64,000 nucleotides of DNA from Indolivaga macrotermitis (GTDB lineage Bacteria; Bacteroidota; Bacteroidia; Bacteroidales; Dysgonomonadaceae): positions 1 through 64,000 of the forward strand of contig NZ_FQUC01000003.1 in assembly GCF_900128985.1 (NCBI RefSeq), read 5' to 3'. The notes under the pieces were generated by a model. The model saw nothing but the letters and a program-made list of their open reading frames with translations, was not told the DNA's origin and did no database searches. The position numbers and the translations under genes are program-made. Positions 1 through 64,000 of this stretch are shown here, piece by piece. The stretch's first letter is position 1, and every line of letters begins with the position of its first letter.

Positions 1-84
<84 letters not shown>

Positions 85-96
85 CTTTTTTATAAC

Positions 97-133
97 AAAG
101 TCCCGTAAGTATAATAACTTACGGGACTTTATT
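97..133 (+). terminator. Rho-independent terminator of the rRNA operon
   Basis: AAAGTCCCGTAAGT (97-110) is the exact reverse complement of ACTTACGGGACTTT (117-130), with a 6-base loop and a short T-run. It stands directly after the 5S gene. The AT-rich stretch from 134 to about 325 shows no gene. Confidence 0.9.
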
Positions 134-325
134 GTTTATAGCATAAGCATAACAACATACAATATAATATAATTTATAAGATGAGCATATAGGAAACCTT
201 TAGGAGATAATTTAATTTCTTTGTTGAATAGAAAACGGTAATAAACTGAATTGTATTATTAGAATTTTGATATTGAATATATGTTTAAACATTACCACTT
301 TCTTTAAATTATTTGTATTTCCTTG

Positions 326-356
326 TTGCTTTATTATATTTAGTTTTTTATATTTG
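326..356 (+). promoter_or_regulatory. Bacteroidetes-type promoter of the his operon
   Basis: TATATTTG at 349-356 fits the Bacteroidetes -7 box TAnnTTTG, and TTG at 326-328 lies 20 bases upstream as a -33 box. The transcript would start near 361-365, just ahead of the leader peptide at 380. The tRNA-Cys promoter at 8060-8090 has the same geometry. Confidence 0.6.
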
Positions 357-379
357 CAAATAGATATAACAATAAATTT

Positions 380-430
380 ATGAAAAGCCATTTACATCAC
401 CATTTTGGGTTCTCTTCATTAGGTAAGTGA
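380..430 (+). CDS. his operon leader peptide, His-rich, 16 residues
   Basis: An ATG at 380 opens a short frame encoding MKSHLHHHFGFSSLGK, ending in TGA at 428-430. Four of residues 4-8 are histidine (4, 6, 7, 8), far beyond chance in so short a peptide. It lies between the promoter and a terminator hairpin that precede hisG. Translation of these His codons would measure charged tRNA-His, as in enterobacterial his leaders. The peptide probably has no function beyond being translated. Confidence 0.85.
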   Translation: MKSHLHHHFGFSSLGK

Positions 431-500
431 AGACTTATTTTTGTGATGTAATTTCAAAATATAAGTAATAAAGAGCTTACCATGTAGGTAGGCTCTTTTT
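392..500 (+). promoter_or_regulatory. Transcription attenuator of the his operon
   Basis: Three pairings are visible. TTACATCAC (392-400), overlapping the His codons, pairs perfectly with GTGATGTAA (443-451). GGTAAG (422-427) can pair with CTTACC (476-481). The latter is also part of the terminator stem AAGAGCTTACC (471-481) / GGTAGGCTCTT (487-497), which runs into a T-tract. A ribosome stalled on the His codons would block the first pairing and could favour the 422-427/476-481 pairing, which destroys the terminator. The pairings are seen in the sequence; the mechanism is inferred by analogy with known his and trp attenuators. Confidence 0.8.
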
Positions 501-521
501 CATTTTCACAAAACAATATTT

Positions 522-1373
522 ATGCTACGAATTGCTATTCAGTCAAAGGGAAGACTTTTTGAAGAGACTATGGAGTTACTTGAAGAAGCAGGTATCAAAC
601 TAAATAATAAGAAGAGAACATTATTGGTACCTGTATCAGGTTTTGATGTTGAAATATTATTCTTGAGGGACGATGATATTCCTCAGGCTGTAGCTACAGG
701 GGTAGCGGATGTTGGTATTGTAGGAGAGAATGAGTTTGTAGAGAAAAATGAAGATGCTGTAATTGTAAAGCGTCTGGGCTTCAGTAAATGCAGACTTTCT
801 TTAGCTATACCGAAAGATGAAGATTATAAAGGACTGGAATGGTTTAGTGGAAAAAAGATAGCCACATCCTATCCTTATATTTTAGAGAATTTTCTATCAG
901 AAAATTCCATAAAATCGGAAATTCATGTAATTTCGGGTTCAGTAGAGATTGCCCCAAGTATCGGACTGGCTGATGGAATATTTGATATTGTCAGTTCAGG
1001 TAGTACATTGGTAAGTAATCGGCTGAAAGAAGTAGCAGTTGTGATGAAGTCAGAAGCACTGCTTATCAGTAACAAAGAGTTGACAGATAATAAAAAACAA
1101 ATACTGGATGAACTCATCTTTAGGATAAACTCGGTTCAGAAAGCCGAAGGAAAAAAATATATCCTCCTAAATGCACCTAATGAGAATCTGGATGAGATAA
1201 TTAAATTATTGCCGGGAATGAAGAGCCCTACCGTATTGCCTTTAGCTGAAACAGGATGGAGTTCGATCCATTCGGTAATAGCTGAAAAGGAATTCTGGGA
1301 AATAATCGGCAAACTCAAGTCATTTGGAGCAGAAGGTATATTAGTTATTCCGATTGAAAAGATGATATTGTAA
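522..1373 (+). CDS. hisG: ATP phosphoribosyltransferase HisG, long form
   Basis: This enzyme catalyses the first step of histidine synthesis, condensing ATP with PRPP to phosphoribosyl-ATP in the cytoplasm. The N-terminus MLRIAIQSKGRLFEET is typical of the family, and the PRPP-binding loop DIVSSGST is at residues 155-162. At 283 residues it is the long form: residues from about 205 form the ACT-like regulatory domain used for feedback inhibition by histidine, so no HisZ partner is needed. It is the first structural gene after the attenuator, with the ATG 22 bases beyond the terminator T-run. No anomaly is seen. Confidence 0.97.
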   Translation: MLRIAIQSKGRLFEETMELLEEAGIKLNNKKRTLLVPVSGFDVEILFLRDDDIPQAVATGVADVGIVGENEFVEKNEDAVIVKRLGFSKCRLSLAIPKDEDYKGLEWFSGKKIATSYPYILENFLSENSIKSEIHVISGSVEIAPSIGLADGIFDIVSSGSTLVSNRLKEVAVVMKSEALLISNKELTDNKKQILDELIFRINSVQKAEGKKYILLNAPNENLDEIIKLLPGMKSPTVLPLAETGWSSIHSVIAEKEFWEIIGKLKSFGAEGILVIPIEKMIL

Positions 1374-1398
1374 CTCCGGACAATAACTGGATAATATT

Positions 1399-1869
1399 AT
1401 GCAGAGTGTACAAAGCTACTTTAGATCGTTGTATTTTACACATGGTATTTTAACTCTCTTATTAGGAGCCTTTCTTGCTTTTACGAAATGGGAGATTATT
1501 CCTTACCGGGAAGATGAGTTTGATATTCCTTTTTTAATATCAGACGCTATGATCATAGTCCTTGGGTTGATCTATGCTTTTATTTATTTAGGAAAAAAGA
1601 ATAAGTCGGCAAAGTACCGAAGAGGGCTTGGTGATAAACTAACGGTGTATAAAAAAGGATTGGTAGTATCGTGGGTGATAATGGCTGTGATGACATTATT
1701 TTCCATCGCATCATATATTATGACCGGTGATGAAAAATTTGTGTACGTATCATTATTCTGTGTTTTAGTTCTATTACTGAATCGCCCGACAGTAGGTCGC
1801 ACTATTAGAAATCTAAAATTGGAAGATGACGAAATAGAAGTTTTGCAAAATCCTTTTTCTGCCTTATGA
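1399..1869 (+). CDS. Unknown four-helix membrane protein in the his operon
   Basis: This 156-residue protein is not recognised. Four hydrophobic segments are visible, at about residues 13-28, 46-63, 86-108 and 112-128, with basic residues between the second and third, and an acidic C-terminus. It starts 26 bases after hisG and overlaps the next gene by four bases (ATGA), so it is co-transcribed and probably translationally coupled to the acetyltransferase. Nothing ties it to histidine synthesis, and it may simply share the operon promoter. Confidence 0.8.
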   Translation: MQSVQSYFRSLYFTHGILTLLLGAFLAFTKWEIIPYREDEFDIPFLISDAMIIVLGLIYAFIYLGKKNKSAKYRRGLGDKLTVYKKGLVVSWVIMAVMTLFSIASYIMTGDEKFVYVSLFCVLVLLLNRPTVGRTIRNLKLEDDEIEVLQNPFSAL

Positions 1870-2417
1870 AAATTAATGTTACATCTGATATTTTACTGAG
1901 GCCTGTATCGCTGGAAATGGTTCATGATATATTCAATATTCTGAATACGCAACGCAATCACCTTCGAAGATGGTTGCCCTTTGTTGATAGCACCTTAGAA
2001 GAAAACGATACTCGCACGTATATTCAGAGTGTAAAAGATGAACCGAAAACTCAGTTCGGGATATATTACAGCAATGAATTTGTCGGACTTATAGGTTTCA
2101 ATAATATAGATGTACAAAACCAGAAATGCGAAATAGGTTATTGGCTATCTGAGAAGTTTGAAGGACGAGGGATAGTTACCCGGTCTGTAAAAGCATTGCT
2201 AAAGTATGCATTCTTGGAAATGAAAATGAACAAAGTCGTAATAAAAGCAGCAACAGAGAACAGAAAAAGCCGTAAGGTTGCTCAACGCCTTGACTTTACA
2301 TTGGAAGGGATGGAGCGTGACGGAGAACTTCTGGTTGATAATCAGTATACTGATTTGGCTATATATGGTTTACTGAAGAACGAATTTATATTGAGTGATT
2401 TTACAGAAAAGGGCTAA
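1866..2417 (+). CDS. GNAT-family N-acetyltransferase, RimJ/RimL-like
   Basis: This 183-residue protein transfers an acetyl group from acetyl-CoA to an amine; the acceptor cannot be told. The start (DILLRPVSLEMVHDIFNIL) and the acetyl-CoA loop FEGRGIVTRSVKALLKYAF are typical of the RimJ/RimL branch, which acetylates protein N-termini, though many members act on small molecules. It overlaps the membrane-protein gene by four bases. The 141 bases after it show no clear terminator, so transcription probably continues into hisD. Confidence 0.88.
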   Translation: MKINVTSDILLRPVSLEMVHDIFNILNTQRNHLRRWLPFVDSTLEENDTRTYIQSVKDEPKTQFGIYYSNEFVGLIGFNNIDVQNQKCEIGYWLSEKFEGRGIVTRSVKALLKYAFLEMKMNKVVIKAATENRKSRKVAQRLDFTLEGMERDGELLVDNQYTDLAIYGLLKNEFILSDFTEKG

Positions 2418-2558
2418 GTTTTATTTGAAGCCGGGTCTTGCAAAACGAGCATTTAATAATACGGTGAAAAATACAGTTATTTAATAGCTTACTTGAGACC
2501 TTAAAGACAATAACTTGTTTTTAGAAGAATAATCGAAATAATAAAAAGGTTTGTAACC

Positions 2559-3887
2559 TTGATTAACGAAGTACCTATGCTTACCAATGTTACTAATGAG
2601 GCTGCATCATGTATGCAGGTAATAAAGCATCCCGACAAAAGCGAGTGGAAGAGCCTGCTTGCCCGTCCTACATTCGATACATCATCTCTGAATGATACTG
2701 TATCTCGTATATTAACTGATATAAGGCAGGAAGGAGATGCTGCTGTATTACGCTACGGAGAGATGTTCGATAAGGCAGTATTGAAAGAGTTACGGGTTAC
2801 TCTGCCCGAAATCAACGAAGCCGCAAATCTCTTGTCTGAAGACCTGAAAGAAGCGATCCATGTAGCGGCAAAGAATATTGAGAAATTCCATGTTTCGCAA
2901 AAATTTGAAACAAAAAAAATAGAAACGACCCCGGGCGTAATATGCTGGCAGAAAGCCGTAGGTATAGAAAAGGTGGGGTTGTATATTCCCGGAGGGAGTG
3001 CACCTTTGTTTTCGACAGTATTAATGCTTGCTATACCTGCAAAAATAGCAGGATGTAAAGAAATAATACTGTGTACACCGCCCGATAAGGATGGAAATAT
3101 AAATCCTGCAATCTTATATGCAGCTAAAATGGCCGGAGCAACCAGTATTTTTAAAGTCGGAGGTGTACAGGCTATAGGAGCTATGGCATATGGTACTGCT
3201 ACTGTGCCCAAAGTATATAAAATATTCGGTCCCGGTAACCAGTATGTGATGGCAGCTAAGCAATTGGTTAGTCTCAGAGATGTAGCTATTGATATGCCGG
3301 CAGGGCCATCCGAAGTACAGGTTATTGCAGATGAGACAGCAAATGCCGCATTTATAGCGGCTGACCTTCTATCTCAGGCGGAACATGGAGCCGATAGTCA
3401 GGTTATTCTTACCACGACCAGTGAAAAGGTTATAGAACAGGTTTTGTCAGAAATTCAGGTTCAATTAGCCCTTCTTCCCCGTAAAGAAATTGCAGAGAAA
3501 GCATTAAAGCACAGTAAAGCGATATTGTTAAAGAACAATGAAGATATAATAGAACTGACGAACGAATATGCGCCCGAACATCTGATAATTGAAACAGCAG
3601 ATTATATTCAGTTAGCACAGCAGGTTGTGAATGCCGGTTCTGTCTTTTTGGGTAATTATACTCCGGAGAGTGCCGGGGATTATGCTTCGGGAACCAATCA
3701 TACATTACCTACTAATGGATATGCGAAAGCATATAGCGGAGTGAATCTGGATAGTTTCATAAAAAAAATAACCTTTCAGGAGATAAGCCGGGAAGGAATA
3801 CAAAATCTGGGTAAAACTATTGAGGTAATGGCTGAAAACGAATTGTTGTATGCTCACAAAAATGCTGTAACCCTGAGACTGAAATAA
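2559..3887 (+). CDS. hisD: Histidinol dehydrogenase HisD
   Basis: HisD performs the last two steps of the pathway, oxidising L-histidinol to histidine with two NAD+ and a bound zinc ion. Family landmarks include GLYIPGGSAPLFSTVLMLAIPA, GPGNQYVMAAKQLV, the zinc-site region SQAEHGADSQV and YAPEHLII with its catalytic Glu-His pair. The start is uncertain: a TTG at 2559 follows AAAAAGG at 2543-2549, while ATGs stand at 2577 and 2613. The ATG at 2613 (MQVIKHP) matches where Bacteroidales HisD proteins usually begin, which would give 424 residues. The stop overlaps the next start by one base (TAATG). Confidence 0.95.
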   Translation: MINEVPMLTNVTNEAASCMQVIKHPDKSEWKSLLARPTFDTSSLNDTVSRILTDIRQEGDAAVLRYGEMFDKAVLKELRVTLPEINEAANLLSEDLKEAIHVAAKNIEKFHVSQKFETKKIETTPGVICWQKAVGIEKVGLYIPGGSAPLFSTVLMLAIPAKIAGCKEIILCTPPDKDGNINPAILYAAKMAGATSIFKVGGVQAIGAMAYGTATVPKVYKIFGPGNQYVMAAKQLVSLRDVAIDMPAGPSEVQVIADETANAAFIAADLLSQAEHGADSQVILTTTSEKVIEQVLSEIQVQLALLPRKEIAEKALKHSKAILLKNNEDIIELTNEYAPEHLIIETADYIQLAQQVVNAGSVFLGNYTPESAGDYASGTNHTLPTNGYAKAYSGVNLDSFIKKITFQEISREGIQNLGKTIEVMAENELLYAHKNAVTLRLK

Positions 3888-4789
3888 TGGACTGTTATAT
3901 TGTAGAATACGGGTCGAAAAAATATAATCTGGCAGTAGATCTCAGATATGAGCTTCTACGCAAGCCATTAGGTTTGGTTTTTTCGGAAGAAGACCTGAAA
4001 AGAGACAAAGAAGATATTTTATTTGTCGGGGATAAAGACGGAATTATTATCGGTACCTGTATACTTTCGAAAATAGATAAAGATACGGTTCAGCTCAGGC
4101 AGATCGCTATCGATTATCATTTTCAGGGAAATGGAGCAGGACGGAATCTGGTTGAATTTGCCGAAAAGACAGCGGCAGATCTGGGATATTCAAAAATAAT
4201 ATTACATGCCCGTAAGGTCGTTGTAGAATTTTACGAAAAACAAGAATACTCTTTAGTCGGACATGAGTTTACCGAAGTAGGGATACCTCATATTACGATG
4301 GAAAAAATAATAAAAACAAATACACATATGGAAAGTAAATGGACTGTTGAACAACAGGAATTATTAGATAAAGTAGCCCGGTTTATAGATATCAATGTTG
4401 TTCCCTTCGGCAAGCCTGTCAATACGGTTCTGGAGATAGAAAAACGTGACCCGATGTATGGCGGAAACGGAGTTGTGTACATGTTATCGGTATTCGAAAA
4501 AGGAGCTTTGGTTAATAACCGTATCGGAGTATATATGGTATTGCCAGCAAAAGGAGATCAGGCAGGATTTCATGAACACGGATCGAAGAAGGAACAGGAA
4601 TTGTACGTAATTGTCCATGGGGAAGGTAAATATATAGAAAGGGTAGGTGAGGAGAATGAAACACGAACTCTAAATCTGAAAAAAGGAAATATAACCTCCA
4701 TTCAGGGGGATAACAACTACCACTCTATAATAAATACCGGCGACGAACCTTTAATCATTTTTGTGGTAACAACTTACGAACCTAAGTAA
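3887..4789 (+). CDS. GNAT acetyltransferase-cupin fusion protein
   Basis: This 300-residue protein has two domains. Residues 1 to about 142 form a GNAT acetyltransferase with the acetyl-CoA loop FQGNGAGRNLVEFAEK. Residues 150-300 end in a cupin barrel with the metal-site pattern GFHEHGSKKEQELYVIVHGEG and a later NYHSIIN. Cupins of this kind sense or modify small ligands. ATG overlaps the hisD stop by one base, so translation is probably coupled to hisD. An internal ATG at 4329 (MESKWTVEQQ) could yield the cupin half alone. The role in histidine metabolism is unknown. Confidence 0.85.
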   Translation: MDCYIVEYGSKKYNLAVDLRYELLRKPLGLVFSEEDLKRDKEDILFVGDKDGIIIGTCILSKIDKDTVQLRQIAIDYHFQGNGAGRNLVEFAEKTAADLGYSKIILHARKVVVEFYEKQEYSLVGHEFTEVGIPHITMEKIIKTNTHMESKWTVEQQELLDKVARFIDINVVPFGKPVNTVLEIEKRDPMYGGNGVVYMLSVFEKGALVNNRIGVYMVLPAKGDQAGFHEHGSKKEQELYVIVHGEGKYIERVGEENETRTLNLKKGNITSIQGDNNYHSIINTGDEPLIIFVVTTYEPK

Positions 4790-4883
4790 GCGTATTATTT
4801 TTTTATCTATTAATAGAGAAGGCTAAAAGAATAATTAAAAACTAAAAGCTAAAAAAGGTAGATGAAAATATTATTCGAAAATA

Positions 4884-5007
4884 GTGTCACTTTTGTCACC
4901 TTTAAAGCTTAATAGCCTGTAATAGAAAGGATAAATAGGGTGACAGATAATGCTCAAGTGTCACTTTTATGTCACCTTTTAGTATAAGTTGTCACTTTCT
5001 TGTAACG
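4884..5007 (+). repeat. Clustered GTCAC repeats upstream of hisC
   Basis: The 248-base gap before hisC holds GTGTCAC (4884-4890), TGTCACC (4894-4900), the inverted GGGTGACA (4938-4945), AGTGTCAC (4957-4964), ATGTCACC (4969-4976) and TTGTCAC (4989-4995). Within a copy, GTCAC is followed by TTTT and a second GTCAC about 10-12 bases on. This spacing near one helical turn suggests a protein-binding array, but no regulator is identified. Confidence 0.5.
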
Positions 5008-5037
5008 TTTTATTTTATTTCTAAAATTAAGGACATA

Positions 5038-6066
5038 ATGAAATTAGAACAATTGGTTCGTAAAAATATACAAAACCTGAAAGCATATTCGTCTGCCCGT
5101 GATGAGTTTAAAGGAGAAGCATCTGTTTATCTGGATGCGAACGAAAATCCATTGAATGGGCCTTATAACCGTTATCCTGATCCTCTTCAATGGAAGTTGA
5201 AAGAAAGAGTGTCTAAGATTAAGAATGTAGACGTGCATAAGATATTCTTTGGCAATGGAAGTGACGAACCTATAGACATCGTTTATCGTGTATTTTGTGA
5301 ACCTACTGTCGATAATGTGGTCGCGATAGATCCTAGTTACGGTATGTACAAGGTATGTGCCGATATTAATAATGTCGAATACCGTCAGGTTTTATTAAAC
5401 GACGATTATACATTGGATGCCGGTCGTCTGTTACAGAATATAGACAGCAATACAAAACTTGTTTTTTTGTGTTCGCCAAATAATCCTTCTGCCAATATTC
5501 TGAATAAAGAAGAAGTAAAAAAAGTCCTTACCTCCTTTGATGGTATCGTGGTTATAGACGAAGCCTATATCGATTTTTCTATAGCTGACAGTTGGTTACC
5601 CGAATTGGATAAGTATCCTAATCTGGTGATATTACAAACCTTCTCGAAAGCATGGGGACTTGCAGCCGTACGGCTGGGAATGGCATTTGCAGCTCCTGAG
5701 ATAATTTCTTATTTCAATAAAGTAAAGTACCCTTACAACATCAATATCCTTACCCAAAACTTTGTACTGGAAGAGTTGGATAAGCAGGATGAGAAGGAAG
5801 AATGGGTGAAAACTTTGATCGGGCAACGTATTTGGCTGGAAGAAAAATTGCAAACTGTAGCTTTAGTAGAAAAGATTTATCCGTCGGATGCTAATTTTAT
5901 ACTAGCAAAGGTTACAAATGCCAACAAGGTATATAATGACTTGGTTGAGAAAGGAATAATTGTACGTAACCGGAATACGGTTTCACTCTGTAAAGATTGT
6001 TTAAGAATAACAGTTGGTACCGAAACCGAGAATAAAGCTCTGATAGAGTCGTTAAACTCTTTATAA
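5038..6066 (+). CDS. hisC: Histidinol-phosphate aminotransferase HisC
   Basis: HisC is a PLP enzyme that transaminates imidazole-acetol phosphate with glutamate to histidinol phosphate. Fold-type I landmarks are present: [18 protein letters not shown] near the N-terminus, [11 protein letters not shown] for cofactor binding, IDEAYIDF, and the PLP lysine K204 in TFSKAWGLA. The frame is open back to 4969, but those extra residues resemble translated repeat DNA, and [11 protein letters not shown] at 5038 matches the family start, giving 342 residues. It follows the repeat-containing gap, so it may have its own control as well as read-through from hisG. Confidence 0.96.
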
Positions 6067-6074
6067 TATGGCTT

Positions 6075-6893
6075 ATGGGAGTAGATGAAGGTGTAAAGAA
6101 GAATAAAAGAGGAGTAAAGGCTTTGTTGACAATTGCATTGATTGTGCTTCTGGTCGCTTTGTTTTTCATGTTCTTTGTAAGAATCACTCATGTCGAATCG
6201 GGATATATAGGCATAAAGTCTACACTATCCGGTTTGTCCGATTCTTCTGCCAAGCGTAATGTATCGCTGGTTAGAGGCTATAGTATCTATATGCCTTTAT
6301 ACACAGATTTCAAGATATACCCTGTGACTATTCAGACCGCAGCTTACGACACGATGCGAGTTAACACAGATGATGGGGTTGAGTTTGTTATTAAACCCCG
6401 TATATCGTTTCATGTAAGTGAAGATAAGGCTGCTTTGTATTTTACATCGGTGAATGATGATCTGGGGAGACTCAAGAACGGATATTTGAAGGAAATTATA
6501 GCAAGCAGTTATACAAGCATTTTGGGAGGGTATACGTCCGATTCTTTAACACGGCATCAAAGTGAAGCCGATCGTGAAGTGGAGAGCCTTATAATATCCA
6601 AAATGACAGATATTGGTCTGGAGGTAGATAATCTGAATACAAATTTTCAGATCCCGAAGAAGATAAAAGATATAATAGAACTACGGAGCCTGGCTGAGCA
6701 TAATATTCTGTTGGCTCAAAATCAAAAGCGTCTGGCTTATGCACAGGCTGATATTGCCCGGATGGAAGATTCGCTCCGGTACTCATCATTGACAGACTTA
6801 GCTATAAAGAAATTATACATTGATAAATGGGATGGAAAACTACCTGCATATGGTAATGTTTCATCTAAACTACATAAAGACATAATAGAATAA
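6075..6893 (+). CDS. SPFH/prohibitin-like membrane protein
   Basis: This 272-residue protein has one N-terminal membrane helix at about residues 17-38, followed by an SPFH (stomatin/prohibitin/HflK) domain ([25 protein letters not shown]) and a helical segment at about 195-235 ([28 protein letters not shown]). Family members assemble into membrane rings that scaffold proteases or microdomains. It lies between hisC and hisB with 8- and 5-base gaps, so it belongs to the operon. SPFH proteins often pair with an NfeD or protease gene; none is next to it. Confidence 0.85.
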
Positions 6894-6898
6894 GGATA

Positions 6899-8014
6899 AT
6901 GAAAAAAAGAGCTTTATTTATAGACAGGGACGGGACAATTGTGATAGAACCTCCGGTTGATTATCAGCTGGATAGTCTGGAGAAATTAGAATTCTATCCG
7001 AAGGTAATACGTAACCTGTACTTCATAAAGAAACACCTGGATTTTGAGTTTGTCATGGTTACAAACCAGGATGGACTGGGAACTGCATCTTTTCCCGAAG
7101 AGACCTTCTGGCCAGCACACAACCTTATGCTCAAAACGCTGGAGGGTGAAGGTGTTACTTTTGAAGATATATTGATAGACCGTAGCTTTCCTGAAGACAA
7201 TGCTCCTACCCGTAAACCCCGTACAGGAATGCTGACTAAATACCTGTCGGGAGAATATGACCTTACCCACTCTTTTGTAATTGGTGACAGGCTGACGGAT
7301 GTTGAACTGGCAAAGAACCTCGGAAGTAAAGCTATTTTCCTAAGGGAAGATATGGATATACCGACAGAACTAAAGGAATCTTGTGCCCTTCAAACCAACG
7401 ATTGGGATAAAATCAGTGAATTCCTTTTTGCAGGAGAGCGTAAAGCCGAAGTAAGACGTACAACAAAGGAAACGGATATTTATATTTTCCTTAATCTGGA
7501 TGGAAAGGGCGTTTGTGATATTCATACCGGATTAGGGTTCTTCGATCATATGCTCGAGCAAATAGGCAAACATGCCAATATGGATCTAACTATACAGGTA
7601 AAAGGTGATCTTCAAATAGATGAACATCATACGATTGAAGATACTGCTCTGGCTCTGGGCGAGGCTCTGGCTAAAGCTTTGGGCGATAAACGAGGAATAG
7701 AACGTTACGGGTACTCTCTTCCGATGGATGACTGCTTATGTTCAGTTGCCCTTGATTTCGGAGGACGCCCTTGGTTGGTATGGGACGCCGAGTTTAATCG
7801 TGAAAAAGTGGGAGATATGCCTACCGAGATGTTTCTGCATTTCTTCAAGTCATTGAGTGATGCTGCTAAGATGAATCTGAATATAAAAGCTGAAGGAGCA
7901 AATGAACATCACAAAATAGAGGGAATATTTAAAGCTTTAGCTCGTGCCCTGAAAATGGCAAAGCAACGGGATATATTTAATTATGAACTTCCTAGCACCA
8001 AAGGCGTGATCTGA
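6899..8014 (+). CDS. hisB: Bifunctional histidinol-phosphatase / imidazoleglycerol-phosphate dehydratase HisB
   Basis: This 371-residue fusion carries out two steps. Residues 1 to about 165 form a HAD phosphatase with the nucleophile motif IDRDGT (D9 and D11) that dephosphorylates histidinol phosphate. Residues from about 180 form the manganese-dependent dehydratase, with the metal-binding motifs [17 protein letters not shown] and [17 protein letters not shown]. The start has AAGGA a few bases upstream. It is the last his gene here; hisH, hisA, hisF and hisI are not in the window and must be elsewhere. Confidence 0.97.
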
Positions 8015-8059
8015 AGAATGTCTCTCTGAAAAAGATTCGGCTAAATTTGTATGAATATC

Positions 8060-8090
8060 TTGGCTAAATAAATATATTGCCTTATATTTG
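8060..8090 (+). promoter_or_regulatory. Promoter of tRNA-Cys
   Basis: TATATTTG at 8083-8090 fits the Bacteroidetes -7 box and TTG at 8060-8062 lies exactly 20 bases upstream. The tRNA begins 19 bases after the -7 box. The promoter lies outside the integrated element and is intact. Confidence 0.65.
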
Positions 8091-8108
8091 CACTCGCAAA
8101 AGCAAAAT

Positions 8109-8179
8109 GGTTCCTTGGCCGAGTGGCTAGGCACCGGTCTGCAAAACCGTCTACGGCGGTTCGAATCCGCCAGGAACCT
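8109..8179 (+). tRNA. tRNA-Cys (anticodon GCA)
   Basis: The acceptor arms GGTTCCT and AGGAACC pair perfectly, with T as discriminator. The anticodon loop CTGCAAA, closed by CGGT/ACCG, gives anticodon GCA at 8141-8143. The T-arm GGCGGTTCGAATCCGCC is standard. No CCA is encoded. The 3' end of the gene is the integration site of the element, whose att sequence restores the mature end. Confidence 0.96.
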
Positions 8180-8181
8180 CA
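8168..8181 (+). repeat. attL core, within the tRNA-Cys 3' end
   Basis: CGCCAGGAACCTCA is identical to the copy at 21938-21951. It covers the last part of the T-arm, the acceptor 3' strand and two bases beyond the tRNA. Integration into the tRNA 3' end keeps the tRNA functional. Confidence 0.85.
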
Positions 8182-8198
8182 GAGTTTTGACTCGAATT

Positions 8199-8240
8199 AA
8201 CGCTAATCTTTTCTTAATGAATCGGTTAGCGTTTTTGTTT
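8199..8240 (+). terminator. Terminator after tRNA-Cys, supplied by the element
   Basis: AACGCTAA (8199-8206) pairs perfectly with TTAGCGTT (8226-8233), followed by TTTGTTTT. It lies inside the element and would end the tRNA transcript before the element's genes. A second terminator just outside attR (21964-21998) probably did this job before integration. Confidence 0.7.
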
Positions 8241-8259
8241 TAAAGCCATCTTTCTAAAC

Positions 8260-8280
8260 TTGCACGGTATTCGCACGGCA
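8260..8280 (+). repeat. Left arm-type integrase site (predicted)
   Basis: A pair of GCACGG words (TTGCACGGTATT then CGCACGGCA) forms a 21-base unit that recurs with only two differences at 21801-21821, in the same orientation. Both copies lie inside the element, about 80 and 116 bases from the att cores. That is the expected arrangement of arm-type binding sites for a tyrosine integrase. Confidence 0.65.
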
Positions 8281-8525
8281 TTTAATGTTCTACACTTGTA
8301 TAAGCTTATGTAGAGAATTTCAATTTAGGTAACTGGAGGCAAGAAAAGAGGGGGTATGCCCCTTAAATGAATCTTACACTCACGCTCCAATCGCATCCGT
8401 CGAATTTTTTTTATTTTTTTTCTGAGTTTTCCAAAGCGAAAAAGCTCCGAGCAGTTAACTAACACTTTGTTTGTTGTGTTAAAGAATTGTAATATAGCGA
8501 GTTATGCGTTTTAGCCCTCTGTTTT

Positions 8526-8734
8526 ATGTAGGGTATGTAGGATGACGTTTTTGCTATGTAGGGTTATTTTGTTTCCAAAAGACATTAGGTTTGTTGATGT
8601 AAAGAGTTGATATGATGTAAGTTATCTTGTTTTGTATAACATTTTATGTAGGATATGTATGATATGTAGGGTTATTTGAACATTTTCCCACATACGTGAG
8701 GAGAGTTAGGCTCACAACCCTACATACCCTACAT
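8526..8734. repeat. TATGTAGGG repeat cluster with inverted copies
   Basis: The 628-base gap 8281-8909 before the restriction genes holds ATGTAGGGTATGTAGGAT (8526-8543), CTATGTAGGGTTATTT (8554-8569), three further TATGTAGG/TATGTATG words within 8645-8678, and the inverted AACCCTACATACCCTACAT (8716-8734). A small hairpin GTGAG/CTCAC (8696-8700/8711-8715) precedes the inverted copy. The rest of the gap is AT-rich with no gene. It could be an operator or an origin-like array; neither is shown. Confidence 0.55.
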
Positions 8735-8909
8735 GATTTTCGTTAAAAGTATGTGAAATTCGAGAATTGTCCGAAAAATAAAAAAACGTCAACGAACAAA
8801 ATTTTTGTTGATTTGTTTTGGTGGATGAAATGTCTTGTAATTTCTAATCCAGATATTTTACAGTCTCTTCGAGTTTTTTCTTTACTTTGTATAAAGTTAA
8901 AAATTCAGC

Positions 8910-11126
8910 ATGAACCAGAATATTGATTTAGTAGGCTTAGGTATCCAAAAAGGCTTGATAAAGTTCGATGAGGATAAAAAGTCAATCACATATATACACC
9001 AGAACAAGAAAAAAAACTATACTAATCCAGAAGAGAAAGTACAGGCTTTGACTTTTCTTAAATTGGTACTTCATTATGGCTATAAACCCCAAAGGATACG
9101 GCAGTTTGTGTCTGTGAAGATGGGGTCTGATACCAAAGAAGCAGACATAGTTGTATATAATGATGATGAATGCGAAGAGCCTCATATTTTGGTTGAATGC
9201 AAAAAGGAAGAAGTTAGCGAACAAGAATTTTTGCAAGCTATTGACCAAGCTTATAGCTATGCTTATGCTCTCCCCAATGATGTAAAATATGTTTGGGTAA
9301 CGTCTGGACTCAGAAATGAATATTTTTCGGTTGATAAAAATAAAGTTTCTCGAATTGATGAACCAGATATTCCTCAAGTTGGTGTAAACAAGCTGGAGAA
9401 CTATAAATTCGTTTATGATGCAGAAGGCTTAAAACAAGAAGTTGGAAAGCAAAAATTTTCAGACCTAAAAGTTGTACTTGAAGAAATACTGACTAAGCAA
9501 TTCGAGAAAGCTCATGATGCCCTCTGGGCTGGAGGGCAATTAAACCCTTCGGAAGCATTTGATGAACTGGATAAACTTATATTCTGTAAAATATGGGATG
9601 AACGTAAATACCGACGAACTGGCGAACCTTATGATTTTCAGATTATCACAGTAGATAAAGAAGAAATAAAAGGCTACATAAGACTTTCCGCTGACCAACT
9701 GAAAGAAGCTATTCGTTTGGAGGAAAACAAACGCCTTGCCGAACGTGTAAAGTCTTTGTATGAGGAAGGGCGAAAGAAAGACCCCGAAGTGTTTCGTGAC
9801 GGAATCCGATTGACTGACGAGCGTATTCGCACCGTTGTTGGTTATTTTCAAGAGATTAATTTAGGGGCAACAGACTTAGATAGCAAAGGGCGTGCTTTTG
9901 AGGCTTTTATGGAAGAGTATTTCAGAGGGAAAAATGGACAATTTTTCACGCCTCGCCCTATTGTTGATTTTGTAACAAAGGTACTGCCAATAAAAAATGA
10001 GTCTTTGGTATTAGACACCTCTTGTGGAAGTGGAGGTTTCTTGCTCTATGCTTTAAATAAAGTACGAAAACAAGCAGATGAACGATATCCTGATTACAGA
10101 ACAAATTATGAAAAAGCTTTAAGACATAAGAGCTATTGGCACGACTTTGCCGAAAATAATCTCTATGGGATTGAGATAAACGAGCAAATATCACGAGCTG
10201 CCAAAATGAATATGATTATCCACGATGATGGTCATACTAATGTGATTACAGCAGATGGACTTCTGAACGAAAGTGAAATTCAAAAGCTAACAAAAAACAG
10301 AGGCTTTCGATACAACCGATTCAATTTTATTATAACCAATCCTCCATTCGGTTCTACTATCAAGAGTAAAGAGAAAAACTACTTGAAAGAATATAATTTC
10401 GGACAGAAAGACCCCGACTGGTTAGATGTAAAAGCAAAATCGACACCAACACCAAGAGAGAATCAAAGTACTGAAATTCTATTTATAGAACAATGCTATA
10501 AGTTTCTGGAGGAAGGCGGATATTTAGCTATCGTCTTGCCCGATGGAATTCTAACCAATAGTAGCCTCCAGTATGTGCGTGACGGTATAGAAGATATGTT
10601 TCGCATTGTAGCGGTGGTATCTATGCCACAAACGGCATTTACAGCAACAGGTGCAGGAGTTAAAAGCTCTGTATTGTTTCTCAAAAAGCACAAAGTAGCA
10701 CATACCGAAAAGCTGAAAAATAAGAAAATGAGTCTACAAGCCAAGTTGAAGAAGAAGTTTGACTATGATGTTACTTTAGAAATTTGGGACATAGAGAAGA
10801 AACAGATATTGAGAGACCTTGAAGGATTCGATAATCCGTTTATCGACCTAAGCACCACTGAACTGAAAAAGACAGATGAATATAAAGAGTGGCGTGCTGA
10901 GGTAAATGCTGAATATACAGAACGTATCAATAATCTGAAAGAAGAGTTACAAGAAGCGTACCTAAAAGTCAAACAGGAGGAACTGCCCGACTATCCTATA
11001 TTTATGGCAATAGCCGAAGATATTGGGTACGATGCCACGGGCAAGAAGACCAACAACAACGAACTGGATTATATCAGTGAGGAGCTGACTAAATTTATAA
11101 CTGCAATAGACAATGGAGCAATATAA
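8910..11126 (+). CDS. Nuclease-N6-adenine methyltransferase fusion, BcgI-like restriction-modification subunit
   Basis: This 738-residue protein joins a nuclease to a DNA methyltransferase. Residues about 35-165 resemble the HsdR N-terminal nuclease domain with PD-(D/E)xK residues D79 (ADIVVY) and E96/K98 (VECKK). From about residue 300 there is an HsdM-type N6-adenine methylase: GQFFTPRPIVDFV, SAM motif I LDTSCGSGGF near 367, and catalytic NPPF near 476. The downstream gene supplies DNA recognition, with a 14-base overlap. No motor (HsdR helicase) subunit is present, so the arrangement matches BcgI-type IIB systems, which cut on both sides of their site, rather than type I. Confidence 0.85.
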   Translation: MNQNIDLVGLGIQKGLIKFDEDKKSITYIHQNKKKNYTNPEEKVQALTFLKLVLHYGYKPQRIRQFVSVKMGSDTKEADIVVYNDDECEEPHILVECKKEEVSEQEFLQAIDQAYSYAYALPNDVKYVWVTSGLRNEYFSVDKNKVSRIDEPDIPQVGVNKLENYKFVYDAEGLKQEVGKQKFSDLKVVLEEILTKQFEKAHDALWAGGQLNPSEAFDELDKLIFCKIWDERKYRRTGEPYDFQIITVDKEEIKGYIRLSADQLKEAIRLEENKRLAERVKSLYEEGRKKDPEVFRDGIRLTDERIRTVVGYFQEINLGATDLDSKGRAFEAFMEEYFRGKNGQFFTPRPIVDFVTKVLPIKNESLVLDTSCGSGGFLLYALNKVRKQADERYPDYRTNYEKALRHKSYWHDFAENNLYGIEINEQISRAAKMNMIIHDDGHTNVITADGLLNESEIQKLTKNRGFRYNRFNFIITNPPFGSTIKSKEKNYLKEYNFGQKDPDWLDVKAKSTPTPRENQSTEILFIEQCYKFLEEGGYLAIVLPDGILTNSSLQYVRDGIEDMFRIVAVVSMPQTAFTATGAGVKSSVLFLKKHKVAHTEKLKNKKMSLQAKLKKKFDYDVTLEIWDIEKKQILRDLEGFDNPFIDLSTTELKKTDEYKEWRAEVNAEYTERINNLKEELQEAYLKVKQEELPDYPIFMAIAEDIGYDATGKKTNNNELDYISEELTKFITAIDNGAI

Positions 11127-12552
11127 ATTACCCTCACATAATAATTCCGATAAGGTTTTTATTGTCAATCGTTCTGAGTTGGAGGGACGAATAGATCCTT
11201 ATTTTTTCAAAAAAGAGTTTGATGTAATAAGCGATAAGCTATCTCATATCGAAACCTTACCCTTAAAGAAAGTAAGTGTAAAAATATTTTCAGGGATTAC
11301 TCCTTTAAGCGGTGGCGATTCATACACAGATAGAGAAAATGGGATTGCATTTATCCGAAGTGGAGATTATTCAGAAGATAATATTATAGACTTTTCTTCT
11401 ACTAATTATATTACAACCTCTGTACACAATGGCATAATGTCAAGCTCTAAAATAAAAAAAGGAGATTTACTGATAGCAATAGTTGGAGCTACGATAGGAA
11501 AGGTTGGAATATACAATTACGATGAAGAGGCAAATATCAACCAAGCAATTTGTGCCATTCGTTTAAAAGAGCAATTTATACCAGAATTTATACATATTTA
11601 TCTACTAACTGCATTAGGACAGAAGATATTAGATAGATTAAAGCGACCTGTTGCTAGAGCGAATATAAATTTAGAGGAAATATCTTCTATACAGATACCT
11701 CAAATTACCCGAACAAGACAGAAAGAAGTAGTAGATTTTTATTACAATAAGATTGACCTAAAGCAACAAAAAGAAGCCGAAGCTAAAGCCCTTTTAGATA
11801 GCATAGACAACTATTTATTGGGCGAATTGGGTATTACCCTCCCCGAAAAGGATGATAGCCTACAAAAGCGTGTATTTACTGCTCAGTTTAGTGAGATTGG
11901 AGGCGGAAGACTAGACCCATTGTCATTAAAAAATAACATATCTGATTTTCTTACAGGTAAATATAAAGAGAAAAAAATAAAAGAGATTGCTCTTAACTTT
12001 AAATCTGGATTTGGAGCAGGAAAACAAGATCAAGTTTTAGATGATAGTGGAATTATCCAGATTAGACCTACAAATATTGACGAGCAAGGTACTCTTAAGT
12101 TTGACAAGAACGTTTACCTTCCTGTTGATAATAGTTACAATGGGAGTGATTTTATAAATGTAGATGATATTTTGTTTAATAATACCAACAGCCAAGAATG
12201 GGTAGGCAAAACAGCCATCTTGAAGGAACAACAACAACTTCTATTTTCAAATCATATCACAAAAATAGTCGTAAATAAAGAAGTTGCAGTACCTGATTAC
12301 ATTTGGCTTATTCTCAATTCTTATCAGAAGAATAAAATATTTTACTCGATATGTACGAATTGGAATAATCAATCTGGAGTTGGTTTAGATTTGTTGAGGT
12401 CTTTACCTATACCTATCCCTCCACTCGAAAAACAAAACGAGATAGCTCAACATATACAAAGCCTCAGAGAGCAAGCCAAACAGCTTCAAAATGATGCAAA
12501 AGCGATACTGGAGCAAGCTAAAAAAGATGTAGAACAAATGATATTGGGGTAA
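11113..12552 (+). CDS. Specificity subunit HsdS-like, two target-recognition domains
   Basis: This 479-residue protein reads the DNA target for the fused nuclease-methylase. Two recognition domains are visible: the first at about residues 45-200 (KIFSGITPLSGG, GDLLIAIVGATIGKVG) and the second at about 290-450 (FKSGFGAGKQ, IIQIRPTNI, VDDILFNNTN). The helical spacer after the first ends near 245, and the C-terminus has the usual IPIPPLEKQNEIAQHIQSLR followed by a coiled coil. A bipartite asymmetric target would be expected. Start codons overlap the upstream gene by 14 bases, which argues for coupled translation. Confidence 0.9.
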   Translation: MEQYKLPSHNNSDKVFIVNRSELEGRIDPYFFKKEFDVISDKLSHIETLPLKKVSVKIFSGITPLSGGDSYTDRENGIAFIRSGDYSEDNIIDFSSTNYITTSVHNGIMSSSKIKKGDLLIAIVGATIGKVGIYNYDEEANINQAICAIRLKEQFIPEFIHIYLLTALGQKILDRLKRPVARANINLEEISSIQIPQITRTRQKEVVDFYYNKIDLKQQKEAEAKALLDSIDNYLLGELGITLPEKDDSLQKRVFTAQFSEIGGGRLDPLSLKNNISDFLTGKYKEKKIKEIALNFKSGFGAGKQDQVLDDSGIIQIRPTNIDEQGTLKFDKNVYLPVDNSYNGSDFINVDDILFNNTNSQEWVGKTAILKEQQQLLFSNHITKIVVNKEVAVPDYIWLILNSYQKNKIFYSICTNWNNQSGVGLDLLRSLPIPIPPLEKQNEIAQHIQSLREQAKQLQNDAKAILEQAKKDVEQMILG

Positions 12553-12577
12553 AGCAGTACGAAATAAAAAATATATT

Positions 12578-13267
12578 ATGGAAGATTTTCTTAACAAAGT
12601 ATTTAGTGACTCAAATACATCTTTTGTATTAACTAGCATTTTAGCCTCTTTTGTATCTGTAGCTTTATCGACTCTTTTAATTACCTTGAAAAAAGGGAAA
12701 AAGGAAAGAGAGAAAATTGAAGACTTGTTTTACGCACAACTATCTAAAAAATTAGAGCAAGGATTAATAAAAGAGAAAGAAGATATCGTCATACTTTTAA
12801 GTTCATTGAATCGAAAAAAAGATTCGTATGATTCAGATTTGATACTATTATTTATTATTGAAGATTATCTTGCAAGTGATAAATGTTTACCTGAACATTA
12901 TGATTTTTTGAAAAATATAGTGAAAGAGGAAAAAGAAGAGAAACCTTTTTCAGACATTCCAGAAGAGGAGCGTCGGATATTGAAATCAATAAATGACTCC
13001 GTAAAACACAATGATACAGATTCCATAAGTGATTATTTAGAACAATTAAGGTCTGTAATATCCACTAGAAATAGATTATACCTTAAAACAGCAGCATTAA
13101 ACAAATGGTCTATGCCTGTAGCAATCATTGGAGTCGTTCTTACCATAATGTTTGGAATAATGAGCTTTAATAGTGTGGATTATAGTAAAATAGAAGAATC
13201 GAATCAAAGAATTTTGAAGTCAATTCAAGAGGAAAATAACCTCAATAAATCTGATTCAATTCACTAA
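12578..13267 (+). CDS. Unknown two-helix membrane protein in the restriction cluster
   Basis: The 229-residue protein is not recognised. A hydrophobic helix at about residues 14-37 is followed by a long charged, helical cytoplasmic-type region, then a second helix at about 178-196 and a short polar tail. It begins 25 bases after the specificity gene and ends 11 bases before another membrane protein, so it is part of the same operon. It may anchor or sense for a defence response, but nothing in the sequence proves this. Confidence 0.8.
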   Translation: MEDFLNKVFSDSNTSFVLTSILASFVSVALSTLLITLKKGKKEREKIEDLFYAQLSKKLEQGLIKEKEDIVILLSSLNRKKDSYDSDLILLFIIEDYLASDKCLPEHYDFLKNIVKEEKEEKPFSDIPEEERRILKSINDSVKHNDTDSISDYLEQLRSVISTRNRLYLKTAALNKWSMPVAIIGVVLTIMFGIMSFNSVDYSKIEESNQRILKSIQEENNLNKSDSIH

Positions 13268-13278
13268 AAATAAAATAT

Positions 13279-14130
13279 ATGGGTAGGCTAACTTTATTTT
13301 TGAAAAACTTGCGAAGATGTATAAAAACACAAGATGATAATATAAGTGAACAAAAAAATATTGTATTCATTTCAGAGCATCAAGTCTGGACAAACAATCT
13401 TGAGCGAACACTAGATAGATTATATAAGTGTCGAGACCTTGAAATAGCCAACCTTTGGCAACGTTCTGTATTTTTGGCAGTTTTCTTAACATTATGTCTT
13501 ACTGGCTACGGGATATTAGTTTCAAAATTATTTTCTTTAGATACAATTTCAGAAATTAACAAGCAAACTTTTACCCATATTGGAGCGATTGGTATTGGTA
13601 TTTTAGGTTTTTTATTTTCCCTTATTTGGATAATGATGGCTAAAGGCTCAAAAGCATGGTATGAAGTGTATGAAGGGGCAATATACAATTTTGAAGAAGA
13701 ATTTCAAGTCGATTTACAGATACCTGATATGTATCGTATGGGGATAAACGATGGAGTTGATGGAAAATTGAACAGCTCGATAATATCAGTCAAATCAGGA
13801 GCTTACTCTCCTTCAAAAATTAATATAGTAATAGGTCAGATATTTTTGTTGCTATGGATTGTTGTTATGCTAATTCATGGTTTTTTCTTATTTTCGATAG
13901 AACTCCCTTTATGTGCTTGTTGTTGGGCTATACTATCCCTTTTATTCTTAGTCGGATTGAGTACTTTTATAATAATACAATCTAAAAGTAGCCACCTATC
14001 AAAAGAGGGTATTAAGGAGAGAGAGGGTTATAGAGAAAGTGCAGATAAATTTCGAGAAAAAAGAGATTCCGAAAGAAATTATGAGGATGTCTATTATTTT
14101 AATACTGACAAATATTTGAAAAATAAATAA
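13279..14130 (+). CDS. Unknown four-helix membrane protein in the restriction cluster
   Basis: This 283-residue protein has paired membrane helices at about residues 64-86 and 98-119, and again at about 181-205 and 208-230. The motif KGSKAWYEVYEGAIYNFEEEF right after helix two resembles a pattern in small bacterial membrane proteins of the RipA type, a weak similarity. The C-terminal 45 residues are strongly charged and probably helical. Neighbour gaps are 11 bases on each side. Function is unknown; a membrane effector or scaffold paired with the preceding protein is one possibility. Confidence 0.8.
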   Translation: MGRLTLFLKNLRRCIKTQDDNISEQKNIVFISEHQVWTNNLERTLDRLYKCRDLEIANLWQRSVFLAVFLTLCLTGYGILVSKLFSLDTISEINKQTFTHIGAIGIGILGFLFSLIWIMMAKGSKAWYEVYEGAIYNFEEEFQVDLQIPDMYRMGINDGVDGKLNSSIISVKSGAYSPSKINIVIGQIFLLLWIVVMLIHGFFLFSIELPLCACCWAILSLLFLVGLSTFIIIQSKSSHLSKEGIKEREGYRESADKFREKRDSERNYEDVYYFNTDKYLKNK

Positions 14131-14141
14131 CGAATATTACC

Positions 14142-15503
14142 ATGTTAACCACAGAGGCAAAAACAAAAATAGAATCTATTTGGGATAGCTATGTAGCTAC
14201 AGGACGGCTTGTATATGATCTCAAAGGCAATCGACTTGAGGATATAGACCAACTACGCTTGGAGGCGATCAAACATCTAATGATATTTATTCAGCAATTT
14301 TTGGATAAGTCTATAGATGTATATGAATTTAAGACTAATGTTGATAGTTACAATAAGCGGAATAACCTATGGGGCTTCACTGCAATGAAGGGGCAAATGT
14401 TCTTCAATCAGCTGGTAAAGTATAATGAACAGCAGATAGATAAATTGACAGCAATTCTTGCCTTATGTATTGTGATGCCAAATAATTTGCAGGAAGCTCT
14501 GACCAAGATAGATAAATTGGAGTCATTTTGTAAAGTGGCTTATGAAAAAGCGGAAGACAGACGAAAAACAGCTAATCCCAATTCTGTCGGTTATTTCTTA
14601 TCTTATTTTTGGCAAGTGCAAAATCCCGAAGAGTGGGCTATACTGTACACTTCCCAAATTAGAGCCTATCAAGAGTTAGATATCTGGAAGGAAAAGCCAA
14701 ACCAAAAAGAGACCTATCAGTTTTTCTATCAGCTAAATGAAGAAATTCGTCTTGCGTTGAAAAACTATACTAAAGCAAGTATTTCAAATTGGGATATCGA
14801 ACACGCATTTTGGGAGTATAAAGGTAATCCAAATAAAACAGCAGAGGTTAATTTACCCAAAATCGGCAATCAGCCCAAAGAATCTCCATCTATTCAACCT
14901 CAACCAGAAGTTGAGGTAGCTTTACCTCTCAAGGCGAGTTTTGAACTATCGGAGTATCTAATACCTAAAGTTGCTAAGCTTGTTGAATTGGGTAGCCAGA
15001 TAGGCGTTACTTCGTCTGCTAAAGGAGATGAATTTGAAAGGCTTGTTGCTGAGATATTTAAACAACTGGATTTTGATGTTCAATTATTGGGACAAGGTAC
15101 AGGAAGAAATCCAGATGCGATAATTCGATTCAGAGAGGAGAATACGGCTTTTATAATAGATGCAAAAGCGTATACCAATGGTTATACTCTTGGAACTGAC
15201 GACAGAGCTATTAAAGAGTATATAAACCACCATTGCCCTAAACTGAACAAGGAGGGGTATAAGAAAATAGGGTTCATTATTGTCAGCAATTCGTTCAAAT
15301 CTAATTTTGACAGCTTTATCAATTCTATTACTTGGGATACCGAAATAAAACGCTTTATACTACTCACTTCTGAGGCTTTGTTATACCTATTGGCATTCAA
15401 GACCAAAGACCGCTTACCTCTGACCACTATTATAGAAAAATTAGTGGGATTAGGTAATCTGATTGAAGCAAAGGATATTATAGCAGAGTTTGACGATGTA
15501 TAA
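14142..15503 (+). CDS. Nuclease with C-terminal FokI-type cleavage domain
   Basis: This 453-residue protein ends in a domain (about 290-453) that resembles the FokI cleavage domain. PD (D325) and DAKAY (D340, K342) match the FokI residues D450, D467 and K469. The flanking text follows FokI too: NGYTLG after DAKAY, the helix AIKEYINHH, and FIIVSNSFKSNF where FokI has FLFVSGHFKGNY. Residues 1-230 are helical and do not resemble the FokI recognition domains, so the target or trigger is unknown. A linker rich in Pro/Gln joins the two parts. It is last in the rightward five-gene cluster. Confidence 0.78.
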   Translation: MLTTEAKTKIESIWDSYVATGRLVYDLKGNRLEDIDQLRLEAIKHLMIFIQQFLDKSIDVYEFKTNVDSYNKRNNLWGFTAMKGQMFFNQLVKYNEQQIDKLTAILALCIVMPNNLQEALTKIDKLESFCKVAYEKAEDRRKTANPNSVGYFLSYFWQVQNPEEWAILYTSQIRAYQELDIWKEKPNQKETYQFFYQLNEEIRLALKNYTKASISNWDIEHAFWEYKGNPNKTAEVNLPKIGNQPKESPSIQPQPEVEVALPLKASFELSEYLIPKVAKLVELGSQIGVTSSAKGDEFERLVAEIFKQLDFDVQLLGQGTGRNPDAIIRFREENTAFIIDAKAYTNGYTLGTDDRAIKEYINHHCPKLNKEGYKKIGFIIVSNSFKSNFDSFINSITWDTEIKRFILLTSEALLYLLAFKTKDRLPLTTIIEKLVGLGNLIEAKDIIAEFDDV

Positions 15504-15511
15504 AAATAAGA

Positions 15512-15533
15512 AGAGCCATATCTCTATGGCTCT
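15512..15533. terminator. Bidirectional terminator between convergent genes
   Basis: AGAGCCATA (15512-15520) pairs perfectly with TATGGCTCT (15525-15533) around a 4-base loop. It sits between the stop of the FokI-like gene and the stop of the oppositely directed lipoprotein gene. T-runs are weak, but position and symmetry suggest it ends transcription from both sides. Confidence 0.7.
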
Positions 15534-15540
15534 CATTCTG

Positions 15541-15999
15541 TTATTTCTTAAATACCTCCCATCGCAAGTCGTTGCTTCCTTTCATCTTGAACTCTGTAGG
15601 GCTAGAGATGAGTAGATTTGAATAAGTTCTATTACCAGTTTCAGTGAACGATAAGCCAATAGATGTTGCATTATGGTCGATGTAATAATACTTGTCGAAC
15701 GATTGACCATTGTAGTAGGTCACTGTCAGCAAACCGTGTATTTTTCGTTCTCGTCCTTCTCCAGTTGCATAATTCTCATCGAGAACAACCACCTTTGCAG
15801 GATTGTACTGCTCCTTGAATGTAATAGTTGTAGTGCCAACTTCATGTACATACTCGAACGTGCCATTAAAGACAAATAGAGCCTTTTTTTGAGCCTCACT
15901 CATCGAATTGCCTGCGTTGTCGTCATCGTCGTCGCTAGAACATCCTACAAATGAAAAACTAACCACCGTCAACATTAAAAATAAAAATGCTTTTTTCAT
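15541..15999 (-). CDS. Small unknown lipoprotein
   Basis: The 152-residue protein begins with a lipoprotein signal: MKKAFLFLMLTVVSFSFVGC, where C20 would be lipidated, followed by SSDDDDD, an acidic stretch typical of Bacteroidetes lipoproteins sent to the cell surface. The rest (about 35-152) has alternating strands (TFEYVHEVGTTTITFKE, KYYYIDHNATSIGLSF) suggesting a small beta-barrel such as a lipocalin-like fold. The gene is alone, with a structured stretch upstream and a convergent terminator downstream. Its role in the element is unknown; surface exclusion or phage interference would be guesses. Confidence 0.82.
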   Translation of the reverse strand: MKKAFLFLMLTVVSFSFVGCSSDDDDDNAGNSMSEAQKKALFVFNGTFEYVHEVGTTTITFKEQYNPAKVVVLDENYATGEGRERKIHGLLTVTYYNGQSFDKYYYIDHNATSIGLSFTETGNRTYSNLLISSPTEFKMKGSNDLRWEVFKK

Positions 16000-16046
16000 A
16001 AAAGTAAATTATAAAGTATCCATCAGCCCCGAATTGGAAGGTTTTA

Positions 16047-16270
16047 TAAAAAAGAAACGTGGGAACTGCTAACTCATTGTAGTAAGAGGCTCTGGTAAGC
16101 CCATGACACAAATAAGCAACAGCCCCACGCCTTTTATGAAGACGTGGAACATTCTGCCTATTATCTATGTGTCAATTTGAATTTACCAGATTCCTTACTA
16201 CAAGATAAAGATAGACGTTTCGTATATTTTCAATAAGTATGGAGTCTCCTAACGTTTTAGTTAACTCCAT
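16047..16270 (-). ncRNA. Candidate structured non-coding RNA, rod-like
   Basis: Nested perfect helices are visible: GAAACGT (16054-16060)/ACGTTTC (16215-16221), TTGTAGTAAG (16077-16086)/CTTACTACAA (16194-16203), CTGGTAA (16092-16098)/TTACCAG (16183-16189), TGACACA (16104-16110)/TGTGTCA (16168-16174), and a CCACG/CGTGG tip (16125-16129/16143-16147). A separate hairpin, TATGGAGT/ACTCCATA (16238-16245/16264-16271), lies at the 5' end on the minus strand. On that strand a TAnnTTTG box precedes it and six Ts follow the outer helix. It might instead be the leader of the lipoprotein mRNA or a DNA hairpin. Confidence 0.5.
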
Positions 16271-16274
16271 ATGG

Positions 16275-16282
16275 CAAAGATA
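16275..16282 (-). promoter_or_regulatory. Possible -7 box for the structured RNA or lipoprotein gene
   Basis: The minus strand reads TATCTTTG here, an exact TAnnTTTG. It lies just after the minus-strand terminator of the terminase-like operon and just before the 5' hairpin of the candidate RNA. No good -33 box is seen, so support is partial. Confidence 0.4.
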
Positions 16283-16283
16283 T

Positions 16284-16314
16284 AAAAAAGGTCGGTATCG
16301 TAACGAAACCGACC
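16284..16314 (-). terminator. Terminator of the terminase-like three-gene operon
   Basis: GGTCGGT (16290-16296) pairs with ACCGACC (16308-16314); read on the minus strand the hairpin is followed by six Ts. It lies 27 bases beyond the stop of the last gene of the leftward operon. Confidence 0.8.
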
Positions 16315-16341
16315 CTCAATAATTACATTTAGCTTGTTGTA

Positions 16342-16944
16342 TTATATCCTTTGGATATCAGCCATAAGACGCTCTTCATTTAGCTTAAATGCCCCTGCTT
16401 CTTGGTTGTGGTCAATGTAGTTCATTGGAAAGAATCCGCTATTGACAAGCTCACAGACTGTATGAGTTAACTCCATCATTTTGCATTGTTGCTCAGATAG
16501 CTCGATATGGGAAGCCTCCTTGACATATTTATCTAGGACTTCTTCATCAACCCAACACAATCTAGTCATAGAAGGAAGAGGATACCTTATTTTGAACTGC
16601 CATTCTTCAAACGGAATACCTAGAGAGCTGAATCGACTAGACAATGAGGATAGATGTGGAATAGTATTCATATAGCCTGCTAAATATTTCTTCCTCAGTT
16701 CATCTAAAAAATCTCTAGGAAAATCAGCATGATTCGCCAAAAATATAGATACAGGACGTACAAAAATATCTTTTGTCTCATCTTCCTTATCAACAGCCCT
16801 CATTATTCGTTCTAGGTCTTCTCTGCAAAATTTGACATCCCCAAATTTGCACGCTTCAATAATAATACCTTCGAAAGCACGACACACTTCTTTATACTGA
16901 CCTCGTAAATATGCTTCCTTGGAAGCTAAATAGATTTTTTTCAT
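16342..16944 (-). CDS. Unknown protein, 200 residues
   Basis: The protein is not recognised. It is soluble, mostly helical and balanced in charge (MKKIYLASKEAYLRGQYKEVCRAFE at the start). No signal, membrane segment or catalytic motif is evident. Its start overlaps the stop of the 60-residue gene by four bases and it is followed by a terminator, so it is the last gene of a tight operon headed by the terminase-small-subunit-like gene. This places it in the element's core or packaging-interference module by context only. Confidence 0.72.
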   Translation of the reverse strand: MKKIYLASKEAYLRGQYKEVCRAFEGIIIEACKFGDVKFCREDLERIMRAVDKEDETKDIFVRPVSIFLANHADFPRDFLDELRKKYLAGYMNTIPHLSSLSSRFSSLGIPFEEWQFKIRYPLPSMTRLCWVDEEVLDKYVKEASHIELSEQQCKMMELTHTVCELVNSGFFPMNYIDHNQEAGAFKLNEERLMADIQRI

Positions 16945-17123
16945 AACCCTAAACTTTTAATAATATTCTCAACTATAGAGCCACTTTGTTGTGGGCTTGG
17001 CTCTTTACTCCCTTTTTGTAATTCGTCCACAATTCCGATTTCTAGAATAGTGTCCCGAATAAGTTTTTCCTGTCGTTCTTTATACTCCTGTGACGGCTGT
17101 GGAGTATCAAATAAATTATTCAT
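16941..17123 (-). CDS. Unknown small protein, 60 residues
   Basis: This short protein (MNNLFDTPQPSQEYKERQEKLIRDTILEIG and on) is hydrophilic with no recognised motif. The evidence for it being real is position: a one-base gap from the terminase-like gene upstream and a four-base overlap with the gene downstream, the pattern of coupled translation. The first half looks helical, which would suit a small adaptor or regulator, but nothing more can be said. Confidence 0.65.
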   Translation of the reverse strand: MNNLFDTPQPSQEYKERQEKLIRDTILEIGIVDELQKGSKEPSPQQSGSIVENIIKSLGL

Positions 17124-17124
17124 G

Positions 17125-17679
17125 TTAATTATTGTTTGTTGAAGCTTCTTCTTCTTTTAACTGTTCTACTCGTTCCCTTTTGCGTTGCTCCTGCTTCTCC
17201 TTATAATATTTGCAAAGGTGGCACGTGAGCGGAAGATAAAAGACCACCTGTTCTTTTTGTGTAGGAGAATCTTTATGATAACCCATGAGCTTATTGATAG
17301 CTTCCAAACAAGCAATCTTTATTCGCTCATCCTTTGTTCCATCCATAATTGCTTTATAGCGTCGAATTTGGTTGTGACGGGTTAGGTAATCATCATCCAG
17401 CTCAACATCTTCGATGGATTGAGTTGAGGAGGGTAAACTTTCATCTGAGGATGAGTTAACTCCTATCGTATTGAAGGTTAACTCCAACTCCTTTTCTGTC
17501 AGATATTCTGCAACATGAGGAGAGGTCTTTAATCGAGAAGCCTGAACTTTCATGCTGTCTCCTTTCGCTGTCGAATTCGGATGAAGAAGTCTATATGCTT
17601 TAGTAGCATCCCATCCAGCTAATACCAAATCGCAAAAAGCAAGCTCTTTGGTTGTTAATTTATTGTCTTTTTTAACCAT
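17125..17679 (-). CDS. Phage terminase small subunit-like protein
   Basis: Residues 8-66 follow the pattern of terminase small subunits: LTTKELAFCDLVLAGWDATKAYR, then ASRLKTSPHVAEYLTEKE, a DNA-binding helix-turn-helix arrangement. A later helix (RIKIACLEAINKLMGYH) also fits family members. In phages this protein picks the DNA to be packaged; in phage-inducible islands a satellite copy redirects packaging to the island. The C-terminus is highly charged and, at 184 residues, length is normal. No large subunit, portal or capsid gene is near, which fits a satellite rather than a prophage. Another DNA-binding role is possible. Confidence 0.62.
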   Translation of the reverse strand: MVKKDNKLTTKELAFCDLVLAGWDATKAYRLLHPNSTAKGDSMKVQASRLKTSPHVAEYLTEKELELTFNTIGVNSSSDESLPSSTQSIEDVELDDDYLTRHNQIRRYKAIMDGTKDERIKIACLEAINKLMGYHKDSPTQKEQVVFYLPLTCHLCKYYKEKQEQRKRERVEQLKEEEASTNNN

Positions 17680-17730
17680 ATTGAAAAGTTAAGTAATTTA
17701 TAATATGAATGTTATTGTTGTTTTCTGTCT

Positions 17731-17808
17731 GTGGTAATCTGGTTAAAACCTAACCACGAGTACCTGTGTGTATGTGGTATGGTATATCTGAGATATACCT
17801 ACTACCAC
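17731..17808. repeat. GTGGTA/TACCAC repeats with a strong palindrome (origin candidate)
   Basis: GGTATATC (17781-17788) and GATATACC (17792-17799) form an 8-bp stem with a 3-base loop, extended by GTGGTA (17774-17779)/TACCAC (17803-17808). GTGGTA also occurs at 17731-17736 and TACCAC again just after the palindrome. It lies between the RepA-like ATPase gene and the terminase-like gene. An iteron-type replication origin or an operator is plausible; a terminator for the ATPase transcript is the plain alternative. Confidence 0.45.
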
Positions 17809-17826
17809 GTACCACAATACCATATA

Positions 17827-18993
17827 CTAAAAATCAATTTTTATTTGTTCTGGAATTATAGAGTATTTATGCCTGTTACAGTTTGGTTTAGCTAAATTCT
17901 TAATCCACCCTTTCTTAAGATAATATTTGATAAATTCACGAGCAGGCTTATCGGAACACACAAATCGGATTTCAATTTTTTCCCCTAAATTTCCTTTTGT
18001 ATATATCGTATCCACAGATTGAAAAGTGTCTTTTAAAAACTGTATATGAGTTTTATCTTCGTAAGATGAAGGACTAATCTTAACTTTTTTAGTTTCTCCA
18101 TTCTTGCCTCCAGACTTAAGATTCTCAAAGTCTACTCTGTCCCCTGTTATATCAAAACACAAATTCTCATCCATTCTTAGCACATAACTAGCTACTTTCT
18201 CAGACTCTGCCAGATAGTTCGCCTTGACAATACAGAAATGCCGTAAGTTTGATTCAAAACTATCCTTGCGAAACTCAATAACGCATCTGGATTTGGCTTC
18301 TATAGCTTGACTTCCAATTACATTATTTTTACTTGGAGCTAGTTCTTCCGTACGTTTTCCTGTATGATGCAAGAAGCATACGGAGCATTCATATTTTATG
18401 GCAATATCCGAGAATGGTTGCAAGAACTGTCTGACTTGGTTGTTTTGGTTTAAATCTTTGGCTGTATATAAATCGCCAAAGGCATCTAAAACAATGAGGT
18501 CGACGGGAAGATCCTCTAATACAGAGCGTAAAATTTCTATGAGATTATCTGAATCTGTCGTGCATAAGAAATTTTTCAATTTGTCTTTTGGTACTTTTAA
18601 AGTCTGATTCTGCTTGCGTACTAAAAAAGCAATAGACATTTTATCATCCTCAGTTGAGATATACAAAGCTCTTCCATGTTTGCCATTGAATTGATTTCCT
18701 AAAAAATCTATTTGTCCTGCCACAGATAAAGCTAATTGACGTAAAATCATACTTTTTCCTGTATCACTAGCCCCGACCAAGAACCAAAGCCCAACCATCG
18801 GAAATAATCCAAACAATTTTGAGATTTCCTCTATTTGCATATCTATCAGCTGACTCCCATCTGTAATACAAGGTGGTAATTTTAGCTCTATATTCGCATC
18901 CAGAGAAGCAGATTCCGTTTTTTCGTTGTTAACAACAACTTGCGGTTTATAGTCCCCACCATTTTGAGAGGACTGCATAGGATTCTTCTCCAT
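17827..18993 (-). CDS. RepA-like hexameric helicase-type ATPase (AAA_25)
   Basis: This 388-residue protein contains a RecA-fold ATPase: Walker A GASDTGKS at residues 74-81 with K80, a Walker B-like LIVLDAFGDLY, and a sensor region CSVCFLHHTGKRTEE. This combination marks the RepA/AAA_25 group of replicative helicases in plasmids and integrated elements, which unwind an origin for element replication. The C-terminal 100 residues look like a winged-helix DNA-binding part (FLKDTFQSVDTIYTKGNLGEKIEI). It starts one base after the HTH gene's stop. Palindromic repeats beyond its 3' end may be its target. Confidence 0.8.
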   Translation of the reverse strand: MEKNPMQSSQNGGDYKPQVVVNNEKTESASLDANIELKLPPCITDGSQLIDMQIEEISKLFGLFPMVGLWFLVGASDTGKSMILRQLALSVAGQIDFLGNQFNGKHGRALYISTEDDKMSIAFLVRKQNQTLKVPKDKLKNFLCTTDSDNLIEILRSVLEDLPVDLIVLDAFGDLYTAKDLNQNNQVRQFLQPFSDIAIKYECSVCFLHHTGKRTEELAPSKNNVIGSQAIEAKSRCVIEFRKDSFESNLRHFCIVKANYLAESEKVASYVLRMDENLCFDITGDRVDFENLKSGGKNGETKKVKISPSSYEDKTHIQFLKDTFQSVDTIYTKGNLGEKIEIRFVCSDKPAREFIKYYLKKGWIKNLAKPNCNRHKYSIIPEQIKIDF

Positions 18994-18994
18994 A

Positions 18995-19288
18995 TCAAGC
19001 TTTTTTCGAATGTTTGTACTTACCTGTCTTTTTTTCTACTACCGCTAGGTCTACTTCTTTACTGAGAAACAGAGTTCTATCCGAAATTTTATAGGCTTTC
19101 AGACGTCCATCATTTACCCAATTATTTATAGTTTGGGGTGTGACATAGAACTTAGCACATAAATGCTCTATTGTTAGATATTTTTTATTATCTTCTTTCT
19201 GTAAATCTGCTATCGCCACAGTCACAGCATCAGATATCATCTGTTTTAGATTATCTGGAGACATTTGAATCAAAATACTATTAGTCAT
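18995..19288 (-). CDS. Small helix-turn-helix protein, excisionase-like
   Basis: This 97-residue protein has an N-terminal helix and then a MerR/excisionase-type winged helix: YLTIEHLCAKFYVTPQTINNWVNDGRLKAYKISDRTLFLSKEVD. Proteins of this size beside an integrase and a RepA-like ATPase in Bacteroidales elements bind DNA to direct excision or to regulate the early genes, comparable to AlpA in phage-inducible islands. It is separated by one base from the ATPase gene and by over 400 bases from the next gene upstream, so it probably heads the ATPase transcript. Confidence 0.78.
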   Translation of the reverse strand: MTNSILIQMSPDNLKQMISDAVTVAIADLQKEDNKKYLTIEHLCAKFYVTPQTINNWVNDGRLKAYKISDRTLFLSKEVDLAVVEKKTGKYKHSKKA

Positions 19289-19701
19289 GCTTTTAAAATA
19301 AAAAATTTAACAAAAGGAGCTGCAGCAACCTTGAAATTGATTCAAAAGTATAATTCCTGTGATTTTTTAGAGAAGCTTAAAATATAGCTATAGTAGGATA
19401 TTATAACCTGCTGATTATCAGTTAATATTTCAATTGATTTTATATTTGATTAAAAAAGAAGTAAACATTTGTGATTAAGAAGTTATATAGTATTCGAAAT
19501 TATCTATTGCATTATTGCTAGATATTAAAAACAAAAAGAAGCGTTCGTATTAAGCTGATGTTCAGCGATATAATAAGTATTTCGTTAGACATTCCATTTT
19601 TTAAATAGTTGCTAATTGTAGTGTAGCAAAAGCTTATACATAAAAACACCCCCACTACAAAGTATGTAATAGGGGCGGTGTAAGGGTAGTATTGGTATTG
19701 A
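19289..19701. other. 413-base gap in the element; possible promoter
   Basis: This AT-rich stretch separates the integrase pair from the HTH-ATPase genes. On the minus strand TACTTTTG at 19343-19350 fits a TAnnTTTG box and would drive the HTH gene, with an AGGAG-free leader of about 55 bases; no -33 partner is clear. The terminator at 19643-19682 ends the upstream genes. No coding frame of note is seen in the remainder. Confidence 0.45.
19643..19682 (-). terminator. Terminator of the integrase operon
   Basis: On the minus strand ACACC-G-CCC pairs with GGG-GGTGT (one bulged G), followed by five Ts. It begins 20 bases past the stop of the 226-residue gene downstream of the integrase. Confidence 0.65.
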
Positions 19702-20382
19702 CTAAACTAACTCCATTTGATATATCTCATTTTGAGCATTTCGATAATCAATTAACATTTCAATGCAATCAATCAAATCCAGATTTAGATTTTTATATTT
19801 TTGAATTATTACAGAGTCAATAATGGTTAAAATCCATTCTGAAACTTCCTCTTTTTTCTTGTCCTTGAAATGTGTTTCATGTTCCATAAATTTGAATAAG
19901 GGAACTAAAGATTCTAATAGCTTCTTTCTGAAACTATTTCTATTCTTTCCTACTTTGGATTTTTCTTTGCTAGCCCGTTCTTTGATTATAGGTTGTATGG
20001 CTTCTAATATCTCTCGTAAGGTATGTCTATCTTTAATTCTCGTAGATTCTTTATTTTCATCATCTTTACCCAAAGAAAACGATATATGAAACAGGAGGTT
20101 ATCTTTTCTTGTTAACTCCTTATACAACTGGTCTGCTTCAAATCTAGCCTCCCTATCTCTTTTTGCATTATTGGGGTCGGCTTTCTGATTAAGATAGAGA
20201 GCGTATGACATAGTATAACCGAAAAAGGTTAAAATAATATCCTTCTGTTCCTCAGTGAATTCTGCAAGAAAGCCTTTAAATTCATCTATATTGTTATTCG
20301 AGAATTCAGTAAATGCAAAATTAGCTATATCTCTATAACGAGAGAAGCCATATTTATTCGGGATTGCATATTTATTTATCAT
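19702..20382 (-). CDS. Unknown protein downstream of the integrase, 226 residues
   Basis: The protein is not recognised. It is charged and mostly helical, rich in Lys and Glu, with no signal or membrane segment. It begins 12 bases after the integrase stop and a terminator follows its end, so the two form one transcript. Such a partner might adjust integration or excision, but there is no motif to support a specific role. Confidence 0.7.
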   Translation of the reverse strand: MINKYAIPNKYGFSRYRDIANFAFTEFSNNNIDEFKGFLAEFTEEQKDIILTFFGYTMSYALYLNQKADPNNAKRDREARFEADQLYKELTRKDNLLFHISFSLGKDDENKESTRIKDRHTLREILEAIQPIIKERASKEKSKVGKNRNSFRKKLLESLVPLFKFMEHETHFKDKKKEEVSEWILTIIDSVIIQKYKNLNLDLIDCIEMLIDYRNAQNEIYQMELV

Positions 20383-20394
20383 AATAGATTTTTC

Positions 20395-21756
20395 TTATCC
20401 AATTTTCATTTGTACACGTTGAAAATATCCATTGTCTGCAAGCATTGCTTTTTCTTTATTGTTTAATTTGAGGTAAGTTTTTAGTTGTTCCTCACTCTCA
20501 TGTCCAGATATGGCTATTATTTCTGACAATTTACATCCTGCTTGTTGCATATTTGTACACAATGAACGACGGCAACTATGAGTTTTAACCATATCGCAGA
20601 ATCGTTTAGATATTTTAGCCTTCATGCCAGCTTTATTTTGATTTATTTGAACTATCTCTGTAAACTCAGCCTTTTCGCATATTTTCTTTATATAATCATT
20701 AATCTTCTGGTCATAAGTCTTAGGTAAAGTGCCATTGTATTTATTCAATATCTCTTTAACCCTCCAATCTAAAGGTATATATACGGTCTTATCCGTTTTC
20801 TCTTGACATAATTCAACATATTCTAGTCCATTGGATAACTTTGTAATCATGCTAGAATTAATTCGCTTATAATCACTCACACGCTGTCCTGTTAAGCATC
20901 CGACAACAAAAACATCCCTTACCTTCTCCCATGCAAGATTATCGGATAAATCCATATTATAAAGTATTTCAATTCTTTCTTGAGTTAAGTAAACATTGTC
21001 TACTTCTTCATAATTAGCGACAAAATCAGAGTTTTCTATCTCCCTATTGTTATGGAGCTTCATATCTTTAGCTGCATACATGACAGTCTTTAATATTTTA
21101 ATCATACGCCCTACAGTATTCGCAGCGTATTTTCTATCGAAGATCAAATAGTTTTTAAAGTCTCCATGAAAATCCATAGTGATATCTTCAAAATCTATCA
21201 CTTTATTTCTGTCATTTTGATAGTCGTTTAGCCGATTTCTAAAACCCTTAATGCTTTTAACTGTACCTTCACTTACTTTTTTATTCGAGCGTTTCTTCAA
21301 CCTTTTACCTGTTTCGAGGTCGTTAATATACTGTTCTATAAATTTATTTAGAGTTATTGGTTTTTCTATTACTTTAGGTTTTAATTCTAGGTAATAAGCA
21401 TTTATAACTTCTTGTAACCATTCGCTAGTATAATCTCCAGAATGGCTGTTAAAAGCTTGAACAATGGAGTCTTTCAGTCCTCGAATTACTTTGTTGGTTT
21501 CTTGTATTAAATCATTGCTTTTATCTGTTTCTTCCACTAACTCATTTCTCTCTTCAATAGAAAGACCTTTGGTGTCTTTACTCGTTAGATATTTTAAATC
21601 CAACTCTTCTTTTTTGAGATTCCATGACTTAATTCTTATCGTAGTCTCAGTGACTCCATAGAGAGCTTTTTTCGCATCAATATTATATCTAACTCGAAGT
21701 ATTGCAAATTCCGCATCTTTTTTGCTAGTTCTGTAGGTTAATTTTAATGTTGCCAT
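20395..21756 (-). CDS. Tyrosine site-specific recombinase (integrase)
   Basis: This 453-residue enzyme joins and cuts the element at the tRNA-Cys att sites. The catalytic set is complete: R292 in LTGQRVSDY, H393 and R396 in HSCRR, H in ISGHES, and the nucleophile Y428 in LKTYLKL. The N-terminal part (about 1-110) is an arm-binding region and 140-240 is the SAM-like core-binding domain, the layout of Bacteroidetes transposon and phage integrases. It reads inward from the right end; the minus-strand box TATCTTTG at 21779-21786 may be its -7 element. The predicted arm site at 21801-21821 lies right behind it, so integrase binding could repress its own promoter. Confidence 0.94.
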   Translation of the reverse strand: MATLKLTYRTSKKDAEFAILRVRYNIDAKKALYGVTETTIRIKSWNLKKEELDLKYLTSKDTKGLSIEERNELVEETDKSNDLIQETNKVIRGLKDSIVQAFNSHSGDYTSEWLQEVINAYYLELKPKVIEKPITLNKFIEQYINDLETGKRLKKRSNKKVSEGTVKSIKGFRNRLNDYQNDRNKVIDFEDITMDFHGDFKNYLIFDRKYAANTVGRMIKILKTVMYAAKDMKLHNNREIENSDFVANYEEVDNVYLTQERIEILYNMDLSDNLAWEKVRDVFVVGCLTGQRVSDYKRINSSMITKLSNGLEYVELCQEKTDKTVYIPLDWRVKEILNKYNGTLPKTYDQKINDYIKKICEKAEFTEIVQINQNKAGMKAKISKRFCDMVKTHSCRRSLCTNMQQAGCKLSEIIAISGHESEEQLKTYLKLNNKEKAMLADNGYFQRVQMKIG

Positions 21757-21800
21757 AACTTTATTTTATCTCTTTATACAAAGATAAAGTTATTTTTTAG

Positions 21801-21821
21801 TTGCACGGTATTTGCACGGTA
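21801..21821 (+). repeat. Right arm-type integrase site (predicted)
   Basis: TTGCACGGTATT followed by TGCACGGTA differs from the left copy at 8260-8280 in two of 21 bases. It lies 116 bases inside attR and overlaps the upstream part of the presumed integrase promoter. Confidence 0.65.
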
Positions 21822-21937
21822 AATGTTTTAATTAAACAAGTTAAATTTTATATCAACAACAATAAAATATTGGTAATTAACATACTTATAACATATTCTT
21901 AACTAATCAAAACTATACAAATATTAATTTTGAGGTT

Positions 21938-21951
21938 CGCCAGGAACCTCA
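21938..21951 (+). repeat. attR core
   Basis: CGCCAGGAACCTCA matches attL exactly. The copy is embedded in a 19-base inverted repeat, GAGGTTC (21932-21938) and GAACCTC (21944-21950) around 5 bases. To its left the sequence is no longer tRNA, so this is the element-chromosome junction. Confidence 0.85.
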
Positions 21952-21963
21952 AATGCATGTTTA

Positions 21964-21998
21964 AAAACCTTGTAAGTTGCTATCTTACAAGGTTTTTT
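21964..21998 (+). terminator. Chromosomal terminator displaced from tRNA-Cys
   Basis: AAAACCTTGTAAG and CTTACAAGGTTTT form a 13-bp stem with a 7-base loop and a T-run. It stands just outside attR with no rightward gene before it. Before integration it would have directly followed tRNA-Cys, so it is most simply the original terminator of that transcript. Confidence 0.75.
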
Positions 21999-22131
21999 TT
22001 ATACCCAAAGTGGTGACCACTTCAGTATATGATGCGTTAATTAGAATAGAATCTGCTTCGCTGGATGTGCTCAATACTTCACATCAATAATAGTCAGGAA
22101 TATAACTTAATTTTTAATTCGTAACTGCTCC

Positions 22132-25100
22132 TTATTTTCCATTATTCTGTTTCTCAAATTCTTTCGGAGTCATCCCATACTGGCTCTGAAACAACTTAAT
22201 AAAATATGAAGGAGAGTTAATTCCTATCAGATAACAGATTTCACTTACCCTGTATTTTCCCTCCTGTATCAGCCGGACGGACTCCTGCAGGCGGACCAGT
22301 CGTATAAAGTCGGTCGGAGTTGTGTCGGTTATAGTTTTTAACTTCCTGTGTAAGCTCGACCGGCTCATGTGGATAGCATCCGCAAGACCTTCTACATTAA
22401 AATCCGAATCAGATATATTCTTATTTATGATTTCTATCATGTTATTTAAGAATTGCTCATCCGCCCTATTCATTCCCGATTGCTGTACCGGCAAAAATGG
22501 CTTTCGGAGGAAGAGTTCTCTTTCGCGTCGTCTATTATTCATCAGCGATATTAATAAGGTCTGCAGATATTGAAAAGAAAAAGGTTTTTCTACATAAGCA
22601 TCCGCACCAATTTCCAATCCTTTTATTTTGCTGCTCAGGTCGTTTTTAGCAGTAAGTAGAATTACTATTATATGGCTGTATTCGATTTCCGTTTTTATCT
22701 TTCTGCACAATTCGAATCCGTCCATTTCGGGCATCATAATATCGCTGACTACTATGTCTATGCTCTTTAGTTTCAGTACTTCCAATGCTTCTATTCCGTT
22801 CTTTGCTTTTTCTATCACATAGTTTTCATTTAGTTTTTCAGCAATGAAGTTTAGCATATCAGGATTATCTTCTACCACAAGAATTGTTTCAGCTTGTTTT
22901 TTCTTTCCCGGTTCTTCCTCATGTTCAACGATGTAGTCGGAAGGTTTAGGTATATCCTGCTCTTCTTCGGCAGGAATATGCGACAACGGAATTTTCAGGA
23001 TAAAATCATTACTTTCCACTGCCGAAGAATAGAATAAATATCCATCATGCAATTCGGCTAACGATCTAGCCAGAGACAGACCTATTCCTGACCCTGTAGT
23101 TTTGCGATTTAGTGCCTCCATTTGAAAAAACGGCTCAAATATCTTTTCCTTCAGTTCTTCAGGTATCTGCTCGCCATCATTCGATACTTGTACCGTAAAA
23201 TAGGTACTATCCGCCACTACAGAAATTTCTATTTCCTGTTCGGAATATTTCATGGCATTTGACAATAGATTATTTATTATCTTGGTAATTCCATCTCTGT
23301 CTACCATCGCATAAATGGGTTCGTTGTCTACGGCCGATAGTTTCAAGCTTTTCTTTTCAAAAGAGGCCTGCTGCTGAAACCTGTCTGTAATTTCTTTCAC
23401 CAAAATGATCATATCTGTTTTGCGGAAGCTCAATAAAAATTTGTGACTGTTTACCTTCCTGAAATCCAGTAACTGATTAATGAGTTCCAAAAGGTTGTTC
23501 GTATTCTGTTTGATATACCGCAGATTTTTATTTACCTTTTCGTCCGGAATATCCATTTCAATGATGGATTCCAGTGGACCGCTTATCAGCGTAATAGGCG
23601 TACGGATTTCATGGGCAATGTTGGTAAAGAAATCCACCTTCGCTTCATAGAGCTCGCGCTCTTTCTCTATTTCAAACAGTTTTTGCCTTTCGGTATTCCT
23701 TTTCTGATATTTTTTCAATGAAAATTTGATCGATAAATACACTATCGTAACAAAGAGAATAAAATATATAAAATAGGCGATGTTTGAAGCCCACCATGGG
23801 GGTAATATAATAATCTCCAGCGAAGCTCCTTTTTCGTTCCACAAGCCATCGTTATTTGATCCCTTCACTCTGAATGTGTATTTACCCGGAGGCAGTTTAG
23901 CGTAAGACGCACTGTGGTTATTTTTAGTATATATCCATTCCGTATCTATATTTTCCATTTTGTAGGCATACATATTGGCTTGGGGGGCGGTATAACTGAG
24001 CGATACAAAATCAAGGATAATATTCGCCTGATTATATGGTAATTCTATTTTTTCGGTGTACAGAATACTCTTTTTCAGAGGCGAGTCTTCCATATCGGAA
24101 CCTATTTCCTTATTGAAGACAGACAACTTGGTAATATACACAGGGGGCATATATTTATTCTCTTGAAATTCATCCGGTTTAAAGGCTATCAAGCCCTCCA
24201 TACATCCGAAGTATAATTTCCCCGAGCTGCTCATCAACCCCGACTTATAGTTAAACTGATTGGATAATAAACCCTCATTCTGCGTGAATATTCTTACGGC
24301 CTTACTTTCTGGGTCGAATTGTACCAGCCCTGCATTGGTGCCGAACCAAAGGTTATGGTTTTTATCCTCCAGTATTTTGTATGCTACATCGTCGGGTAAT
24401 CCGTCTTTTATAGTGTAAGACACAAACCGCTTGTCTTTCTTATTGTACATGCAGATACCCCCGCGATCGGTCGAAAACCAGATTTGCCCTTTGTGATCTT
24501 CTGTTATGCTGCTGACGGAGTTGGAACTCAACCCATTCCTATCTTCAACTTTGTGATGAACGATAATGTCTTGTTGCTGGTCGTACTGAAAAATTCCATT
24601 ATTAAGAGTTGCTACCCATATAGTTCCTCCCGAATCTTCCATAATGTCGAACATGTAGCTTGGCTCAAATTTTGTTATCTGTTTGAACTTCATACTGCCT
24701 TTGTCAGCCACAAAGATACCCCAGGCATTACCCAGCCAGATTTTTTCGTTATGGTCTTCGCATAGGGCATATACGCTTTCTTCGTTCAGCCCCATGTCGA
24801 GGGACGAATAGTGTTGTACTCTATTCTGTGGCATATGAATTATGTCCAGCCCGTTCTTGAAGAATCCCGCCCAAATATTGAAATCCTGCACCAACAGGGC
24901 AAGAGCTTTATTGTAAGACAGATTATTTACCATACTGAACTTTTGTGTCTTCGGGTCGAAAGTGGATATACCGCTATCTTCTGTTCCTACCCATATTGTC
25001 CCGTTTTTATCCTCTTTTATTTCTCTTATCCGTTTCGAGTGGAGTGATCCTGATTCGCTGGTCGGAAAATATTTTTCAAACTTATTATTCCCGGTGGGGA

Positions 25101-26103
25101 GATAATTTACGCCGCCGAAATTGGTTCCTATCCATACGCCGCCTTCCCGGTCTTTATATATCTTTTCTACGATGTTGTCGGATAGAGAATGGCTGTTGAG
25201 AGGGTCTTCTTTCACATGATCTACAGTCTGCCGCTTTTCGTTTATGATATATAGCCCAGCCTGAGTTCCTACCCATATTTGGTCGTCGTTGATAACTGTT
25301 ACGTGCCTTATTATCTTATAATTTGCGTCGGGTAAGCTCATATCTCTCAGTATATTCCGGCGTTTGTCGAGTTTCAGTAATTTTTCTTCATGTATTCCGA
25401 TGATGATATCCTCATTGTAATGGCAGATCGTATATATATTTTTTCCGGCAAGGCTTGTATTTCCGCCCTTATTCCCCAAAAACTGAGTGAAAGTGTCATT
25501 GGATTCATTATATCGGAATACTCCCGAACCGTTCGAACCTATCCATACCCGGCCATTTTTTTCGATGGCGATACATTGCGGATTGCTTATGCTGGGGTTA
25601 AGTTCTTCAACAACGGTATATAAATATAGTTTCCGGCCGATGAGATCATATTTGAATACTCCCTGATTGGGTACCACAATCCATATATTGTTATTTTGAT
25701 CCTGCTGTATGTCAGCCACCCATCCCGTGATACTGTCCCCGTGTACAGTTTTAACGTCGAAAGAGCTGAATCGTTCCGTTACCGGGTCAAAAGTAAAAAC
25801 ACCTTTATCTGTACCCAGCCATAAATTTTTGTCGGAATTTTCAAATAGTGCGCTAATGTTATTATTTCCTTTTCCTGTTATATGGTCGTAGCAGTTATAT
25901 ACTTTAAAGGATACCCCGTCGTAACGATTGAGGCGGTTGCGAGTTCCGAACCACATAAAACCGTAACTATCTTGACAAATGGATTTCACATTATTCTGGG
26001 ATAAGCCCATGTTCCCATCAATTATAGATAGGTAATAATTGCTGGCAGATATATCCATTGCGGAAAACAGAAGTAGAAATGCGGCTAAAAATATATGCTT
26101 CAT
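22132..26103 (-). CDS. Hybrid two-component system regulator of PUL 1
   Basis: This 1323-residue protein combines sensor, kinase and transcription factor. A signal peptide (about 1-20) precedes many two-component propeller repeats (WFGTRNRLNRYDG, LWLGTDKGVF and so on, to about 650), a Y_Y_Y domain and a membrane helix at about 765-785. In the cytoplasm come HisKA with H831 in AHEIRTP, HATPase, a receiver with D1121 in SDIMMPEMDG, and a C-terminal AraC-type HTH (from about 1215). Such proteins bind an oligosaccharide in the periplasm and activate the adjacent PUL. It is divergent from susC, as expected for its target. Confidence 0.95.
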   Translation of the reverse strand: MKHIFLAAFLLLFSAMDISASNYYLSIIDGNMGLSQNNVKSICQDSYGFMWFGTRNRLNRYDGVSFKVYNCYDHITGKGNNNISALFENSDKNLWLGTDKGVFTFDPVTERFSSFDVKTVHGDSITGWVADIQQDQNNNIWIVVPNQGVFKYDLIGRKLYLYTVVEELNPSISNPQCIAIEKNGRVWIGSNGSGVFRYNESNDTFTQFLGNKGGNTSLAGKNIYTICHYNEDIIIGIHEEKLLKLDKRRNILRDMSLPDANYKIIRHVTVINDDQIWVGTQAGLYIINEKRQTVDHVKEDPLNSHSLSDNIVEKIYKDREGGVWIGTNFGGVNYLPTGNNKFEKYFPTSESGSLHSKRIREIKEDKNGTIWVGTEDSGISTFDPKTQKFSMVNNLSYNKALALLVQDFNIWAGFFKNGLDIIHMPQNRVQHYSSLDMGLNEESVYALCEDHNEKIWLGNAWGIFVADKGSMKFKQITKFEPSYMFDIMEDSGGTIWVATLNNGIFQYDQQQDIIVHHKVEDRNGLSSNSVSSITEDHKGQIWFSTDRGGICMYNKKDKRFVSYTIKDGLPDDVAYKILEDKNHNLWFGTNAGLVQFDPESKAVRIFTQNEGLLSNQFNYKSGLMSSSGKLYFGCMEGLIAFKPDEFQENKYMPPVYITKLSVFNKEIGSDMEDSPLKKSILYTEKIELPYNQANIILDFVSLSYTAPQANMYAYKMENIDTEWIYTKNNHSASYAKLPPGKYTFRVKGSNNDGLWNEKGASLEIIILPPWWASNIAYFIYFILFVTIVYLSIKFSLKKYQKRNTERQKLFEIEKERELYEAKVDFFTNIAHEIRTPITLISGPLESIIEMDIPDEKVNKNLRYIKQNTNNLLELINQLLDFRKVNSHKFLLSFRKTDMIILVKEITDRFQQQASFEKKSLKLSAVDNEPIYAMVDRDGITKIINNLLSNAMKYSEQEIEISVVADSTYFTVQVSNDGEQIPEELKEKIFEPFFQMEALNRKTTGSGIGLSLARSLAELHDGYLFYSSAVESNDFILKIPLSHIPAEEEQDIPKPSDYIVEHEEEPGKKKQAETILVVEDNPDMLNFIAEKLNENYVIEKAKNGIEALEVLKLKSIDIVVSDIMMPEMDGFELCRKIKTEIEYSHIIVILLTAKNDLSSKIKGLEIGADAYVEKPFSFQYLQTLLISLMNNRRRERELFLRKPFLPVQQSGMNRADEQFLNNMIEIINKNISDSDFNVEGLADAIHMSRSSLHRKLKTITDTTPTDFIRLVRLQESVRLIQEGKYRVSEICYLIGINSPSYFIKLFQSQYGMTPKEFEKQNNGK

Positions 26104-26251
26104 GGTAGACTATATGCTAAGTATCATATTGGTAACGAATATACATATTTCTAAAATCACATCTGTAGCAATAAATACAACAAATGTCCTAATGAGAATG
26201 AAAAAGTATATAGTTGCTACATATCTGTTATTTTTTGAAGAGATAGAAGTG

Positions 26252-26281
26252 TTTGTTTTCTCAATAATACGGATACTTTTG
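26252..26281 (+). promoter_or_regulatory. Possible promoter of PUL 1
   Basis: TACTTTTG at 26274-26281 fits TAnnTTTG, with TTTG at 26252-26255 upstream at 18-base spacing. It would leave a leader of about 107 bases before susC. The regulator gap also holds GGTAACGAATAT (26131-26142) and GGTAACAAATAT (26295-26306) as a possible direct-repeat operator. Confidence 0.4.
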
Positions 26282-26394
26282 AAGAATCAAACATGGTAAC
26301 AAATATTAATCTTTTTTAATACAGGTAGGCAGGAATCTCTAATGATTGATCTAATCTTAACATTCATTGATAATTGTTTTAATCTTAAAATTCT

Positions 26395-29300
26395 ATGAGC
26401 AAATCAAATCTTAAATTCAGGCTAAGAGCGGCAATTACTATTCTGCTGTTCTTTGTTTCGGGGGTCATTGCTTTTGCACAAAATGTCACAGTATCAGGAA
26501 CTGTCACCGATCAACAGAATGAACCTCTAATAGGGGTTTCGGTCGTAGTGAAAGGTACAACAACAGGTACCGTCACCGATTTGGATGGAAAGTATTCCAT
26601 ATTGGCGGCTAAGGGTGCAACAATAGTATTCTCTTACATAGGCTTCAACCCACAGCAAGCCATTGTATCAGGTGTAGTCTTAAATGTACAGATGCAGTCG
26701 TCCGACTCTTATATGGACGAAGTCGTAGTTGTAGGAACCGTAATGAAAAAGAGCGACTTGACAGGAGCCGTTGGCGGTATTAATGCAAAGGTACTGGCCG
26801 AAAAACCCGTGACCAGTGTCAATCAGGCACTTCAGGGCCGCTTGGCGGGAGTTTTCATTTCACAGGGAGCCAAGCCAACCGACGAGGCTTCCATCAGAAT
26901 CCGTGGTATCAACACCATCGATGGCTCTACCGATCCTATTTATGTGGTCGACGGTATCGTTATGGATAACTGGTATGGCGGTTTCAACGCAACCAATGTG
27001 GCCGATATTGCTTCTGTAGAAGTATTGAAAGATGCTTCGGCAACAGCTCTCTATGGTTCCCGTGGTGCCAATGGGGTCGTTGTTATAACCACAAAGAAAG
27101 GTCAAGCAGGCGAAGGTAAAGTGTCTTACGATGGTTGGGTAGGGTTTCAGTCCTTCGGTCATCAGCCCAAATTGATGAATACGCAACAGTTGTATGATAC
27201 TCGTTCGCAGGCATATATAAACGGCTATATAGACAGTTACTCGAAAACGAACGGTGGAGTTGCACCATCTCAATCGCTGATAGACAATTACATTAACAGC
27301 GAGATTAAAACACCGGACAGGGTTTTCACCTCGGCCGAATTGAAAGCTCTCGAAGAGGGTAGGTCGTATAACTGGCTCGATGAGATGTTGCGTAGCCCGG
27401 CTATTCAACAAAACCACGTTCTGAGTTTCTCGAGAGGTAGCGAAAGTGGATCTTTCTACCTAAGTTTTGGCTATATGAATAACAAGGGGTTGATCAAAAA
27501 AACCGAACAGACCAAGTACACAGGACGTTTCAATGCCGACCAGTTGATCAAGCCGTGGCTGAAGGTGGGTACCAATACCTCGTTTACCTATACTTATAAT
27601 TCTAAATTGTACAAAGATGAGGTCTTTTATATGGCTCGTGGAGCCAGTCCATTCCTGGAGCCGAACGACACCGATCTATGGACAAGTTGGAGTAGCGGTA
27701 CCAACAATGATCACAACCCTTTGCGTTCGTTGAGAATCGACAATGACGAAAGGATGAATCGTTTAGTAAGTTCCAATTACATTAATATAGAGCCAATAAA
27801 GGGTCTCAACATTCGTTCCACCTTTTCTATCGACTACGGCACCGCCGGGCGCAACAGTTATGTACCGAACGATATAAGCGAAGCGCAACGCGACTCGCAT
27901 GATGGCCGTGCAACGGACAATCGCGATACCCGCACGGTGTGGCAGTGGGATAACTCTATCTCCTACAATCACACTTTCAACAAAGTGCATCAACTCAACG
28001 CAATGGTTGGTACCAGTGCCACTAGTACGAAAACAAATTGGCTAAACGCCCAAGCCGACGGTTTCTTTCTTAACAACCTCACATATCATAATATGAATGC
28101 CAACCTGAGAAAAGATCGTTTCGGGTTGAAGTCGGACTGGAATGAACAGGGGCTGATGTCGTATATCACACGAGTTAGTTATTCCTATAAATCCCGTTAC
28201 CTGTTGACAGGAACCGTTCGTGCCGACGGTTCTTCTAAGTTTGCCGATGGGCACAAATGGGGTACTTTCCCTTCATTTTCCGGAGCATGGAACATTGCTG
28301 AAGAAGGTTTTATGGCAGATCAGAATATCTTCGACCAACTCAAACTGAGAGCCGGTTTTGGTGTCGTTGGTAACCAGAATATTGGTGATTTTATGTACCA
28401 GACACTCTATCTGATAAGCGGGGTTGTCACTGAGACCGGATACACTCCAACTTCCACACTCGAAGACGGACGCCGCGGTACACCTGACATCTCATGGGAA
28501 AAGCAGCAACAATGGAATATCGGTTTGGACATGGTGTTGCTCGATAGCCGACTCAATCTATCTGTAGACGCATATCTTATAGACAACAAAGATCTGCTCA
28601 TGACCCGCATGTTGCCCGGTATTTCGGGTTATCAGAAAGCTACCGAAAACGTCGGAGCTATCCGGAACAAGGGATTTGAAGCCTCGCTGAATGCTCATAT
28701 TATACAGGGACAAGACTTTACATGGGATGCTTCGGCCACGTTTTCTTTAGACCGCAACAAAGTTACCTCTCTTTATGGTGGTCGTAGGTTCATTTACAAA
28801 TTACAAGACCAAACTGTCCAAAACGAAGGTAACCTATTCGTCGGACAGCCGCGTAATACCTTTTATATGATGCCCTCCGCCGGTATTGCACAACAATCGG
28901 ATATGTGGTATGTAAACACTCTCGACCTCGGCGGTCGCGAAGTTAGCCCCGGCGATTTACTCCCTATAGATGTTAATCACGATGGTAGGATTACCGAAGA
29001 CGGAGACCGTATCGTTGTGGGTTCGAAAGACCCTAAATTCTACGGCGGTTTCTCCACAGATCTTGGTTGGAGGGGACTCTCTTTAAATATGGTATTCACC
29101 TACTCATACGGAGCCAAACGTGTGGGCGGATGGTATAACGATATAGTCAGCGGTTATGGTAAGGGAATGACTTCGGCCGATCTGATAAACAACACTTGGA
29201 CACCTGAGAATACCGGAGCCGAATTTCCCCGTCTGTTAGCAAGAGAAAGCTCCGGTTCTCAACGGTGGGGACAAGGTGAACTCGATTCCAGCCTGTGGGA

Positions 29301-29508
29301 TGCCTCGTTTTTGCGTATGTCGGCTCTGACGCTCTCATATACTTTCCCTGAAAAGATACTCAGCAATATCCATATGTCTAACCTTAGGGCTTATGTAACA
29401 GGGTCTAACCTATTCTGCATCACTCCTTATAAAGGGTACGACCCCGAATTTGGGGACTCCTATCCCTCTACACGCATGTGGACATTCGGTGTTAATATGT
29501 CTTTCTAA
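26395..29508 (+). CDS. SusC-like TonB-dependent transporter, PUL 1
   Basis: This 1037-residue outer-membrane beta-barrel imports oligosaccharides with energy from TonB. A signal peptide ends near AFAQ (about residue 29), then comes a carboxypeptidase-regulatory-like domain (VSGTVTDQQNEPLIGVSVVVKGTTTG), the TonB box region DEVVVVGTV, and a plug (ASVEVLKDASATALYGSRGANGVVVITTKKG) before the barrel. The terminal residues GVNMSF end in phenylalanine, as barrel proteins do. The paired susD begins 38 bases later. Base composition is richer in G+C than in neighbouring genes (33 of 60 bases counted at 28921-28980). Confidence 0.96.
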   Translation: MSKSNLKFRLRAAITILLFFVSGVIAFAQNVTVSGTVTDQQNEPLIGVSVVVKGTTTGTVTDLDGKYSILAAKGATIVFSYIGFNPQQAIVSGVVLNVQMQSSDSYMDEVVVVGTVMKKSDLTGAVGGINAKVLAEKPVTSVNQALQGRLAGVFISQGAKPTDEASIRIRGINTIDGSTDPIYVVDGIVMDNWYGGFNATNVADIASVEVLKDASATALYGSRGANGVVVITTKKGQAGEGKVSYDGWVGFQSFGHQPKLMNTQQLYDTRSQAYINGYIDSYSKTNGGVAPSQSLIDNYINSEIKTPDRVFTSAELKALEEGRSYNWLDEMLRSPAIQQNHVLSFSRGSESGSFYLSFGYMNNKGLIKKTEQTKYTGRFNADQLIKPWLKVGTNTSFTYTYNSKLYKDEVFYMARGASPFLEPNDTDLWTSWSSGTNNDHNPLRSLRIDNDERMNRLVSSNYINIEPIKGLNIRSTFSIDYGTAGRNSYVPNDISEAQRDSHDGRATDNRDTRTVWQWDNSISYNHTFNKVHQLNAMVGTSATSTKTNWLNAQADGFFLNNLTYHNMNANLRKDRFGLKSDWNEQGLMSYITRVSYSYKSRYLLTGTVRADGSSKFADGHKWGTFPSFSGAWNIAEEGFMADQNIFDQLKLRAGFGVVGNQNIGDFMYQTLYLISGVVTETGYTPTSTLEDGRRGTPDISWEKQQQWNIGLDMVLLDSRLNLSVDAYLIDNKDLLMTRMLPGISGYQKATENVGAIRNKGFEASLNAHIIQGQDFTWDASATFSLDRNKVTSLYGGRRFIYKLQDQTVQNEGNLFVGQPRNTFYMMPSAGIAQQSDMWYVNTLDLGGREVSPGDLLPIDVNHDGRITEDGDRIVVGSKDPKFYGGFSTDLGWRGLSLNMVFTYSYGAKRVGGWYNDIVSGYGKGMTSADLINNTWTPENTGAEFPRLLARESSGSQRWGQGELDSSLWDASFLRMSALTLSYTFPEKILSNIHMSNLRAYVTGSNLFCITPYKGYDPEFGDSYPSTRMWTFGVNMSF

Positions 29509-29545
29509 CGGCGGTAAAGTTTAAACATAAAAAAGAAATATAACA

Positions 29546-31354
29546 ATGAAAAAGATATTCAAATACTGCGCACTATGCGCAATGGCCGGAATGTTTGTAC
29601 TCTCCACTTCCTGTAACGATCTTCTGGAAGCTGAGCCGAGCGGGAAACTGACTGAAGCCGAAATGTTTGGAAATGTCAAATCGGCCATGCTGATCGTAAA
29701 CGGATTGTATGATAAGAACCTCAATGCAATGCGCGGATGGGAATTCCTGCGTACAATGGTAGGAACGGACGAAGCAAGGTATGCCCGCAATCGCCACCTA
29801 ACCGATAATTACGGTCTCGATGGAAGTTTTGACACTTATGGCGACGGACTTAGCGGCAACAACTCGGGACTGGGTGCACTATGGAATAACTATTGGGCTG
29901 TAGTAGTGGAAGCCGGTAAAGTTGTTTATTACCTAGGTGAAGACGAGTCGCCCGAAGCGAAGCAGTTGGTTGCCGAAGCCCGGTTTTTGCGGGCGCTGAA
30001 TATGTTCAGGCTCTCCGTACAATGGGGCGATATTCCTATTCTGGATCCGGCTCTGGAAGCAGAGTATGGTACTGATCGCCAGCCTGAAAATGTGGTGTGG
30101 AAATATATCATAGACGACCTTACTGCGGCCATTGTCGATCTGGCACCCGAATCGTCCGATTCATTTCGTGCTACCCGTTACGCTGCTTTGGCTATGTTGG
30201 GTAAGTCACTAATGTATGCTCCCGAGTCTACCGGTCTCCGCAATTTCGCAGAAGCCGACAAATGCTTCGTGGAGATTATAAACTCCGGCAAGTATGGTCT
30301 GGTTTCTAATTATAAAGATTTGTGGAATAATGCCCCGTTTGAATACCCCAAAATCCCTGCTGTGTCCGATTTTCCCGACAGGCCCGACCTTATTAAAACT
30401 CCTAATTTTAAAGAAGGCGGAATATCCGAATCGCTCTTTACAGTAGAGTTCACCTATCGCTCCGATGACAGCGGCTACAATAGTTATCAGTGGTGTACCG
30501 GATCGTGGGAATTCGAAACATGGTTCGCTGGAGAGGCCTCATGGCTTTCCGGTTACGAGTACATGGTACCCAATATATTTATGTACGAAGATGTAAATAC
30601 TGAAGCCGATTTTATTCACAATTATGAGTTTCCGGATCCGGTTCTCGGCCCACAACTGATTGACAGAGGTGTTGGCGTCTGGGAAGACGGTGATCAGCGC
30701 AGGGATGCTTCCATACGTTACGAATGGTACTATTATACCGATACATATTCGGAACAACCGGCCCTTAGCTATGGAGCTAACAACCTTGCTACTTATAAAA
30801 ATAAAGGCACTGCGGGTCAGTTCAAATGGATACAGGTCAACGAACGCAAAGCTCAATTAGCTGATAATATGCGCGATGCGATGAACCCACATATCAAGAA
30901 ATTCGAAGATTTCCGGTGTGATGTGAACACTGGTCTAGGGATAAGTATGTTCCGTACTCACAAACCATTCCCCGTGATTCGGTATGCTGACATCCTGCTT
31001 CTGCACGCCGAATGTCTCAGTGAAGCTGGTAATATCGGCGAAGCCATAAATGTTGTACAGAATCAGGTTCGTAAACGTGCATGGGGAGATGGCACACCTT
31101 CGGCTTGGAATCCGGCATCGAAGGAACAATTCCGAGATATGATTATGGATGAGCGTATGCGTGAACTTGCTTTCGAAGGATGGCGCCGTACCGACCTCAT
31201 TCGTACAGGCAAATTCGTGAATCTGGTGAAGAGTCGCAACGATTGGGTTATAGAAACTCCGGGATATATTAATGAGAACAAAAAACACTGGCCGGTTCCT
31301 CTTTCCGAGATCACCGAATTCGGCTGGACTCAAAACCCGGGATACATACAATAA
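29546..31354 (+). CDS. SusD-like glycan-binding lipoprotein, PUL 1
   Basis: This 602-residue lipoprotein is the lid that sits on the SusC pore and captures glycans at the surface. The lipobox STSC (C23) ends the signal, followed by NDLLEAEPSGKLTEAEMF typical of the family. The TPR-like helices (EARFLRALNMFRL) and the C-terminal signature (DERMRELAFEGWRRTDLIRTGKF, HWPVPLSEI) are clear. Length is at the upper end of the family, with an aromatic-rich insertion near 310-420. It lies between susC and the second lipoprotein in one transcript. Confidence 0.95.
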   Translation: MKKIFKYCALCAMAGMFVLSTSCNDLLEAEPSGKLTEAEMFGNVKSAMLIVNGLYDKNLNAMRGWEFLRTMVGTDEARYARNRHLTDNYGLDGSFDTYGDGLSGNNSGLGALWNNYWAVVVEAGKVVYYLGEDESPEAKQLVAEARFLRALNMFRLSVQWGDIPILDPALEAEYGTDRQPENVVWKYIIDDLTAAIVDLAPESSDSFRATRYAALAMLGKSLMYAPESTGLRNFAEADKCFVEIINSGKYGLVSNYKDLWNNAPFEYPKIPAVSDFPDRPDLIKTPNFKEGGISESLFTVEFTYRSDDSGYNSYQWCTGSWEFETWFAGEASWLSGYEYMVPNIFMYEDVNTEADFIHNYEFPDPVLGPQLIDRGVGVWEDGDQRRDASIRYEWYYYTDTYSEQPALSYGANNLATYKNKGTAGQFKWIQVNERKAQLADNMRDAMNPHIKKFEDFRCDVNTGLGISMFRTHKPFPVIRYADILLLHAECLSEAGNIGEAINVVQNQVRKRAWGDGTPSAWNPASKEQFRDMIMDERMRELAFEGWRRTDLIRTGKFVNLVKSRNDWVIETPGYINENKKHWPVPLSEITEFGWTQNPGYIQ

Positions 31355-31381
31355 TATTCATAAAAAAAATCAAGAACGATC

Positions 31382-32632
31382 ATGAAAAATATAAAATTTG
31401 TGGTATTGTCTCTGTTGTCTCTTGCTCTGATTTTCTCTTGCACAGACGATGAAGAAAAGAACCATATTCCCAATACCGGAGCCCTCGAAATGGGAATCGT
31501 GGTACCGGGTAACGAAAGTGTCACTCTCTGCTTAGACCTCAAAGACAACGCTAATGTAACCAGAGCAGAGGTGTCTTGGGGGGATGATGGAAGTGCCTCC
31601 TTCGATATTGCAGGCAACCAAGTTCAACAGAAAATAGCTGTTCCCGAAGGTTCTTATATTTTTAGGGTGTTAGCATACGATGCAAACGGTAAGGAGGTAA
31701 TTAATTTTCCGATGGCCGGGAAGTCTTATGGGGCAAATTATATAGGGACGTTGAAGAACAGCCGCGTGCCCATCAAGTTCAGACTCAGTCCCGAGAAAGA
31801 TGTGAATATCACATGGGCTGACAATCCGGCAGGATGCCTTAGATCGGTGGTAAGCTACATCAAGGCGGGAGAAACAGAACCAACCGTGATTAATGTGACG
31901 ACCGACGAGACAACATCCTTCCTTGAGAAACCGGCTCTTGAGATTGACGAAGAGGGTAAAGAGGTATTCCGCTTCGAAGTTATGAGCTATTATTACCCCG
32001 AAACGAAGCTGTTAAACACCTCGCAGAGACCCGTGTCGGTACCCGCCGATATTGTATTCGACGAGTTTCCCTCGACTATTACCAAGTACGACAACGGCCC
32101 TGTTGACGTCACATCGGTTTACATAAAGAACCCGGGACCCAACATGGTGGGAACGCCGGGTGCAGACTCAAGATTTGGAAATCTCACCGACTGGCAAACC
32201 AACACTGCTGCGAAAAACCGGGATGGTAATACCTATGGCGGATGGAAACAAGGCCTCATAGGTTGGGAAGTCGGTTGGGGTGCCGATCCTATCACCAATG
32301 GCAAGATATGGCAGAGTCCCACCCTTCCGGAGGGTACTTACGAATTGTCTATTTCCTTTGGCGGAATAATGACAGATTGGGTCGACCTGAATCTTGTCGT
32401 TGCTCCGGGCTCCGAACTTCCAAATGTCGAGAATCTTTCTACGCAAGCGATAACATACATGAGGCTGGTGAATGACCCGGTTCTGGGAAGCGACCGCAAG
32501 CTCACCTTCAAGTTGACGGGAGAAGACCAGAAGGTTTCGATCGGTGTTGCTATCACGGCAACGGGTGGAGATGCTTGGATCGATGCCATAAAATGGTTCA
32601 AACTTGTCGACCTCAAGATATATGACGAATAA
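31382..32632 (+). CDS. Surface glycan-binding lipoprotein, PUL 1 (DUF4998/DUF5013-like)
   Basis: This 416-residue protein has a lipobox FSC (C20) followed by TDDEEKN, suggesting export to the cell surface. The N-terminal part (about 40-220) looks like the DUF4998 fold and the C-terminal part (about 230-416) like a DUF5013/F5-8 type carbohydrate-binding domain with many Trp and Tyr residues (NTYGGWKQGLIGWEVGWG). It occupies the SusE/SusF position after susD and probably aids capture at the cell surface. A strong hairpin terminator follows, so its level may exceed that of the enzymes downstream. Confidence 0.82.
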   Translation: MKNIKFVVLSLLSLALIFSCTDDEEKNHIPNTGALEMGIVVPGNESVTLCLDLKDNANVTRAEVSWGDDGSASFDIAGNQVQQKIAVPEGSYIFRVLAYDANGKEVINFPMAGKSYGANYIGTLKNSRVPIKFRLSPEKDVNITWADNPAGCLRSVVSYIKAGETEPTVINVTTDETTSFLEKPALEIDEEGKEVFRFEVMSYYYPETKLLNTSQRPVSVPADIVFDEFPSTITKYDNGPVDVTSVYIKNPGPNMVGTPGADSRFGNLTDWQTNTAAKNRDGNTYGGWKQGLIGWEVGWGADPITNGKIWQSPTLPEGTYELSISFGGIMTDWVDLNLVVAPGSELPNVENLSTQAITYMRLVNDPVLGSDRKLTFKLTGEDQKVSIGVAITATGGDAWIDAIKWFKLVDLKIYDE

Positions 32633-32647
32633 TTTTATAACCACAGG

Positions 32648-32673
32648 CAGGCGGCCATTGACCGGGCCGCCTG
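32648..32673 (+). other. GC-rich intercistronic hairpin after the SusE-like gene
   Basis: CAGGCGGCC (32648-32656) pairs perfectly with GGCCGCCTG (32665-32673) around 8 bases. No T-run follows, so it more likely protects or processes the mRNA end than terminates. A second hairpin with a T-run lies 30 bases on. Confidence 0.65.
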
Positions 32674-32702
32674 ATAATGATAATTAGGTTATTTTGAAAA
32701 TC

Positions 32703-32765
32703 AGTTACAAGTTACTTTGTCTTTCGGTACGTTTGTCCGCCTACTTGTAACTTGTAACTTTTTTC
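32703..32765 (+). terminator. Strong terminator inside PUL 1
   Basis: AGTTACAAGTTAC (32703-32715) is the exact reverse complement of GTAACTTGTAACT (32747-32759), which is followed by seven Ts broken by none until 32765. It ends the susC-susD-SusE segment; only 50 bases remain before the alpha-galactosidase, with no clear promoter in them. Enzyme expression then relies on read-through or an unseen promoter. Confidence 0.78.
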
Positions 32766-32815
32766 ATATATATTCATCACAACAACAAACAATATCTTAA
32801 TAAAGAGCTATAAGC

Positions 32816-35017
32816 ATGAAAGCATTGGTATTAAGCATTCTCCTCTTCTTTTTGGCTGCGGTTACTACGCCGGGTCAAACCAAAGAGATTATACAAGTAG
32901 AGACGAACAACTTGGCGATGATTTTCACCGCCAGTCCCGGCGGGAAAGTAGTTTTCCAATATTGGGGCAATAAACTGAATGGCGCCTCTTCGTTCTTAGA
33001 CAGGAAAGTAAAGGGGCAACCCGACACTAGCGATGATTTTGCATCGCAGCTGTATCCCGCTTATGGCGGACGTTATTACCTTAATCCCGCATTGAAACTA
33101 ACGCATGACGATGGTGTGCTCACTACTGAACTCGTCTATGCCGGCTCACAAACAAAATCACTTGATGATAACAGGACTGAAACAATTATCAGCCTGAAAG
33201 ACAAACTGTATCCTGTCTTTGTGGATGTACGCTTTGTCTCTTATAACAAAGAGAATATTATCAGCCAGTCGGTTACCATATCTCACAGCGAAACCAAGGA
33301 GATATTGGTAGAAAATCTGGCATCCTCATATATCCCTCTTCATGCCGAATCGTATTACCTCACCCATTTCAACGGTACATGGGCTCTCGAAATGCAGATG
33401 GAAGAAGAAGAACTGACTCACGGCACGAAAGTTATCGAATCAAAAAAAGGAATAAGAACCACACAGTCCGAAAATTCGGCATTTATTCTGTCGCTGAACG
33501 GCCCGTCGAAAGAAGATTCGGGTGAAGTTTATGCCGGTGCTTTAGCGTGGTCGGGCAACTATAAGCTATCCTTTGAATTAGACGAAACCGGAAAGTTGGG
33601 TATTACGGCAGGGATGAATCCTTTTGCTTCCACATTCCATCTCAAGCCCGGACAAAAGTTGGAAACTCCCGAAATGATATTGACATATAATGCAAATGGC
33701 ATAGGTCAAATATCACGAAACTTTCATGACTGGACACGCAAGTACAATATGGCTCACGGTGACCAATTGCACCCTATTATCCTGAATAGTTGGGAAGGAG
33801 CCTATTTCGATTATACCGAGAAGACTATTACTGATATGATGGACGATGCCGCCCGGTTCGGGATAGAAATGTTCGTGTTAGACGATGGCTGGTTCGGCAA
33901 TAAATATCCACGGAACGGTGACAACGCAGGCTTGGGTGACTGGCAGACAAACAAAACGAAACTGCCAAGAGGAATACCATACCTTGCCGATTATGCCGTA
34001 AGCAAAGGAATGAAATTCGGTATCTGGATAGAACCCGAAATGGTGAACCCCGACAGCGAACTGGCCGGAAAACACCCTGAATGGATTATAAAGAGCGGCA
34101 AGCGCGATATATTGCCCATGCGTAATCAGTGGCAGTTGGACTTGAGCAATCCTGATGTTCAGGATTTCGTATTCAACACATTTGATGAGGTTGTTTCCAT
34201 GTCTCCGAATATCAGCTATGTAAAATGGGACGCCAACCGGCATGTTGACAACGTGGGCTCGGAATATCTCCCCGCAAATGAGCAAACCCACTTTTGGCGC
34301 GAATATATAAAAGGATTGTATAGTGTATATGATAGAATCAGGGATAAATATCCTGATATTCAGATACAATTGTGTTCGGCGGGAGGCGGCCGTGTAGACT
34401 TCGGCGCACTAAAGTATCACGACGAGATTTGGGCGAGCGACAACACCAATGCCCTTGATAGGATTTTTATTCAATATGGAACCAATCTGTTTTTCCCGGC
34501 CATTGTAACGGGGTCGCATGTATCCACCAGTCCGAATCATCAGACGGGTATGATGATTCCTCTCAAGTTCCGTTTCGATGTGGCTATGTCGGGTCGTTTG
34601 GGTATGGAGCTGCAGCCGAAAGATATAGGTGACGAGTACGAATTTGCAGCGAATGCAATTAAAGACTATAAGTTGATACGTCCGGTTGTTCAGTTGGGCG
34701 ACCTTTACAGATTAATCTCTCCTTACGATAAGAACGGCTGGGCATCGCATATGTATGTGGCGAAAGATAAAAAGCAAGCAGTATTCTTTGCTTACAGCCT
34801 TAAATACCATGGTCGTACGACATACTTCGAAACCAAGTTGAATGGGCTTGATGCGGATAAAAATTATAAAATTACCGAGCTAAACGTAAAATCGGGTCGA
34901 AGTTCTTTCTATGGAAACGGTCAGACCTTTACAGGTGACTACCTGATGAAAGCGGGAATCAACTTGAATATAGGAAATCCGTTCGATAGCACCGTGCTGT
35001 TGATTACAGAAGAATAA
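32816..35017 (+). CDS. GH36 alpha-galactosidase
   Basis: This 733-residue enzyme hydrolyses terminal alpha-1,6-galactosyl residues, as in galactomannan or raffinose-type sugars. An N-terminal signal peptide (to about VTTPGQT) sends it out of the cytoplasm, with no lipobox. Family GH36 landmarks are present: LDDGWFG, WIEPEMVN, the nucleophile D472 in YVKWDANR, and the acid/base D542 in ASDNTNALDR. It is the first enzyme gene after the internal terminator and precedes a beta-mannosidase, a pairing suited to galactomannan-derived oligosaccharides. Confidence 0.93.
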   Translation: MKALVLSILLFFLAAVTTPGQTKEIIQVETNNLAMIFTASPGGKVVFQYWGNKLNGASSFLDRKVKGQPDTSDDFASQLYPAYGGRYYLNPALKLTHDDGVLTTELVYAGSQTKSLDDNRTETIISLKDKLYPVFVDVRFVSYNKENIISQSVTISHSETKEILVENLASSYIPLHAESYYLTHFNGTWALEMQMEEEELTHGTKVIESKKGIRTTQSENSAFILSLNGPSKEDSGEVYAGALAWSGNYKLSFELDETGKLGITAGMNPFASTFHLKPGQKLETPEMILTYNANGIGQISRNFHDWTRKYNMAHGDQLHPIILNSWEGAYFDYTEKTITDMMDDAARFGIEMFVLDDGWFGNKYPRNGDNAGLGDWQTNKTKLPRGIPYLADYAVSKGMKFGIWIEPEMVNPDSELAGKHPEWIIKSGKRDILPMRNQWQLDLSNPDVQDFVFNTFDEVVSMSPNISYVKWDANRHVDNVGSEYLPANEQTHFWREYIKGLYSVYDRIRDKYPDIQIQLCSAGGGRVDFGALKYHDEIWASDNTNALDRIFIQYGTNLFFPAIVTGSHVSTSPNHQTGMMIPLKFRFDVAMSGRLGMELQPKDIGDEYEFAANAIKDYKLIRPVVQLGDLYRLISPYDKNGWASHMYVAKDKKQAVFFAYSLKYHGRTTYFETKLNGLDADKNYKITELNVKSGRSSFYGNGQTFTGDYLMKAGINLNIGNPFDSTVLLITEE

Positions 35018-35087
35018 TTATTTTAGTACATGATTCTTTTTTGTTATGAGCTAAAATATAATTAACGAAAATAAATCCTTTATAAAA

Positions 35088-37685
35088 ATGCGAAATCTGT
35101 TAAAAGATTATTATATCAAATTCGTTTTATTGCTATTTGCTATACTGTCCTGTGGAGTGGTATTGGCAGCACCAATAAAGAAAGAACTAAACTCTGGCTG
35201 GAAATTTCGCCAGTGGCGGCTGAATAACTGGTATCCGGCTACAGTACCGGGCGTAGTCCATACCGATCTGATGGCGAACGGAATTATTGAAGACCCTTTC
35301 TTCCGCTTAAACGAGAGAAGTGTTCAGTGGGTGGATAAAGAAGACTGGATGTACGAAACTCATTTTGATGTGGATGATGAAACATTCGCGAAAGAGAGCA
35401 TACGCCTGCATTTCATGGGACTCGATACATATGTGGACGTTTACCTGAATGGGGAAAAAATCCTCGAGGGAGACAACATGTTCCGTGAATGGAAAGTAGA
35501 TATAAAAAGTAAGGTGAAACAGAAAGACAATAAATTGGAAGTCTTTTTCCGCTCGCCTATCAAAGAAGACATCCCCAAATGGGACGCACTGCCTTTTCAG
35601 TATCCTACCGGACCCGACCAGTCTCAGCAAGGTGGTATCTTCAATAAAACAGTCAGTACATTTGCCCGTAAAGCAGGATACCATTACGGTTGGGACTGGG
35701 GACCACGCCTTGTAACATCGGGTATTTGGCGTCCGGTATATCTTGAAGCCTGGGATGATGTGAAGATAGAATATATATTTTTTGACCAGAAAAATGTAAC
35801 CGCCGAATTGGCTGAAATAACGCTGAACACGGAGATTCTTTCTAATAGCAAAGACCGGGATGTTACTGTCAGACTGAAAGATAAAGAATCGGGAAAAATC
35901 TACGGGGAAAAAACATTCAATGTAAACGAGGGTTTTAATAATTTAGCACTTGATTTCACAATAAACAAGCCCCAACTCTGGTGGTCAAATGGATTGGGAG
36001 AACCCCATTTGTATCAATTTGAAACTGAAGTTATAGTCTCAAATACAACTGTCGATCAAAGGACAACAAAGATAGGCGTCCGTTCGCTCAAGGTAGTAAA
36101 TGGACCGGACGAGTACGGCACATCGTTGTACTTTGTCCTGAATGGAACACCTGTCTTTGCCAAAGGAGCAAACTATGTTCCGAGTGATAATTTCCTTCCA
36201 AGGGTAACAAAGGCAATATTAGAAGATCATGTAATGGCCGCAGTGAATACAAACATGAATATGCTCCGTGTATGGGGAGGCGGTACGTATGAAGAAGACG
36301 TTTTTTACGATCTGTGTGATGAACATGGTATCATGGTATGGCAGGACTTTATGTTTGCATGCAGTATGTACCCATCGGAAGGAAAAATGCTGGAAACCAT
36401 AAAGTATGAGGCCATAGACAACGTAAAACGCTTGCGCAATCACGCCTCTATCGCCATTTGGTGCGGTAATAATGAAGCTTACGACGGATGGTTCGGATGG
36501 GGACGCCGCGAAGAATATACCAAAAAGAATCCCGAATATGCCCGCATTATGTGGAAGCAATATGTCGACTTGTTCCACAAATTGTTGCCGGACATCGTTG
36601 CAGAGTATGCTGCTACCGGTTCCCGTTATTGGCCGTCGTCTCCTTATGGGTTGCCCGGACAGGGAAACGATGCTGTAAACGGTGACAAACACTATTGGGG
36701 GGTGTGGCACGGCAAACACCCTATTAGTCAGTATAACATCGAAAAGAGCCGATTCTTCAGCGAATACGGATTCCAGTCGTTCCCCGAATTTGAATCGGTG
36801 AAAATCTATGCACCCGAAGAGAAAGACTGGGAAATCACATCGGAAGTAATGATGGAGCATCAGCGGGCGGGTTCGTATGCCAATAATCTTATCAATGAAT
36901 ATTTGCTGAACGAATACCAGAAACCGAAAGATTTTGAATCGTTCCTCTACATGAATCAGGTATTACAAGGTGATGCTGTGAAAATAGCTATGGAGTCGCA
37001 CCGTCGCGATATGCCGTATTGCATGGGTACTTTATTCTGGCAACACAACGATTGCTGGCCGGTAGCCTCTTGGTCGAGCCGCGACTACTATGGCCGTTGG
37101 AAAGCACAGCATTATTTCGCTCGCGAAGCCTATAAGGATATACTGGTTTCGCCCATAGCCAAAGGCGATACATTGGATATTTATGTTGTGTCGGACAGAC
37201 TTAACGAATCGAAAGGAACATTAAGCGTCAAAATAATGAAACTAGACGGTACAATTGTAGAGGAGAAAAAATTAGATGTGACCATACCTAAGAATACAAG
37301 CAAGAATGTATTCACTGCTTCTGTGAACCTTTTGCTGAAAGGAACAGCAAAAGGTGATGTGTTAGTTCATGCCGAATTGGTGGATGCCGCAGGGAAGATT
37401 TATAAGAATAATTACTTTCTACTGCAACAGAAGAACATCAATTACCTTCAGGCCAACATCCACAAGAGCGTGAAACCGGTAGACGGAGGATATGAAGTGA
37501 CACTTTCTACAGATAATTTCGCCCGCGCGGTATTCATGTCTATAGACGGAATAGATAATTTCTTCAGAAATAATTATTTCGATATTCTTCCGGGACAGAC
37601 GGAGAGCGTAATAGTAAAAACATCATTGTCTCAACCTGAATTTGAGAAACAGTTAAAAATTGTATCATTAAAAGATGGATATTAA
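35088..37685 (+). CDS. GH2 beta-mannosidase
   Basis: The 865-residue enzyme removes beta-mannosyl residues from the non-reducing end of oligosaccharides. A signal peptide ends near VVLAAPIKK. The GH2 layout of sugar-binding, immunoglobulin-like and TIM-barrel domains is seen, with the acid/base E463 in CGNNEAYDGW and nucleophile E559 in SEYGFQSFP; the GNNE and SEYGFQS forms mark beta-mannosidases rather than beta-galactosidases in this family. The stop overlaps the following start region by 11 bases, so the genes are tightly coupled. Confidence 0.93.
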   Translation: MRNLLKDYYIKFVLLLFAILSCGVVLAAPIKKELNSGWKFRQWRLNNWYPATVPGVVHTDLMANGIIEDPFFRLNERSVQWVDKEDWMYETHFDVDDETFAKESIRLHFMGLDTYVDVYLNGEKILEGDNMFREWKVDIKSKVKQKDNKLEVFFRSPIKEDIPKWDALPFQYPTGPDQSQQGGIFNKTVSTFARKAGYHYGWDWGPRLVTSGIWRPVYLEAWDDVKIEYIFFDQKNVTAELAEITLNTEILSNSKDRDVTVRLKDKESGKIYGEKTFNVNEGFNNLALDFTINKPQLWWSNGLGEPHLYQFETEVIVSNTTVDQRTTKIGVRSLKVVNGPDEYGTSLYFVLNGTPVFAKGANYVPSDNFLPRVTKAILEDHVMAAVNTNMNMLRVWGGGTYEEDVFYDLCDEHGIMVWQDFMFACSMYPSEGKMLETIKYEAIDNVKRLRNHASIAIWCGNNEAYDGWFGWGRREEYTKKNPEYARIMWKQYVDLFHKLLPDIVAEYAATGSRYWPSSPYGLPGQGNDAVNGDKHYWGVWHGKHPISQYNIEKSRFFSEYGFQSFPEFESVKIYAPEEKDWEITSEVMMEHQRAGSYANNLINEYLLNEYQKPKDFESFLYMNQVLQGDAVKIAMESHRRDMPYCMGTLFWQHNDCWPVASWSSRDYYGRWKAQHYFAREAYKDILVSPIAKGDTLDIYVVSDRLNESKGTLSVKIMKLDGTIVEEKKLDVTIPKNTSKNVFTASVNLLLKGTAKGDVLVHAELVDAAGKIYKNNYFLLQQKNINYLQANIHKSVKPVDGGYEVTLSTDNFARAVFMSIDGIDNFFRNNYFDILPGQTESVIVKTSLSQPEFEKQLKIVSLKDGY

Positions 37686-39687
37686 AAAACTGCTTATGAA
37701 AACATTACAGTTAAGTTTAATCGTATTATTGGGAGTTGTTTTCTTTTCGTGCGGCAATTCGTCAATTACTACAGGAAAATGGAAAGCCAGCTATACTCAA
37801 GAAAATAAAGGAGTAAATATTGAAAAAGATGCACAATTGGTTTTCAATAATATATATGCTTCCTATAGGCTGGGAGACAAGTTGATCACGACAAAAGACT
37901 ATGCAGATAACACTGTTAAGGTAAACGATATATCTGATAAGTTCGGCAAAGCATCTGTATTACAGATAACATATTCAGATAACGATTTACCGACATTGGT
38001 TCAGTCTTTTTATATATATCCTGATAAGGATTATATCCTGACAGAGTTTACCTTAGAAAGTTCAGCGGATATTTCATCCAACTATATGGCTCCTGTAAAT
38101 ATAGATAATGCAGGACAAATATTGGGCACAGGTGATAATCGTGCCTTATTTATCCCTTTCGATAACGATTGCTGGATAAGGTACCAATCACATCCACTGG
38201 CTTTCGACAGTCTCAGAAGTTATGAAGTAACATCTATATTTAACAACGATAGCCGTAATGGTTTGGTTATAGGTTCAATAGAACATGATAGTTGGAAAAC
38301 AGGGATAGATATAGGTAAAAGTACAAAAGAAAATATAGGTTCATTGACCTGTTTCGGTGGTGTTGCAGATTCTTTGACCCGCGATTCAAAACAGCATGGG
38401 GCACTCATCGGTAAAATAATAAAATCGCCTAAAATCTTTATCGGATATTTTAATGACTGGAGAGATGGTTTGGAAGAATACGGGCGAGCTAATGCCGCAG
38501 TAGCACCTCCAAAAGCATGGGATAAAGCGATTCCTTTTGGTTGGAATAGCTGGGGTGTACTCCAGTTTCAGTTGACTTATACTAAAGCCTTGGAAGTTTC
38601 CGATTACTTCAAGGAGAACCTGCAAAACAATAACTTTGTGAATCCGGATAAAACGGTTTTCATAGGACTCGATTCAGGTTGGAATGAGTTTACAGAAGAA
38701 GAATTAAAAGCTTTTGTACAGAAATGCAAGGATAACGGACAGGTTGCGGGAATATACTGGACTCCTTTTACCGATTGGGGCAAAAATCCGGAGCGGACAG
38801 TCCAAGATGTTCCCGAATATAAATACAAGGACATATATATTTATGCAAATGGTAACCCACAACAACTGGACGGCGCATATGCGGTAGATCCTACTCATCC
38901 GGCTATAGAACAACAAATGAAGATTAAGTCAGAGTTGTTTCGCCGCTGTGGATTCGAATATGTGAAAATGGATTTTATGACACATGGAGCCATGGAAGCG
39001 GATACATGGTATAAGAAAGATATACAGACAGGTGTTCAGGCATACAATTATGGCATGGAGCTATTAAATAAATATTTCGGCGATATGTATCTCAATCTTT
39101 CTATATCTCCTACATTTCCTTCCCAGTACGCACAGTCGCGACGTATAGCCTGTGATGCGTGGAACAAAATAAAGGATACCGAATATACCATGAATGCAGT
39201 TTCATACGGCTGGTGGATAGATAATGTATATCAGTATAATGATGCTGATCACATTGTATTGCAGGAGGCCACCGATGGCGAAAACAGAGCAAGGGTAACC
39301 TCTGCGGTTATTACCGGATTATATATTACCGGAGACGATTTTAGTAAAGGAGGTTCGAAAGAAGGTAAAGAAAAAGCAATGAAGTATCTGACCAATGCAG
39401 AGGTAAATGCGATAGCAACAGGCCGTTCTTTCCGTCCTGTAGAAGGGAATGGAGCTAAGTCGGAAAATCAGTTTATACGCAAAGACACGGAGGGTAATTT
39501 ATATTATGTTATTTTTAATTATTCGGAAGAAAATATAACAATGAATGTCCCTTTCGAACGTGTAGGATTAGATACGGCAGTTGGATATAAAGCTAAAGAA
39601 TTATGGAGTGGGGATAATATCGATTTAAAATCGTCCCTGACTATTCCGGCGAAGGATGTTGTTTTGATTAAAATATCTGAATTATGA
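37675..39687 (+). CDS. Clan GH-D alpha-galactosidase-like glycoside hydrolase (lipoprotein)
   Basis: The 670-residue protein has a lipoprotein signal ending FFSC. Its central barrel shows clan GH-D traits (GH27/GH36/GH31 relatives): PFGWNSWGVLQFQ, a DSGW turn, TPFTDWG and the likely nucleophile D433 in YVKMDFMTHG. The N-terminal 260 residues form a beta-sandwich typical of GH36-like enzymes. The substrate may be alpha-galactoside or another alpha-glycoside and cannot be fixed by eye. A second ATG at 37696 (MKTLQLSL) is an equally good start. It overlaps the GH2 gene by 11 bases and the next by 4. Confidence 0.82.
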   Translation: MDIKKLLMKTLQLSLIVLLGVVFFSCGNSSITTGKWKASYTQENKGVNIEKDAQLVFNNIYASYRLGDKLITTKDYADNTVKVNDISDKFGKASVLQITYSDNDLPTLVQSFYIYPDKDYILTEFTLESSADISSNYMAPVNIDNAGQILGTGDNRALFIPFDNDCWIRYQSHPLAFDSLRSYEVTSIFNNDSRNGLVIGSIEHDSWKTGIDIGKSTKENIGSLTCFGGVADSLTRDSKQHGALIGKIIKSPKIFIGYFNDWRDGLEEYGRANAAVAPPKAWDKAIPFGWNSWGVLQFQLTYTKALEVSDYFKENLQNNNFVNPDKTVFIGLDSGWNEFTEEELKAFVQKCKDNGQVAGIYWTPFTDWGKNPERTVQDVPEYKYKDIYIYANGNPQQLDGAYAVDPTHPAIEQQMKIKSELFRRCGFEYVKMDFMTHGAMEADTWYKKDIQTGVQAYNYGMELLNKYFGDMYLNLSISPTFPSQYAQSRRIACDAWNKIKDTEYTMNAVSYGWWIDNVYQYNDADHIVLQEATDGENRARVTSAVITGLYITGDDFSKGGSKEGKEKAMKYLTNAEVNAIATGRSFRPVEGNGAKSENQFIRKDTEGNLYYVIFNYSEENITMNVPFERVGLDTAVGYKAKELWSGDNIDLKSSLTIPAKDVVLIKISEL

Positions 39688-42104
39688 AACCTCGATATTC
39701 TTTACTGTCTTTTTTGATTATAGCCTTATCTGTAGCCAATATTCAAAACAGTATATCTCAGAATCCTCAGTCGTACAGTCTTTGGTACGAACAGCCTGCT
39801 GATGAATGGATGAAGTCCATTCCGCTGGGTAATGGTCGCATAGGTGCTATGGTATTTGGTGGAGTTGAGGACGAAACCGTTGCCTTGAATGAAATCACAA
39901 TGTGGTCGGGACAACCTGATAAATTTCAGGAACGCCCCCTGGGTAAGGAGATGCTGAACGATATACGACAACTCTTCTTTGATGGAAAGTATAGTGAAGG
40001 AAACCGAGTCGTATCAGAATTTATGGCTGGCGTACCGCATTCATTTGGTTCACATGTTCCGGCTGGAGACCTGAAAATGAAATTTTATTATCCTACAGGG
40101 AATGTTTCAAATTACAAGAGGGAGTTAAGCCTCGATAATGCAATAAATACAGTAATATACAAAGTCGGGAATGTAGAGTATATACGGGAGTATTTTTGCA
40201 GTAATCCCGATGATGCACTTATTATTCGTCTGACTGCCAGTAAATCGAAAGCCTTAAAATTCGATATTTCGCTAGATATGTTGCGTGAGTCGGTTTTCAA
40301 TACAATAGACAATAGTATCGAATTTTCAGGTAAAGTGTCTTTCCCTAAGCAAGGTCCAGGAGGAGTGAATTTTATGGGAAAAGTGTCTGTCAGTACTAAA
40401 GATGGAAAAGTGTCTGCCCTTAAAGATAAAGTTAGTATAGATGGAGCCACTTCTGCAACTATTGTGGTCGATATAAGGACTGATTACAGTAATTCGCAAT
40501 ATAAAGATGATTGTTTACAAACTGTTAGTAAAGCATTAGCTCAGGATTATACAACTTTAAAGAATAAGCATATAAAAGATTATTCTAATCTATATAAAAG
40601 GGTAGACCTGTTTTTAGGGAAGAGCGATTTTGATAATTTGCCAACAGATAAAAGGTGGGAACGTGTAAAAGCAGGGAACAACGACATTGGCATGGATGCT
40701 CTGTTTTTTCAGTATGCCAGATACCTGCAGATTGCCGCCTCGCGTGAAAATTCACCTTTACCAGCCAATCTGCAAGGCTTATGGAATGATAATCTTGCCT
40801 GTAACATGGGATGGACTAACGACTATCATCTGGATATAAATACACAGCAGAATTACTGGCTGTCTAATATTGGTAACCTGCATGAAACAAATGTTCCTTT
40901 GTTCGATTATATCCAAAACCTGTCAGTACATGGTCAAAAGACAGCGGGGAATACTTATGGGGCCAGAGGCTGGGTTGTAAATACTATTGCAAATGTATGG
41001 GGTTATACGCCATCGGGGCAAGGTGTTAACTGGGGTTTGTTTCCACTAGCAAGTACATGGATAGCATCACATTTATGGACGCATTATAATTACACTTTAG
41101 ATAAAGATTTCTTAAGAAATAAGGCGTATCCTATTCTTAAAAGCAATGCTGAATTTCTGATCGATTATATGGTACAAGACCCTAAGACGGGATATCTGAT
41201 GACAGGTCCAAGTACTTCTCCTGAGAATGCTTTCAGTTACAACGGAGAGGTTCTGTCGATATCTATGATGCCGGCTTGTGACAGGCAGCTTGTTTACGAA
41301 GCATTTACGTCGTGTATTGCCGCTTCGGAAATACTCGCCATAGATGAATCGTTCCGTGAAGAGATGAAAACTGCATTAAAGAAACTTCCGCCTATTATGA
41401 TAGGAAAAAATGGAGGTATACAGGAATGGTTTGAAGACTTTGATGAAGCACAACCGAACCACCGACATACTACTCATTTGCTTGCATTGTTCCCATTCTC
41501 TCAAATTTCGCCTGTAAAAACACCCGAACTGGCAGCGGCAGCGCGTAAAACAATAGAACTCCGATTAGCGGCATCGGGTTGGGAAGATGTGGAGTGGAGC
41601 CGTGCTAATATGATTTGTCTGTATGCTCGCCTATTCGATGCTGATAAAGCATATGAGAGTGTAGTACAGTTGCAACGCGAGTTTACGCGCGAGAATCTAC
41701 TTACCATTTCGCCCGAAGGTATTGCCGGAGCGCCTTACGATATATTCATATATGATGGCAACGAAGCCGGAGGTGCAGGTATCGCAGAAATGCTTATTCA
41801 GAGTCATGAGGGATATATCGAGTTTTTGCCTGCTTTGCCGCAGCAATGGAATACAGGATATTTCAATGGTCTGTGTGTGAGAGGCGGAGCTGAAGTCGAT
41901 TTAAGCTGGGAAAATGGCAATATAAAGAAAGCCAGGATAGTGGCAATAGCAGATAATAATTTTGTTCTGAAATTAAGAAAGGTTGACAATATCCCTTCTT
42001 TTTACCAAAATGGGAAACAAATCATGTATAAGCAAGAAGGAGATGGCTATTTAAGGTTTGCTTTGGCCAAAGGTGAAGAAGTAGAGTTGATTTATAATCG
42101 TTGA
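39684..42104 (+). CDS. GH95 alpha-L-fucosidase or alpha-L-galactosidase
   Basis: The 806-residue enzyme belongs to family GH95, which removes terminal alpha-L-fucose or alpha-L-galactose by inversion. The start WYEQPADEWMKSIPLGNGRIGAMVFGG and the later NDYHLDINTQQNYW (residues 379-392), MTGPSTSPEN and HRHTTHLLALFP are family landmarks. It has a signal peptide and a 4-base overlap (ATGA) with the gene before. Which of the two sugars is removed depends on one active-site residue that cannot be settled here. Confidence 0.9.
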   Translation: MKPRYSLLSFLIIALSVANIQNSISQNPQSYSLWYEQPADEWMKSIPLGNGRIGAMVFGGVEDETVALNEITMWSGQPDKFQERPLGKEMLNDIRQLFFDGKYSEGNRVVSEFMAGVPHSFGSHVPAGDLKMKFYYPTGNVSNYKRELSLDNAINTVIYKVGNVEYIREYFCSNPDDALIIRLTASKSKALKFDISLDMLRESVFNTIDNSIEFSGKVSFPKQGPGGVNFMGKVSVSTKDGKVSALKDKVSIDGATSATIVVDIRTDYSNSQYKDDCLQTVSKALAQDYTTLKNKHIKDYSNLYKRVDLFLGKSDFDNLPTDKRWERVKAGNNDIGMDALFFQYARYLQIAASRENSPLPANLQGLWNDNLACNMGWTNDYHLDINTQQNYWLSNIGNLHETNVPLFDYIQNLSVHGQKTAGNTYGARGWVVNTIANVWGYTPSGQGVNWGLFPLASTWIASHLWTHYNYTLDKDFLRNKAYPILKSNAEFLIDYMVQDPKTGYLMTGPSTSPENAFSYNGEVLSISMMPACDRQLVYEAFTSCIAASEILAIDESFREEMKTALKKLPPIMIGKNGGIQEWFEDFDEAQPNHRHTTHLLALFPFSQISPVKTPELAAAARKTIELRLAASGWEDVEWSRANMICLYARLFDADKAYESVVQLQREFTRENLLTISPEGIAGAPYDIFIYDGNEAGGAGIAEMLIQSHEGYIEFLPALPQQWNTGYFNGLCVRGGAEVDLSWENGNIKKARIVAIADNNFVLKLRKVDNIPSFYQNGKQIMYKQEGDGYLRFALAKGEEVELIYNR

Positions 42105-42138
42105 TCAAATAGAGGTCCAATATAATTTTTATAATATT

Positions 42139-44091
42139 ATGAGGTTATACAGGTTTTACGTCATTATTATCTGTTTTCTTTTGAGCGGTGTTATATGTAA
42201 TTCGTATTCAAAAGCGTTGCTGCCTGCATATTTTTCCGATAATATGGTTATACAGCGAAACAGCATATTAACTTTCCCGGGAAAATCGGAGCCAAATAAG
42301 GAAGTAGTATTGCGAACAGGTTGGGATAATAAAGAATATACAGCTAAAGCAGATAAAAATGGTATTTGGAGCATTGAAATCACTACTCCTGATGCCGGAG
42401 GTCCATACCGAATTACCGTTTCGGACGGAGATTTACTTATCCTGAATAATGTTTTGGTTGGAGATATTTGGTTTTGCTCCGGGCAGTCTAATATGGAAAT
42501 GCCTGTTGGCGGATGGGGTGAGGTATTGAATTATGAGCAAGAAATAAAGGAAGCTAATTATCCATCCATTCGTCTGTTGCAAGTAAAAAAAGCAACAGCG
42601 CTGACACCCTCTGATGATGTTGATGTAAATATGAATAGATGGCAAGAGTGTAATTCGGCTGCAATTCCGGAATTTTCGGCAATAGCTTATTTTTATGCCC
42701 GCCAGTTGTGGAACGATTTAGGTGTTCCGATTGGGGTCATTGACTGTACGTGGGGTGGTACTCCTGCTGAAGCATGGATAAGCCATAATACTCTCCAGCA
42801 TGTAGATGGATATCAGGAGGAAACTGTTGTAATGGCGCAATATGGTTTTGATAAAAAAAGATTGCAACAGCTATATCAACAGAAAATGAATGATAGAAAT
42901 AAAATGTTGATAGATAAAGATAGAGGATTCTTGAATAGTATTCCTCAATGGATTTCTTCGCTACAGACAGGAGATGATTGTTTCAGGATGGATCTCCCCG
43001 GATATTGGGAATCCCGGGGATTGGAGAATTTCGATGGCATCATATGGTTTCAGAAGGAAATAGATATACCAACTGATTGGCAAGGTAAAGATATCGAACT
43101 TAGTTTGGGCATGATTGACGATGAGGATATTACATATTATAATGGAGTACAGATAGCTACAGGAGAAGGATATATGACTCCCCGGAAGTACATAATCCCT
43201 GGTCATTTAGTCGAGGGTGGTAAAGGATTGATTACAATACGCGTTACAGACCATATGGGAGAGGGTGGAATTCATGGCGAACCTGAAAGCTTATTTGTAA
43301 AGGTAAATGAAAAGAAAATACCGATATCCGGAACATGGAATTACAAGATTGGTCTGTCAAAAGAAGAATTTCCACAGATGTCTGTTTCTCCCGAAAGTTC
43401 AAGTTATCCCACAGTTTTGTATAATAAAATGGTTCATCCATTTACAAAGTTTCCTATCAAAGGTGTTATCTGGTACCAAGGGGAAGCCAATGTAGATAGA
43501 GCAGACAAATATTCTAATTTATTTCAGGCATTAATAATGGACTGGAGAAACCGGTGGGGGCAAGAGTTTCCCTTCTATTTTGTACAGCTGGCAAATTTTA
43601 TGGATCATAAAGCTGTACAACCCGACTCGAAATGGGCATCACTGAGGGACGCTCAGGCTCAGGCTTTGCATCTGAATAATACAGGAATGGCAGTTGCTAT
43701 TGATTTGGGAGAGGCTAAGAATATACATCCAAAAAATAAACAGGCGGTGGCAAACAGGTTGGCGGATTTAGCATTATCTCAGACATATGGGAAAAATGTA
43801 TCTTTAGAAGTTCCGGCTTTAATAGATTATTATATATCGGGAGACTCATTGACTCTGGTTTTTGATGGTCATTTATACTCTGCGGACGAATATGTAAAAG
43901 GCTTTATTATATCCGGACCTGATAACATATTTTATTCGGCTTTAGCTACGATAAATGGAAATGAGGTGATATTGAGATCTCCTTCTGTAAGAATGCCGAT
44001 AGCTGCCCGTTATGGATGGGCAGATAACCCTGAGTGTAATTTAAAAGGATTGTCCGGTTATCCGGTTGCTCCATTCAGAACAGATCAATAA
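42139..44091 (+). CDS. SGNH carbohydrate acetylesterase (sialate O-acetylesterase-like), PUL 1
   Basis: The 650-residue protein removes O-acetyl groups. The nucleophile Ser117 lies in the SGNH block CSGQSNMEMPV, and WYQGEANVDRADKYSNLF and AIDLGEAKNIHPKNK supply the other family blocks, the last with the catalytic His. A beta-galactosidase-like jelly-roll domain is inserted at about 285-395 (GIIWFQKEIDIPTDWQGKD), making it much longer than the PUL 2 esterase at 57110. A signal peptide is present. It is the last gene of PUL 1. Acetylated mannan or xyloglucan side chains are candidate substrates. Confidence 0.88.
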   Translation: MRLYRFYVIIICFLLSGVICNSYSKALLPAYFSDNMVIQRNSILTFPGKSEPNKEVVLRTGWDNKEYTAKADKNGIWSIEITTPDAGGPYRITVSDGDLLILNNVLVGDIWFCSGQSNMEMPVGGWGEVLNYEQEIKEANYPSIRLLQVKKATALTPSDDVDVNMNRWQECNSAAIPEFSAIAYFYARQLWNDLGVPIGVIDCTWGGTPAEAWISHNTLQHVDGYQEETVVMAQYGFDKKRLQQLYQQKMNDRNKMLIDKDRGFLNSIPQWISSLQTGDDCFRMDLPGYWESRGLENFDGIIWFQKEIDIPTDWQGKDIELSLGMIDDEDITYYNGVQIATGEGYMTPRKYIIPGHLVEGGKGLITIRVTDHMGEGGIHGEPESLFVKVNEKKIPISGTWNYKIGLSKEEFPQMSVSPESSSYPTVLYNKMVHPFTKFPIKGVIWYQGEANVDRADKYSNLFQALIMDWRNRWGQEFPFYFVQLANFMDHKAVQPDSKWASLRDAQAQALHLNNTGMAVAIDLGEAKNIHPKNKQAVANRLADLALSQTYGKNVSLEVPALIDYYISGDSLTLVFDGHLYSADEYVKGFIISGPDNIFYSALATINGNEVILRSPSVRMPIAARYGWADNPECNLKGLSGYPVAPFRTDQ

Positions 44092-44658
44092 TGATAATAT
44101 TTTTGAGGGATGGCTAAATGGAACAGATTACCGCACTTCTGAGTATCTGTCCTAGAGTTGTTATTCTTTTATAATAAATAGTAAATATGGTTTGAAAGGC
44201 GAGCAAACCTAGTATATTGGCCTATTCGGATAAAATAGGCCAATATAATTTTGTTACGACGAGATTTATTTTGTATTTCAAATTCTCTTTTCCCCTCTGT
44301 TTTCAACCTTTCTTATATTCAACTTTTTATATAAAAAGTAATAATTATTATTCTGCATTTTACTTTATTGATCTTTAATTCTTAAGGCGAATTTTGTGAC
44401 TTTTTCTATATTTTGCTTAACAACTTTACGATACATTCCTCCATACACATATTCTCAGCTATTACTAGCAGGACATCAATAAGTCTATTTTATAATTCAA
44501 TTCTATTTATAAACGACGAAACTCTACCAAAAGAAATCCTTCAAGTGTTATAAAGGATATCTATAATATGTTATTGTTATAAATTGGCAGTTTTATGTTA
44601 TTGTCGTAATATAAAAAGGCACAACTTTGAATTACGAACTTAAATAAAGTGTAATGCT
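44092..44658. other. 567-base gap between the PULs, with terminator and possible PUL 2 promoter
   Basis: The terminator at 44214-44250 closes PUL 1. Nearer to susC of PUL 2, CAACTTTG (44622-44629) resembles a -7 box with one mismatch and TTG (44601-44603) sits 18 bases upstream, the same spacing as in the PUL 1 promoter candidate. The rest is AT-rich and shows no gene. Confidence 0.4.
44214..44250 (+). terminator. Terminator of PUL 1
   Basis: ATATTGGCCTATT and AATAGGCCAATAT form a 13-bp stem around an 8-base loop, followed by AATTTTG. It lies about 120 bases past the acetylesterase stop. Confidence 0.8.
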
Positions 44659-47600
44659 ATGGACTTAAAAAAAATGCTATCGAAGAAAATGAGTATATCT
44701 CTGATTCTTCTTTTGTTTGGGTGTCTACCAATTATTGCTCAAACTATCAACGTAGAAGGAAAGGTAACTGATATTAAAGGAGAAGAACTTCCCGGAGTAA
44801 GTGTTTCGTTAAAAGGAACTACTTCTGGTACAATGACCGATGCCGGGGGACTTTATAATTTCAGTGTGCCAAAAACAGATCAGCCTGTATTGGTATTTAC
44901 TTATATGGGTTATAAAACCAAAGAAATTACCCTGATTAATACTCAGACAAAATACGATGTAGTTCTGGAAGAAACATCTAAATATCTGGATGAGGTGGTT
45001 GTGGTTGCTTATGGTGTGCAGAAAAAAGCCAATCTGACAGGAGCTGTATCGTCACTACGTGTAGACGATATAAAGGATATTCCGGTCTCTAACACATCCA
45101 GCCTTTTGCAAGGACGTATGAGTGGAGTTACTGTAAGTAGTTTTTCTGCTCAACCGGGAAAAGATAGTGATGTGGAAATCCGTATAAGGGGTATCGGAAC
45201 CTTTGGCAATAGTAATCCTTTAGTATTGATCGATGGTGTAGAAGGAAGTTTGAGCAGTGTAGCGCCAAACGATATAGAAAGTATCTCGGTATTGAAGGAT
45301 GCTGCTTCTGCTGCGATCTATGGTGTTCGTGCCGCTAATGGGGTTATTCTGGTGACAACTAAACGCGGAACCGGAGCTAACAAACTTTCGTATAGTGGAA
45401 CCTTTGGTGTTCAGTCGGCAACTGTTTTACCCGAATTTCTCGATTCATGGCAGTGGGCAACTCTCTTTAATGAACAGAATAATGCATTAGGCGGCGATGC
45501 ACCTAACCGTAATTATACTCCCGAAATGATTAATGCCCTTAAAACCGGCTCGGACAAACAACATTTTGCCAATACCAATTGGATGAAAGAAATTTTCAGA
45601 ACCGCACCGATCCAAAATCACTATTTATCAGCAACCGGAGGCGGTCAGAACTCTAATTATCTGGCATCTTTAGGTTATATGAAACAGGACGGGATCATGA
45701 AAGGTACAGATACCGAGCGTATAAATTTCCGACTGAATGCCGATAGTAAATATCTTAATATGGTAACATTCGGGATGAATACTGCAGGAAGCTATCAGAA
45801 AACAGGAGAACCGCTGGGTGGTACATGGAGCATCTTTAACCAGATAATAGATCAGACCAGACCAACAATACCTGTGAAATATGATAATGGTAAATGGGGA
45901 CAATACGACGGCAACCCTAATTTTCCACTATATCAAAGTAATCCGGTAGAGCTGACTACAATGTCTTCTCAGCAAAACACCTATAAATTTGATGGAAAAG
46001 TCTATTTGGATATTGAGCCGATAAAAAATCTGCACTTCAAAACCAGTTTTGCTTATCAGTATAACCAAGCTAATTACTCGGCTTTTGAGCCCACCCATAA
46101 TCATTATAAATCGGATGGAAGCTATATCACAAGTGGTGTTGCCTCATTAGAAGAGCAAAAAGCTCAACAGCAACAATGGATAAATGAAAATATTGTTACA
46201 TATAATCTCGATTTAGAAAAAATTCATTCATTCGGATTTTTAGTGGGACAATCTTCTCAATATAATGGAAATAAAACTTCAAATGCAAAAGGTGAAGGAT
46301 TCTTGAGTAATGATATTCATGTAATGAATGCTGCCAAAACAACATCTGCTACAGGATGGGAAGAAGAAGCCACCCTACGTTCATTCTTCGGACGTGTTAA
46401 TTATTCTTATTACAATCGTTATTTGGCAGAGGTCAATCTCCGTCGGGACGAGTCCTCAAGAATACCAAAGAAAAACCGGGTAGGTTATTTTCCTTCGGTT
46501 TCTGCAGGCTGGAATATTGCTGAAGAAAGTTTTTTACAGAAACAAAGTACAATAGATGCCCTTAAATTGAGAGTAAGTTGGGGTAAACTGGGTAATCAGG
46601 ATATTGGTTTTTATCCTTTTGCACAAACTTATAACCTTGGATTGGATAATTATATATGGGGCAATAATAAGATTTCCGGAGCAGCATTGGCCAGTGCAGC
46701 AAATCCCGATATCAAATGGGAAACAACAACAACTACCGATATAGGTTTGGATGCTGTATTTGCAAAAAACAAACTAAGTCTTACTTTCGATTATTTCAAT
46801 AAAGTTTCGTCAGACATATTACTACAGCTACCGGTTAGTGCTTTGATTGGAGTTGATGAAGCACCATATGTAAACGCAGCAGAAGTCAAAAATACAGGAT
46901 GGGAAATAAGCCTGGGCTATAATGATAAGTGGAATGACTTTTCTTTTGGTGCAAATCTTAATTTCAGTCATGTGAAAAACGAGATTACCAGTGTTAGCGG
47001 ACGTAAGGACTGGATTAATGACTGGACTATCAATTTGGCCGGAAACCCTATAGGTTCATATTACGGATATGTAGCAGATGGGCTATATACTACTCAAGAG
47101 CAGATAGACAATGCACCTGTCGGTATTGGAAATCCCCGTATCGGAGATATCCGCTATCTGGATATCAGTGGTCCTGACGGAGTGCCCGATGGAGAAATAA
47201 CTGACAAGGATCGTACTATTATTGGGAATCCTTTTCCAAAAATCACATATAGCCTGAACCTTACTGCTGGATATAAGCACTTTGACTTTTCTGCATTCTT
47301 TCAAGGCATAGGCAATGTTGATCGTATTGTTATGGATTACCCCTCGATAGGAGGTGGAGCCACAAAGGAAATATGGAGCCGATATAATGCCAGTGAAAAT
47401 CCTGACGGAACATATCCATCTTTAGGTAATTCAACGTATAATGCTCTTCCATCTTCTTTTTGGATTAAAAGTGCATCCTATCTGAGACTAAAGAATTTAG
47501 AGATTGGTTACTCACTACCTTCTTCTATACTTAGTAAAGCCAGGGTACAAGGTTTAAGAGTATTTATATCTGCTCAGAACCTGATTACTTTCACCGGAAT

Positions 47601-47697
47601 CAAAAATTATGATCCTGAAAAATATGCAGCAGACAGTCGAAATTGGACTTATCCGAATGCTAAAACATTTTCAGTAGGATTAAACATAAATCTATAA
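44659..47697 (+). CDS. SusC-like TonB-dependent transporter, PUL 2
   Basis: The 1012-residue outer-membrane importer has a signal peptide ending near PIIAQ, the regulatory-like domain (VEGKVTDIKGEELPGVSVSLKGTTSG), TonB-box region DEVVVVAYGVQKKANLTGAV and plug (IESISVLKDAASAAIYGVRAANGVILVTTKRG). The C-terminus SVGLNINL fits an outer-membrane barrel. It starts with ATG at 44659 and shares a transcript with susD 23 bases later. Base composition is near the AT-rich background (20 of 60 G or C counted at 46561-46620), unlike the PUL 1 partner. Confidence 0.96.
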   Translation: MDLKKMLSKKMSISLILLLFGCLPIIAQTINVEGKVTDIKGEELPGVSVSLKGTTSGTMTDAGGLYNFSVPKTDQPVLVFTYMGYKTKEITLINTQTKYDVVLEETSKYLDEVVVVAYGVQKKANLTGAVSSLRVDDIKDIPVSNTSSLLQGRMSGVTVSSFSAQPGKDSDVEIRIRGIGTFGNSNPLVLIDGVEGSLSSVAPNDIESISVLKDAASAAIYGVRAANGVILVTTKRGTGANKLSYSGTFGVQSATVLPEFLDSWQWATLFNEQNNALGGDAPNRNYTPEMINALKTGSDKQHFANTNWMKEIFRTAPIQNHYLSATGGGQNSNYLASLGYMKQDGIMKGTDTERINFRLNADSKYLNMVTFGMNTAGSYQKTGEPLGGTWSIFNQIIDQTRPTIPVKYDNGKWGQYDGNPNFPLYQSNPVELTTMSSQQNTYKFDGKVYLDIEPIKNLHFKTSFAYQYNQANYSAFEPTHNHYKSDGSYITSGVASLEEQKAQQQQWINENIVTYNLDLEKIHSFGFLVGQSSQYNGNKTSNAKGEGFLSNDIHVMNAAKTTSATGWEEEATLRSFFGRVNYSYYNRYLAEVNLRRDESSRIPKKNRVGYFPSVSAGWNIAEESFLQKQSTIDALKLRVSWGKLGNQDIGFYPFAQTYNLGLDNYIWGNNKISGAALASAANPDIKWETTTTTDIGLDAVFAKNKLSLTFDYFNKVSSDILLQLPVSALIGVDEAPYVNAAEVKNTGWEISLGYNDKWNDFSFGANLNFSHVKNEITSVSGRKDWINDWTINLAGNPIGSYYGYVADGLYTTQEQIDNAPVGIGNPRIGDIRYLDISGPDGVPDGEITDKDRTIIGNPFPKITYSLNLTAGYKHFDFSAFFQGIGNVDRIVMDYPSIGGGATKEIWSRYNASENPDGTYPSLGNSTYNALPSSFWIKSASYLRLKNLEIGYSLPSSILSKARVQGLRVFISAQNLITFTGIKNYDPEKYAADSRNWTYPNAKTFSVGLNINL

Positions 47698-47720
47698 CTA
47701 TAACATAACAATAATACGCC

Positions 47721-49250
47721 ATGAAAAGAATTAAGATACAATTAGTAACACTAATTATAGGCTTGGGCTTTATCTTGCCTTCTTGTTCCGATTTTCTGGA
47801 TCAGGAAAATCCATCTTCTGCTTCTTCCGGATCGTACTGGAACAATAAGCAAGAAGCCGAGGCTATGTTAGGTGGATGTTACGGGGTGTTGCAGCAACAA
47901 GGTCTATACTTCAATTATTATAATGGGGCCGATCCCAGAGCATTGGATGGTTTTGGAACAACAGATGGCTCCAGCGGTTGGTGGTTTTGGTCTCCGGCGG
48001 ATAATGCTTTGAGCTGGGGACAACTTTCCCCGTCTCAGGAATTGGTTGAAGTCGTATGGGATGCATGTTATAAAGGCATTGCAAGATGTAATGAAATTAT
48101 TTTGTATGTGCCCCAGATGGGACCTGATAAAATAGAACAGGCTGATGCTGACAGGATAGTGGGTGAAGCAAAATTTTTACGTGCTTTCTTTTATAATTAT
48201 TTGACTTCTCTATACCGTGATGTTCCGTTATCCACAGAACCTACTTCGACAGGATATATTTCTAAAAGTTCTAAAGCGGATGTTGTTCAGTTTATAACCG
48301 AAGACCTGAAAAAGGTTGTGGAGTCGGACGCACTTCCTGATAAAATATCTGCAGAGGAAAGAGGTCGGGCAGACAAAGGCGCTGCATGGGCTTTGTTATG
48401 CAGGATATACTTATACAACCAGAAATGGGCGGAAGCGGCCTCTGCTGCGCAGAAAGTGATCGACTTGGGCTATAATCTCGAAGATAATTATTTGAAATTA
48501 TTTAGCGAAGCAGGTAACAATAGTCAAGAAGTGTTATTTGCGGTACGATTCAGTGCTACTATTGATGGTACAGAAAACAAGATGAGAGGATTCTTATCTA
48601 CTCGAAATAACGAAAACTACTATACTCCTATAACTGTTACAGGTGACTTGTTAAATGAATATTACGATAAAAACGGAAAGACTTTGAGTAAAACGTCTTT
48701 TACTTCTGAAGAACTTCTCGACCCTGCAAACAGAGATCCTCGCTGGGGATATAACTTTATAGGAATAGAAGAAACATGGAAAAGTGATGACTGGATCAAT
48801 TGGTACCAGGTACTTAGTGGGCATATAAACAAATATCAGGATTATACAGTAACTGAAAAATTCTACGACGACCAGGATTACTACGTTATTCGTTATGCTG
48901 ATGTATTACTGATGCGCGCTGAAGCGTTGGCAAACAGTAGCGGCAGTCAAAGTGAAATAGAAGGTCTGATCAATCAGGTACGCGACCGTGCAAGTGTAAG
49001 AATGCCACATGTTACAGCCGCAGAAATTTCAGAGGCAGGAGGCATTCTGAACGTAGTCAAACATGAACGTAGAGTGGAACTTGCTTTCGAAGGTCATCGT
49101 TATTTCGATTTGAAGCGTTGGGGAGAATACAATAAATTATCTGAATACGCATACGTTGGTGAAGCTAAATCTCAAGTTTGGCCTATCCCTCAAAAAGAGC
49201 TAGATAACAATAAAGCTCTGACCCAGGCTCCGGAATGGGGAGGTGAATAA
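47721..49250 (+). CDS. SusD-like glycan-binding lipoprotein, PUL 2
   Basis: The 509-residue lipoprotein has lipobox PSC (C22) and the family opening SDFLDQENPSSASSGSYWNN. TPR-like helices (EAKFLRAFFYNYL) and the C-terminal HERRVELAFEGHRYFDLKRWG and VWPIPQKELDNN signature are clear. It caps the preceding SusC. No SusE-like surface protein follows; instead a 14-bp perfect hairpin separates it from the enzyme genes. Glycan-binding aromatic residues cannot be assigned by eye. Confidence 0.95.
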   Translation: MKRIKIQLVTLIIGLGFILPSCSDFLDQENPSSASSGSYWNNKQEAEAMLGGCYGVLQQQGLYFNYYNGADPRALDGFGTTDGSSGWWFWSPADNALSWGQLSPSQELVEVVWDACYKGIARCNEIILYVPQMGPDKIEQADADRIVGEAKFLRAFFYNYLTSLYRDVPLSTEPTSTGYISKSSKADVVQFITEDLKKVVESDALPDKISAEERGRADKGAAWALLCRIYLYNQKWAEAASAAQKVIDLGYNLEDNYLKLFSEAGNNSQEVLFAVRFSATIDGTENKMRGFLSTRNNENYYTPITVTGDLLNEYYDKNGKTLSKTSFTSEELLDPANRDPRWGYNFIGIEETWKSDDWINWYQVLSGHINKYQDYTVTEKFYDDQDYYVIRYADVLLMRAEALANSSGSQSEIEGLINQVRDRASVRMPHVTAAEISEAGGILNVVKHERRVELAFEGHRYFDLKRWGEYNKLSEYAYVGEAKSQVWPIPQKELDNNKALTQAPEWGGE

Positions 49251-49271
49251 TTCACATAATTAAAAAAGTAA

Positions 49272-49307
49272 CATTGAGTTATCTGTATAAAAGCAGATAA
49301 CTCAATG
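49272..49307 (+). other. Perfect intercistronic hairpin between susD and the enzymes of PUL 2
   Basis: CATTGAGTTATCTG (49272-49285) pairs without mismatch with CAGATAACTCAATG (49294-49307) around an 8-base loop. There is no T-run, so it may block 3' exonucleases and stabilise the susC-susD part of the message more than end transcription. Confidence 0.7.
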
Positions 49308-49368
49308 AATCTAAGACTGCATTTACAAGCCTTATAGGGCATGTTACATTCCGCAAAAGACAATAGAA

Positions 49369-51768
49369 ATGAAAAGAAACCATATTATATTATTTCTCTC
49401 AATTATCATAGGATTAGTTAGTTGCAAAAAGACAGACGACGAAGTGCGTACACAACTATTCGATGATAACTGGCTATTTCATTATGGAGATATAGTGAAC
49501 GGAGAAAATCCGACATTAGACGATTCGCAATGGAGAAAACTTGATTTGCCTCACGACTGGACTATCGAGGATATTCCGGGAACAGATTCTCCTTTCGATT
49601 CTACTGTTGTCAATGGCGTAGCCAGCGGGTTTACACGGGGAGGCACCGGTTGGTACAGAAAACATTTCCATATAAATAAATCGCAGGCTGGAAAAAGCTT
49701 CTATATACAGTTCGATGGTGTATATATGAATTCTGATGTCTGGATCAACGGTCAGCATTTGGGTAATCAATTTTATGGTTACTCCACATTCGGCTATGAT
49801 ATTACTGATTATCTGAAATTCGGAGAAGACAATCTTATTGCAGTACAGGTGAAGACAGAAACTGTAACTTCCCGTTGGTACTCAGGTTCGGGTATTTACC
49901 GCCATGTTTGGCTGACATCTACATCGCCGTTACATGTAGACAATTACGGTACGGTTATTACCACTCCCGAAGTTTCGGAACAACAAGCCAAAGTAACTGT
50001 TTCATCTACATTAGTTAACGCTACATCTGAAAATGTAGACGCTATCCTTAAGTTCAAAATATTAGATACAAACAAAAAAGTTGTTGTACAGAAAGAACAA
50101 AGATTCAGTATATCCCAAAATAACAAAACGACTGTAGAGCAGGATTTAATTGTAGAAACTCCAGACTTATGGTCGACCGATCATCCTTCTCTTTACACAC
50201 TCGTTACAGAAATAGAACACAATAATAAAATAACGGACAAGACAGAAGATATTTTTGGTATCCGTTCTATCCGGTTCGATTCCGAAAAAGGGTTTCTTCT
50301 TAATGGAAAAGAAATAAAACTGAAGGGGGGATGTATTCACCATGATAATGGGCCATTAGGAGCAATGGCATTTGATCGTGCGGAAGAACGAAAAGTGGAA
50401 CTTCATAAGGCCGCAGGATTTAATGCTCTCCGTATGGCGCACAATCCACCGTCTCCGGCTCTTCTCGATGCCTGTGACCGATTGGGAATATTAGTTATCG
50501 ACGAAGCTTTTGATGTATGGAAATATGGCCACTTTGAAGAAGACTATTCTAAGCGTTTCGACGAACTGTGGAAATCAGATCTGCGAAGTATGATATTGCG
50601 CGATCGTAATCATCCTTCTGTTATTATGTGGAGTATTGGCAATGAGATTAAGCAAAATGATACGGAAGAGATGGCTAATCTATCTCAGGAGTTAGCCGAA
50701 TATACACGTTCTATTGACAGTACTCGCCCGGTAACGGCAGGAGTAAATTCCGTTTCATCAAAGAAAGATGCTTATTTGAAGACTCTTGATGTTGCCGGAT
50801 ATAATTATTCTCCAAAAGAATATGTTACAGGCCATGAACGTAACCCCGATCAATTGATTTATGCCTCCGAATCATATGCCAGTCAGGCTTACGATTACTG
50901 GAAGGATGTTGAAAAATATCAATGGATTATCGGCGATTTTATATGGACATCATTCGACTATATCGGCGAAGCCAGTATTGGATGGTATGGTTATTATCTG
51001 GAGCAAAGCTTCTATCCATTTTATATGGCATACTGTGGAGATATTGATATATGTGGCATAAGACGCCCTCAATCATATTATAGAGAAACACTGTGGAGCA
51101 AGCAACCAATTACTCACATAAGTGTAACACCGCCTGTACCGTCATTTCCTCTCAATCCTAAAAAAGAAGATTGGAGTATCTGGGATTGGCCAGACGAAAT
51201 AGATTCATGGAATTTCGAAGGATATGAAGGCAAAGACTTGAGCGTGTGGGTATATACTCAATGTGAAGAGGCTGAATTGTTCCTTAATGGTAAATCATTA
51301 GGAAGAAAGAGAAATACAGAACTTACCAAAAACAAACTCGGCTGGAATGTGCCATATCAGAAAGGTATCTTGGATGCTAAGGGGTATAACAATGGAAAAG
51401 AGGTAACCGCATCTGTCCTGAAATCGGCAGATAAGGTCTCTACAATAAGACTTACAGCAGACAAAACTGTTCTGTTGGAAAATGGGCAGGATTTGAGTTA
51501 TATCATAGTAGAACTGATAGATACCGAAGGGAACGTTAGTCCGGTAGCAGATAATTTGGTAACATTCGATGTCTCCGGCGAAGGTTTGCTAGTTGCCGTT
51601 GCTAATTCGAATCCTATGAGTACCGAAAGTTTTCAGAAGAACTATCGTAAAGCATGGAGAGGTAAATGTCTGGCAATTCTAAAATCGGGAAAAAAATCAG
51701 GAAAGATCCTTTTGAAAGCAAGTGTTGAAGGACTACCTCAAGCCGAAATATCAATTGCCATAAAATAA
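49369..51768 (+). CDS. GH2 beta-galactosidase-like enzyme, first of a tandem pair
   Basis: The 799-residue lipoprotein (lipobox LVSC) has the GH2 layout: sugar-binding domain with TGWYRKHFHI and YSGSGIYRHVWL, barrel with the acid/base E426 in MWSIGNEI and nucleophile E501 in YASESYAS, and C-terminal beta domains. The motif set favours beta-galactosidase, though glucuronidases share it. It is clearly a paralogue of the next gene, seven bases away (FHYGDI, LPHDW, GGCIHHDNG in both). Exo-removal of beta-galactose at the surface or in the periplasm is expected. Confidence 0.88.
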   Translation: MKRNHIILFLSIIIGLVSCKKTDDEVRTQLFDDNWLFHYGDIVNGENPTLDDSQWRKLDLPHDWTIEDIPGTDSPFDSTVVNGVASGFTRGGTGWYRKHFHINKSQAGKSFYIQFDGVYMNSDVWINGQHLGNQFYGYSTFGYDITDYLKFGEDNLIAVQVKTETVTSRWYSGSGIYRHVWLTSTSPLHVDNYGTVITTPEVSEQQAKVTVSSTLVNATSENVDAILKFKILDTNKKVVVQKEQRFSISQNNKTTVEQDLIVETPDLWSTDHPSLYTLVTEIEHNNKITDKTEDIFGIRSIRFDSEKGFLLNGKEIKLKGGCIHHDNGPLGAMAFDRAEERKVELHKAAGFNALRMAHNPPSPALLDACDRLGILVIDEAFDVWKYGHFEEDYSKRFDELWKSDLRSMILRDRNHPSVIMWSIGNEIKQNDTEEMANLSQELAEYTRSIDSTRPVTAGVNSVSSKKDAYLKTLDVAGYNYSPKEYVTGHERNPDQLIYASESYASQAYDYWKDVEKYQWIIGDFIWTSFDYIGEASIGWYGYYLEQSFYPFYMAYCGDIDICGIRRPQSYYRETLWSKQPITHISVTPPVPSFPLNPKKEDWSIWDWPDEIDSWNFEGYEGKDLSVWVYTQCEEAELFLNGKSLGRKRNTELTKNKLGWNVPYQKGILDAKGYNNGKEVTASVLKSADKVSTIRLTADKTVLLENGQDLSYIIVELIDTEGNVSPVADNLVTFDVSGEGLLVAVANSNPMSTESFQKNYRKAWRGKCLAILKSGKKSGKILLKASVEGLPQAEISIAIK

Positions 51769-51774
51769 AAGATT

Positions 51775-54201
51775 ATGAATGTATTAAGATATTTTACTGT
51801 TTACTTATTGTGTGCAACTTTTCTGAACTCCTGTATGAATAGTTCTGAAGAAGGGTTTGTGCGTAAGCAAAACTTCGATGACGGATGGAGTTTCCACTAT
51901 GGAGATATTCCGGCTGAACAGATATTCATGGAAGACACTACACGATGGACAACAGTCGATTTACCTCACGACTGGAGCCTCGATATGCCCTTTGCTAAGA
52001 GTAACGGAGGCATAGCCATAGGACAAACACAAGGAGGAACAGCATGGTATCGCAAAACATTTATAGTACCAGCAAAACATTCTGATAAAAAATTGACACT
52101 GTATTTTGAGGGAGTATATATGGAGTCGGAAGTGTGGGTGAATGGTACGCAGGTATCTTTTCATCCCTATGGCTATACATCTTTCTTCTGCGATGTAACG
52201 GAATATTGTAATACTGCCGGACTGGAAAATACGGTTGCAGTAAAAGTCAAAAACGAAGGAAAGAACAGCCGATGGTATGCAGGTTCCGGTATATATCGCC
52301 ATGTCTGGTTGATTACTGAAGATAAGCTACATCTGAATGAATGGGGAACGTTTATCACCGCAGATGTAATATCGGACGAGAAAGCAAATGTAAATCTGGC
52401 TGTTGATGTTTCTAATGAAACAGACAAGACAGTAGAAGCCATTCTATCTATTGAAATAAAGGATAGTCTAAATAACATTGTAGGAGGTTACAGTAAGACT
52501 ATAAATCTGAATAATGCGGAATCAAGAACGGTAAGTCAATCCGTCGAAATATTAGATCCTTCTCTTTGGTCTGTCGATTCTCCTACTCTTTACACTGCAA
52601 ATGTAAGACTGGAATCGGATGGGAAAGTTAAGGATATGATTTCTGTTCCTTTCGGAATACGGAGCATCTCTTTTTCTGCCAAGAATGGTTTTCTTCTTAA
52701 TGGAAAGCCGATGAAATTAAAAGGAGGCTGTGTACATCACGATAACGGATTACTAGGTGCTACGGCTATAGACCGTGCCGAAGAAAAAAAAGTGGAATTG
52801 TTGAAAGCAAACGGGTTTAATGCAGTACGCTGCGCACATAATCCTCCTTCCGAGAAATTTCTTGATGCTTGCGACCGGCTGGGTATTCTGGTAATAGATG
52901 AGGCTTTTGACCAATGGCAGAAGCAGAAAAACCCGGAAGACTATCATCGTTTTTTCGACGAATGGCACGAAACGGATTTAGCCTCGATGGTATTACGCGA
53001 CCGTAATCATCCATCTATTATCATGTGGAGTATTGGTAATGAAATACAGGAACGTTCCGATTCGTCGGGTATCGCGATTGCGAAACAACTGAAAAGTATT
53101 GTCAAAAAATATGACAACACACGTCCGGTGACTGCAGCTATAAATGACTATTGGGATAATCCTGATTTGAAATGGAGAACAGCTTCACCTTTGGCTTTTG
53201 AGTTTCTTGATGTAGCCGGCTATAATTACATGTGGTGGGAATATGAAAATGACATAAAATCTTATCCCGAAAGAATTATATATGGCAGTGAAACTACAGC
53301 AATGGAACGTGCCGTAAACTGGGATTTGGTAGAAAAATATCCAAATATCATCGGCGATTTCATTTGGACTGCAATCGACTATCTGGGAGAATCGGGTATT
53401 GGTCATGCGATTAATATTAAGGATGGAGAAAAAGATCCTCCACAGTTTCTCGACTGGCCTTGGTTCAATGCATGGTGCGGCGACATTGATATTTGCGGAT
53501 ACAGGAAGCCACAAGCTGCTTTACGTGATGTGCTGTGGAACAATAGCAAAATAGAAATGCTTGTTCACACACCTATACCCGAAGGATATAAAGAAAAAAT
53601 AAGCTATTGGGGATGGCCCGATGAGGAGGCCAGTTGGAACTGGAGAGGATACGAAGGAAAAGAAATGGAAGTGAAGGTATATACACGTTATCCGTCTGTA
53701 AGATTATACCTCAATGGAAAACAGCTTGCAGAAAAGGAAACGGAGAAAGACCGGATTAACAAATACTCGGTACGGTTTAGGGTCAAATATGAAGAGGGAG
53801 AACTCAAAGCAGTAGGAGTAGACACCAATGGAGAAAAAGAATCTGTTATACTGGCTACTACAGGAGAACCCACTAAGTTGAGGCTAAAAGCCGACCGTCT
53901 GAATTTAAAAAATACAAAGAACGATTTATCCTATATACAGATAGAACTTGTAGATAGAGATGGAAATATTGTTCCTGACAGAGATATTAACCTCAGGTTA
54001 AGTATTTCGGGAGAAGGTAAAATATTGGCTGCGGGAAATGCCAGCCCTACGGATATGAAAAGTTTCCGTTCGCTAACACCCAAAACATACAAGGGGAAAG
54101 TTCTGGCTATTGTTCAACCGACAGGGAGAGAAGGCAAAATCGTACTGAATGTAAAAACACAGGAATATGGAGAAGAATCCCTATCCTTAAATGTAAAGTA
54201 A
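51775..54201 (+). CDS. GH2 beta-galactosidase-like enzyme, second of a tandem pair
   Basis: The 808-residue lipoprotein has lipobox NSC followed by MNSSEEG. The acid/base E423 lies in MWSIGNEIQ and the nucleophile E506 in YGSETTAM. It matches the preceding gene along its length but differs around the active site entrance (an insert about 548-565, INIKDGEKDPPQFLDWPW), so it may take a different linkage or decoration. The two together suggest one duplication followed by specialisation. Confidence 0.87.
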   Translation: MNVLRYFTVYLLCATFLNSCMNSSEEGFVRKQNFDDGWSFHYGDIPAEQIFMEDTTRWTTVDLPHDWSLDMPFAKSNGGIAIGQTQGGTAWYRKTFIVPAKHSDKKLTLYFEGVYMESEVWVNGTQVSFHPYGYTSFFCDVTEYCNTAGLENTVAVKVKNEGKNSRWYAGSGIYRHVWLITEDKLHLNEWGTFITADVISDEKANVNLAVDVSNETDKTVEAILSIEIKDSLNNIVGGYSKTINLNNAESRTVSQSVEILDPSLWSVDSPTLYTANVRLESDGKVKDMISVPFGIRSISFSAKNGFLLNGKPMKLKGGCVHHDNGLLGATAIDRAEEKKVELLKANGFNAVRCAHNPPSEKFLDACDRLGILVIDEAFDQWQKQKNPEDYHRFFDEWHETDLASMVLRDRNHPSIIMWSIGNEIQERSDSSGIAIAKQLKSIVKKYDNTRPVTAAINDYWDNPDLKWRTASPLAFEFLDVAGYNYMWWEYENDIKSYPERIIYGSETTAMERAVNWDLVEKYPNIIGDFIWTAIDYLGESGIGHAINIKDGEKDPPQFLDWPWFNAWCGDIDICGYRKPQAALRDVLWNNSKIEMLVHTPIPEGYKEKISYWGWPDEEASWNWRGYEGKEMEVKVYTRYPSVRLYLNGKQLAEKETEKDRINKYSVRFRVKYEEGELKAVGVDTNGEKESVILATTGEPTKLRLKADRLNLKNTKNDLSYIQIELVDRDGNIVPDRDINLRLSISGEGKILAAGNASPTDMKSFRSLTPKTYKGKVLAIVQPTGREGKIVLNVKTQEYGEESLSLNVK

Positions 54202-54269
54202 AAGATGAAGAATTTCAGTCTTTACTTGAAATGATCCTATGGAAATAAACATAATAACGAAGATAATCT

Positions 54270-55301
54270 ATGAAAAAGAAAAAACAATTATTTTGCTATG
54301 CAATCATCTGTTTGGTAATTACATATATATACTCATGTAAACAAATACAGAGAGAGCAGACCCAAATTGTTTCGGGCATAGTATGGAATGATACAGACGG
54401 CAATCCGATAAATGTTCATGGAGGAGGAATAATGTTCCACGATGGAACGTACTATTGGTACGGTGAATATAAAGGAGATAGTACCTATCGTCTCCACTGG
54501 GTTACAACATGGGAATGCTGGCGGGCCGATGCCGGAGGTGTTGCCTGTTATTCATCAAAAGACCTTGTAAACTGGAAATTCGAAGGAGTTGTATTGCCAA
54601 GTACACCGGAAGATACGACTTCGGATTTGCACCCCTCTCAGGTAATAGAGCGTCCTAAAGTCATTTACAATGATAAAACAAAGAAATTCGTTATGTGGAT
54701 GCACATCGAAAGTCCCGACTACGAAAAAGCACATGCAGGGGTTGCTGTCAGTGATTCACCGACAGGTAAGTTTACTTATCTTGGATCTTTCAAACCGAAT
54801 GGAGAGGATAGTCGCGATCAGACTATTTTTAAAGACGACGATGGCAAAGCGTATCATATCTACTCATCGGAATGGAACAAGACATTGTATATTGGATTAT
54901 TGAATGATGAATATACACAGCATACAGGTAAATATACCCGTAATTTTATCGATCAGTCACGTGAGGCTCCAGCCATATTTAAACATAATAACAAATATTA
55001 CCTGATAACTTCGGGGTGTACAGGTTGGGATCCGAATGTAGCCGAATGTGCTGTTGCCGATTCTATAATGGGAGAATGGAAAGTAATAGGGAATCCTTGT
55101 ATTGGTCAGGATGCCGAAAGTACTTATTTTGCTCAAAGTACTTTTGTCCTTCCGGTTGCAGATAAAAAAGACACTTATATTGCTATGTTTGACCGGTGGA
55201 ACAAAACAAACCTGATAGACTCCCGTTATATCTGGTTACCTCTTACATTCAAAGATGGAAAGCCGGTAATAGAATGGAAAGATAGTTGGTCTTTGGATTA
55301 A
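54270..55301 (+). CDS. GH43 enzyme of the galactanase/galactofuranosidase type
   Basis: The 343-residue protein is a five-bladed beta-propeller of family GH43: VHGGGIMFHDGTYYWYGE, ERPKVIYN with the likely acid E127, DSRDQTIFKDDDGKAYHIYSS and REAPAIFKHNNKYYLITSGCTGW. This pattern is seen in subfamilies 24 and 34, which hold exo-beta-1,3-galactanases and beta-galactofuranosidases, and less in arabinofuranosidase subfamilies. A signal with YSC suggests lipid anchoring. It fits a galactan-backbone substrate together with the two GH2 enzymes. Confidence 0.82.
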   Translation: MKKKKQLFCYAIICLVITYIYSCKQIQREQTQIVSGIVWNDTDGNPINVHGGGIMFHDGTYYWYGEYKGDSTYRLHWVTTWECWRADAGGVACYSSKDLVNWKFEGVVLPSTPEDTTSDLHPSQVIERPKVIYNDKTKKFVMWMHIESPDYEKAHAGVAVSDSPTGKFTYLGSFKPNGEDSRDQTIFKDDDGKAYHIYSSEWNKTLYIGLLNDEYTQHTGKYTRNFIDQSREAPAIFKHNNKYYLITSGCTGWDPNVAECAVADSIMGEWKVIGNPCIGQDAESTYFAQSTFVLPVADKKDTYIAMFDRWNKTNLIDSRYIWLPLTFKDGKPVIEWKDSWSLD

Positions 55302-55315
55302 AAAATACTTGTAAC

Positions 55316-57097
55316 ATGAAGATATTAAAAACAGCTGTTTACTTACTTTTTCTTTTGGGCTATGTGCAGACTTCACTCTATGCCGGTAATTTGCCTGAAT
55401 TTAAAAGTTCTCTGACCAGTGGGCTTAAACAACCATTTACAATCTATAATAATTGGTCGGCTTATGACGAACTGTCAGACAATATACCTCAAACAGAAGA
55501 ACTATGTATGAAAATGCTGGATAACGTTATCCGGCTAAAAAAACAAGGCGTTCAGATAGATTGTTATATGATGGATGCATTTTGGTTCGATGTAGATGGA
55601 GGTTACAGAACATGGAATAAAAAGAACTGGCACAATGGCCCGGATAACTGGTTGAAAAAATGCAAAGAAAATAATATCATTCCGGGACTTTGGTTTTCGA
55701 CAAACCTTATTCAAAGCGGAGGTTCGCCGATGTTGAATTTTATATCCGAATGGGAAGGATCACAAACCTCGGATGGAGCAATTCTAAGCCTATTTGAAGG
55801 AGGATATCTTGACCATTTGATAGAAACACTGCAGATATATGCAGATAAAGGATTCGGTGTATTTAAGTTCGATTTTGCCTACTTCAACGCTGCATCCGAT
55901 TATGCAAAAAGCTCGATGCTTCCGGCAGATATAGAAGAAGCGAATAAACGAGTTTTTATACAAGCAATTAAGAAGTTCAGAGCAAAAAATCCGAACGTAA
56001 TATTTATTGGTTATAATGGATTTGGCCGTGATATGGAAAATACAGTAACACCTTTTCGTAAAACAGTCGATCCCAGATGGCTCGAAATATTTGACACCTT
56101 ATATTCAGGCGATCCTCGCTTTTCAGATGTACCGATGATGAATGTCTGGCGTTCGCAGGATATGTATAGCGACCATATGGTGCAGCAATTCGCATTCAAC
56201 GGCTTGCCATTACAGCGTATAGACAACTGTTCGTTTATGATAGGCGAAACAGGTACATGCTATAACAGAGGTATTGCTGCGTGGAAAAGTTCGCTCATAT
56301 TGAATTTGGCACGTGGCGGATGGCTCAATGTTTATCATGGAAATATTGATCTGCTGAATAACGAAGATGCACAATGGTTTGCCAAAGTACAGAGAACCTA
56401 TTTACAACTACAACAATTCGGACAGACATCTATCATTGGCGGTATTCCCGGCAAAGGCGAAGTATACGGATATAAAGCGGTTTCTTCGGATGGATGCCTG
56501 TTGACGATAATCAATCCGTCACAATCGTCGCAGGAAATAGAGTTACCTTCAAATTCTTATAATCAAGGACATATCTTATTTACAGACAAAGGATTTACAC
56601 CAATATTGGATGGCAATAAACTGGTATTAGGTGGCGAACAAATGGCTGTAGTAGGATTTGGTAGATTTAATATGACTGGATATGATTGGGGAGAGGAAAG
56701 CGATGTGATAATACCACAAAGCATAGAGCCGATGAATGTGGATATTCAAATAAAAGATAATCATACAGCTCAAATTCAGATAAACAACACTACGGAAAGC
56801 CTACGTATTATTTTCAGCCAACTCGATGGATATGGTAAACCATTTCGTTCGTGGGGTGGAGCGCCTCCCGATGGAATTAAGATGGACGAGTTTCTGAAAA
56901 TTACGGCTAAGCAAGGACAGAAAAATGTTCCCGTAAAAATCAATTATGATAAAATGATCTGGAGTGGACTTTCGTGGGGAGTCGGAGAAATCGATGTAAA
57001 AGATATAAATACGAAATCTCCATTAACTATTACATGCTGGTCGAAAGACGGGGATAGCAAAAACTTCAGAATCGAAGTTTATAATGTGACATATTAA
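55316..57097 (+). CDS. Clan GH-D-like alpha-glycosidase homologue
   Basis: The 594-residue protein has a signal peptide (to about SLYAG) and a barrel with IYNNWSAYDELS, QIDCYMMDAFWFDVDGG, a likely nucleophile D186 in VFKFDFAYFN and LNLARGGWLNVYHGN. These resemble GH27/GH36-like proteins, but the family is not fixed and the usual acid/base context is unclear. The C-terminal 140 residues form a beta domain. The frame is open from 55286, but the ATG at 55316 has the signal peptide and is chosen. It follows the GH43 gene by 14 bases. Confidence 0.75.
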   Translation: MKILKTAVYLLFLLGYVQTSLYAGNLPEFKSSLTSGLKQPFTIYNNWSAYDELSDNIPQTEELCMKMLDNVIRLKKQGVQIDCYMMDAFWFDVDGGYRTWNKKNWHNGPDNWLKKCKENNIIPGLWFSTNLIQSGGSPMLNFISEWEGSQTSDGAILSLFEGGYLDHLIETLQIYADKGFGVFKFDFAYFNAASDYAKSSMLPADIEEANKRVFIQAIKKFRAKNPNVIFIGYNGFGRDMENTVTPFRKTVDPRWLEIFDTLYSGDPRFSDVPMMNVWRSQDMYSDHMVQQFAFNGLPLQRIDNCSFMIGETGTCYNRGIAAWKSSLILNLARGGWLNVYHGNIDLLNNEDAQWFAKVQRTYLQLQQFGQTSIIGGIPGKGEVYGYKAVSSDGCLLTIINPSQSSQEIELPSNSYNQGHILFTDKGFTPILDGNKLVLGGEQMAVVGFGRFNMTGYDWGEESDVIIPQSIEPMNVDIQIKDNHTAQIQINNTTESLRIIFSQLDGYGKPFRSWGGAPPDGIKMDEFLKITAKQGQKNVPVKINYDKMIWSGLSWGVGEIDVKDINTKSPLTITCWSKDGDSKNFRIEVYNVTY

Positions 57098-57109
57098 AGG
57101 ATATAAGAT

Positions 57110-58546
57110 ATGAAAAGTACAAAATTATTTATACTGTTTTTTCTTGTTTCGGTATTAGTTAATGCTCAGGATATAAAGCTGGCTGCAATATTTACCGACA
57201 ATATGGTACTGCAACAACAAACACAGGCTCCTGTATGGGGGTGGGCGAAAGAAAAATCCAAAATCAACATTACAACTTCATGGGACGGAAAAGAGTATGA
57301 AACCGTTGCTGATAACAACGGTAAATGGAGAATTTCGGTAACAACCCCCATTGCAGGAGGCCCGTACACTATAGCTATAAATGGTTCTGAAAAAATTGAA
57401 TTAAAGAATGTATTCATCGGTGAAGTATGGCTCGCCAGCGGACAGTCAAATATGAGCATGCGACTGAAGGGATATAAACATCAGCCTGTTACAGGTTCTA
57501 CCGAAGCGATACTGAACTCGAAAGGGAAAAACGTACACTTTATAAATATTCCTGAATTGGCAGCTTACAGACCACAAGATGATGTTAAAGATGCCCGGTG
57601 GGAAACAGCATCTATATCCACAACCGGAGAATGTAGTGCTGTATGTTGGTTTTTCGCCGATTTGATAAATCAGCAACTGGATATACCGGTAGGTATAATC
57701 AATGCCAGCTATGGCGGTTCCAATGTAGAGGCATGGATGACAGATGTAGCTTGTAGCGAATTCAAAGATATAGAAGTCCCTCCCAAAAGTGACGAAACAT
57801 CGCCATGGATAGGAAATGTAGCCACACTGTTATACAATGGCATGATACATCCGATAGAGGGATATGGGATTAAAGGTATGCTTTGGTATCAGGGAGAATC
57901 CAGTATTTTCAATGTTCCGCGCTATGCACCTTCCGTTGCTGCAATGGTGAAAGATTGGCGCAAAATATGGAAGCAAGGAGATTTTCCTTTCTACTTTGCA
58001 CAGATTGCACCTTACGATTATAAAGAGTGGAATTTCTTCACTCCGCAATGGCCCGAAATATCGGCATATCAGCGCGAAGCACAGATGAAGACCCTATCGC
58101 TCATCCCCAATAGTGCGATGGCTGTAACATTAGATGTCGGTGAGGAATTTCAGATTCATCCTCCGCGCAAAAAGGAAGTAGGGCAACGTCTGGCCTTGCT
58201 GGCGCTGGCGAAAACATACGGGTTAACGGGTTTTGAATATGAAAGCCCTCAGTATGAACGTATGGAAGTAGACGGTGATAAGGCAATCGTTTATTTCTCT
58301 CAGCAGTTTATGGGATTAACCAGTCGAGGAAAAGAACTAACCCTCTTCGAAATAGCAGGAGAAAATAAAGTATTTGTAAAAGCCAAGGCTTATATCGATG
58401 AAGAAAAAAGTGCCGTAGTTGTATCCAGCCATTTGGTGAAAGAGCCGAAGGCCGTACGTTATGCTTTCAGAGACTATGTTTCTGCAGAGTTGTTCGGGAC
58501 AGGCGGCCTTCCTGTTTCATCATTCAGAACAGACAATTGGGAATAG
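57110..58546 (+). CDS. SGNH carbohydrate acetylesterase (sialate O-acetylesterase-like), PUL 2
   Basis: This 478-residue esterase has a signal peptide ending near VLVNAQ, the nucleophile Ser113 in ASGQSNMSM, INASYGGSNVEAWM, WYQGESSIFN and TLDVGEEFQIHPPRKKEVG with the catalytic His. It lacks the inserted jelly-roll of the PUL 1 homologue, so it has the standard family length. It would remove O-acetyl groups from the target glycan so the glycosidases can proceed. It lies 12 bases after the GH-D-like gene and its last bases overlap the open frame of the next. Confidence 0.88.
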   Translation: MKSTKLFILFFLVSVLVNAQDIKLAAIFTDNMVLQQQTQAPVWGWAKEKSKINITTSWDGKEYETVADNNGKWRISVTTPIAGGPYTIAINGSEKIELKNVFIGEVWLASGQSNMSMRLKGYKHQPVTGSTEAILNSKGKNVHFINIPELAAYRPQDDVKDARWETASISTTGECSAVCWFFADLINQQLDIPVGIINASYGGSNVEAWMTDVACSEFKDIEVPPKSDETSPWIGNVATLLYNGMIHPIEGYGIKGMLWYQGESSIFNVPRYAPSVAAMVKDWRKIWKQGDFPFYFAQIAPYDYKEWNFFTPQWPEISAYQREAQMKTLSLIPNSAMAVTLDVGEEFQIHPPRKKEVGQRLALLALAKTYGLTGFEYESPQYERMEVDGDKAIVYFSQQFMGLTSRGKELTLFEIAGENKVFVKAKAYIDEEKSAVVVSSHLVKEPKAVRYAFRDYVSAELFGTGGLPVSSFRTDNWE

Positions 58547-58575
58547 AATTAATAGAAAATAAAATATACAGTGTT

Positions 58576-60123
58576 ATGAAAAACATTCTTAGAGCAATAA
58601 CTTTGGCTATAATCGTATTATCGACGGCATGTAGCCAGCCGAAAACGACAGCCAACTATTATTTCGATGCTGACAATGGTAATGACTCGAATACGGGAAC
58701 TACTCCTTCTCAAGCATTCAAAAGCCTAAGCAAATTAAACGATCTGGTAGTTAAAGGAGGCGACAGTATCTTGCTTAGATCCGGCAGCATATTTACTGAA
58801 AAATTTTACTTTTCAGGCAAAGGAGAACCGGGCAGACCGATAGTAATCGGAAAATACGGAGGGGAAGCAATGCCCCATCTGAAAGGAGATGCTTCGCATT
58901 TGGAAATGATGCATATTTATAACTCCGAGCATATTGTGGTTCGTGATATAGAGATTTCGAATAAAGGAGAAAAAATCCGACCGCGTCTGAGTGGCTTGTT
59001 TGTCGAGATCTATAATTATGGCAAGGCGCAGGATATTACTATCGACAATCTTTTTATCCATGATGTATATGGTTCATTGATCAAAGGAGAAGGACACGAG
59101 CATGAAGATGCCGGAGGGGGGCAAGCCATGATGTTGAGAAATTTCAGAGACGACAATACTGACTCTATTCCTTCTTACTTCGATGGATTATTGGTTCAGA
59201 ACTGTCTGATTAAAGATTCGCAACGAAACGGTATCATTATGTGGGGTAACTGGATAAGAAAAGCATGGCTACCGAACCTGAACGTCGTAATCCGCAACAA
59301 TGTACTGGATGGTATACCCGGAGATGGTATTGTACCTACCGCGTGCGATGGCGCATTGGTCGAATATAATGTAATGAAAAATTGCCCTGCTACATTACCT
59401 GTCACCGAAGCCTGCGATGGTATCTGGCCTTTCTCTAGTGATAATACCATTGTACAATACAATGTTGTGAGTGGTCATAAATCGCAAACAGATGGTTACG
59501 GTTTCGATTCGGACTACAATAGCAAGAATTCTTTATTCCAATATAATCTCAGTGATAACAGCGAAGGAGGGTTCCTGTTGTTATGTAATTCGGGAGGATG
59601 GCCCGAAGACTGGAGTGCCGGAAATCAGGGAACCATAGTAAAGTATAATATTAGTATAAATGACGGAATCAGAAAACATATAGTAAAAGAGAAGAAAACC
59701 GATTTTTATTCGCCTGTTATCCATATCACAGGGCCTACCCAAAACAGTATGATAGAAAAGAACATATTCTATATCTGTAAAAAAGAATTACCGGGAATGG
59801 ATAAACGCCTTGTACATTCCGACGATTGGAGAGGGTATGCCGATAGTACCTATTTCAGAAACAATTACATTTTTGTAGAAGAACCTACAATCGCTTTTGA
59901 TGCAACCAGGTCTACAAATAATTTTATAGAAAATAACTACTATGTAGGACCTTTACAATACACAGGCAACGGTTTCAATAAGTACGAAGGCAAATTCGAT
60001 AAAGCTATGTGGTATGATGCTAGCGATGAAAACTGGAACAAACTCATCGAATTTGTAAAGGATAAAAAAGTGCTGCTGAACGGGAAAGAAGTTCCGGTAC
60101 TTGATGTAATCGGATATAACTGA
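58576..60123 (+). CDS. Right-handed parallel beta-helix lipoprotein
   Basis: This 515-residue protein has lipobox TAC (C19) and then a region like DUF1565 (YYFDADNGNDSNTGTTPSQAFKSL), followed by many short strand repeats (NVVIRNNVLDGIPGDGIVP, NTIVQYNVVSG, NSLFQYNLSDNSEGG) of a parallel beta-helix. The fold is used by polysaccharide lyases and several glycosidases. No catalytic residues can be named. The ATG at 58576 is chosen over 58537 because the signal peptide starts there. Its place in the PUL suggests action on the main chain or an uronic acid branch. Confidence 0.78.
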   Translation: MKNILRAITLAIIVLSTACSQPKTTANYYFDADNGNDSNTGTTPSQAFKSLSKLNDLVVKGGDSILLRSGSIFTEKFYFSGKGEPGRPIVIGKYGGEAMPHLKGDASHLEMMHIYNSEHIVVRDIEISNKGEKIRPRLSGLFVEIYNYGKAQDITIDNLFIHDVYGSLIKGEGHEHEDAGGGQAMMLRNFRDDNTDSIPSYFDGLLVQNCLIKDSQRNGIIMWGNWIRKAWLPNLNVVIRNNVLDGIPGDGIVPTACDGALVEYNVMKNCPATLPVTEACDGIWPFSSDNTIVQYNVVSGHKSQTDGYGFDSDYNSKNSLFQYNLSDNSEGGFLLLCNSGGWPEDWSAGNQGTIVKYNISINDGIRKHIVKEKKTDFYSPVIHITGPTQNSMIEKNIFYICKKELPGMDKRLVHSDDWRGYADSTYFRNNYIFVEEPTIAFDATRSTNNFIENNYYVGPLQYTGNGFNKYEGKFDKAMWYDASDENWNKLIEFVKDKKVLLNGKEVPVLDVIGYN

Positions 60124-60129
60124 TATGAT

Positions 60130-61575
60130 ATGAAAGGGCAATATAATCTACTATTGGTACTAATCATAGCTTTAGGATTAAGTGCCTGTGATAGGGAGTC
60201 AGCTAACGTTGTTACTTTAAATGTATATCCTGATAGCATTATCAACGATGTATCTATCCATCCTATTGGTATAAATGTAAATTACTTTATGGACGGCGGA
60301 CGTTTTCCCAATTCTGAACAACCGGTTATAAAATCGTTGCAGGATATGAAAGTGAAATATTTGCGTTATCCGGGAGGAGAAAAGTCCGATTTGTATATGT
60401 TTGCTCCTTCTCCATACGAGAAGTCACAGCCGACAGTATCCCGTACAATCGGACTTGAAGATTATCCCGGAATGTTTTCAGAGGAAGGCGAACTGTTATT
60501 TGATCCACTTGACTTTGATGAATTTATGCAGATATGCGATTCTGTCGGAGCCGAACCGATAATTGTAGTTGCAGCCGACCGCTATCTGATGCCGGCAGAG
60601 AAAGGTAAGCGTCCGGCAAAAAGAGCCGAACTGATAAAACATGCGGCCGAATGGGTTCGGTATGCCAATATAAAAAAGAAATATAGAGTCCAATATTGGA
60701 TGATAGGTAACGAGAGTTGGAATAAGAATAATATAAATTCCACAGCCGATATTTATGCACAGGATGTAATTGACTTTTCTAAAGCTATGAAAGCTGTAGA
60801 CCCTTCTATTCTGGTGATACCCAATGGTGATAATGAAGAATTTTTCAAGACAGTGATAACTAAAGCAGGTAATTATATAGATCGGCTGTGTGTTAGCAAC
60901 TATGGTGTTTTCTCCTTCGACAATGGATACCAGTCGTATAGCGATTCTGTAAAGTGCTTGATTTGGCCGGCACAAACAGCATTGAATGCGATGAACAAAT
61001 ATGCAACAAAAGAGCAATTGAGCCACTGGAAAATGATTGTAGCCGAATATGGCACTATAGATTGGTTTAACAAGTGGAAAGGAAACAATGACATGGGGCA
61101 TGCCATCGTTGCTTTCGATATGACGGGGCAACTATTGATGCAACCGCAGATAGAATTTTCATGCTTTTGGAATACACGTTGGATAGAGAATGAATCGAAT
61201 CTCAGAGACCATGATGCACTGGATAAGGACGGAAACCTGACGCCTACCGGCACTGCATTAAAAATATGGGGTAATTTTCTGGGTAAACAAATGGTGAAGA
61301 GTGAATCGTGTGACTCTATTCTCACATACTCAAGTATCGATAGGGAACGTAATTCGTTGTTCGTTTATATAGTAAATAAAAGAGGTAACGTGTCAAGAGT
61401 GAAGTTGAATCTCTCAAACCAGAAAAATGGATCACTGTCTCAGGCATGGGAATATTTCGGAAAAACACCGGAAGACCTTAATCCTGTATGGCAGAAAAAG
61501 GAAGATACAGATAAATATATCGACCTGAAAGGATATTCGATAACAGTACTGGAATACAGGCTAAATCTTAATTAA
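60130..61575 (+). CDS. Clan GH-A glycoside hydrolase lipoprotein
   Basis: This 481-residue protein has lipobox SAC (C20). The barrel begins PIGINVNYFMDGG and LRYPGGEKSD, as in GH51/GH39/GH79 relatives, with the acid/base E195 in YWMIGNESWNK and the nucleophile E306 in IVAEYGT, the retaining pair of clan GH-A. A short C-terminal beta-sandwich follows. Arabinofuranosidase or agarase-like action are both possible; the exact family is not fixed. It starts seven bases after the beta-helix gene and is the last enzyme of the PUL. Confidence 0.8.
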   Translation: MKGQYNLLLVLIIALGLSACDRESANVVTLNVYPDSIINDVSIHPIGINVNYFMDGGRFPNSEQPVIKSLQDMKVKYLRYPGGEKSDLYMFAPSPYEKSQPTVSRTIGLEDYPGMFSEEGELLFDPLDFDEFMQICDSVGAEPIIVVAADRYLMPAEKGKRPAKRAELIKHAAEWVRYANIKKKYRVQYWMIGNESWNKNNINSTADIYAQDVIDFSKAMKAVDPSILVIPNGDNEEFFKTVITKAGNYIDRLCVSNYGVFSFDNGYQSYSDSVKCLIWPAQTALNAMNKYATKEQLSHWKMIVAEYGTIDWFNKWKGNNDMGHAIVAFDMTGQLLMQPQIEFSCFWNTRWIENESNLRDHDALDKDGNLTPTGTALKIWGNFLGKQMVKSESCDSILTYSSIDRERNSLFVYIVNKRGNVSRVKLNLSNQKNGSLSQAWEYFGKTPEDLNPVWQKKEDTDKYIDLKGYSITVLEYRLNLN

Positions 61576-61659
61576 CATAATGAGTAATAGATATTAAGAA
61601 AAGGATAACTAACTTGCATAAAACATAGACACACTATGTATCTTTTTCATTCTTCCTAT

Positions 61660-64000
61660 ATGAAACGAATCTTACCCATATTATTTGTTATACTCTCTGC
61701 TGTATCCGTACAGTCGCAGGAATATACTCATTACACTACCATCGACGGATTGTCAGGTACTGATGTGACGGCAATATGTGAAAATGAAAATTTCCTTTGG
61801 ATAGCAACAAATGACGGGTTAAATCGTTTCGATGGGCGGGAGTTTAAAGTATATAGAAATGACAATACCTCGGCAAACAGTATATCTGAGAATAATATAG
61901 AGACACTGATGTTTGATTCACAAGGATTTCTTTGGATTGGATTCAAAACGGGGGGGGTAGATATCTTTAACCCCCGGAAGAATAAATTTATACATATCAG
62001 TGACGTTATAAAAGATTATCCCCAGCGGGTAATATGTATTTATGAAGATTCGAAAAAGAATATCTGGCTGGGTACATGGGAAGATGGCCTGTATCAATTG
62101 ACCCCGACTAATGAAGGCGATTTGTCATACCATGTATCTAAGCACTATCCTAAAAATATAGTATCAAGTATTGTCGAAAAACCAAAGGGCAAGTTATGGA
62201 TTGGAACTTATTATGGCTTTTTTCTCTATGATATAGAAAACAAAAGAGATGTTCCACTGAAAGAGAATTATTATGCTGTTACTCAATTTCTGGATACAGG
62301 AGAAAAAAACAGCCTCTGGTTTTCTGTTTGGACAAATGGATTGTATAAACTCGAGTGGGACGAAAAAACTTTCCGTACCAAAGAGACGTCTATGACAAAA
62401 AATATGGAAGATGTTTACCGTATTTTTCCAGCTACCGACAATAAACTTTATCTCGGGACTTGGGGTAACGGCGTAAAGGTTACTCAGATGTTATCTGATG
62501 CTTATCCAGAGTCTCTGCAAATTGATGCTCCGGTTATATTATCATTTTATAGAGACCGGCATCGTAGATTTTGGGTAGGAACATACGGTACAGGATTATT
62601 CCGGTTGAATGATAAAAGCAGAGGAATAACAAATCTTTCACCCATTAATACAAATGGGCTTTCGGCTGCATATTCATTACGTTATTTTGGTTCTGGCCAA
62701 TTATTGATAGGGACTCAGGGCGATGGTCTTTATTTATATGATATAAAGAATCATAACTTACGCCCCCAGTTTATAAAAAACACAGGTAGTTTGTTCCACA
62801 AATATATCTTGTCTCTTTATAGAGATAATGAAGTCCTAATTGTAGGGAATGATGATACTGGGCTGCAATATGCACCTCTAAAAGGAACTGATAATACAAA
62901 TTTTACATTACGGACTTATCATGTAGACAAAAATTTTGGAAAAGTAACGGCAATCTTCAAAAGTAGTAATTCCACCTTCTGGATAGGAACTAAACAGTAT
63001 GGGTTAGTCTCAATGAAATATGATCCGGCAAAAGAGAACTTCACCAATTATATTCATTACGACTCATTTGGCATGGATGAAATTACAGGCTTTTCGGAAA
63101 CTATAGACGGACAGATATGGGTATCTTCACATAGTGGTATATACTTATTCGATCCTGTAACGAATAAGGTACAGAAGTATAATAATGCTTCTGAAATGAT
63201 ATACAGTTTAGCTGATGACCAAAAGAATAAGTGCCTATGGTTGGGAACATCAGGAGGATTGAGAAAATTAAGCTATACAGGTGATAACAAAATAGAAAAT
63301 CCTTTTTCCTCGGAAGTATTGCCCGACGGAGCCATACGCGATGTTATATTAGACACTTACAATAATTTATGGTTTTCGGCATCGAACCGTATATTTTGTT
63401 ATACAGATAGTTCGCGAGAGTTAAAAGAAATAAACCCGGGTACACCTAACCAGCAATTATTGTTTTCCACAACACGCTGCGAAACCGGAGGTAAACAGTA
63501 TGTTATATTCGGGGGGACAAATAGCATATTGCTAATAGACCCACAGGTAGTATTGAATCAGCCGGAGCATACTAAGATTTTACTCACCGAGCTACAAATA
63601 GACCATCAAACCGTGGATGTGGGAGAAAAGATATATGGTAAAATTGTATTGAACGAAGATACAGAATATATAAACTCGATAACCTTGTCATATCTCTGTA
63701 AATGGATTAGCTTGTCTTTTACAGAAGTGGGATGGGACAATTACTACAATAGCTATCAGTATCAAATAAAGGGATTTAGCGACGATTGGCAATATCTGGA
63801 TATAACAAAGCCAATAACATTTTCGCAATTACCTCCCGGAAACTATACTTTACAAATCCGATTGAACAACACTTCGTTAAACGATAAGAATGAACCATTG
63901 TGGAGCCTGCATATTGCAATTACCCCTCCATGGTGGCAAACAGGTACTTTTTATTTAGTTCTATCCTTAGCAATATTCATGATTCTGCTCAGCTTGTTCT
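61660..64000 (+). CDS. Hybrid two-component system regulator of PUL 2 (cut by the window end)
   Basis: The frame runs to the window edge; about 780 residues are visible. A signal peptide (MKRILPILFVILSAVSVQSQ) is followed by propeller repeats (LWIATNDGLNRFDG, LWIGFKTGGVDIFN, IWLGTWEDGLYQL), a Y_Y_Y domain (YQYQIKGFSDDWQYL, LPPGNYTLQIRLN) and the start of a membrane helix after PPWWQTG. Kinase, receiver and AraC domains are expected beyond. An upstream ATG at 61636 is in frame, but 61660 has the signal peptide. It lies in the same direction as PUL 2 and probably regulates it. Confidence 0.92.
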   Translation, partial: MKRILPILFVILSAVSVQSQEYTHYTTIDGLSGTDVTAICENENFLWIATNDGLNRFDGREFKVYRNDNTSANSISENNIETLMFDSQGFLWIGFKTGGVDIFNPRKNKFIHISDVIKDYPQRVICIYEDSKKNIWLGTWEDGLYQLTPTNEGDLSYHVSKHYPKNIVSSIVEKPKGKLWIGTYYGFFLYDIENKRDVPLKENYYAVTQFLDTGEKNSLWFSVWTNGLYKLEWDEKTFRTKETSMTKNMEDVYRIFPATDNKLYLGTWGNGVKVTQMLSDAYPESLQIDAPVILSFYRDRHRRFWVGTYGTGLFRLNDKSRGITNLSPINTNGLSAAYSLRYFGSGQLLIGTQGDGLYLYDIKNHNLRPQFIKNTGSLFHKYILSLYRDNEVLIVGNDDTGLQYAPLKGTDNTNFTLRTYHVDKNFGKVTAIFKSSNSTFWIGTKQYGLVSMKYDPAKENFTNYIHYDSFGMDEITGFSETIDGQIWVSSHSGIYLFDPVTNKVQKYNNASEMIYSLADDQKNKCLWLGTSGGLRKLSYTGDNKIENPFSSEVLPDGAIRDVILDTYNNLWFSASNRIFCYTDSSRELKEINPGTPNQQLLFSTTRCETGGKQYVIFGGTNSILLIDPQVVLNQPEHTKILLTELQIDHQTVDVGEKIYGKIVLNEDTEYINSITLSYLCKWISLSFTEVGWDNYYNSYQYQIKGFSDDWQYLDITKPITFSQLPPGNYTLQIRLNNTSLNDKNEPLWSLHIAITPPWWQTGTFYLVLSLAIFMILLSLF

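Follow-up and report, generated by a model that had tools for sequence, protein, structure and literature searches.

Riboswitch and attenuator leaders combine a promoter of their own with a structured leader, mutually exclusive antiterminator and terminator helices and a gene close behind. The RNA described here, encoded on the minus strand at 16047-16282 of the window (the whole stretch of 64,000 nt of Indolivaga macrotermitis DNA that was analysed), shows the same organization, but differs by the unrelated cargo that follows it, by a five-helix rod with complementary hairpin loops and by the absence of an Rfam family. It shares a long rod with internal loops with 6S RNA including 6S-Flavo (RF01685), and the property of being a multi-copy structured family in Bacteroidales with the FopS small RNAs of Bacteroides, which consist of a single-stranded 5′ stretch (the seed) and one terminator hairpin and are described as deposited in Rfam (PMC11697453). 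Like integron attC sites and cassettes, it conserves fold over sequence and is dispersed beside very different mobile genes. Related arrangements are the rAID clusters of Bacteroidales, with conserved intergenic motifs beside variable genes (PMC12247911), and the mobile or repeat motif MRSC-65-2, likewise an abundant multi-copy stem with covariation, formed by a single long stem with UYCCGG repeats (PMC11109978).

Searches against Rfam 15 at gathering level returned no match on the window, on Bacteroidales loci or on loci of Flavobacteriia, Fibrobacter and Ignavibacteria, and at a permissive E-value, applied to the window site only, nothing at the site reached a family's threshold. No matching description was found among the Flavobacterium psychrophilum RNAs or in structured-RNA surveys, the coverage of the literature being incomplete; by Rfam 15 and the literature searchable within this coverage, the family is new. 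An earlier sequence-only reading had likened the rod to 6S RNA or to a retron-type RNA. Neither likeness held up, as no match to the Rfam 6S models was obtained and the RNA is multi-copy and located in front of genes, and as no reverse transcriptase was present among the Pfam matches of the element's scanned genes. FopS, by its description (PMC11697453), is set apart from the five-helix rod without Rfam match found here, and the UYCCGG-repeat stem of MRSC-65-2 (PMC11109978) is absent from it. The rAID intergenic motif was rejected with the RNA occurring at 0 of 26 SUKH-gene loci in one family of genomes, a count that does not involve the published motif itself. A leader-peptide attenuator was also rejected: a leader ATG exists in 51 of 87 copies, but the ORF lengths vary and are mostly below 15 codons.

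Folding of the minus strand of 16047-16282 gave a minimum free energy of −82.6 kcal/mol; 200 dinucleotide-shuffled sequences gave −48.1 ± 4.5 kcal/mol, and not one of them reached so low a value (z = −7.67). The plus strand folded more weakly (z = −5.84). The structured minus-strand RNA proposed earlier is therefore real, no ORF of at least 80 aa covers the rod, in line with the claim that no gene explains it, and the TAnnTTTG box, the 5′ hairpin and the T-run flank it where they had been placed (Table 1). The nested helices were found as well; the outermost one (GAAACGT with ACGTTTC), however, is not part of the conserved rod model, and no counterpart of it was seen in homologues compared by eye. 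The T-run indeed marks a terminator-like end, which can be refined insofar as the strand preceding it (T) forms a helix with strand A3, namely an alternative terminator of which T is the 3′ arm. A terminator-like hairpin upstream sets the site apart from the preceding gene. The palindrome GAGTTAACTC occurs at 16464-16473 and 17453-17462, twice in the window compared to 0.07 expected and both times near the RNA, and a related word (near-copy) lies inside the 5′ hairpin at 16254-16270; the palindrome is a possible operator.

Table 1 Features of the RNA site and its immediate surroundings in the window.
Feature	Position	Strand	Basis
Promoter −7 box TATCTTTG, Bacteroidota TAnnTTTG type	16275..16282	-	sequence
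5′ hairpin of the putative leader, sequence varies among copies	16239..16270	-	fold and position
Family core (rod and terminator strand T), covariance model R1	16055..16212	-	R1 match and covariation
P1 5′ strand, partner 16073-16086	16194..16208	-	fold, covariation
H1, local hairpin GAAT[CTGGTAA]ATTC; loop pairs with H2 loop as rod helix P2	16179..16193	-	
P3 5′ strand, partner 16104-16110	16168..16175	-	fold, covariation
P4 5′ strand, partner 3′ half of A3	16154..16165	-	fold, covariation
A5, apical 5′ strand; partner of A3 in the rod state	16139..16153	-	fold, covariation, duplex energy
A3, switch strand; partner A5 (rod) or T (terminator)	16111..16133	-	covariation, duplex energy
H2, local hairpin GGGC[TTACCAGA]GCC; loop complementary to H1 loop	16088..16102	-	
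P1 3′ strand	16073..16086	-	fold, covariation
T, terminator 3′ arm GAGTTAGCAGTTCCCACG, complementary to A3	16058..16075	-	covariation, duplex energy
U-run TTTCTTTTTT of intrinsic terminator	16048..16057	-	T-run conservation and fold
D, segment complementary to T just 5′ of the gene; weak, partly subfamily-specific	16019..16041	-	
Gene behind the putative leader, 152-aa lipoprotein-like protein without Pfam family; ATG about 55 nt past model end	15541..15999	-	
Terminator-like hairpin GGTCGGTTTCGTTACGATACCGACC followed by T6; closes preceding gene 16342-16944 (minus)	16290..16314	-	sequence

A blastn search with the region gave matches in 24 of the 101 genomes available for the same family. The covariance model R1, built from 26 sequences, scored the window copy, itself part of the model, at 145.4 bits (E = 9.3e-32), identified five copies in the window's own genome and matched 51 of these 101 genomes, the richest of which has 24 copies. 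In the order and the phylum, where seven candidates were scored per genome, matches were obtained in at least 150 of 393 and at least 53 of 395 genomes, respectively. A degenerate pattern yielded further copies in Flavobacteriia, Cytophagia, Sphingobacteriia, Fibrobacter and Ignavibacteria, which R1 confirmed, and two records that bear the labels Clostridia and Pelotomaculum are likely to be binning errors. Three viral contigs carry the RNA by pattern, and none of the phage records searched contained it; comparison of the site of a second copy with same-genus genomes gave no match. The rod represents one copy of a large, apparently undescribed RNA family in Bacteroidota, Fibrobacter and Ignavibacteria.

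Across 87 distinct copies the rod is paired in 88.6% of cells compared to 64.5% in shuffled and 40–44% in slid controls, and 49 of its 50 pairs show two-sided changes; a separate, more distant phylum-wide set gave 87.3% and 48 of 50 pairs. The stems at homologous sites, named by the sequence-only reading as its test, are hence kept through compensating changes in two sets. Both alignments were fitted to the model and are biased towards it, which we regard as a minor concern in view of both kinds of control and the magnitude of the effect. The duplex of A5 with its own A3 reached −17.4 kcal/mol compared to −13.4 kcal/mol with swapped partners. The local hairpins H1 (GAAA..UUUC) and H2 (GGY..RCC) are formed in 90.0% compared to 78.8% after shuffling, and seven of their nine pairs show two-sided changes. 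For H2, pair 228-241 is UA in 38, CG in 27 and UG in 16 copies. The loops of H1 and H2, being complementary and forming rod helix P2, could act as kissing loops or as an alternative to the rod. Counts of G-U versus A-C cells on the minus strand amounted to 461:114 in the rod and 321:42 in the A3:T helix, and this excess of about 4:1 and more than 7:1 fixes the minus strand as the transcribed one.

As in attenuator leaders, a promoter lies upstream of the RNA and a same-strand gene downstream. Of 87 copies, 68 carry the TAnnTTTG box in the 140 nt upstream, a length in which 0.10 occurrences would be expected; the box is mostly found at positions −60 to −90 relative to the start of the rod. In 59 of 120 copies, 50–69 nt separate the end of the model from the next ATG. 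The Bacteroides ovatus copy is followed after 49 nt by a gene annotated as belonging to the dihydrofolate reductase family, with rteC and mobilisation genes nearby. Among 30 fetched homologues of one RibD-like (RibD/DHFR-like) protein, the RNA stands directly before the gene in 23, and it is missing mainly from the most remote of them. The earlier suggestion of a self-contained RNA was right about the promoter and the terminator-like end, but the constrained start-codon distance and the linkage to the RibD/DHFR-like homologues make self-containment doubtful and the RNA looks like a 5′ leader. A stand-alone, trans-acting small RNA whose transcription invariably stops at the U-run, with the gene served by its own start or by leaky read-through, would likewise account for the promoter and the intrinsic terminator, and also for a minority of copies, some of them in Flavobacteriia, which lack a close same-strand gene and count against the leader reading. 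We nevertheless consider it unlikely, because neither the constrained ATG distance nor the long-lasting linkage to a gene family would be expected and because mutually exclusive rod and terminator folds would have no obvious purpose.

The proteins encoded downstream are diverse, with 61 Pfam families in 99 proteins and RibD_C/DHFR-like domains as the commonest (10 of 99), and a common pathway behind the RNA was rejected on these numbers; its absence is unusual for a metabolite riboswitch and counts against the leader reading. By eye, the proteins behind Fibrobacter copies resemble restriction-modification enzymes, and an EcoRI-type methylase follows one copy. Tandem leader-gene units were observed at L207 (1263-1412 and 2388-2537), L052 and L168, and at L207 two related genes each lie behind their own, nearly identical leader. 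In Paraprevotella xylaniphila, an abiF RNA (RF03085; L274, 7551-7587) is located about 0.6 kb downstream of a leader copy.

The alternative helix formed by A3 and T carries two-sided changes in 22 of 22 pairs and is paired in 84.2% compared to 42–53% when slid, and its own duplex (−25.1 kcal/mol) is about 7 kcal/mol better than that of strands swapped between copies (−17.95 kcal/mol). A T-run of at least four is present in 78 of 87 copies, and 16048-16133 of the window, folded alone, adopts the long terminator hairpin (−35.4 kcal/mol, z = −5.4). Since both states need strand A3, rod and terminator exclude each other, and the locus thus combines, in the manner of attenuator leaders, an intrinsic terminator with an exclusive antiterminator and covariation in both. 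The complementarity of T with D is weaker than the other pairings (own −11.5, swapped −10.0, window −10.3 kcal/mol) and was seen in only part of the subfamilies. In the computed energies the rod is favoured over the terminator state by about 7 kcal/mol on average; termination would then need kinetic or factor help, which counts against a leader switch.

Overall, we favor, with somewhat better than even confidence, a cis-acting 5′ leader with transcription attenuation and the rod as antiterminator as the best explanation, and it is the reading that explains the most facts. Transcription would start just downstream of the TAnnTTTG box and proceed through the 5′ hairpin into the rod. As long as A3 stays with A5, antitermination would allow the polymerase to read into the gene behind, here the lipoprotein-like one, whereas displacement of A5 from A3 by T would create the long hairpin followed by U's and a stop after about 225 nt. 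The trigger, for example a small molecule, an RNA-binding protein or the speed of transcription, would act on the rod, most plausibly on the H1/H2 module. Expression, termination, its regulation and the signal are the parts of this leader model that we infer; rod-or-terminator folding between promoter and genes probably switches those genes on and off.

Comparison of flanking regions revealed three locus pairs (L035/L130, L038/L054 and L210/L211) in which, at one and the same chromosomal site, left flank, RNA and right flank are kept and the gene between differs, other pairs in which RNA and gene are kept and the upstream region differs, and one pair (L153/L156) with RNAs that are 87% alike before different genes and without shared flanks. 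The leader accordingly behaves as a module beside exchangeable cargo, which fits horizontal gene turnover under a shared leader. Many of the genes upstream are those of mobile elements, with RteC in 10, integrase domains in about 7–10 and resolvase in 6 of 148 proteins. The differing genes at the three pairs and at L153/L156 and the recurrent integrases, resolvases and RteC would also agree with a folded single-stranded DNA site of attC/attI type, whose hairpins would be recognised by a recombinase, with incoming genes placed directly behind the site. This is quite improbable, however, as no second motif copy was present at the right border of inspected cargo, and as promoter, U-run and terminator covariation, which distinguish the locus from attC, are features of a transcript. 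In addition, copies in single-contig genomes are dispersed with only few close pairs, unlike attC or CALIN arrays one gene apart, and the rod base is not conserved in sequence and shows no conserved attC end boxes (RYYYAAC / GTTRRRY).

The high copy number in some genomes, several copies near contig ends and the locus L060, with two inverted copies of an IS1595-type transposase and RNA (1-451 and 6668-7117), would be consistent with a MITE-like mobile element or a repeat merely bringing a promoter. Covariation across at least three phylum-level groups and the conserved position before ATGs render this very unlikely, and for two of the contig-end cases the cause is the inserted end of an unrelated ISL3-type element (GGATCAACCCGAATTC...), which interrupts the RNA itself in L182 and sits at the start codon in L060. 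The borders of the compared copies vary.

Within the window, direct repeats (TTGCACGGTATTCGCACGG / TTGCACGGTATTTGCACGG) at 8260-8278 and 21801-21819 adjoin a tRNA-Cys gene (8109-8180) and a tyrosine integrase gene (20395-21756), and probably mark the attachment sites of an integrative element of 13.5 kb that carries the leader. Between 8910 and 15503, type I-like methylase and specificity genes, an 8xMP membrane protein and a FokI/Mrr-like nuclease are encoded in one row; no HsdR helicase was found among the scanned genes, so that the nuclease may replace HsdR.

More tentatively, and a little short of even confidence, the RNAs may constitute a new class of sensing leaders in Bacteroidota, Fibrobacter and Ignavibacteria, which is characterized by two hairpins with complementary loops and places horizontally acquired genes of any function under one common signal; newly arrived cargo would then come under ready-made control. 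If the leader reading is right, very common gut and environmental bacteria would harbour an RNA family that is unlisted and counts hundreds of members, with a testable switch made of two covarying, mutually exclusive helices. Mobile cargo, restriction-modification-like and lipoprotein genes among it, would share one point of control, and the regulation of newly acquired genes in Bacteroidota would become testable at single leaders.

Follow-up and report, generated by a model that had tools for sequence, protein, structure and literature searches.

Small integrated elements associated with tRNA genes are known from Bacteroidota: the nonreplicating Bacteroides units and other integrative mobilizable elements (IMEs), which depend on a helper and encode a mobilization protein. 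Phage-inducible islands (PICIs) are characterized by an integrase with specific att sites, a divergent regulatory pair with a master repressor, the lack of structural and lytic genes, a replication module (primase, rep) followed by an origin, a size of about 15 kb and att sites that are never occupied by prophages (PMC6092414). The same source adds PICI-unique genes, judged by orthology, as well as induction, packaging and interference involving a helper phage, and states that in Gram-negative PICIs the place of the repressor is taken by AlpA or MerR (PMC6092414). Our literature search found no description of a phage-satellite lifestyle in Bacteroidota. The island described here lies in a stretch of 64,000 nucleotides from Indolivaga macrotermitis (the window). 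We consider it, with a probability of roughly 0.7, to be a phage satellite that is integrated at a tRNA-Cys gene and pirates the DNA-packaging motor of a tailed helper phage.

The island spans positions 8168-21951 of the window, i.e. 13.8 kb from one att repeat to the other. The integration target is a tRNA-Cys (GCA) gene on the plus strand (8109-8180; ARAGORN, Rfam), and the 14-bp att repeat is a copy of the 3' end of this gene, exact at both ends (attL core CGCCAGGAACCTCA, 8168-8181; attR core, 21938-21951; both plus strand). Integrase-arm-like repeats sit inside both island ends, at 8260-8278 on the left, with two [TC]GCACGG heptamers, and at 21801-21819 on the right (both plus strand). The initial annotation had placed a PICI-like core at 16342-21756. 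All the genes it named are present there, but these boundaries are too narrow, covering only the right-hand 40 % of the island: based on the att repeats, the left end is at the tRNA-Cys gene, and the genes at 8910-15999 were thus added to the island.

The core genes all lie on the minus strand. The tyrosine integrase (20395-21756; Pfam Phage_integrase 2.4e-9, phrog_1 7.1e-20) is followed by a 226-aa protein (19702-20382) without a significant family in Pfam, PHROGs or NCBIfam, an HTH_17 DNA-binding protein of the excisionase/AlpA type (18995-19288; Pfam 2e-6, phrog_66 1.6e-5), an AAA_25 RepA-like ATPase (17827-18993; Pfam 1.5e-22, PHROG primase/helicase 3.2e-18) and the 184-aa protein discussed below (17125-17679). 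A terminator-like hairpin on the same strand (19647-19677) lies between an int-226 and an HTH-ATPase-TerS unit. As the promoter scan gave fewer sites than shuffled sequences and the terminators exceeded the shuffles only weakly (4 found, 2.6 in shuffles), the division of the core into two transcription units is suggestive only. The last two genes encode a 60-aa protein (16941-17123), without an informative match in Pfam or NCBIfam, and a 200-aa protein (16342-16944), the start of which overlaps the stop of the 60-aa gene. The proposal that these two are interference factors gained no support: the 200-aa protein likewise had no informative match in Pfam, NCBIfam or PADLOC, no phage match and, in 344 genomes, one weak match besides itself, and its structure model was unusable (mean pLDDT 44.8).

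Directly downstream of the ATPase gene there is a palindromic hairpin (17769-17816; core GGTATATCTGAGATATACC, 17781-17799) with a folding z of -4.45, which is a candidate replication origin or, alternatively, a pac site. The hairpin core is common to the window island and an island in genome G359, and the exact core had no match in viral_contigs. When eight stretches were folded, the one control, upstream of the HTH gene, had a z of 0.0, and three of the seven others (L005, one of the two L029 stretches and L052) were below -3. With four of the seven not below this value, the hairpin is not a general feature.

The features shared with PICIs are the integrase with att sites, a size around 15 kb and the lack of structural and lytic genes, as no portal, capsid, tail or lytic genes were found in the island with Pfam and PHROGs. 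With Pfam, none of its 13 main ORFs matched a structural, large-terminase or relaxase family; PHROGs covered 10 of the 13. The replication module consists of the ATPase and the downstream hairpin, and no primase was found. Nor was a divergent regulator pair or a CI/Stl-like repressor detected among the island ORFs, the HTH_17 protein being the only regulator-type gene. For these two reasons, the missing primase and the missing repressor pair, the island is not filed as a PICI. Membership in the strict sense may be further disfavoured by the sister genome G001, where prophage genes seem to follow the same tRNA-Cys gene (apparent lysis genes, judged by eye, up to the contig end). The view that the island works like a SaPI or PICI was retained. 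The island resembles SaPIs and Gram-positive PICIs in tRNA-type integration with an integrase, a replication module followed by a candidate origin, a TerS gene oriented like the rest of its operon, cargo genes at the far end, a size of ~15 kb and the lack of structural genes (PMC6092414). It differs from them in having neither a divergent Stl/Rpr pair nor a primase, in its phylum, Bacteroidota, and in its restriction-like rather than virulence cargo; the likeness noted here is one of gene plan (PMC6092414). With the Gram-negative PICI EcCICFT073 it shares an integrase, a replication gene and a small AlpA/MerR-like HTH protein in place of the repressor, but it encodes a TerS, which EcCICFT073, with its cos sites, lacks (PMC6092414).

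The 184-aa protein has an N-terminal HTH domain and a C-terminal YLPLTCHLC tail and very probably represents the small subunit of a terminase (TerS). As the initial annotation had supposed, it is terminase-like: it matches phrog_51 (terminase small subunit; E = 5.5e-8) and scored to no non-terminase family, though it had no match in Pfam or NCBIfam, Pfam Terminase_2 was absent at E<=1 and PADLOC was uninformative. A phage-only profile matched the window TerS at 98.5 % (E = 2.9e-15), and three phage proteins of this profile lie in TerL-portal operons. There were seven viral-model matches at E<=0.001, and all five named ones are terminase small subunits. The structure model is good in the N-terminal domain only (mean pLDDT 67.1, pTM 0.37), and this domain superposes best on solved small terminases. 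Six small terminases and one phage protein make up the top seven rows of solved structures (Z 5.7-7.3), and the next row has a Z of 4.3. For the SF6 TerS DNA-binding domain Z was 7.3, with an rmsd of 1.9 over 55 residues, compared to 4.3 for unrelated rows, which is a moderate Z for the N-terminal domain only. Sequence searches of the PDB gave chance-level matches only, Foldseek against the PDB none at E<=0.001, and neither the viral-contig scan with the single TerS nor a tblastn search of phages with the window TerS gave a match. Compared to the phage members, the DNA-binding half of the window TerS is 16-25 % identical and its tail 32-52 %.

Homologues of this TerS directly follow TerL-portal in L035 and TerL-portal-MuF-like genes in L066 and L067, and the family was present in all six examined records with an L035-type TerL, three of which were outside the search profile. 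The same family, with a YLPLxCxxC tail, occurs as "hypothetical" proteins in LoVEphage, BI-TP1 and PV4-TP1 of Bacteroides and Phocaeicola; these are complete phages of ~71 kb that encode TerL, portal and capsid, and a possible helper type rather than satellites. The homologue is several kb away from TerL in LoVEphage and in the G001 prophage, which, together with the silence of Pfam and NCBIfam, could indicate a DNA-binding regulator of another kind. We regard this as highly improbable in view of the terminase operon position in three phages, the phrog_51 match and the best fold matches, all to small terminases. Order-wide TerS searches found 3 of 393 genomes and then 4 of 393; among these, G239 has a different TerS adjoining its own TerL and G270 gave a short match. 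No TerL of matching type was found in the host genome. A resident helper at G000 C15 was rejected, the phrog_2 TerL match there having no recognisable phage genes in 20 kb read by eye.

The TerS, the integrase and the primase-helicase-type ATPase are all phage-type genes, and the island might be regarded as a decayed prophage that has retained them. This is most improbable, as there is no other phage late gene, the operon is tight and intact and the island is compact between clean att sites. Moreover, the ATPase has only weak matches, below 27 % identity, in 50,697 phage records. A viral-contig scan with the single ATPase protein found no match, and a plasmid search with it one weak match. Ten other elements have the same core, and the combination of integrase and TerS is found again in the sister genome G005.

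TerS was recognised in only two of the 11 elements with the ATPase core, and the presence of this core therefore does not by itself prove phage mobility. The second is the G227 island (L031), flanked by a 23-bp tRNA-Arg repeat, in which int, a variable ORF, HTH and AAA_25 ATPase genes are likewise followed by a TerS. It differs in that this TerS is P27-type, of an unrelated family (Terminase_4, 6.8e-15), in its size of 7.3 kb, its Toprim-like primase and the lack of recognised defence cargo. A 93-aa gene in L005 is a candidate for a further TerS type; its relatives in two Bacteroides phages lie close to integrases and not to TerL. Since most of the relatives are without a recognised TerS, and since relaxase-less islands exist in other phyla according to a passage on SGI1 and NBU1 (PMC11389934), the island could be an integrative mobilizable element that depends on a conjugative element for transfer via an oriT mimic, the TerS-like gene being incidental. 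We find this very unlikely: no relaxase, one of the findings that the initial annotation had named as speaking against a satellite, and no other conjugation family was found in the island or among 42 ORFs of the ATPase-core relatives, and TerS is kept intact in three islands and in two unrelated types. Unlike the nonreplicating Bacteroides units and IMEs, the island has no mobilization protein that we could find, and it has a TerS instead. The satellite-like gene plan was borne out, as were tRNA integration, the 13.8-kb size and the lack of any structural gene or recognisable relaxase.

The left half of the island holds a restriction-modification-like cargo operon (8910-15503, plus strand), which from its sequence is a candidate defence operon. 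It encodes an HsdM-type N6 DNA methyltransferase with an HSDR_N domain (8910-11126; PADLOC MTase_I 1.4e-184; N6_Mtase, HSDR_N_2), an HsdS specificity subunit (11113-12552), a 229-aa protein without a significant family in Pfam or PADLOC (12578-13267), an 8xMP membrane protein (PF24838; 13279-14130; Pfam 3.1e-25) and a Mrr/FokI-type nuclease (14142-15503; FokI_cleav_dom 1.1e-10, Mrr_cat 3.7e-5). A 152-aa lipoprotein-like ORF without a Pfam match follows on the minus strand (15541-15999). A second island, in G005, has integrase, TerS and restriction genes and is flanked by 58-bp repeats; between its TerS and a prophage TerS, identity is 85 % in the C-terminal half but 35 % in the DNA-binding half. 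Neither L051 nor L054 showed repeats of the G005 type, and L053 has a 12-bp AT-rich repeat only. Both TerS islands of the genus bear restriction-type cargo, the G005 island is without an AAA_25 RepA-like ATPase and the window island has no matching TerL in its own genome. These observations would fit a defence island that does not transfer or is moved otherwise, in which TerS acts as a decoy poisoning the packaging of invading phages and the island itself is not packaged. We consider this unlikely, as the intact integrase, the att and arm sites and the replication ATPase with its conserved hairpin fit a mobile replicon, and redirected packaging would serve both jobs at once.

As the island combines an integrase, a replication ATPase and a candidate defence operon with a packaging protein but has no shell genes, it probably spreads in the particles of a helper virus. 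The att repeats, arm-like sites, integrase, HTH_17 protein, RepA-like ATPase, TerS and cargo can be read directly from the DNA, and the steps joining them are proposed as follows. During growth of a helper phage, Int and the HTH protein would excise the island, and the ATPase would replicate it from the hairpin just 3' of its gene. The N-terminal HTH domain of the island TerS would read a pac site of the island, while its conserved C-terminal tail would dock on the helper large terminase, of the type carried by L035, LoVEphage and the G001 prophage, so that island DNA would end up in helper capsids. The cargo operon plausibly protects the cell that carries the island from competing phages.

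Tentatively, and at somewhat less than even odds, we suggest that Bacteroidota hold their own, independently assembled terminase-piracy satellites, in which TerS was captured from LoVEphage-type phages, the DNA-recognition half was changed and the TerL-docking tail was kept. In the extreme form, that of G005, little would remain beyond integrase and TerS beside defence cargo, with replication left to the helper or host. LoVEphage has been reported in about 8 % (97/1,241) of gut viromes (PMC12629997). The TerS family gives a TerS candidate for LoVEphage-type phages, in which the protein is annotated as hypothetical only, and the conserved TerS tail offers a testable rule for matching islands to helper phages. 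If our reading is true, satellites that parasitize phages with this type of packaging would give restriction-type defence genes an overlooked route between Bacteroidota.

All seven genes that the initial annotation had described as a PICI-like satellite core (16342-21756) were found in place. The core is thus real, but the element is larger than described. A 14-bp stretch of the 3' end of tRNA-Cys (8109-8180) has an exact second copy at 21938-21951, immediately outside the integrase start, and an arm-like 19-bp repeat containing two [TC]GCACGG heptamers is located inside both element ends. The heptamer occurs four times in all of 8001-22200, two per element end. Based on these att-type and end-flanking repeats, the element extends from 8168 to 21951 (13.8 kb). 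Its description as a TerS-bearing satellite-like island is well supported.

The left half of the element is a plus-strand cargo operon (8910-15503) encoding, in order, an HsdM-type methyltransferase with an HSDR_N domain, HsdS, a 229-aa protein, an 8xMP membrane protein and a Mrr/FokI-type nuclease. HsdR was not found in the element, and the make-up of this restriction or defence operon is possibly unusual. Between attL and hsdM (8522-8734) there are direct and inverted copies of ATGTAGGGTATGTAGG, which may serve in regulation, replication or packaging. The tRNA-Cys seems to be a hotspot, since two sister genomes apparently have other elements at it: G002 (L018) one with integrase and HTH genes, and G001 (L017) one with lysis-like phage genes. 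SusC/SusD-like genes, recognised by eye downstream, are in keeping with Bacteroidota.

The 184-aa protein (17125-17679, minus strand), suggested at the outset to resemble a terminase small subunit, is very probably one, as judged from a PHROG match, a phage-profile match and a fold match. In a single-sequence search it matched PHROG_51 (terminase small subunit; E=5.5e-8, residues 4-102), with no match in Pfam or NCBIfam. A profile built from phage members only matched it with an hhalign probability of 98.5 % (E=2.9e-15). The same profile barely matched the ordinary Terminase_2 protein of locus L033 (5.8 %), so this family is a TerS branch of its own. The predicted model (whole-protein mean 67.1, pTM 0.37) was good in the N-terminal domain only, with block means of 80-89 for residues 11-70. 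The best superpositions of this domain (Z 5.7-7.3; next row 4.3) were with one phage protein and with six small-terminase structures, from SF6 (two entries), an SPP1-like phage, E217, PaP3 and NV1. Seven viral models matched at E<=0.001, and the five named ones were all terminase small subunits. Foldseek alone gave nothing significant against the PDB, although its first two rows were small terminases.

Relatives of this TerS were present in two of the five other genomes of the genus (G001 and G005), in three IMG/VR contigs (L035, L066, L067) and in six LoVEphage-type records, where the feature is labelled hypothetical protein and, in the LoVEphage record itself, bears the note 'No HHsearch hits'. 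In Dulem virus 40 the family member is an unannotated ORF, small ORFs being called on the opposite strand. The probable TerS genes of these gut phages lie at 9538-10104 of L041 (LoVEphage MW660583) and 12197-12766 of L042 (Dulem virus 40). In L035 the gene overlaps that of the portal (PF05133, 2.1e-33), which comes after TerL (PF03237, 1.5e-13); in L066 and L067 the order is TerL, portal, a MuF-like gene (named by eye) and the TerS-family gene. All six examined records with the associated TerL type had a family member, three within the search profile (L035, LoVEphage and L055, whose protein is identical to that of G001) and three outside it (G778, G779, with an internal stop in its copy, and Dulem virus 40).

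A long imperfect palindrome at 17769-17816, between the ATPase and TerS genes, folds far better than shuffled sequences (z -4.45). Allowing up to three mismatches, the window contains a single copy of the core, GGTATATCT-N-AGATATACC (0.03 expected), and among 84 loci the exact core was found solely in copies of the window element and in an element of genome G359, likewise immediately 3' of the ATPase gene (z -4.2). L005, another ATPase-core locus, has a different palindrome with GGTTAGTG repeats at the equivalent place (z -3.4), where folding was not outstanding in L030, L031 and L051. The palindrome could be a pac site, but a candidate replication origin is preferred, because the origin of PICIs lies after rep (PMC6092414).

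The AAA_25 ATPase is rare: it was found in 5 of the 393 genomes searched from the order and in 6 of 395 from the class, each count including the own genome. These genomes and one locus from genome_contigs gave eleven ATPase-core elements, the window included. Read by eye, most combine the ATPase with an integrase, a variable ORF and an HTH protein, and several also have a Toprim-like primase and restriction-type cargo. No integrase was seen adjoining the core in L032 or L051. Repeats of tRNA ends (18-49 bp) were found in L005, L029, L031 and L050. The 7.3-kb island of G227 at tRNA-Arg (L031, 7193-14518) ends with a P27-type TerS (Terminase_4, 6.8e-15) of a different family from the window TerS; no cargo was recognised in it, and it is a possible minimal satellite. 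Among 42 proteins picked from ten relatives, omitting integrases, ATPases, primases and restriction genes, this was the sole TerS, and no relaxase was found (complete Pfam results, 22 families; best 25 of 37 for PHROG). With TerS recognised in only 2 of the 11 elements, the ATPase core by itself is therefore no proof of phage mobility. The G359 island, at tRNA-Met, encodes (L029 5373-5717 and 9587-10705) a primase 37 % identical to a LoVEphage primase (5.5e-75) and a 114-aa protein with weak likeness to a small head-gene-region protein of the LoVEphage type (E=3.1e-5 among 951 ORFs). In L005 the last gene of the 6.4-kb ATPase-core island (11442-11723) codes for a DUF5681-like protein of 93 aa, to which proteins of two Bacteroides phages are related.

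The window element appears to work similarly to SaPI/PICI, but we do not class it as a PICI, because it has neither a divergent regulator pair nor a primase and its att sites do not clearly conform. No phage satellite of Bacteroidota was found in the open-access literature by title or abstract start, a scope outside which most subscription papers and preprints lie and which does not establish priority; the string 'bacteroid' is absent from the text of PMC6092414. The TerL type associated with the window TerS family is present in G001 and absent from the own genome. One TerL match there (phrog_2, 1.4e-36; L084 8533-9693) lies amid ordinary chromosomal genes, with no recognisable phage genes nearby, and there are three weak matches besides. 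A helper phage would be of external source or of another type; both a helper relation and packaging of the element are what we infer.

A second TerS island, in sister genome G005 (L007 4501-17000), is 12.4 kb long and bounded by 58-bp repeats of tRNA-Leu. It encodes an integrase, a window-family TerS, a type III-like Mod/Res pair (by eye) and AAA_21, DUF4276, Fic, Xre-type and T5orf172 proteins, with no window-type AAA_25 ATPase. Over 176 aligned columns this island's TerS and the one of the G001 prophage share 50 % identity, with 22 of 62 residues identical in the DNA-binding half (35 %), 53 of 62 in the C-terminal half (85 %) and 24 of 26 in the tail (92 %), which presumably docks on TerL. 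The window TerS shares 16-25 % with phage members in the DNA-binding half and 32-52 % in the tail. The piracy-like signature is thus seen in G005; for the window TerS we only infer it, because this protein is less closely related to the phage proteins. A packaging pirate would require an altered DNA reader together with a kept docking tail, as in the G005 TerS.
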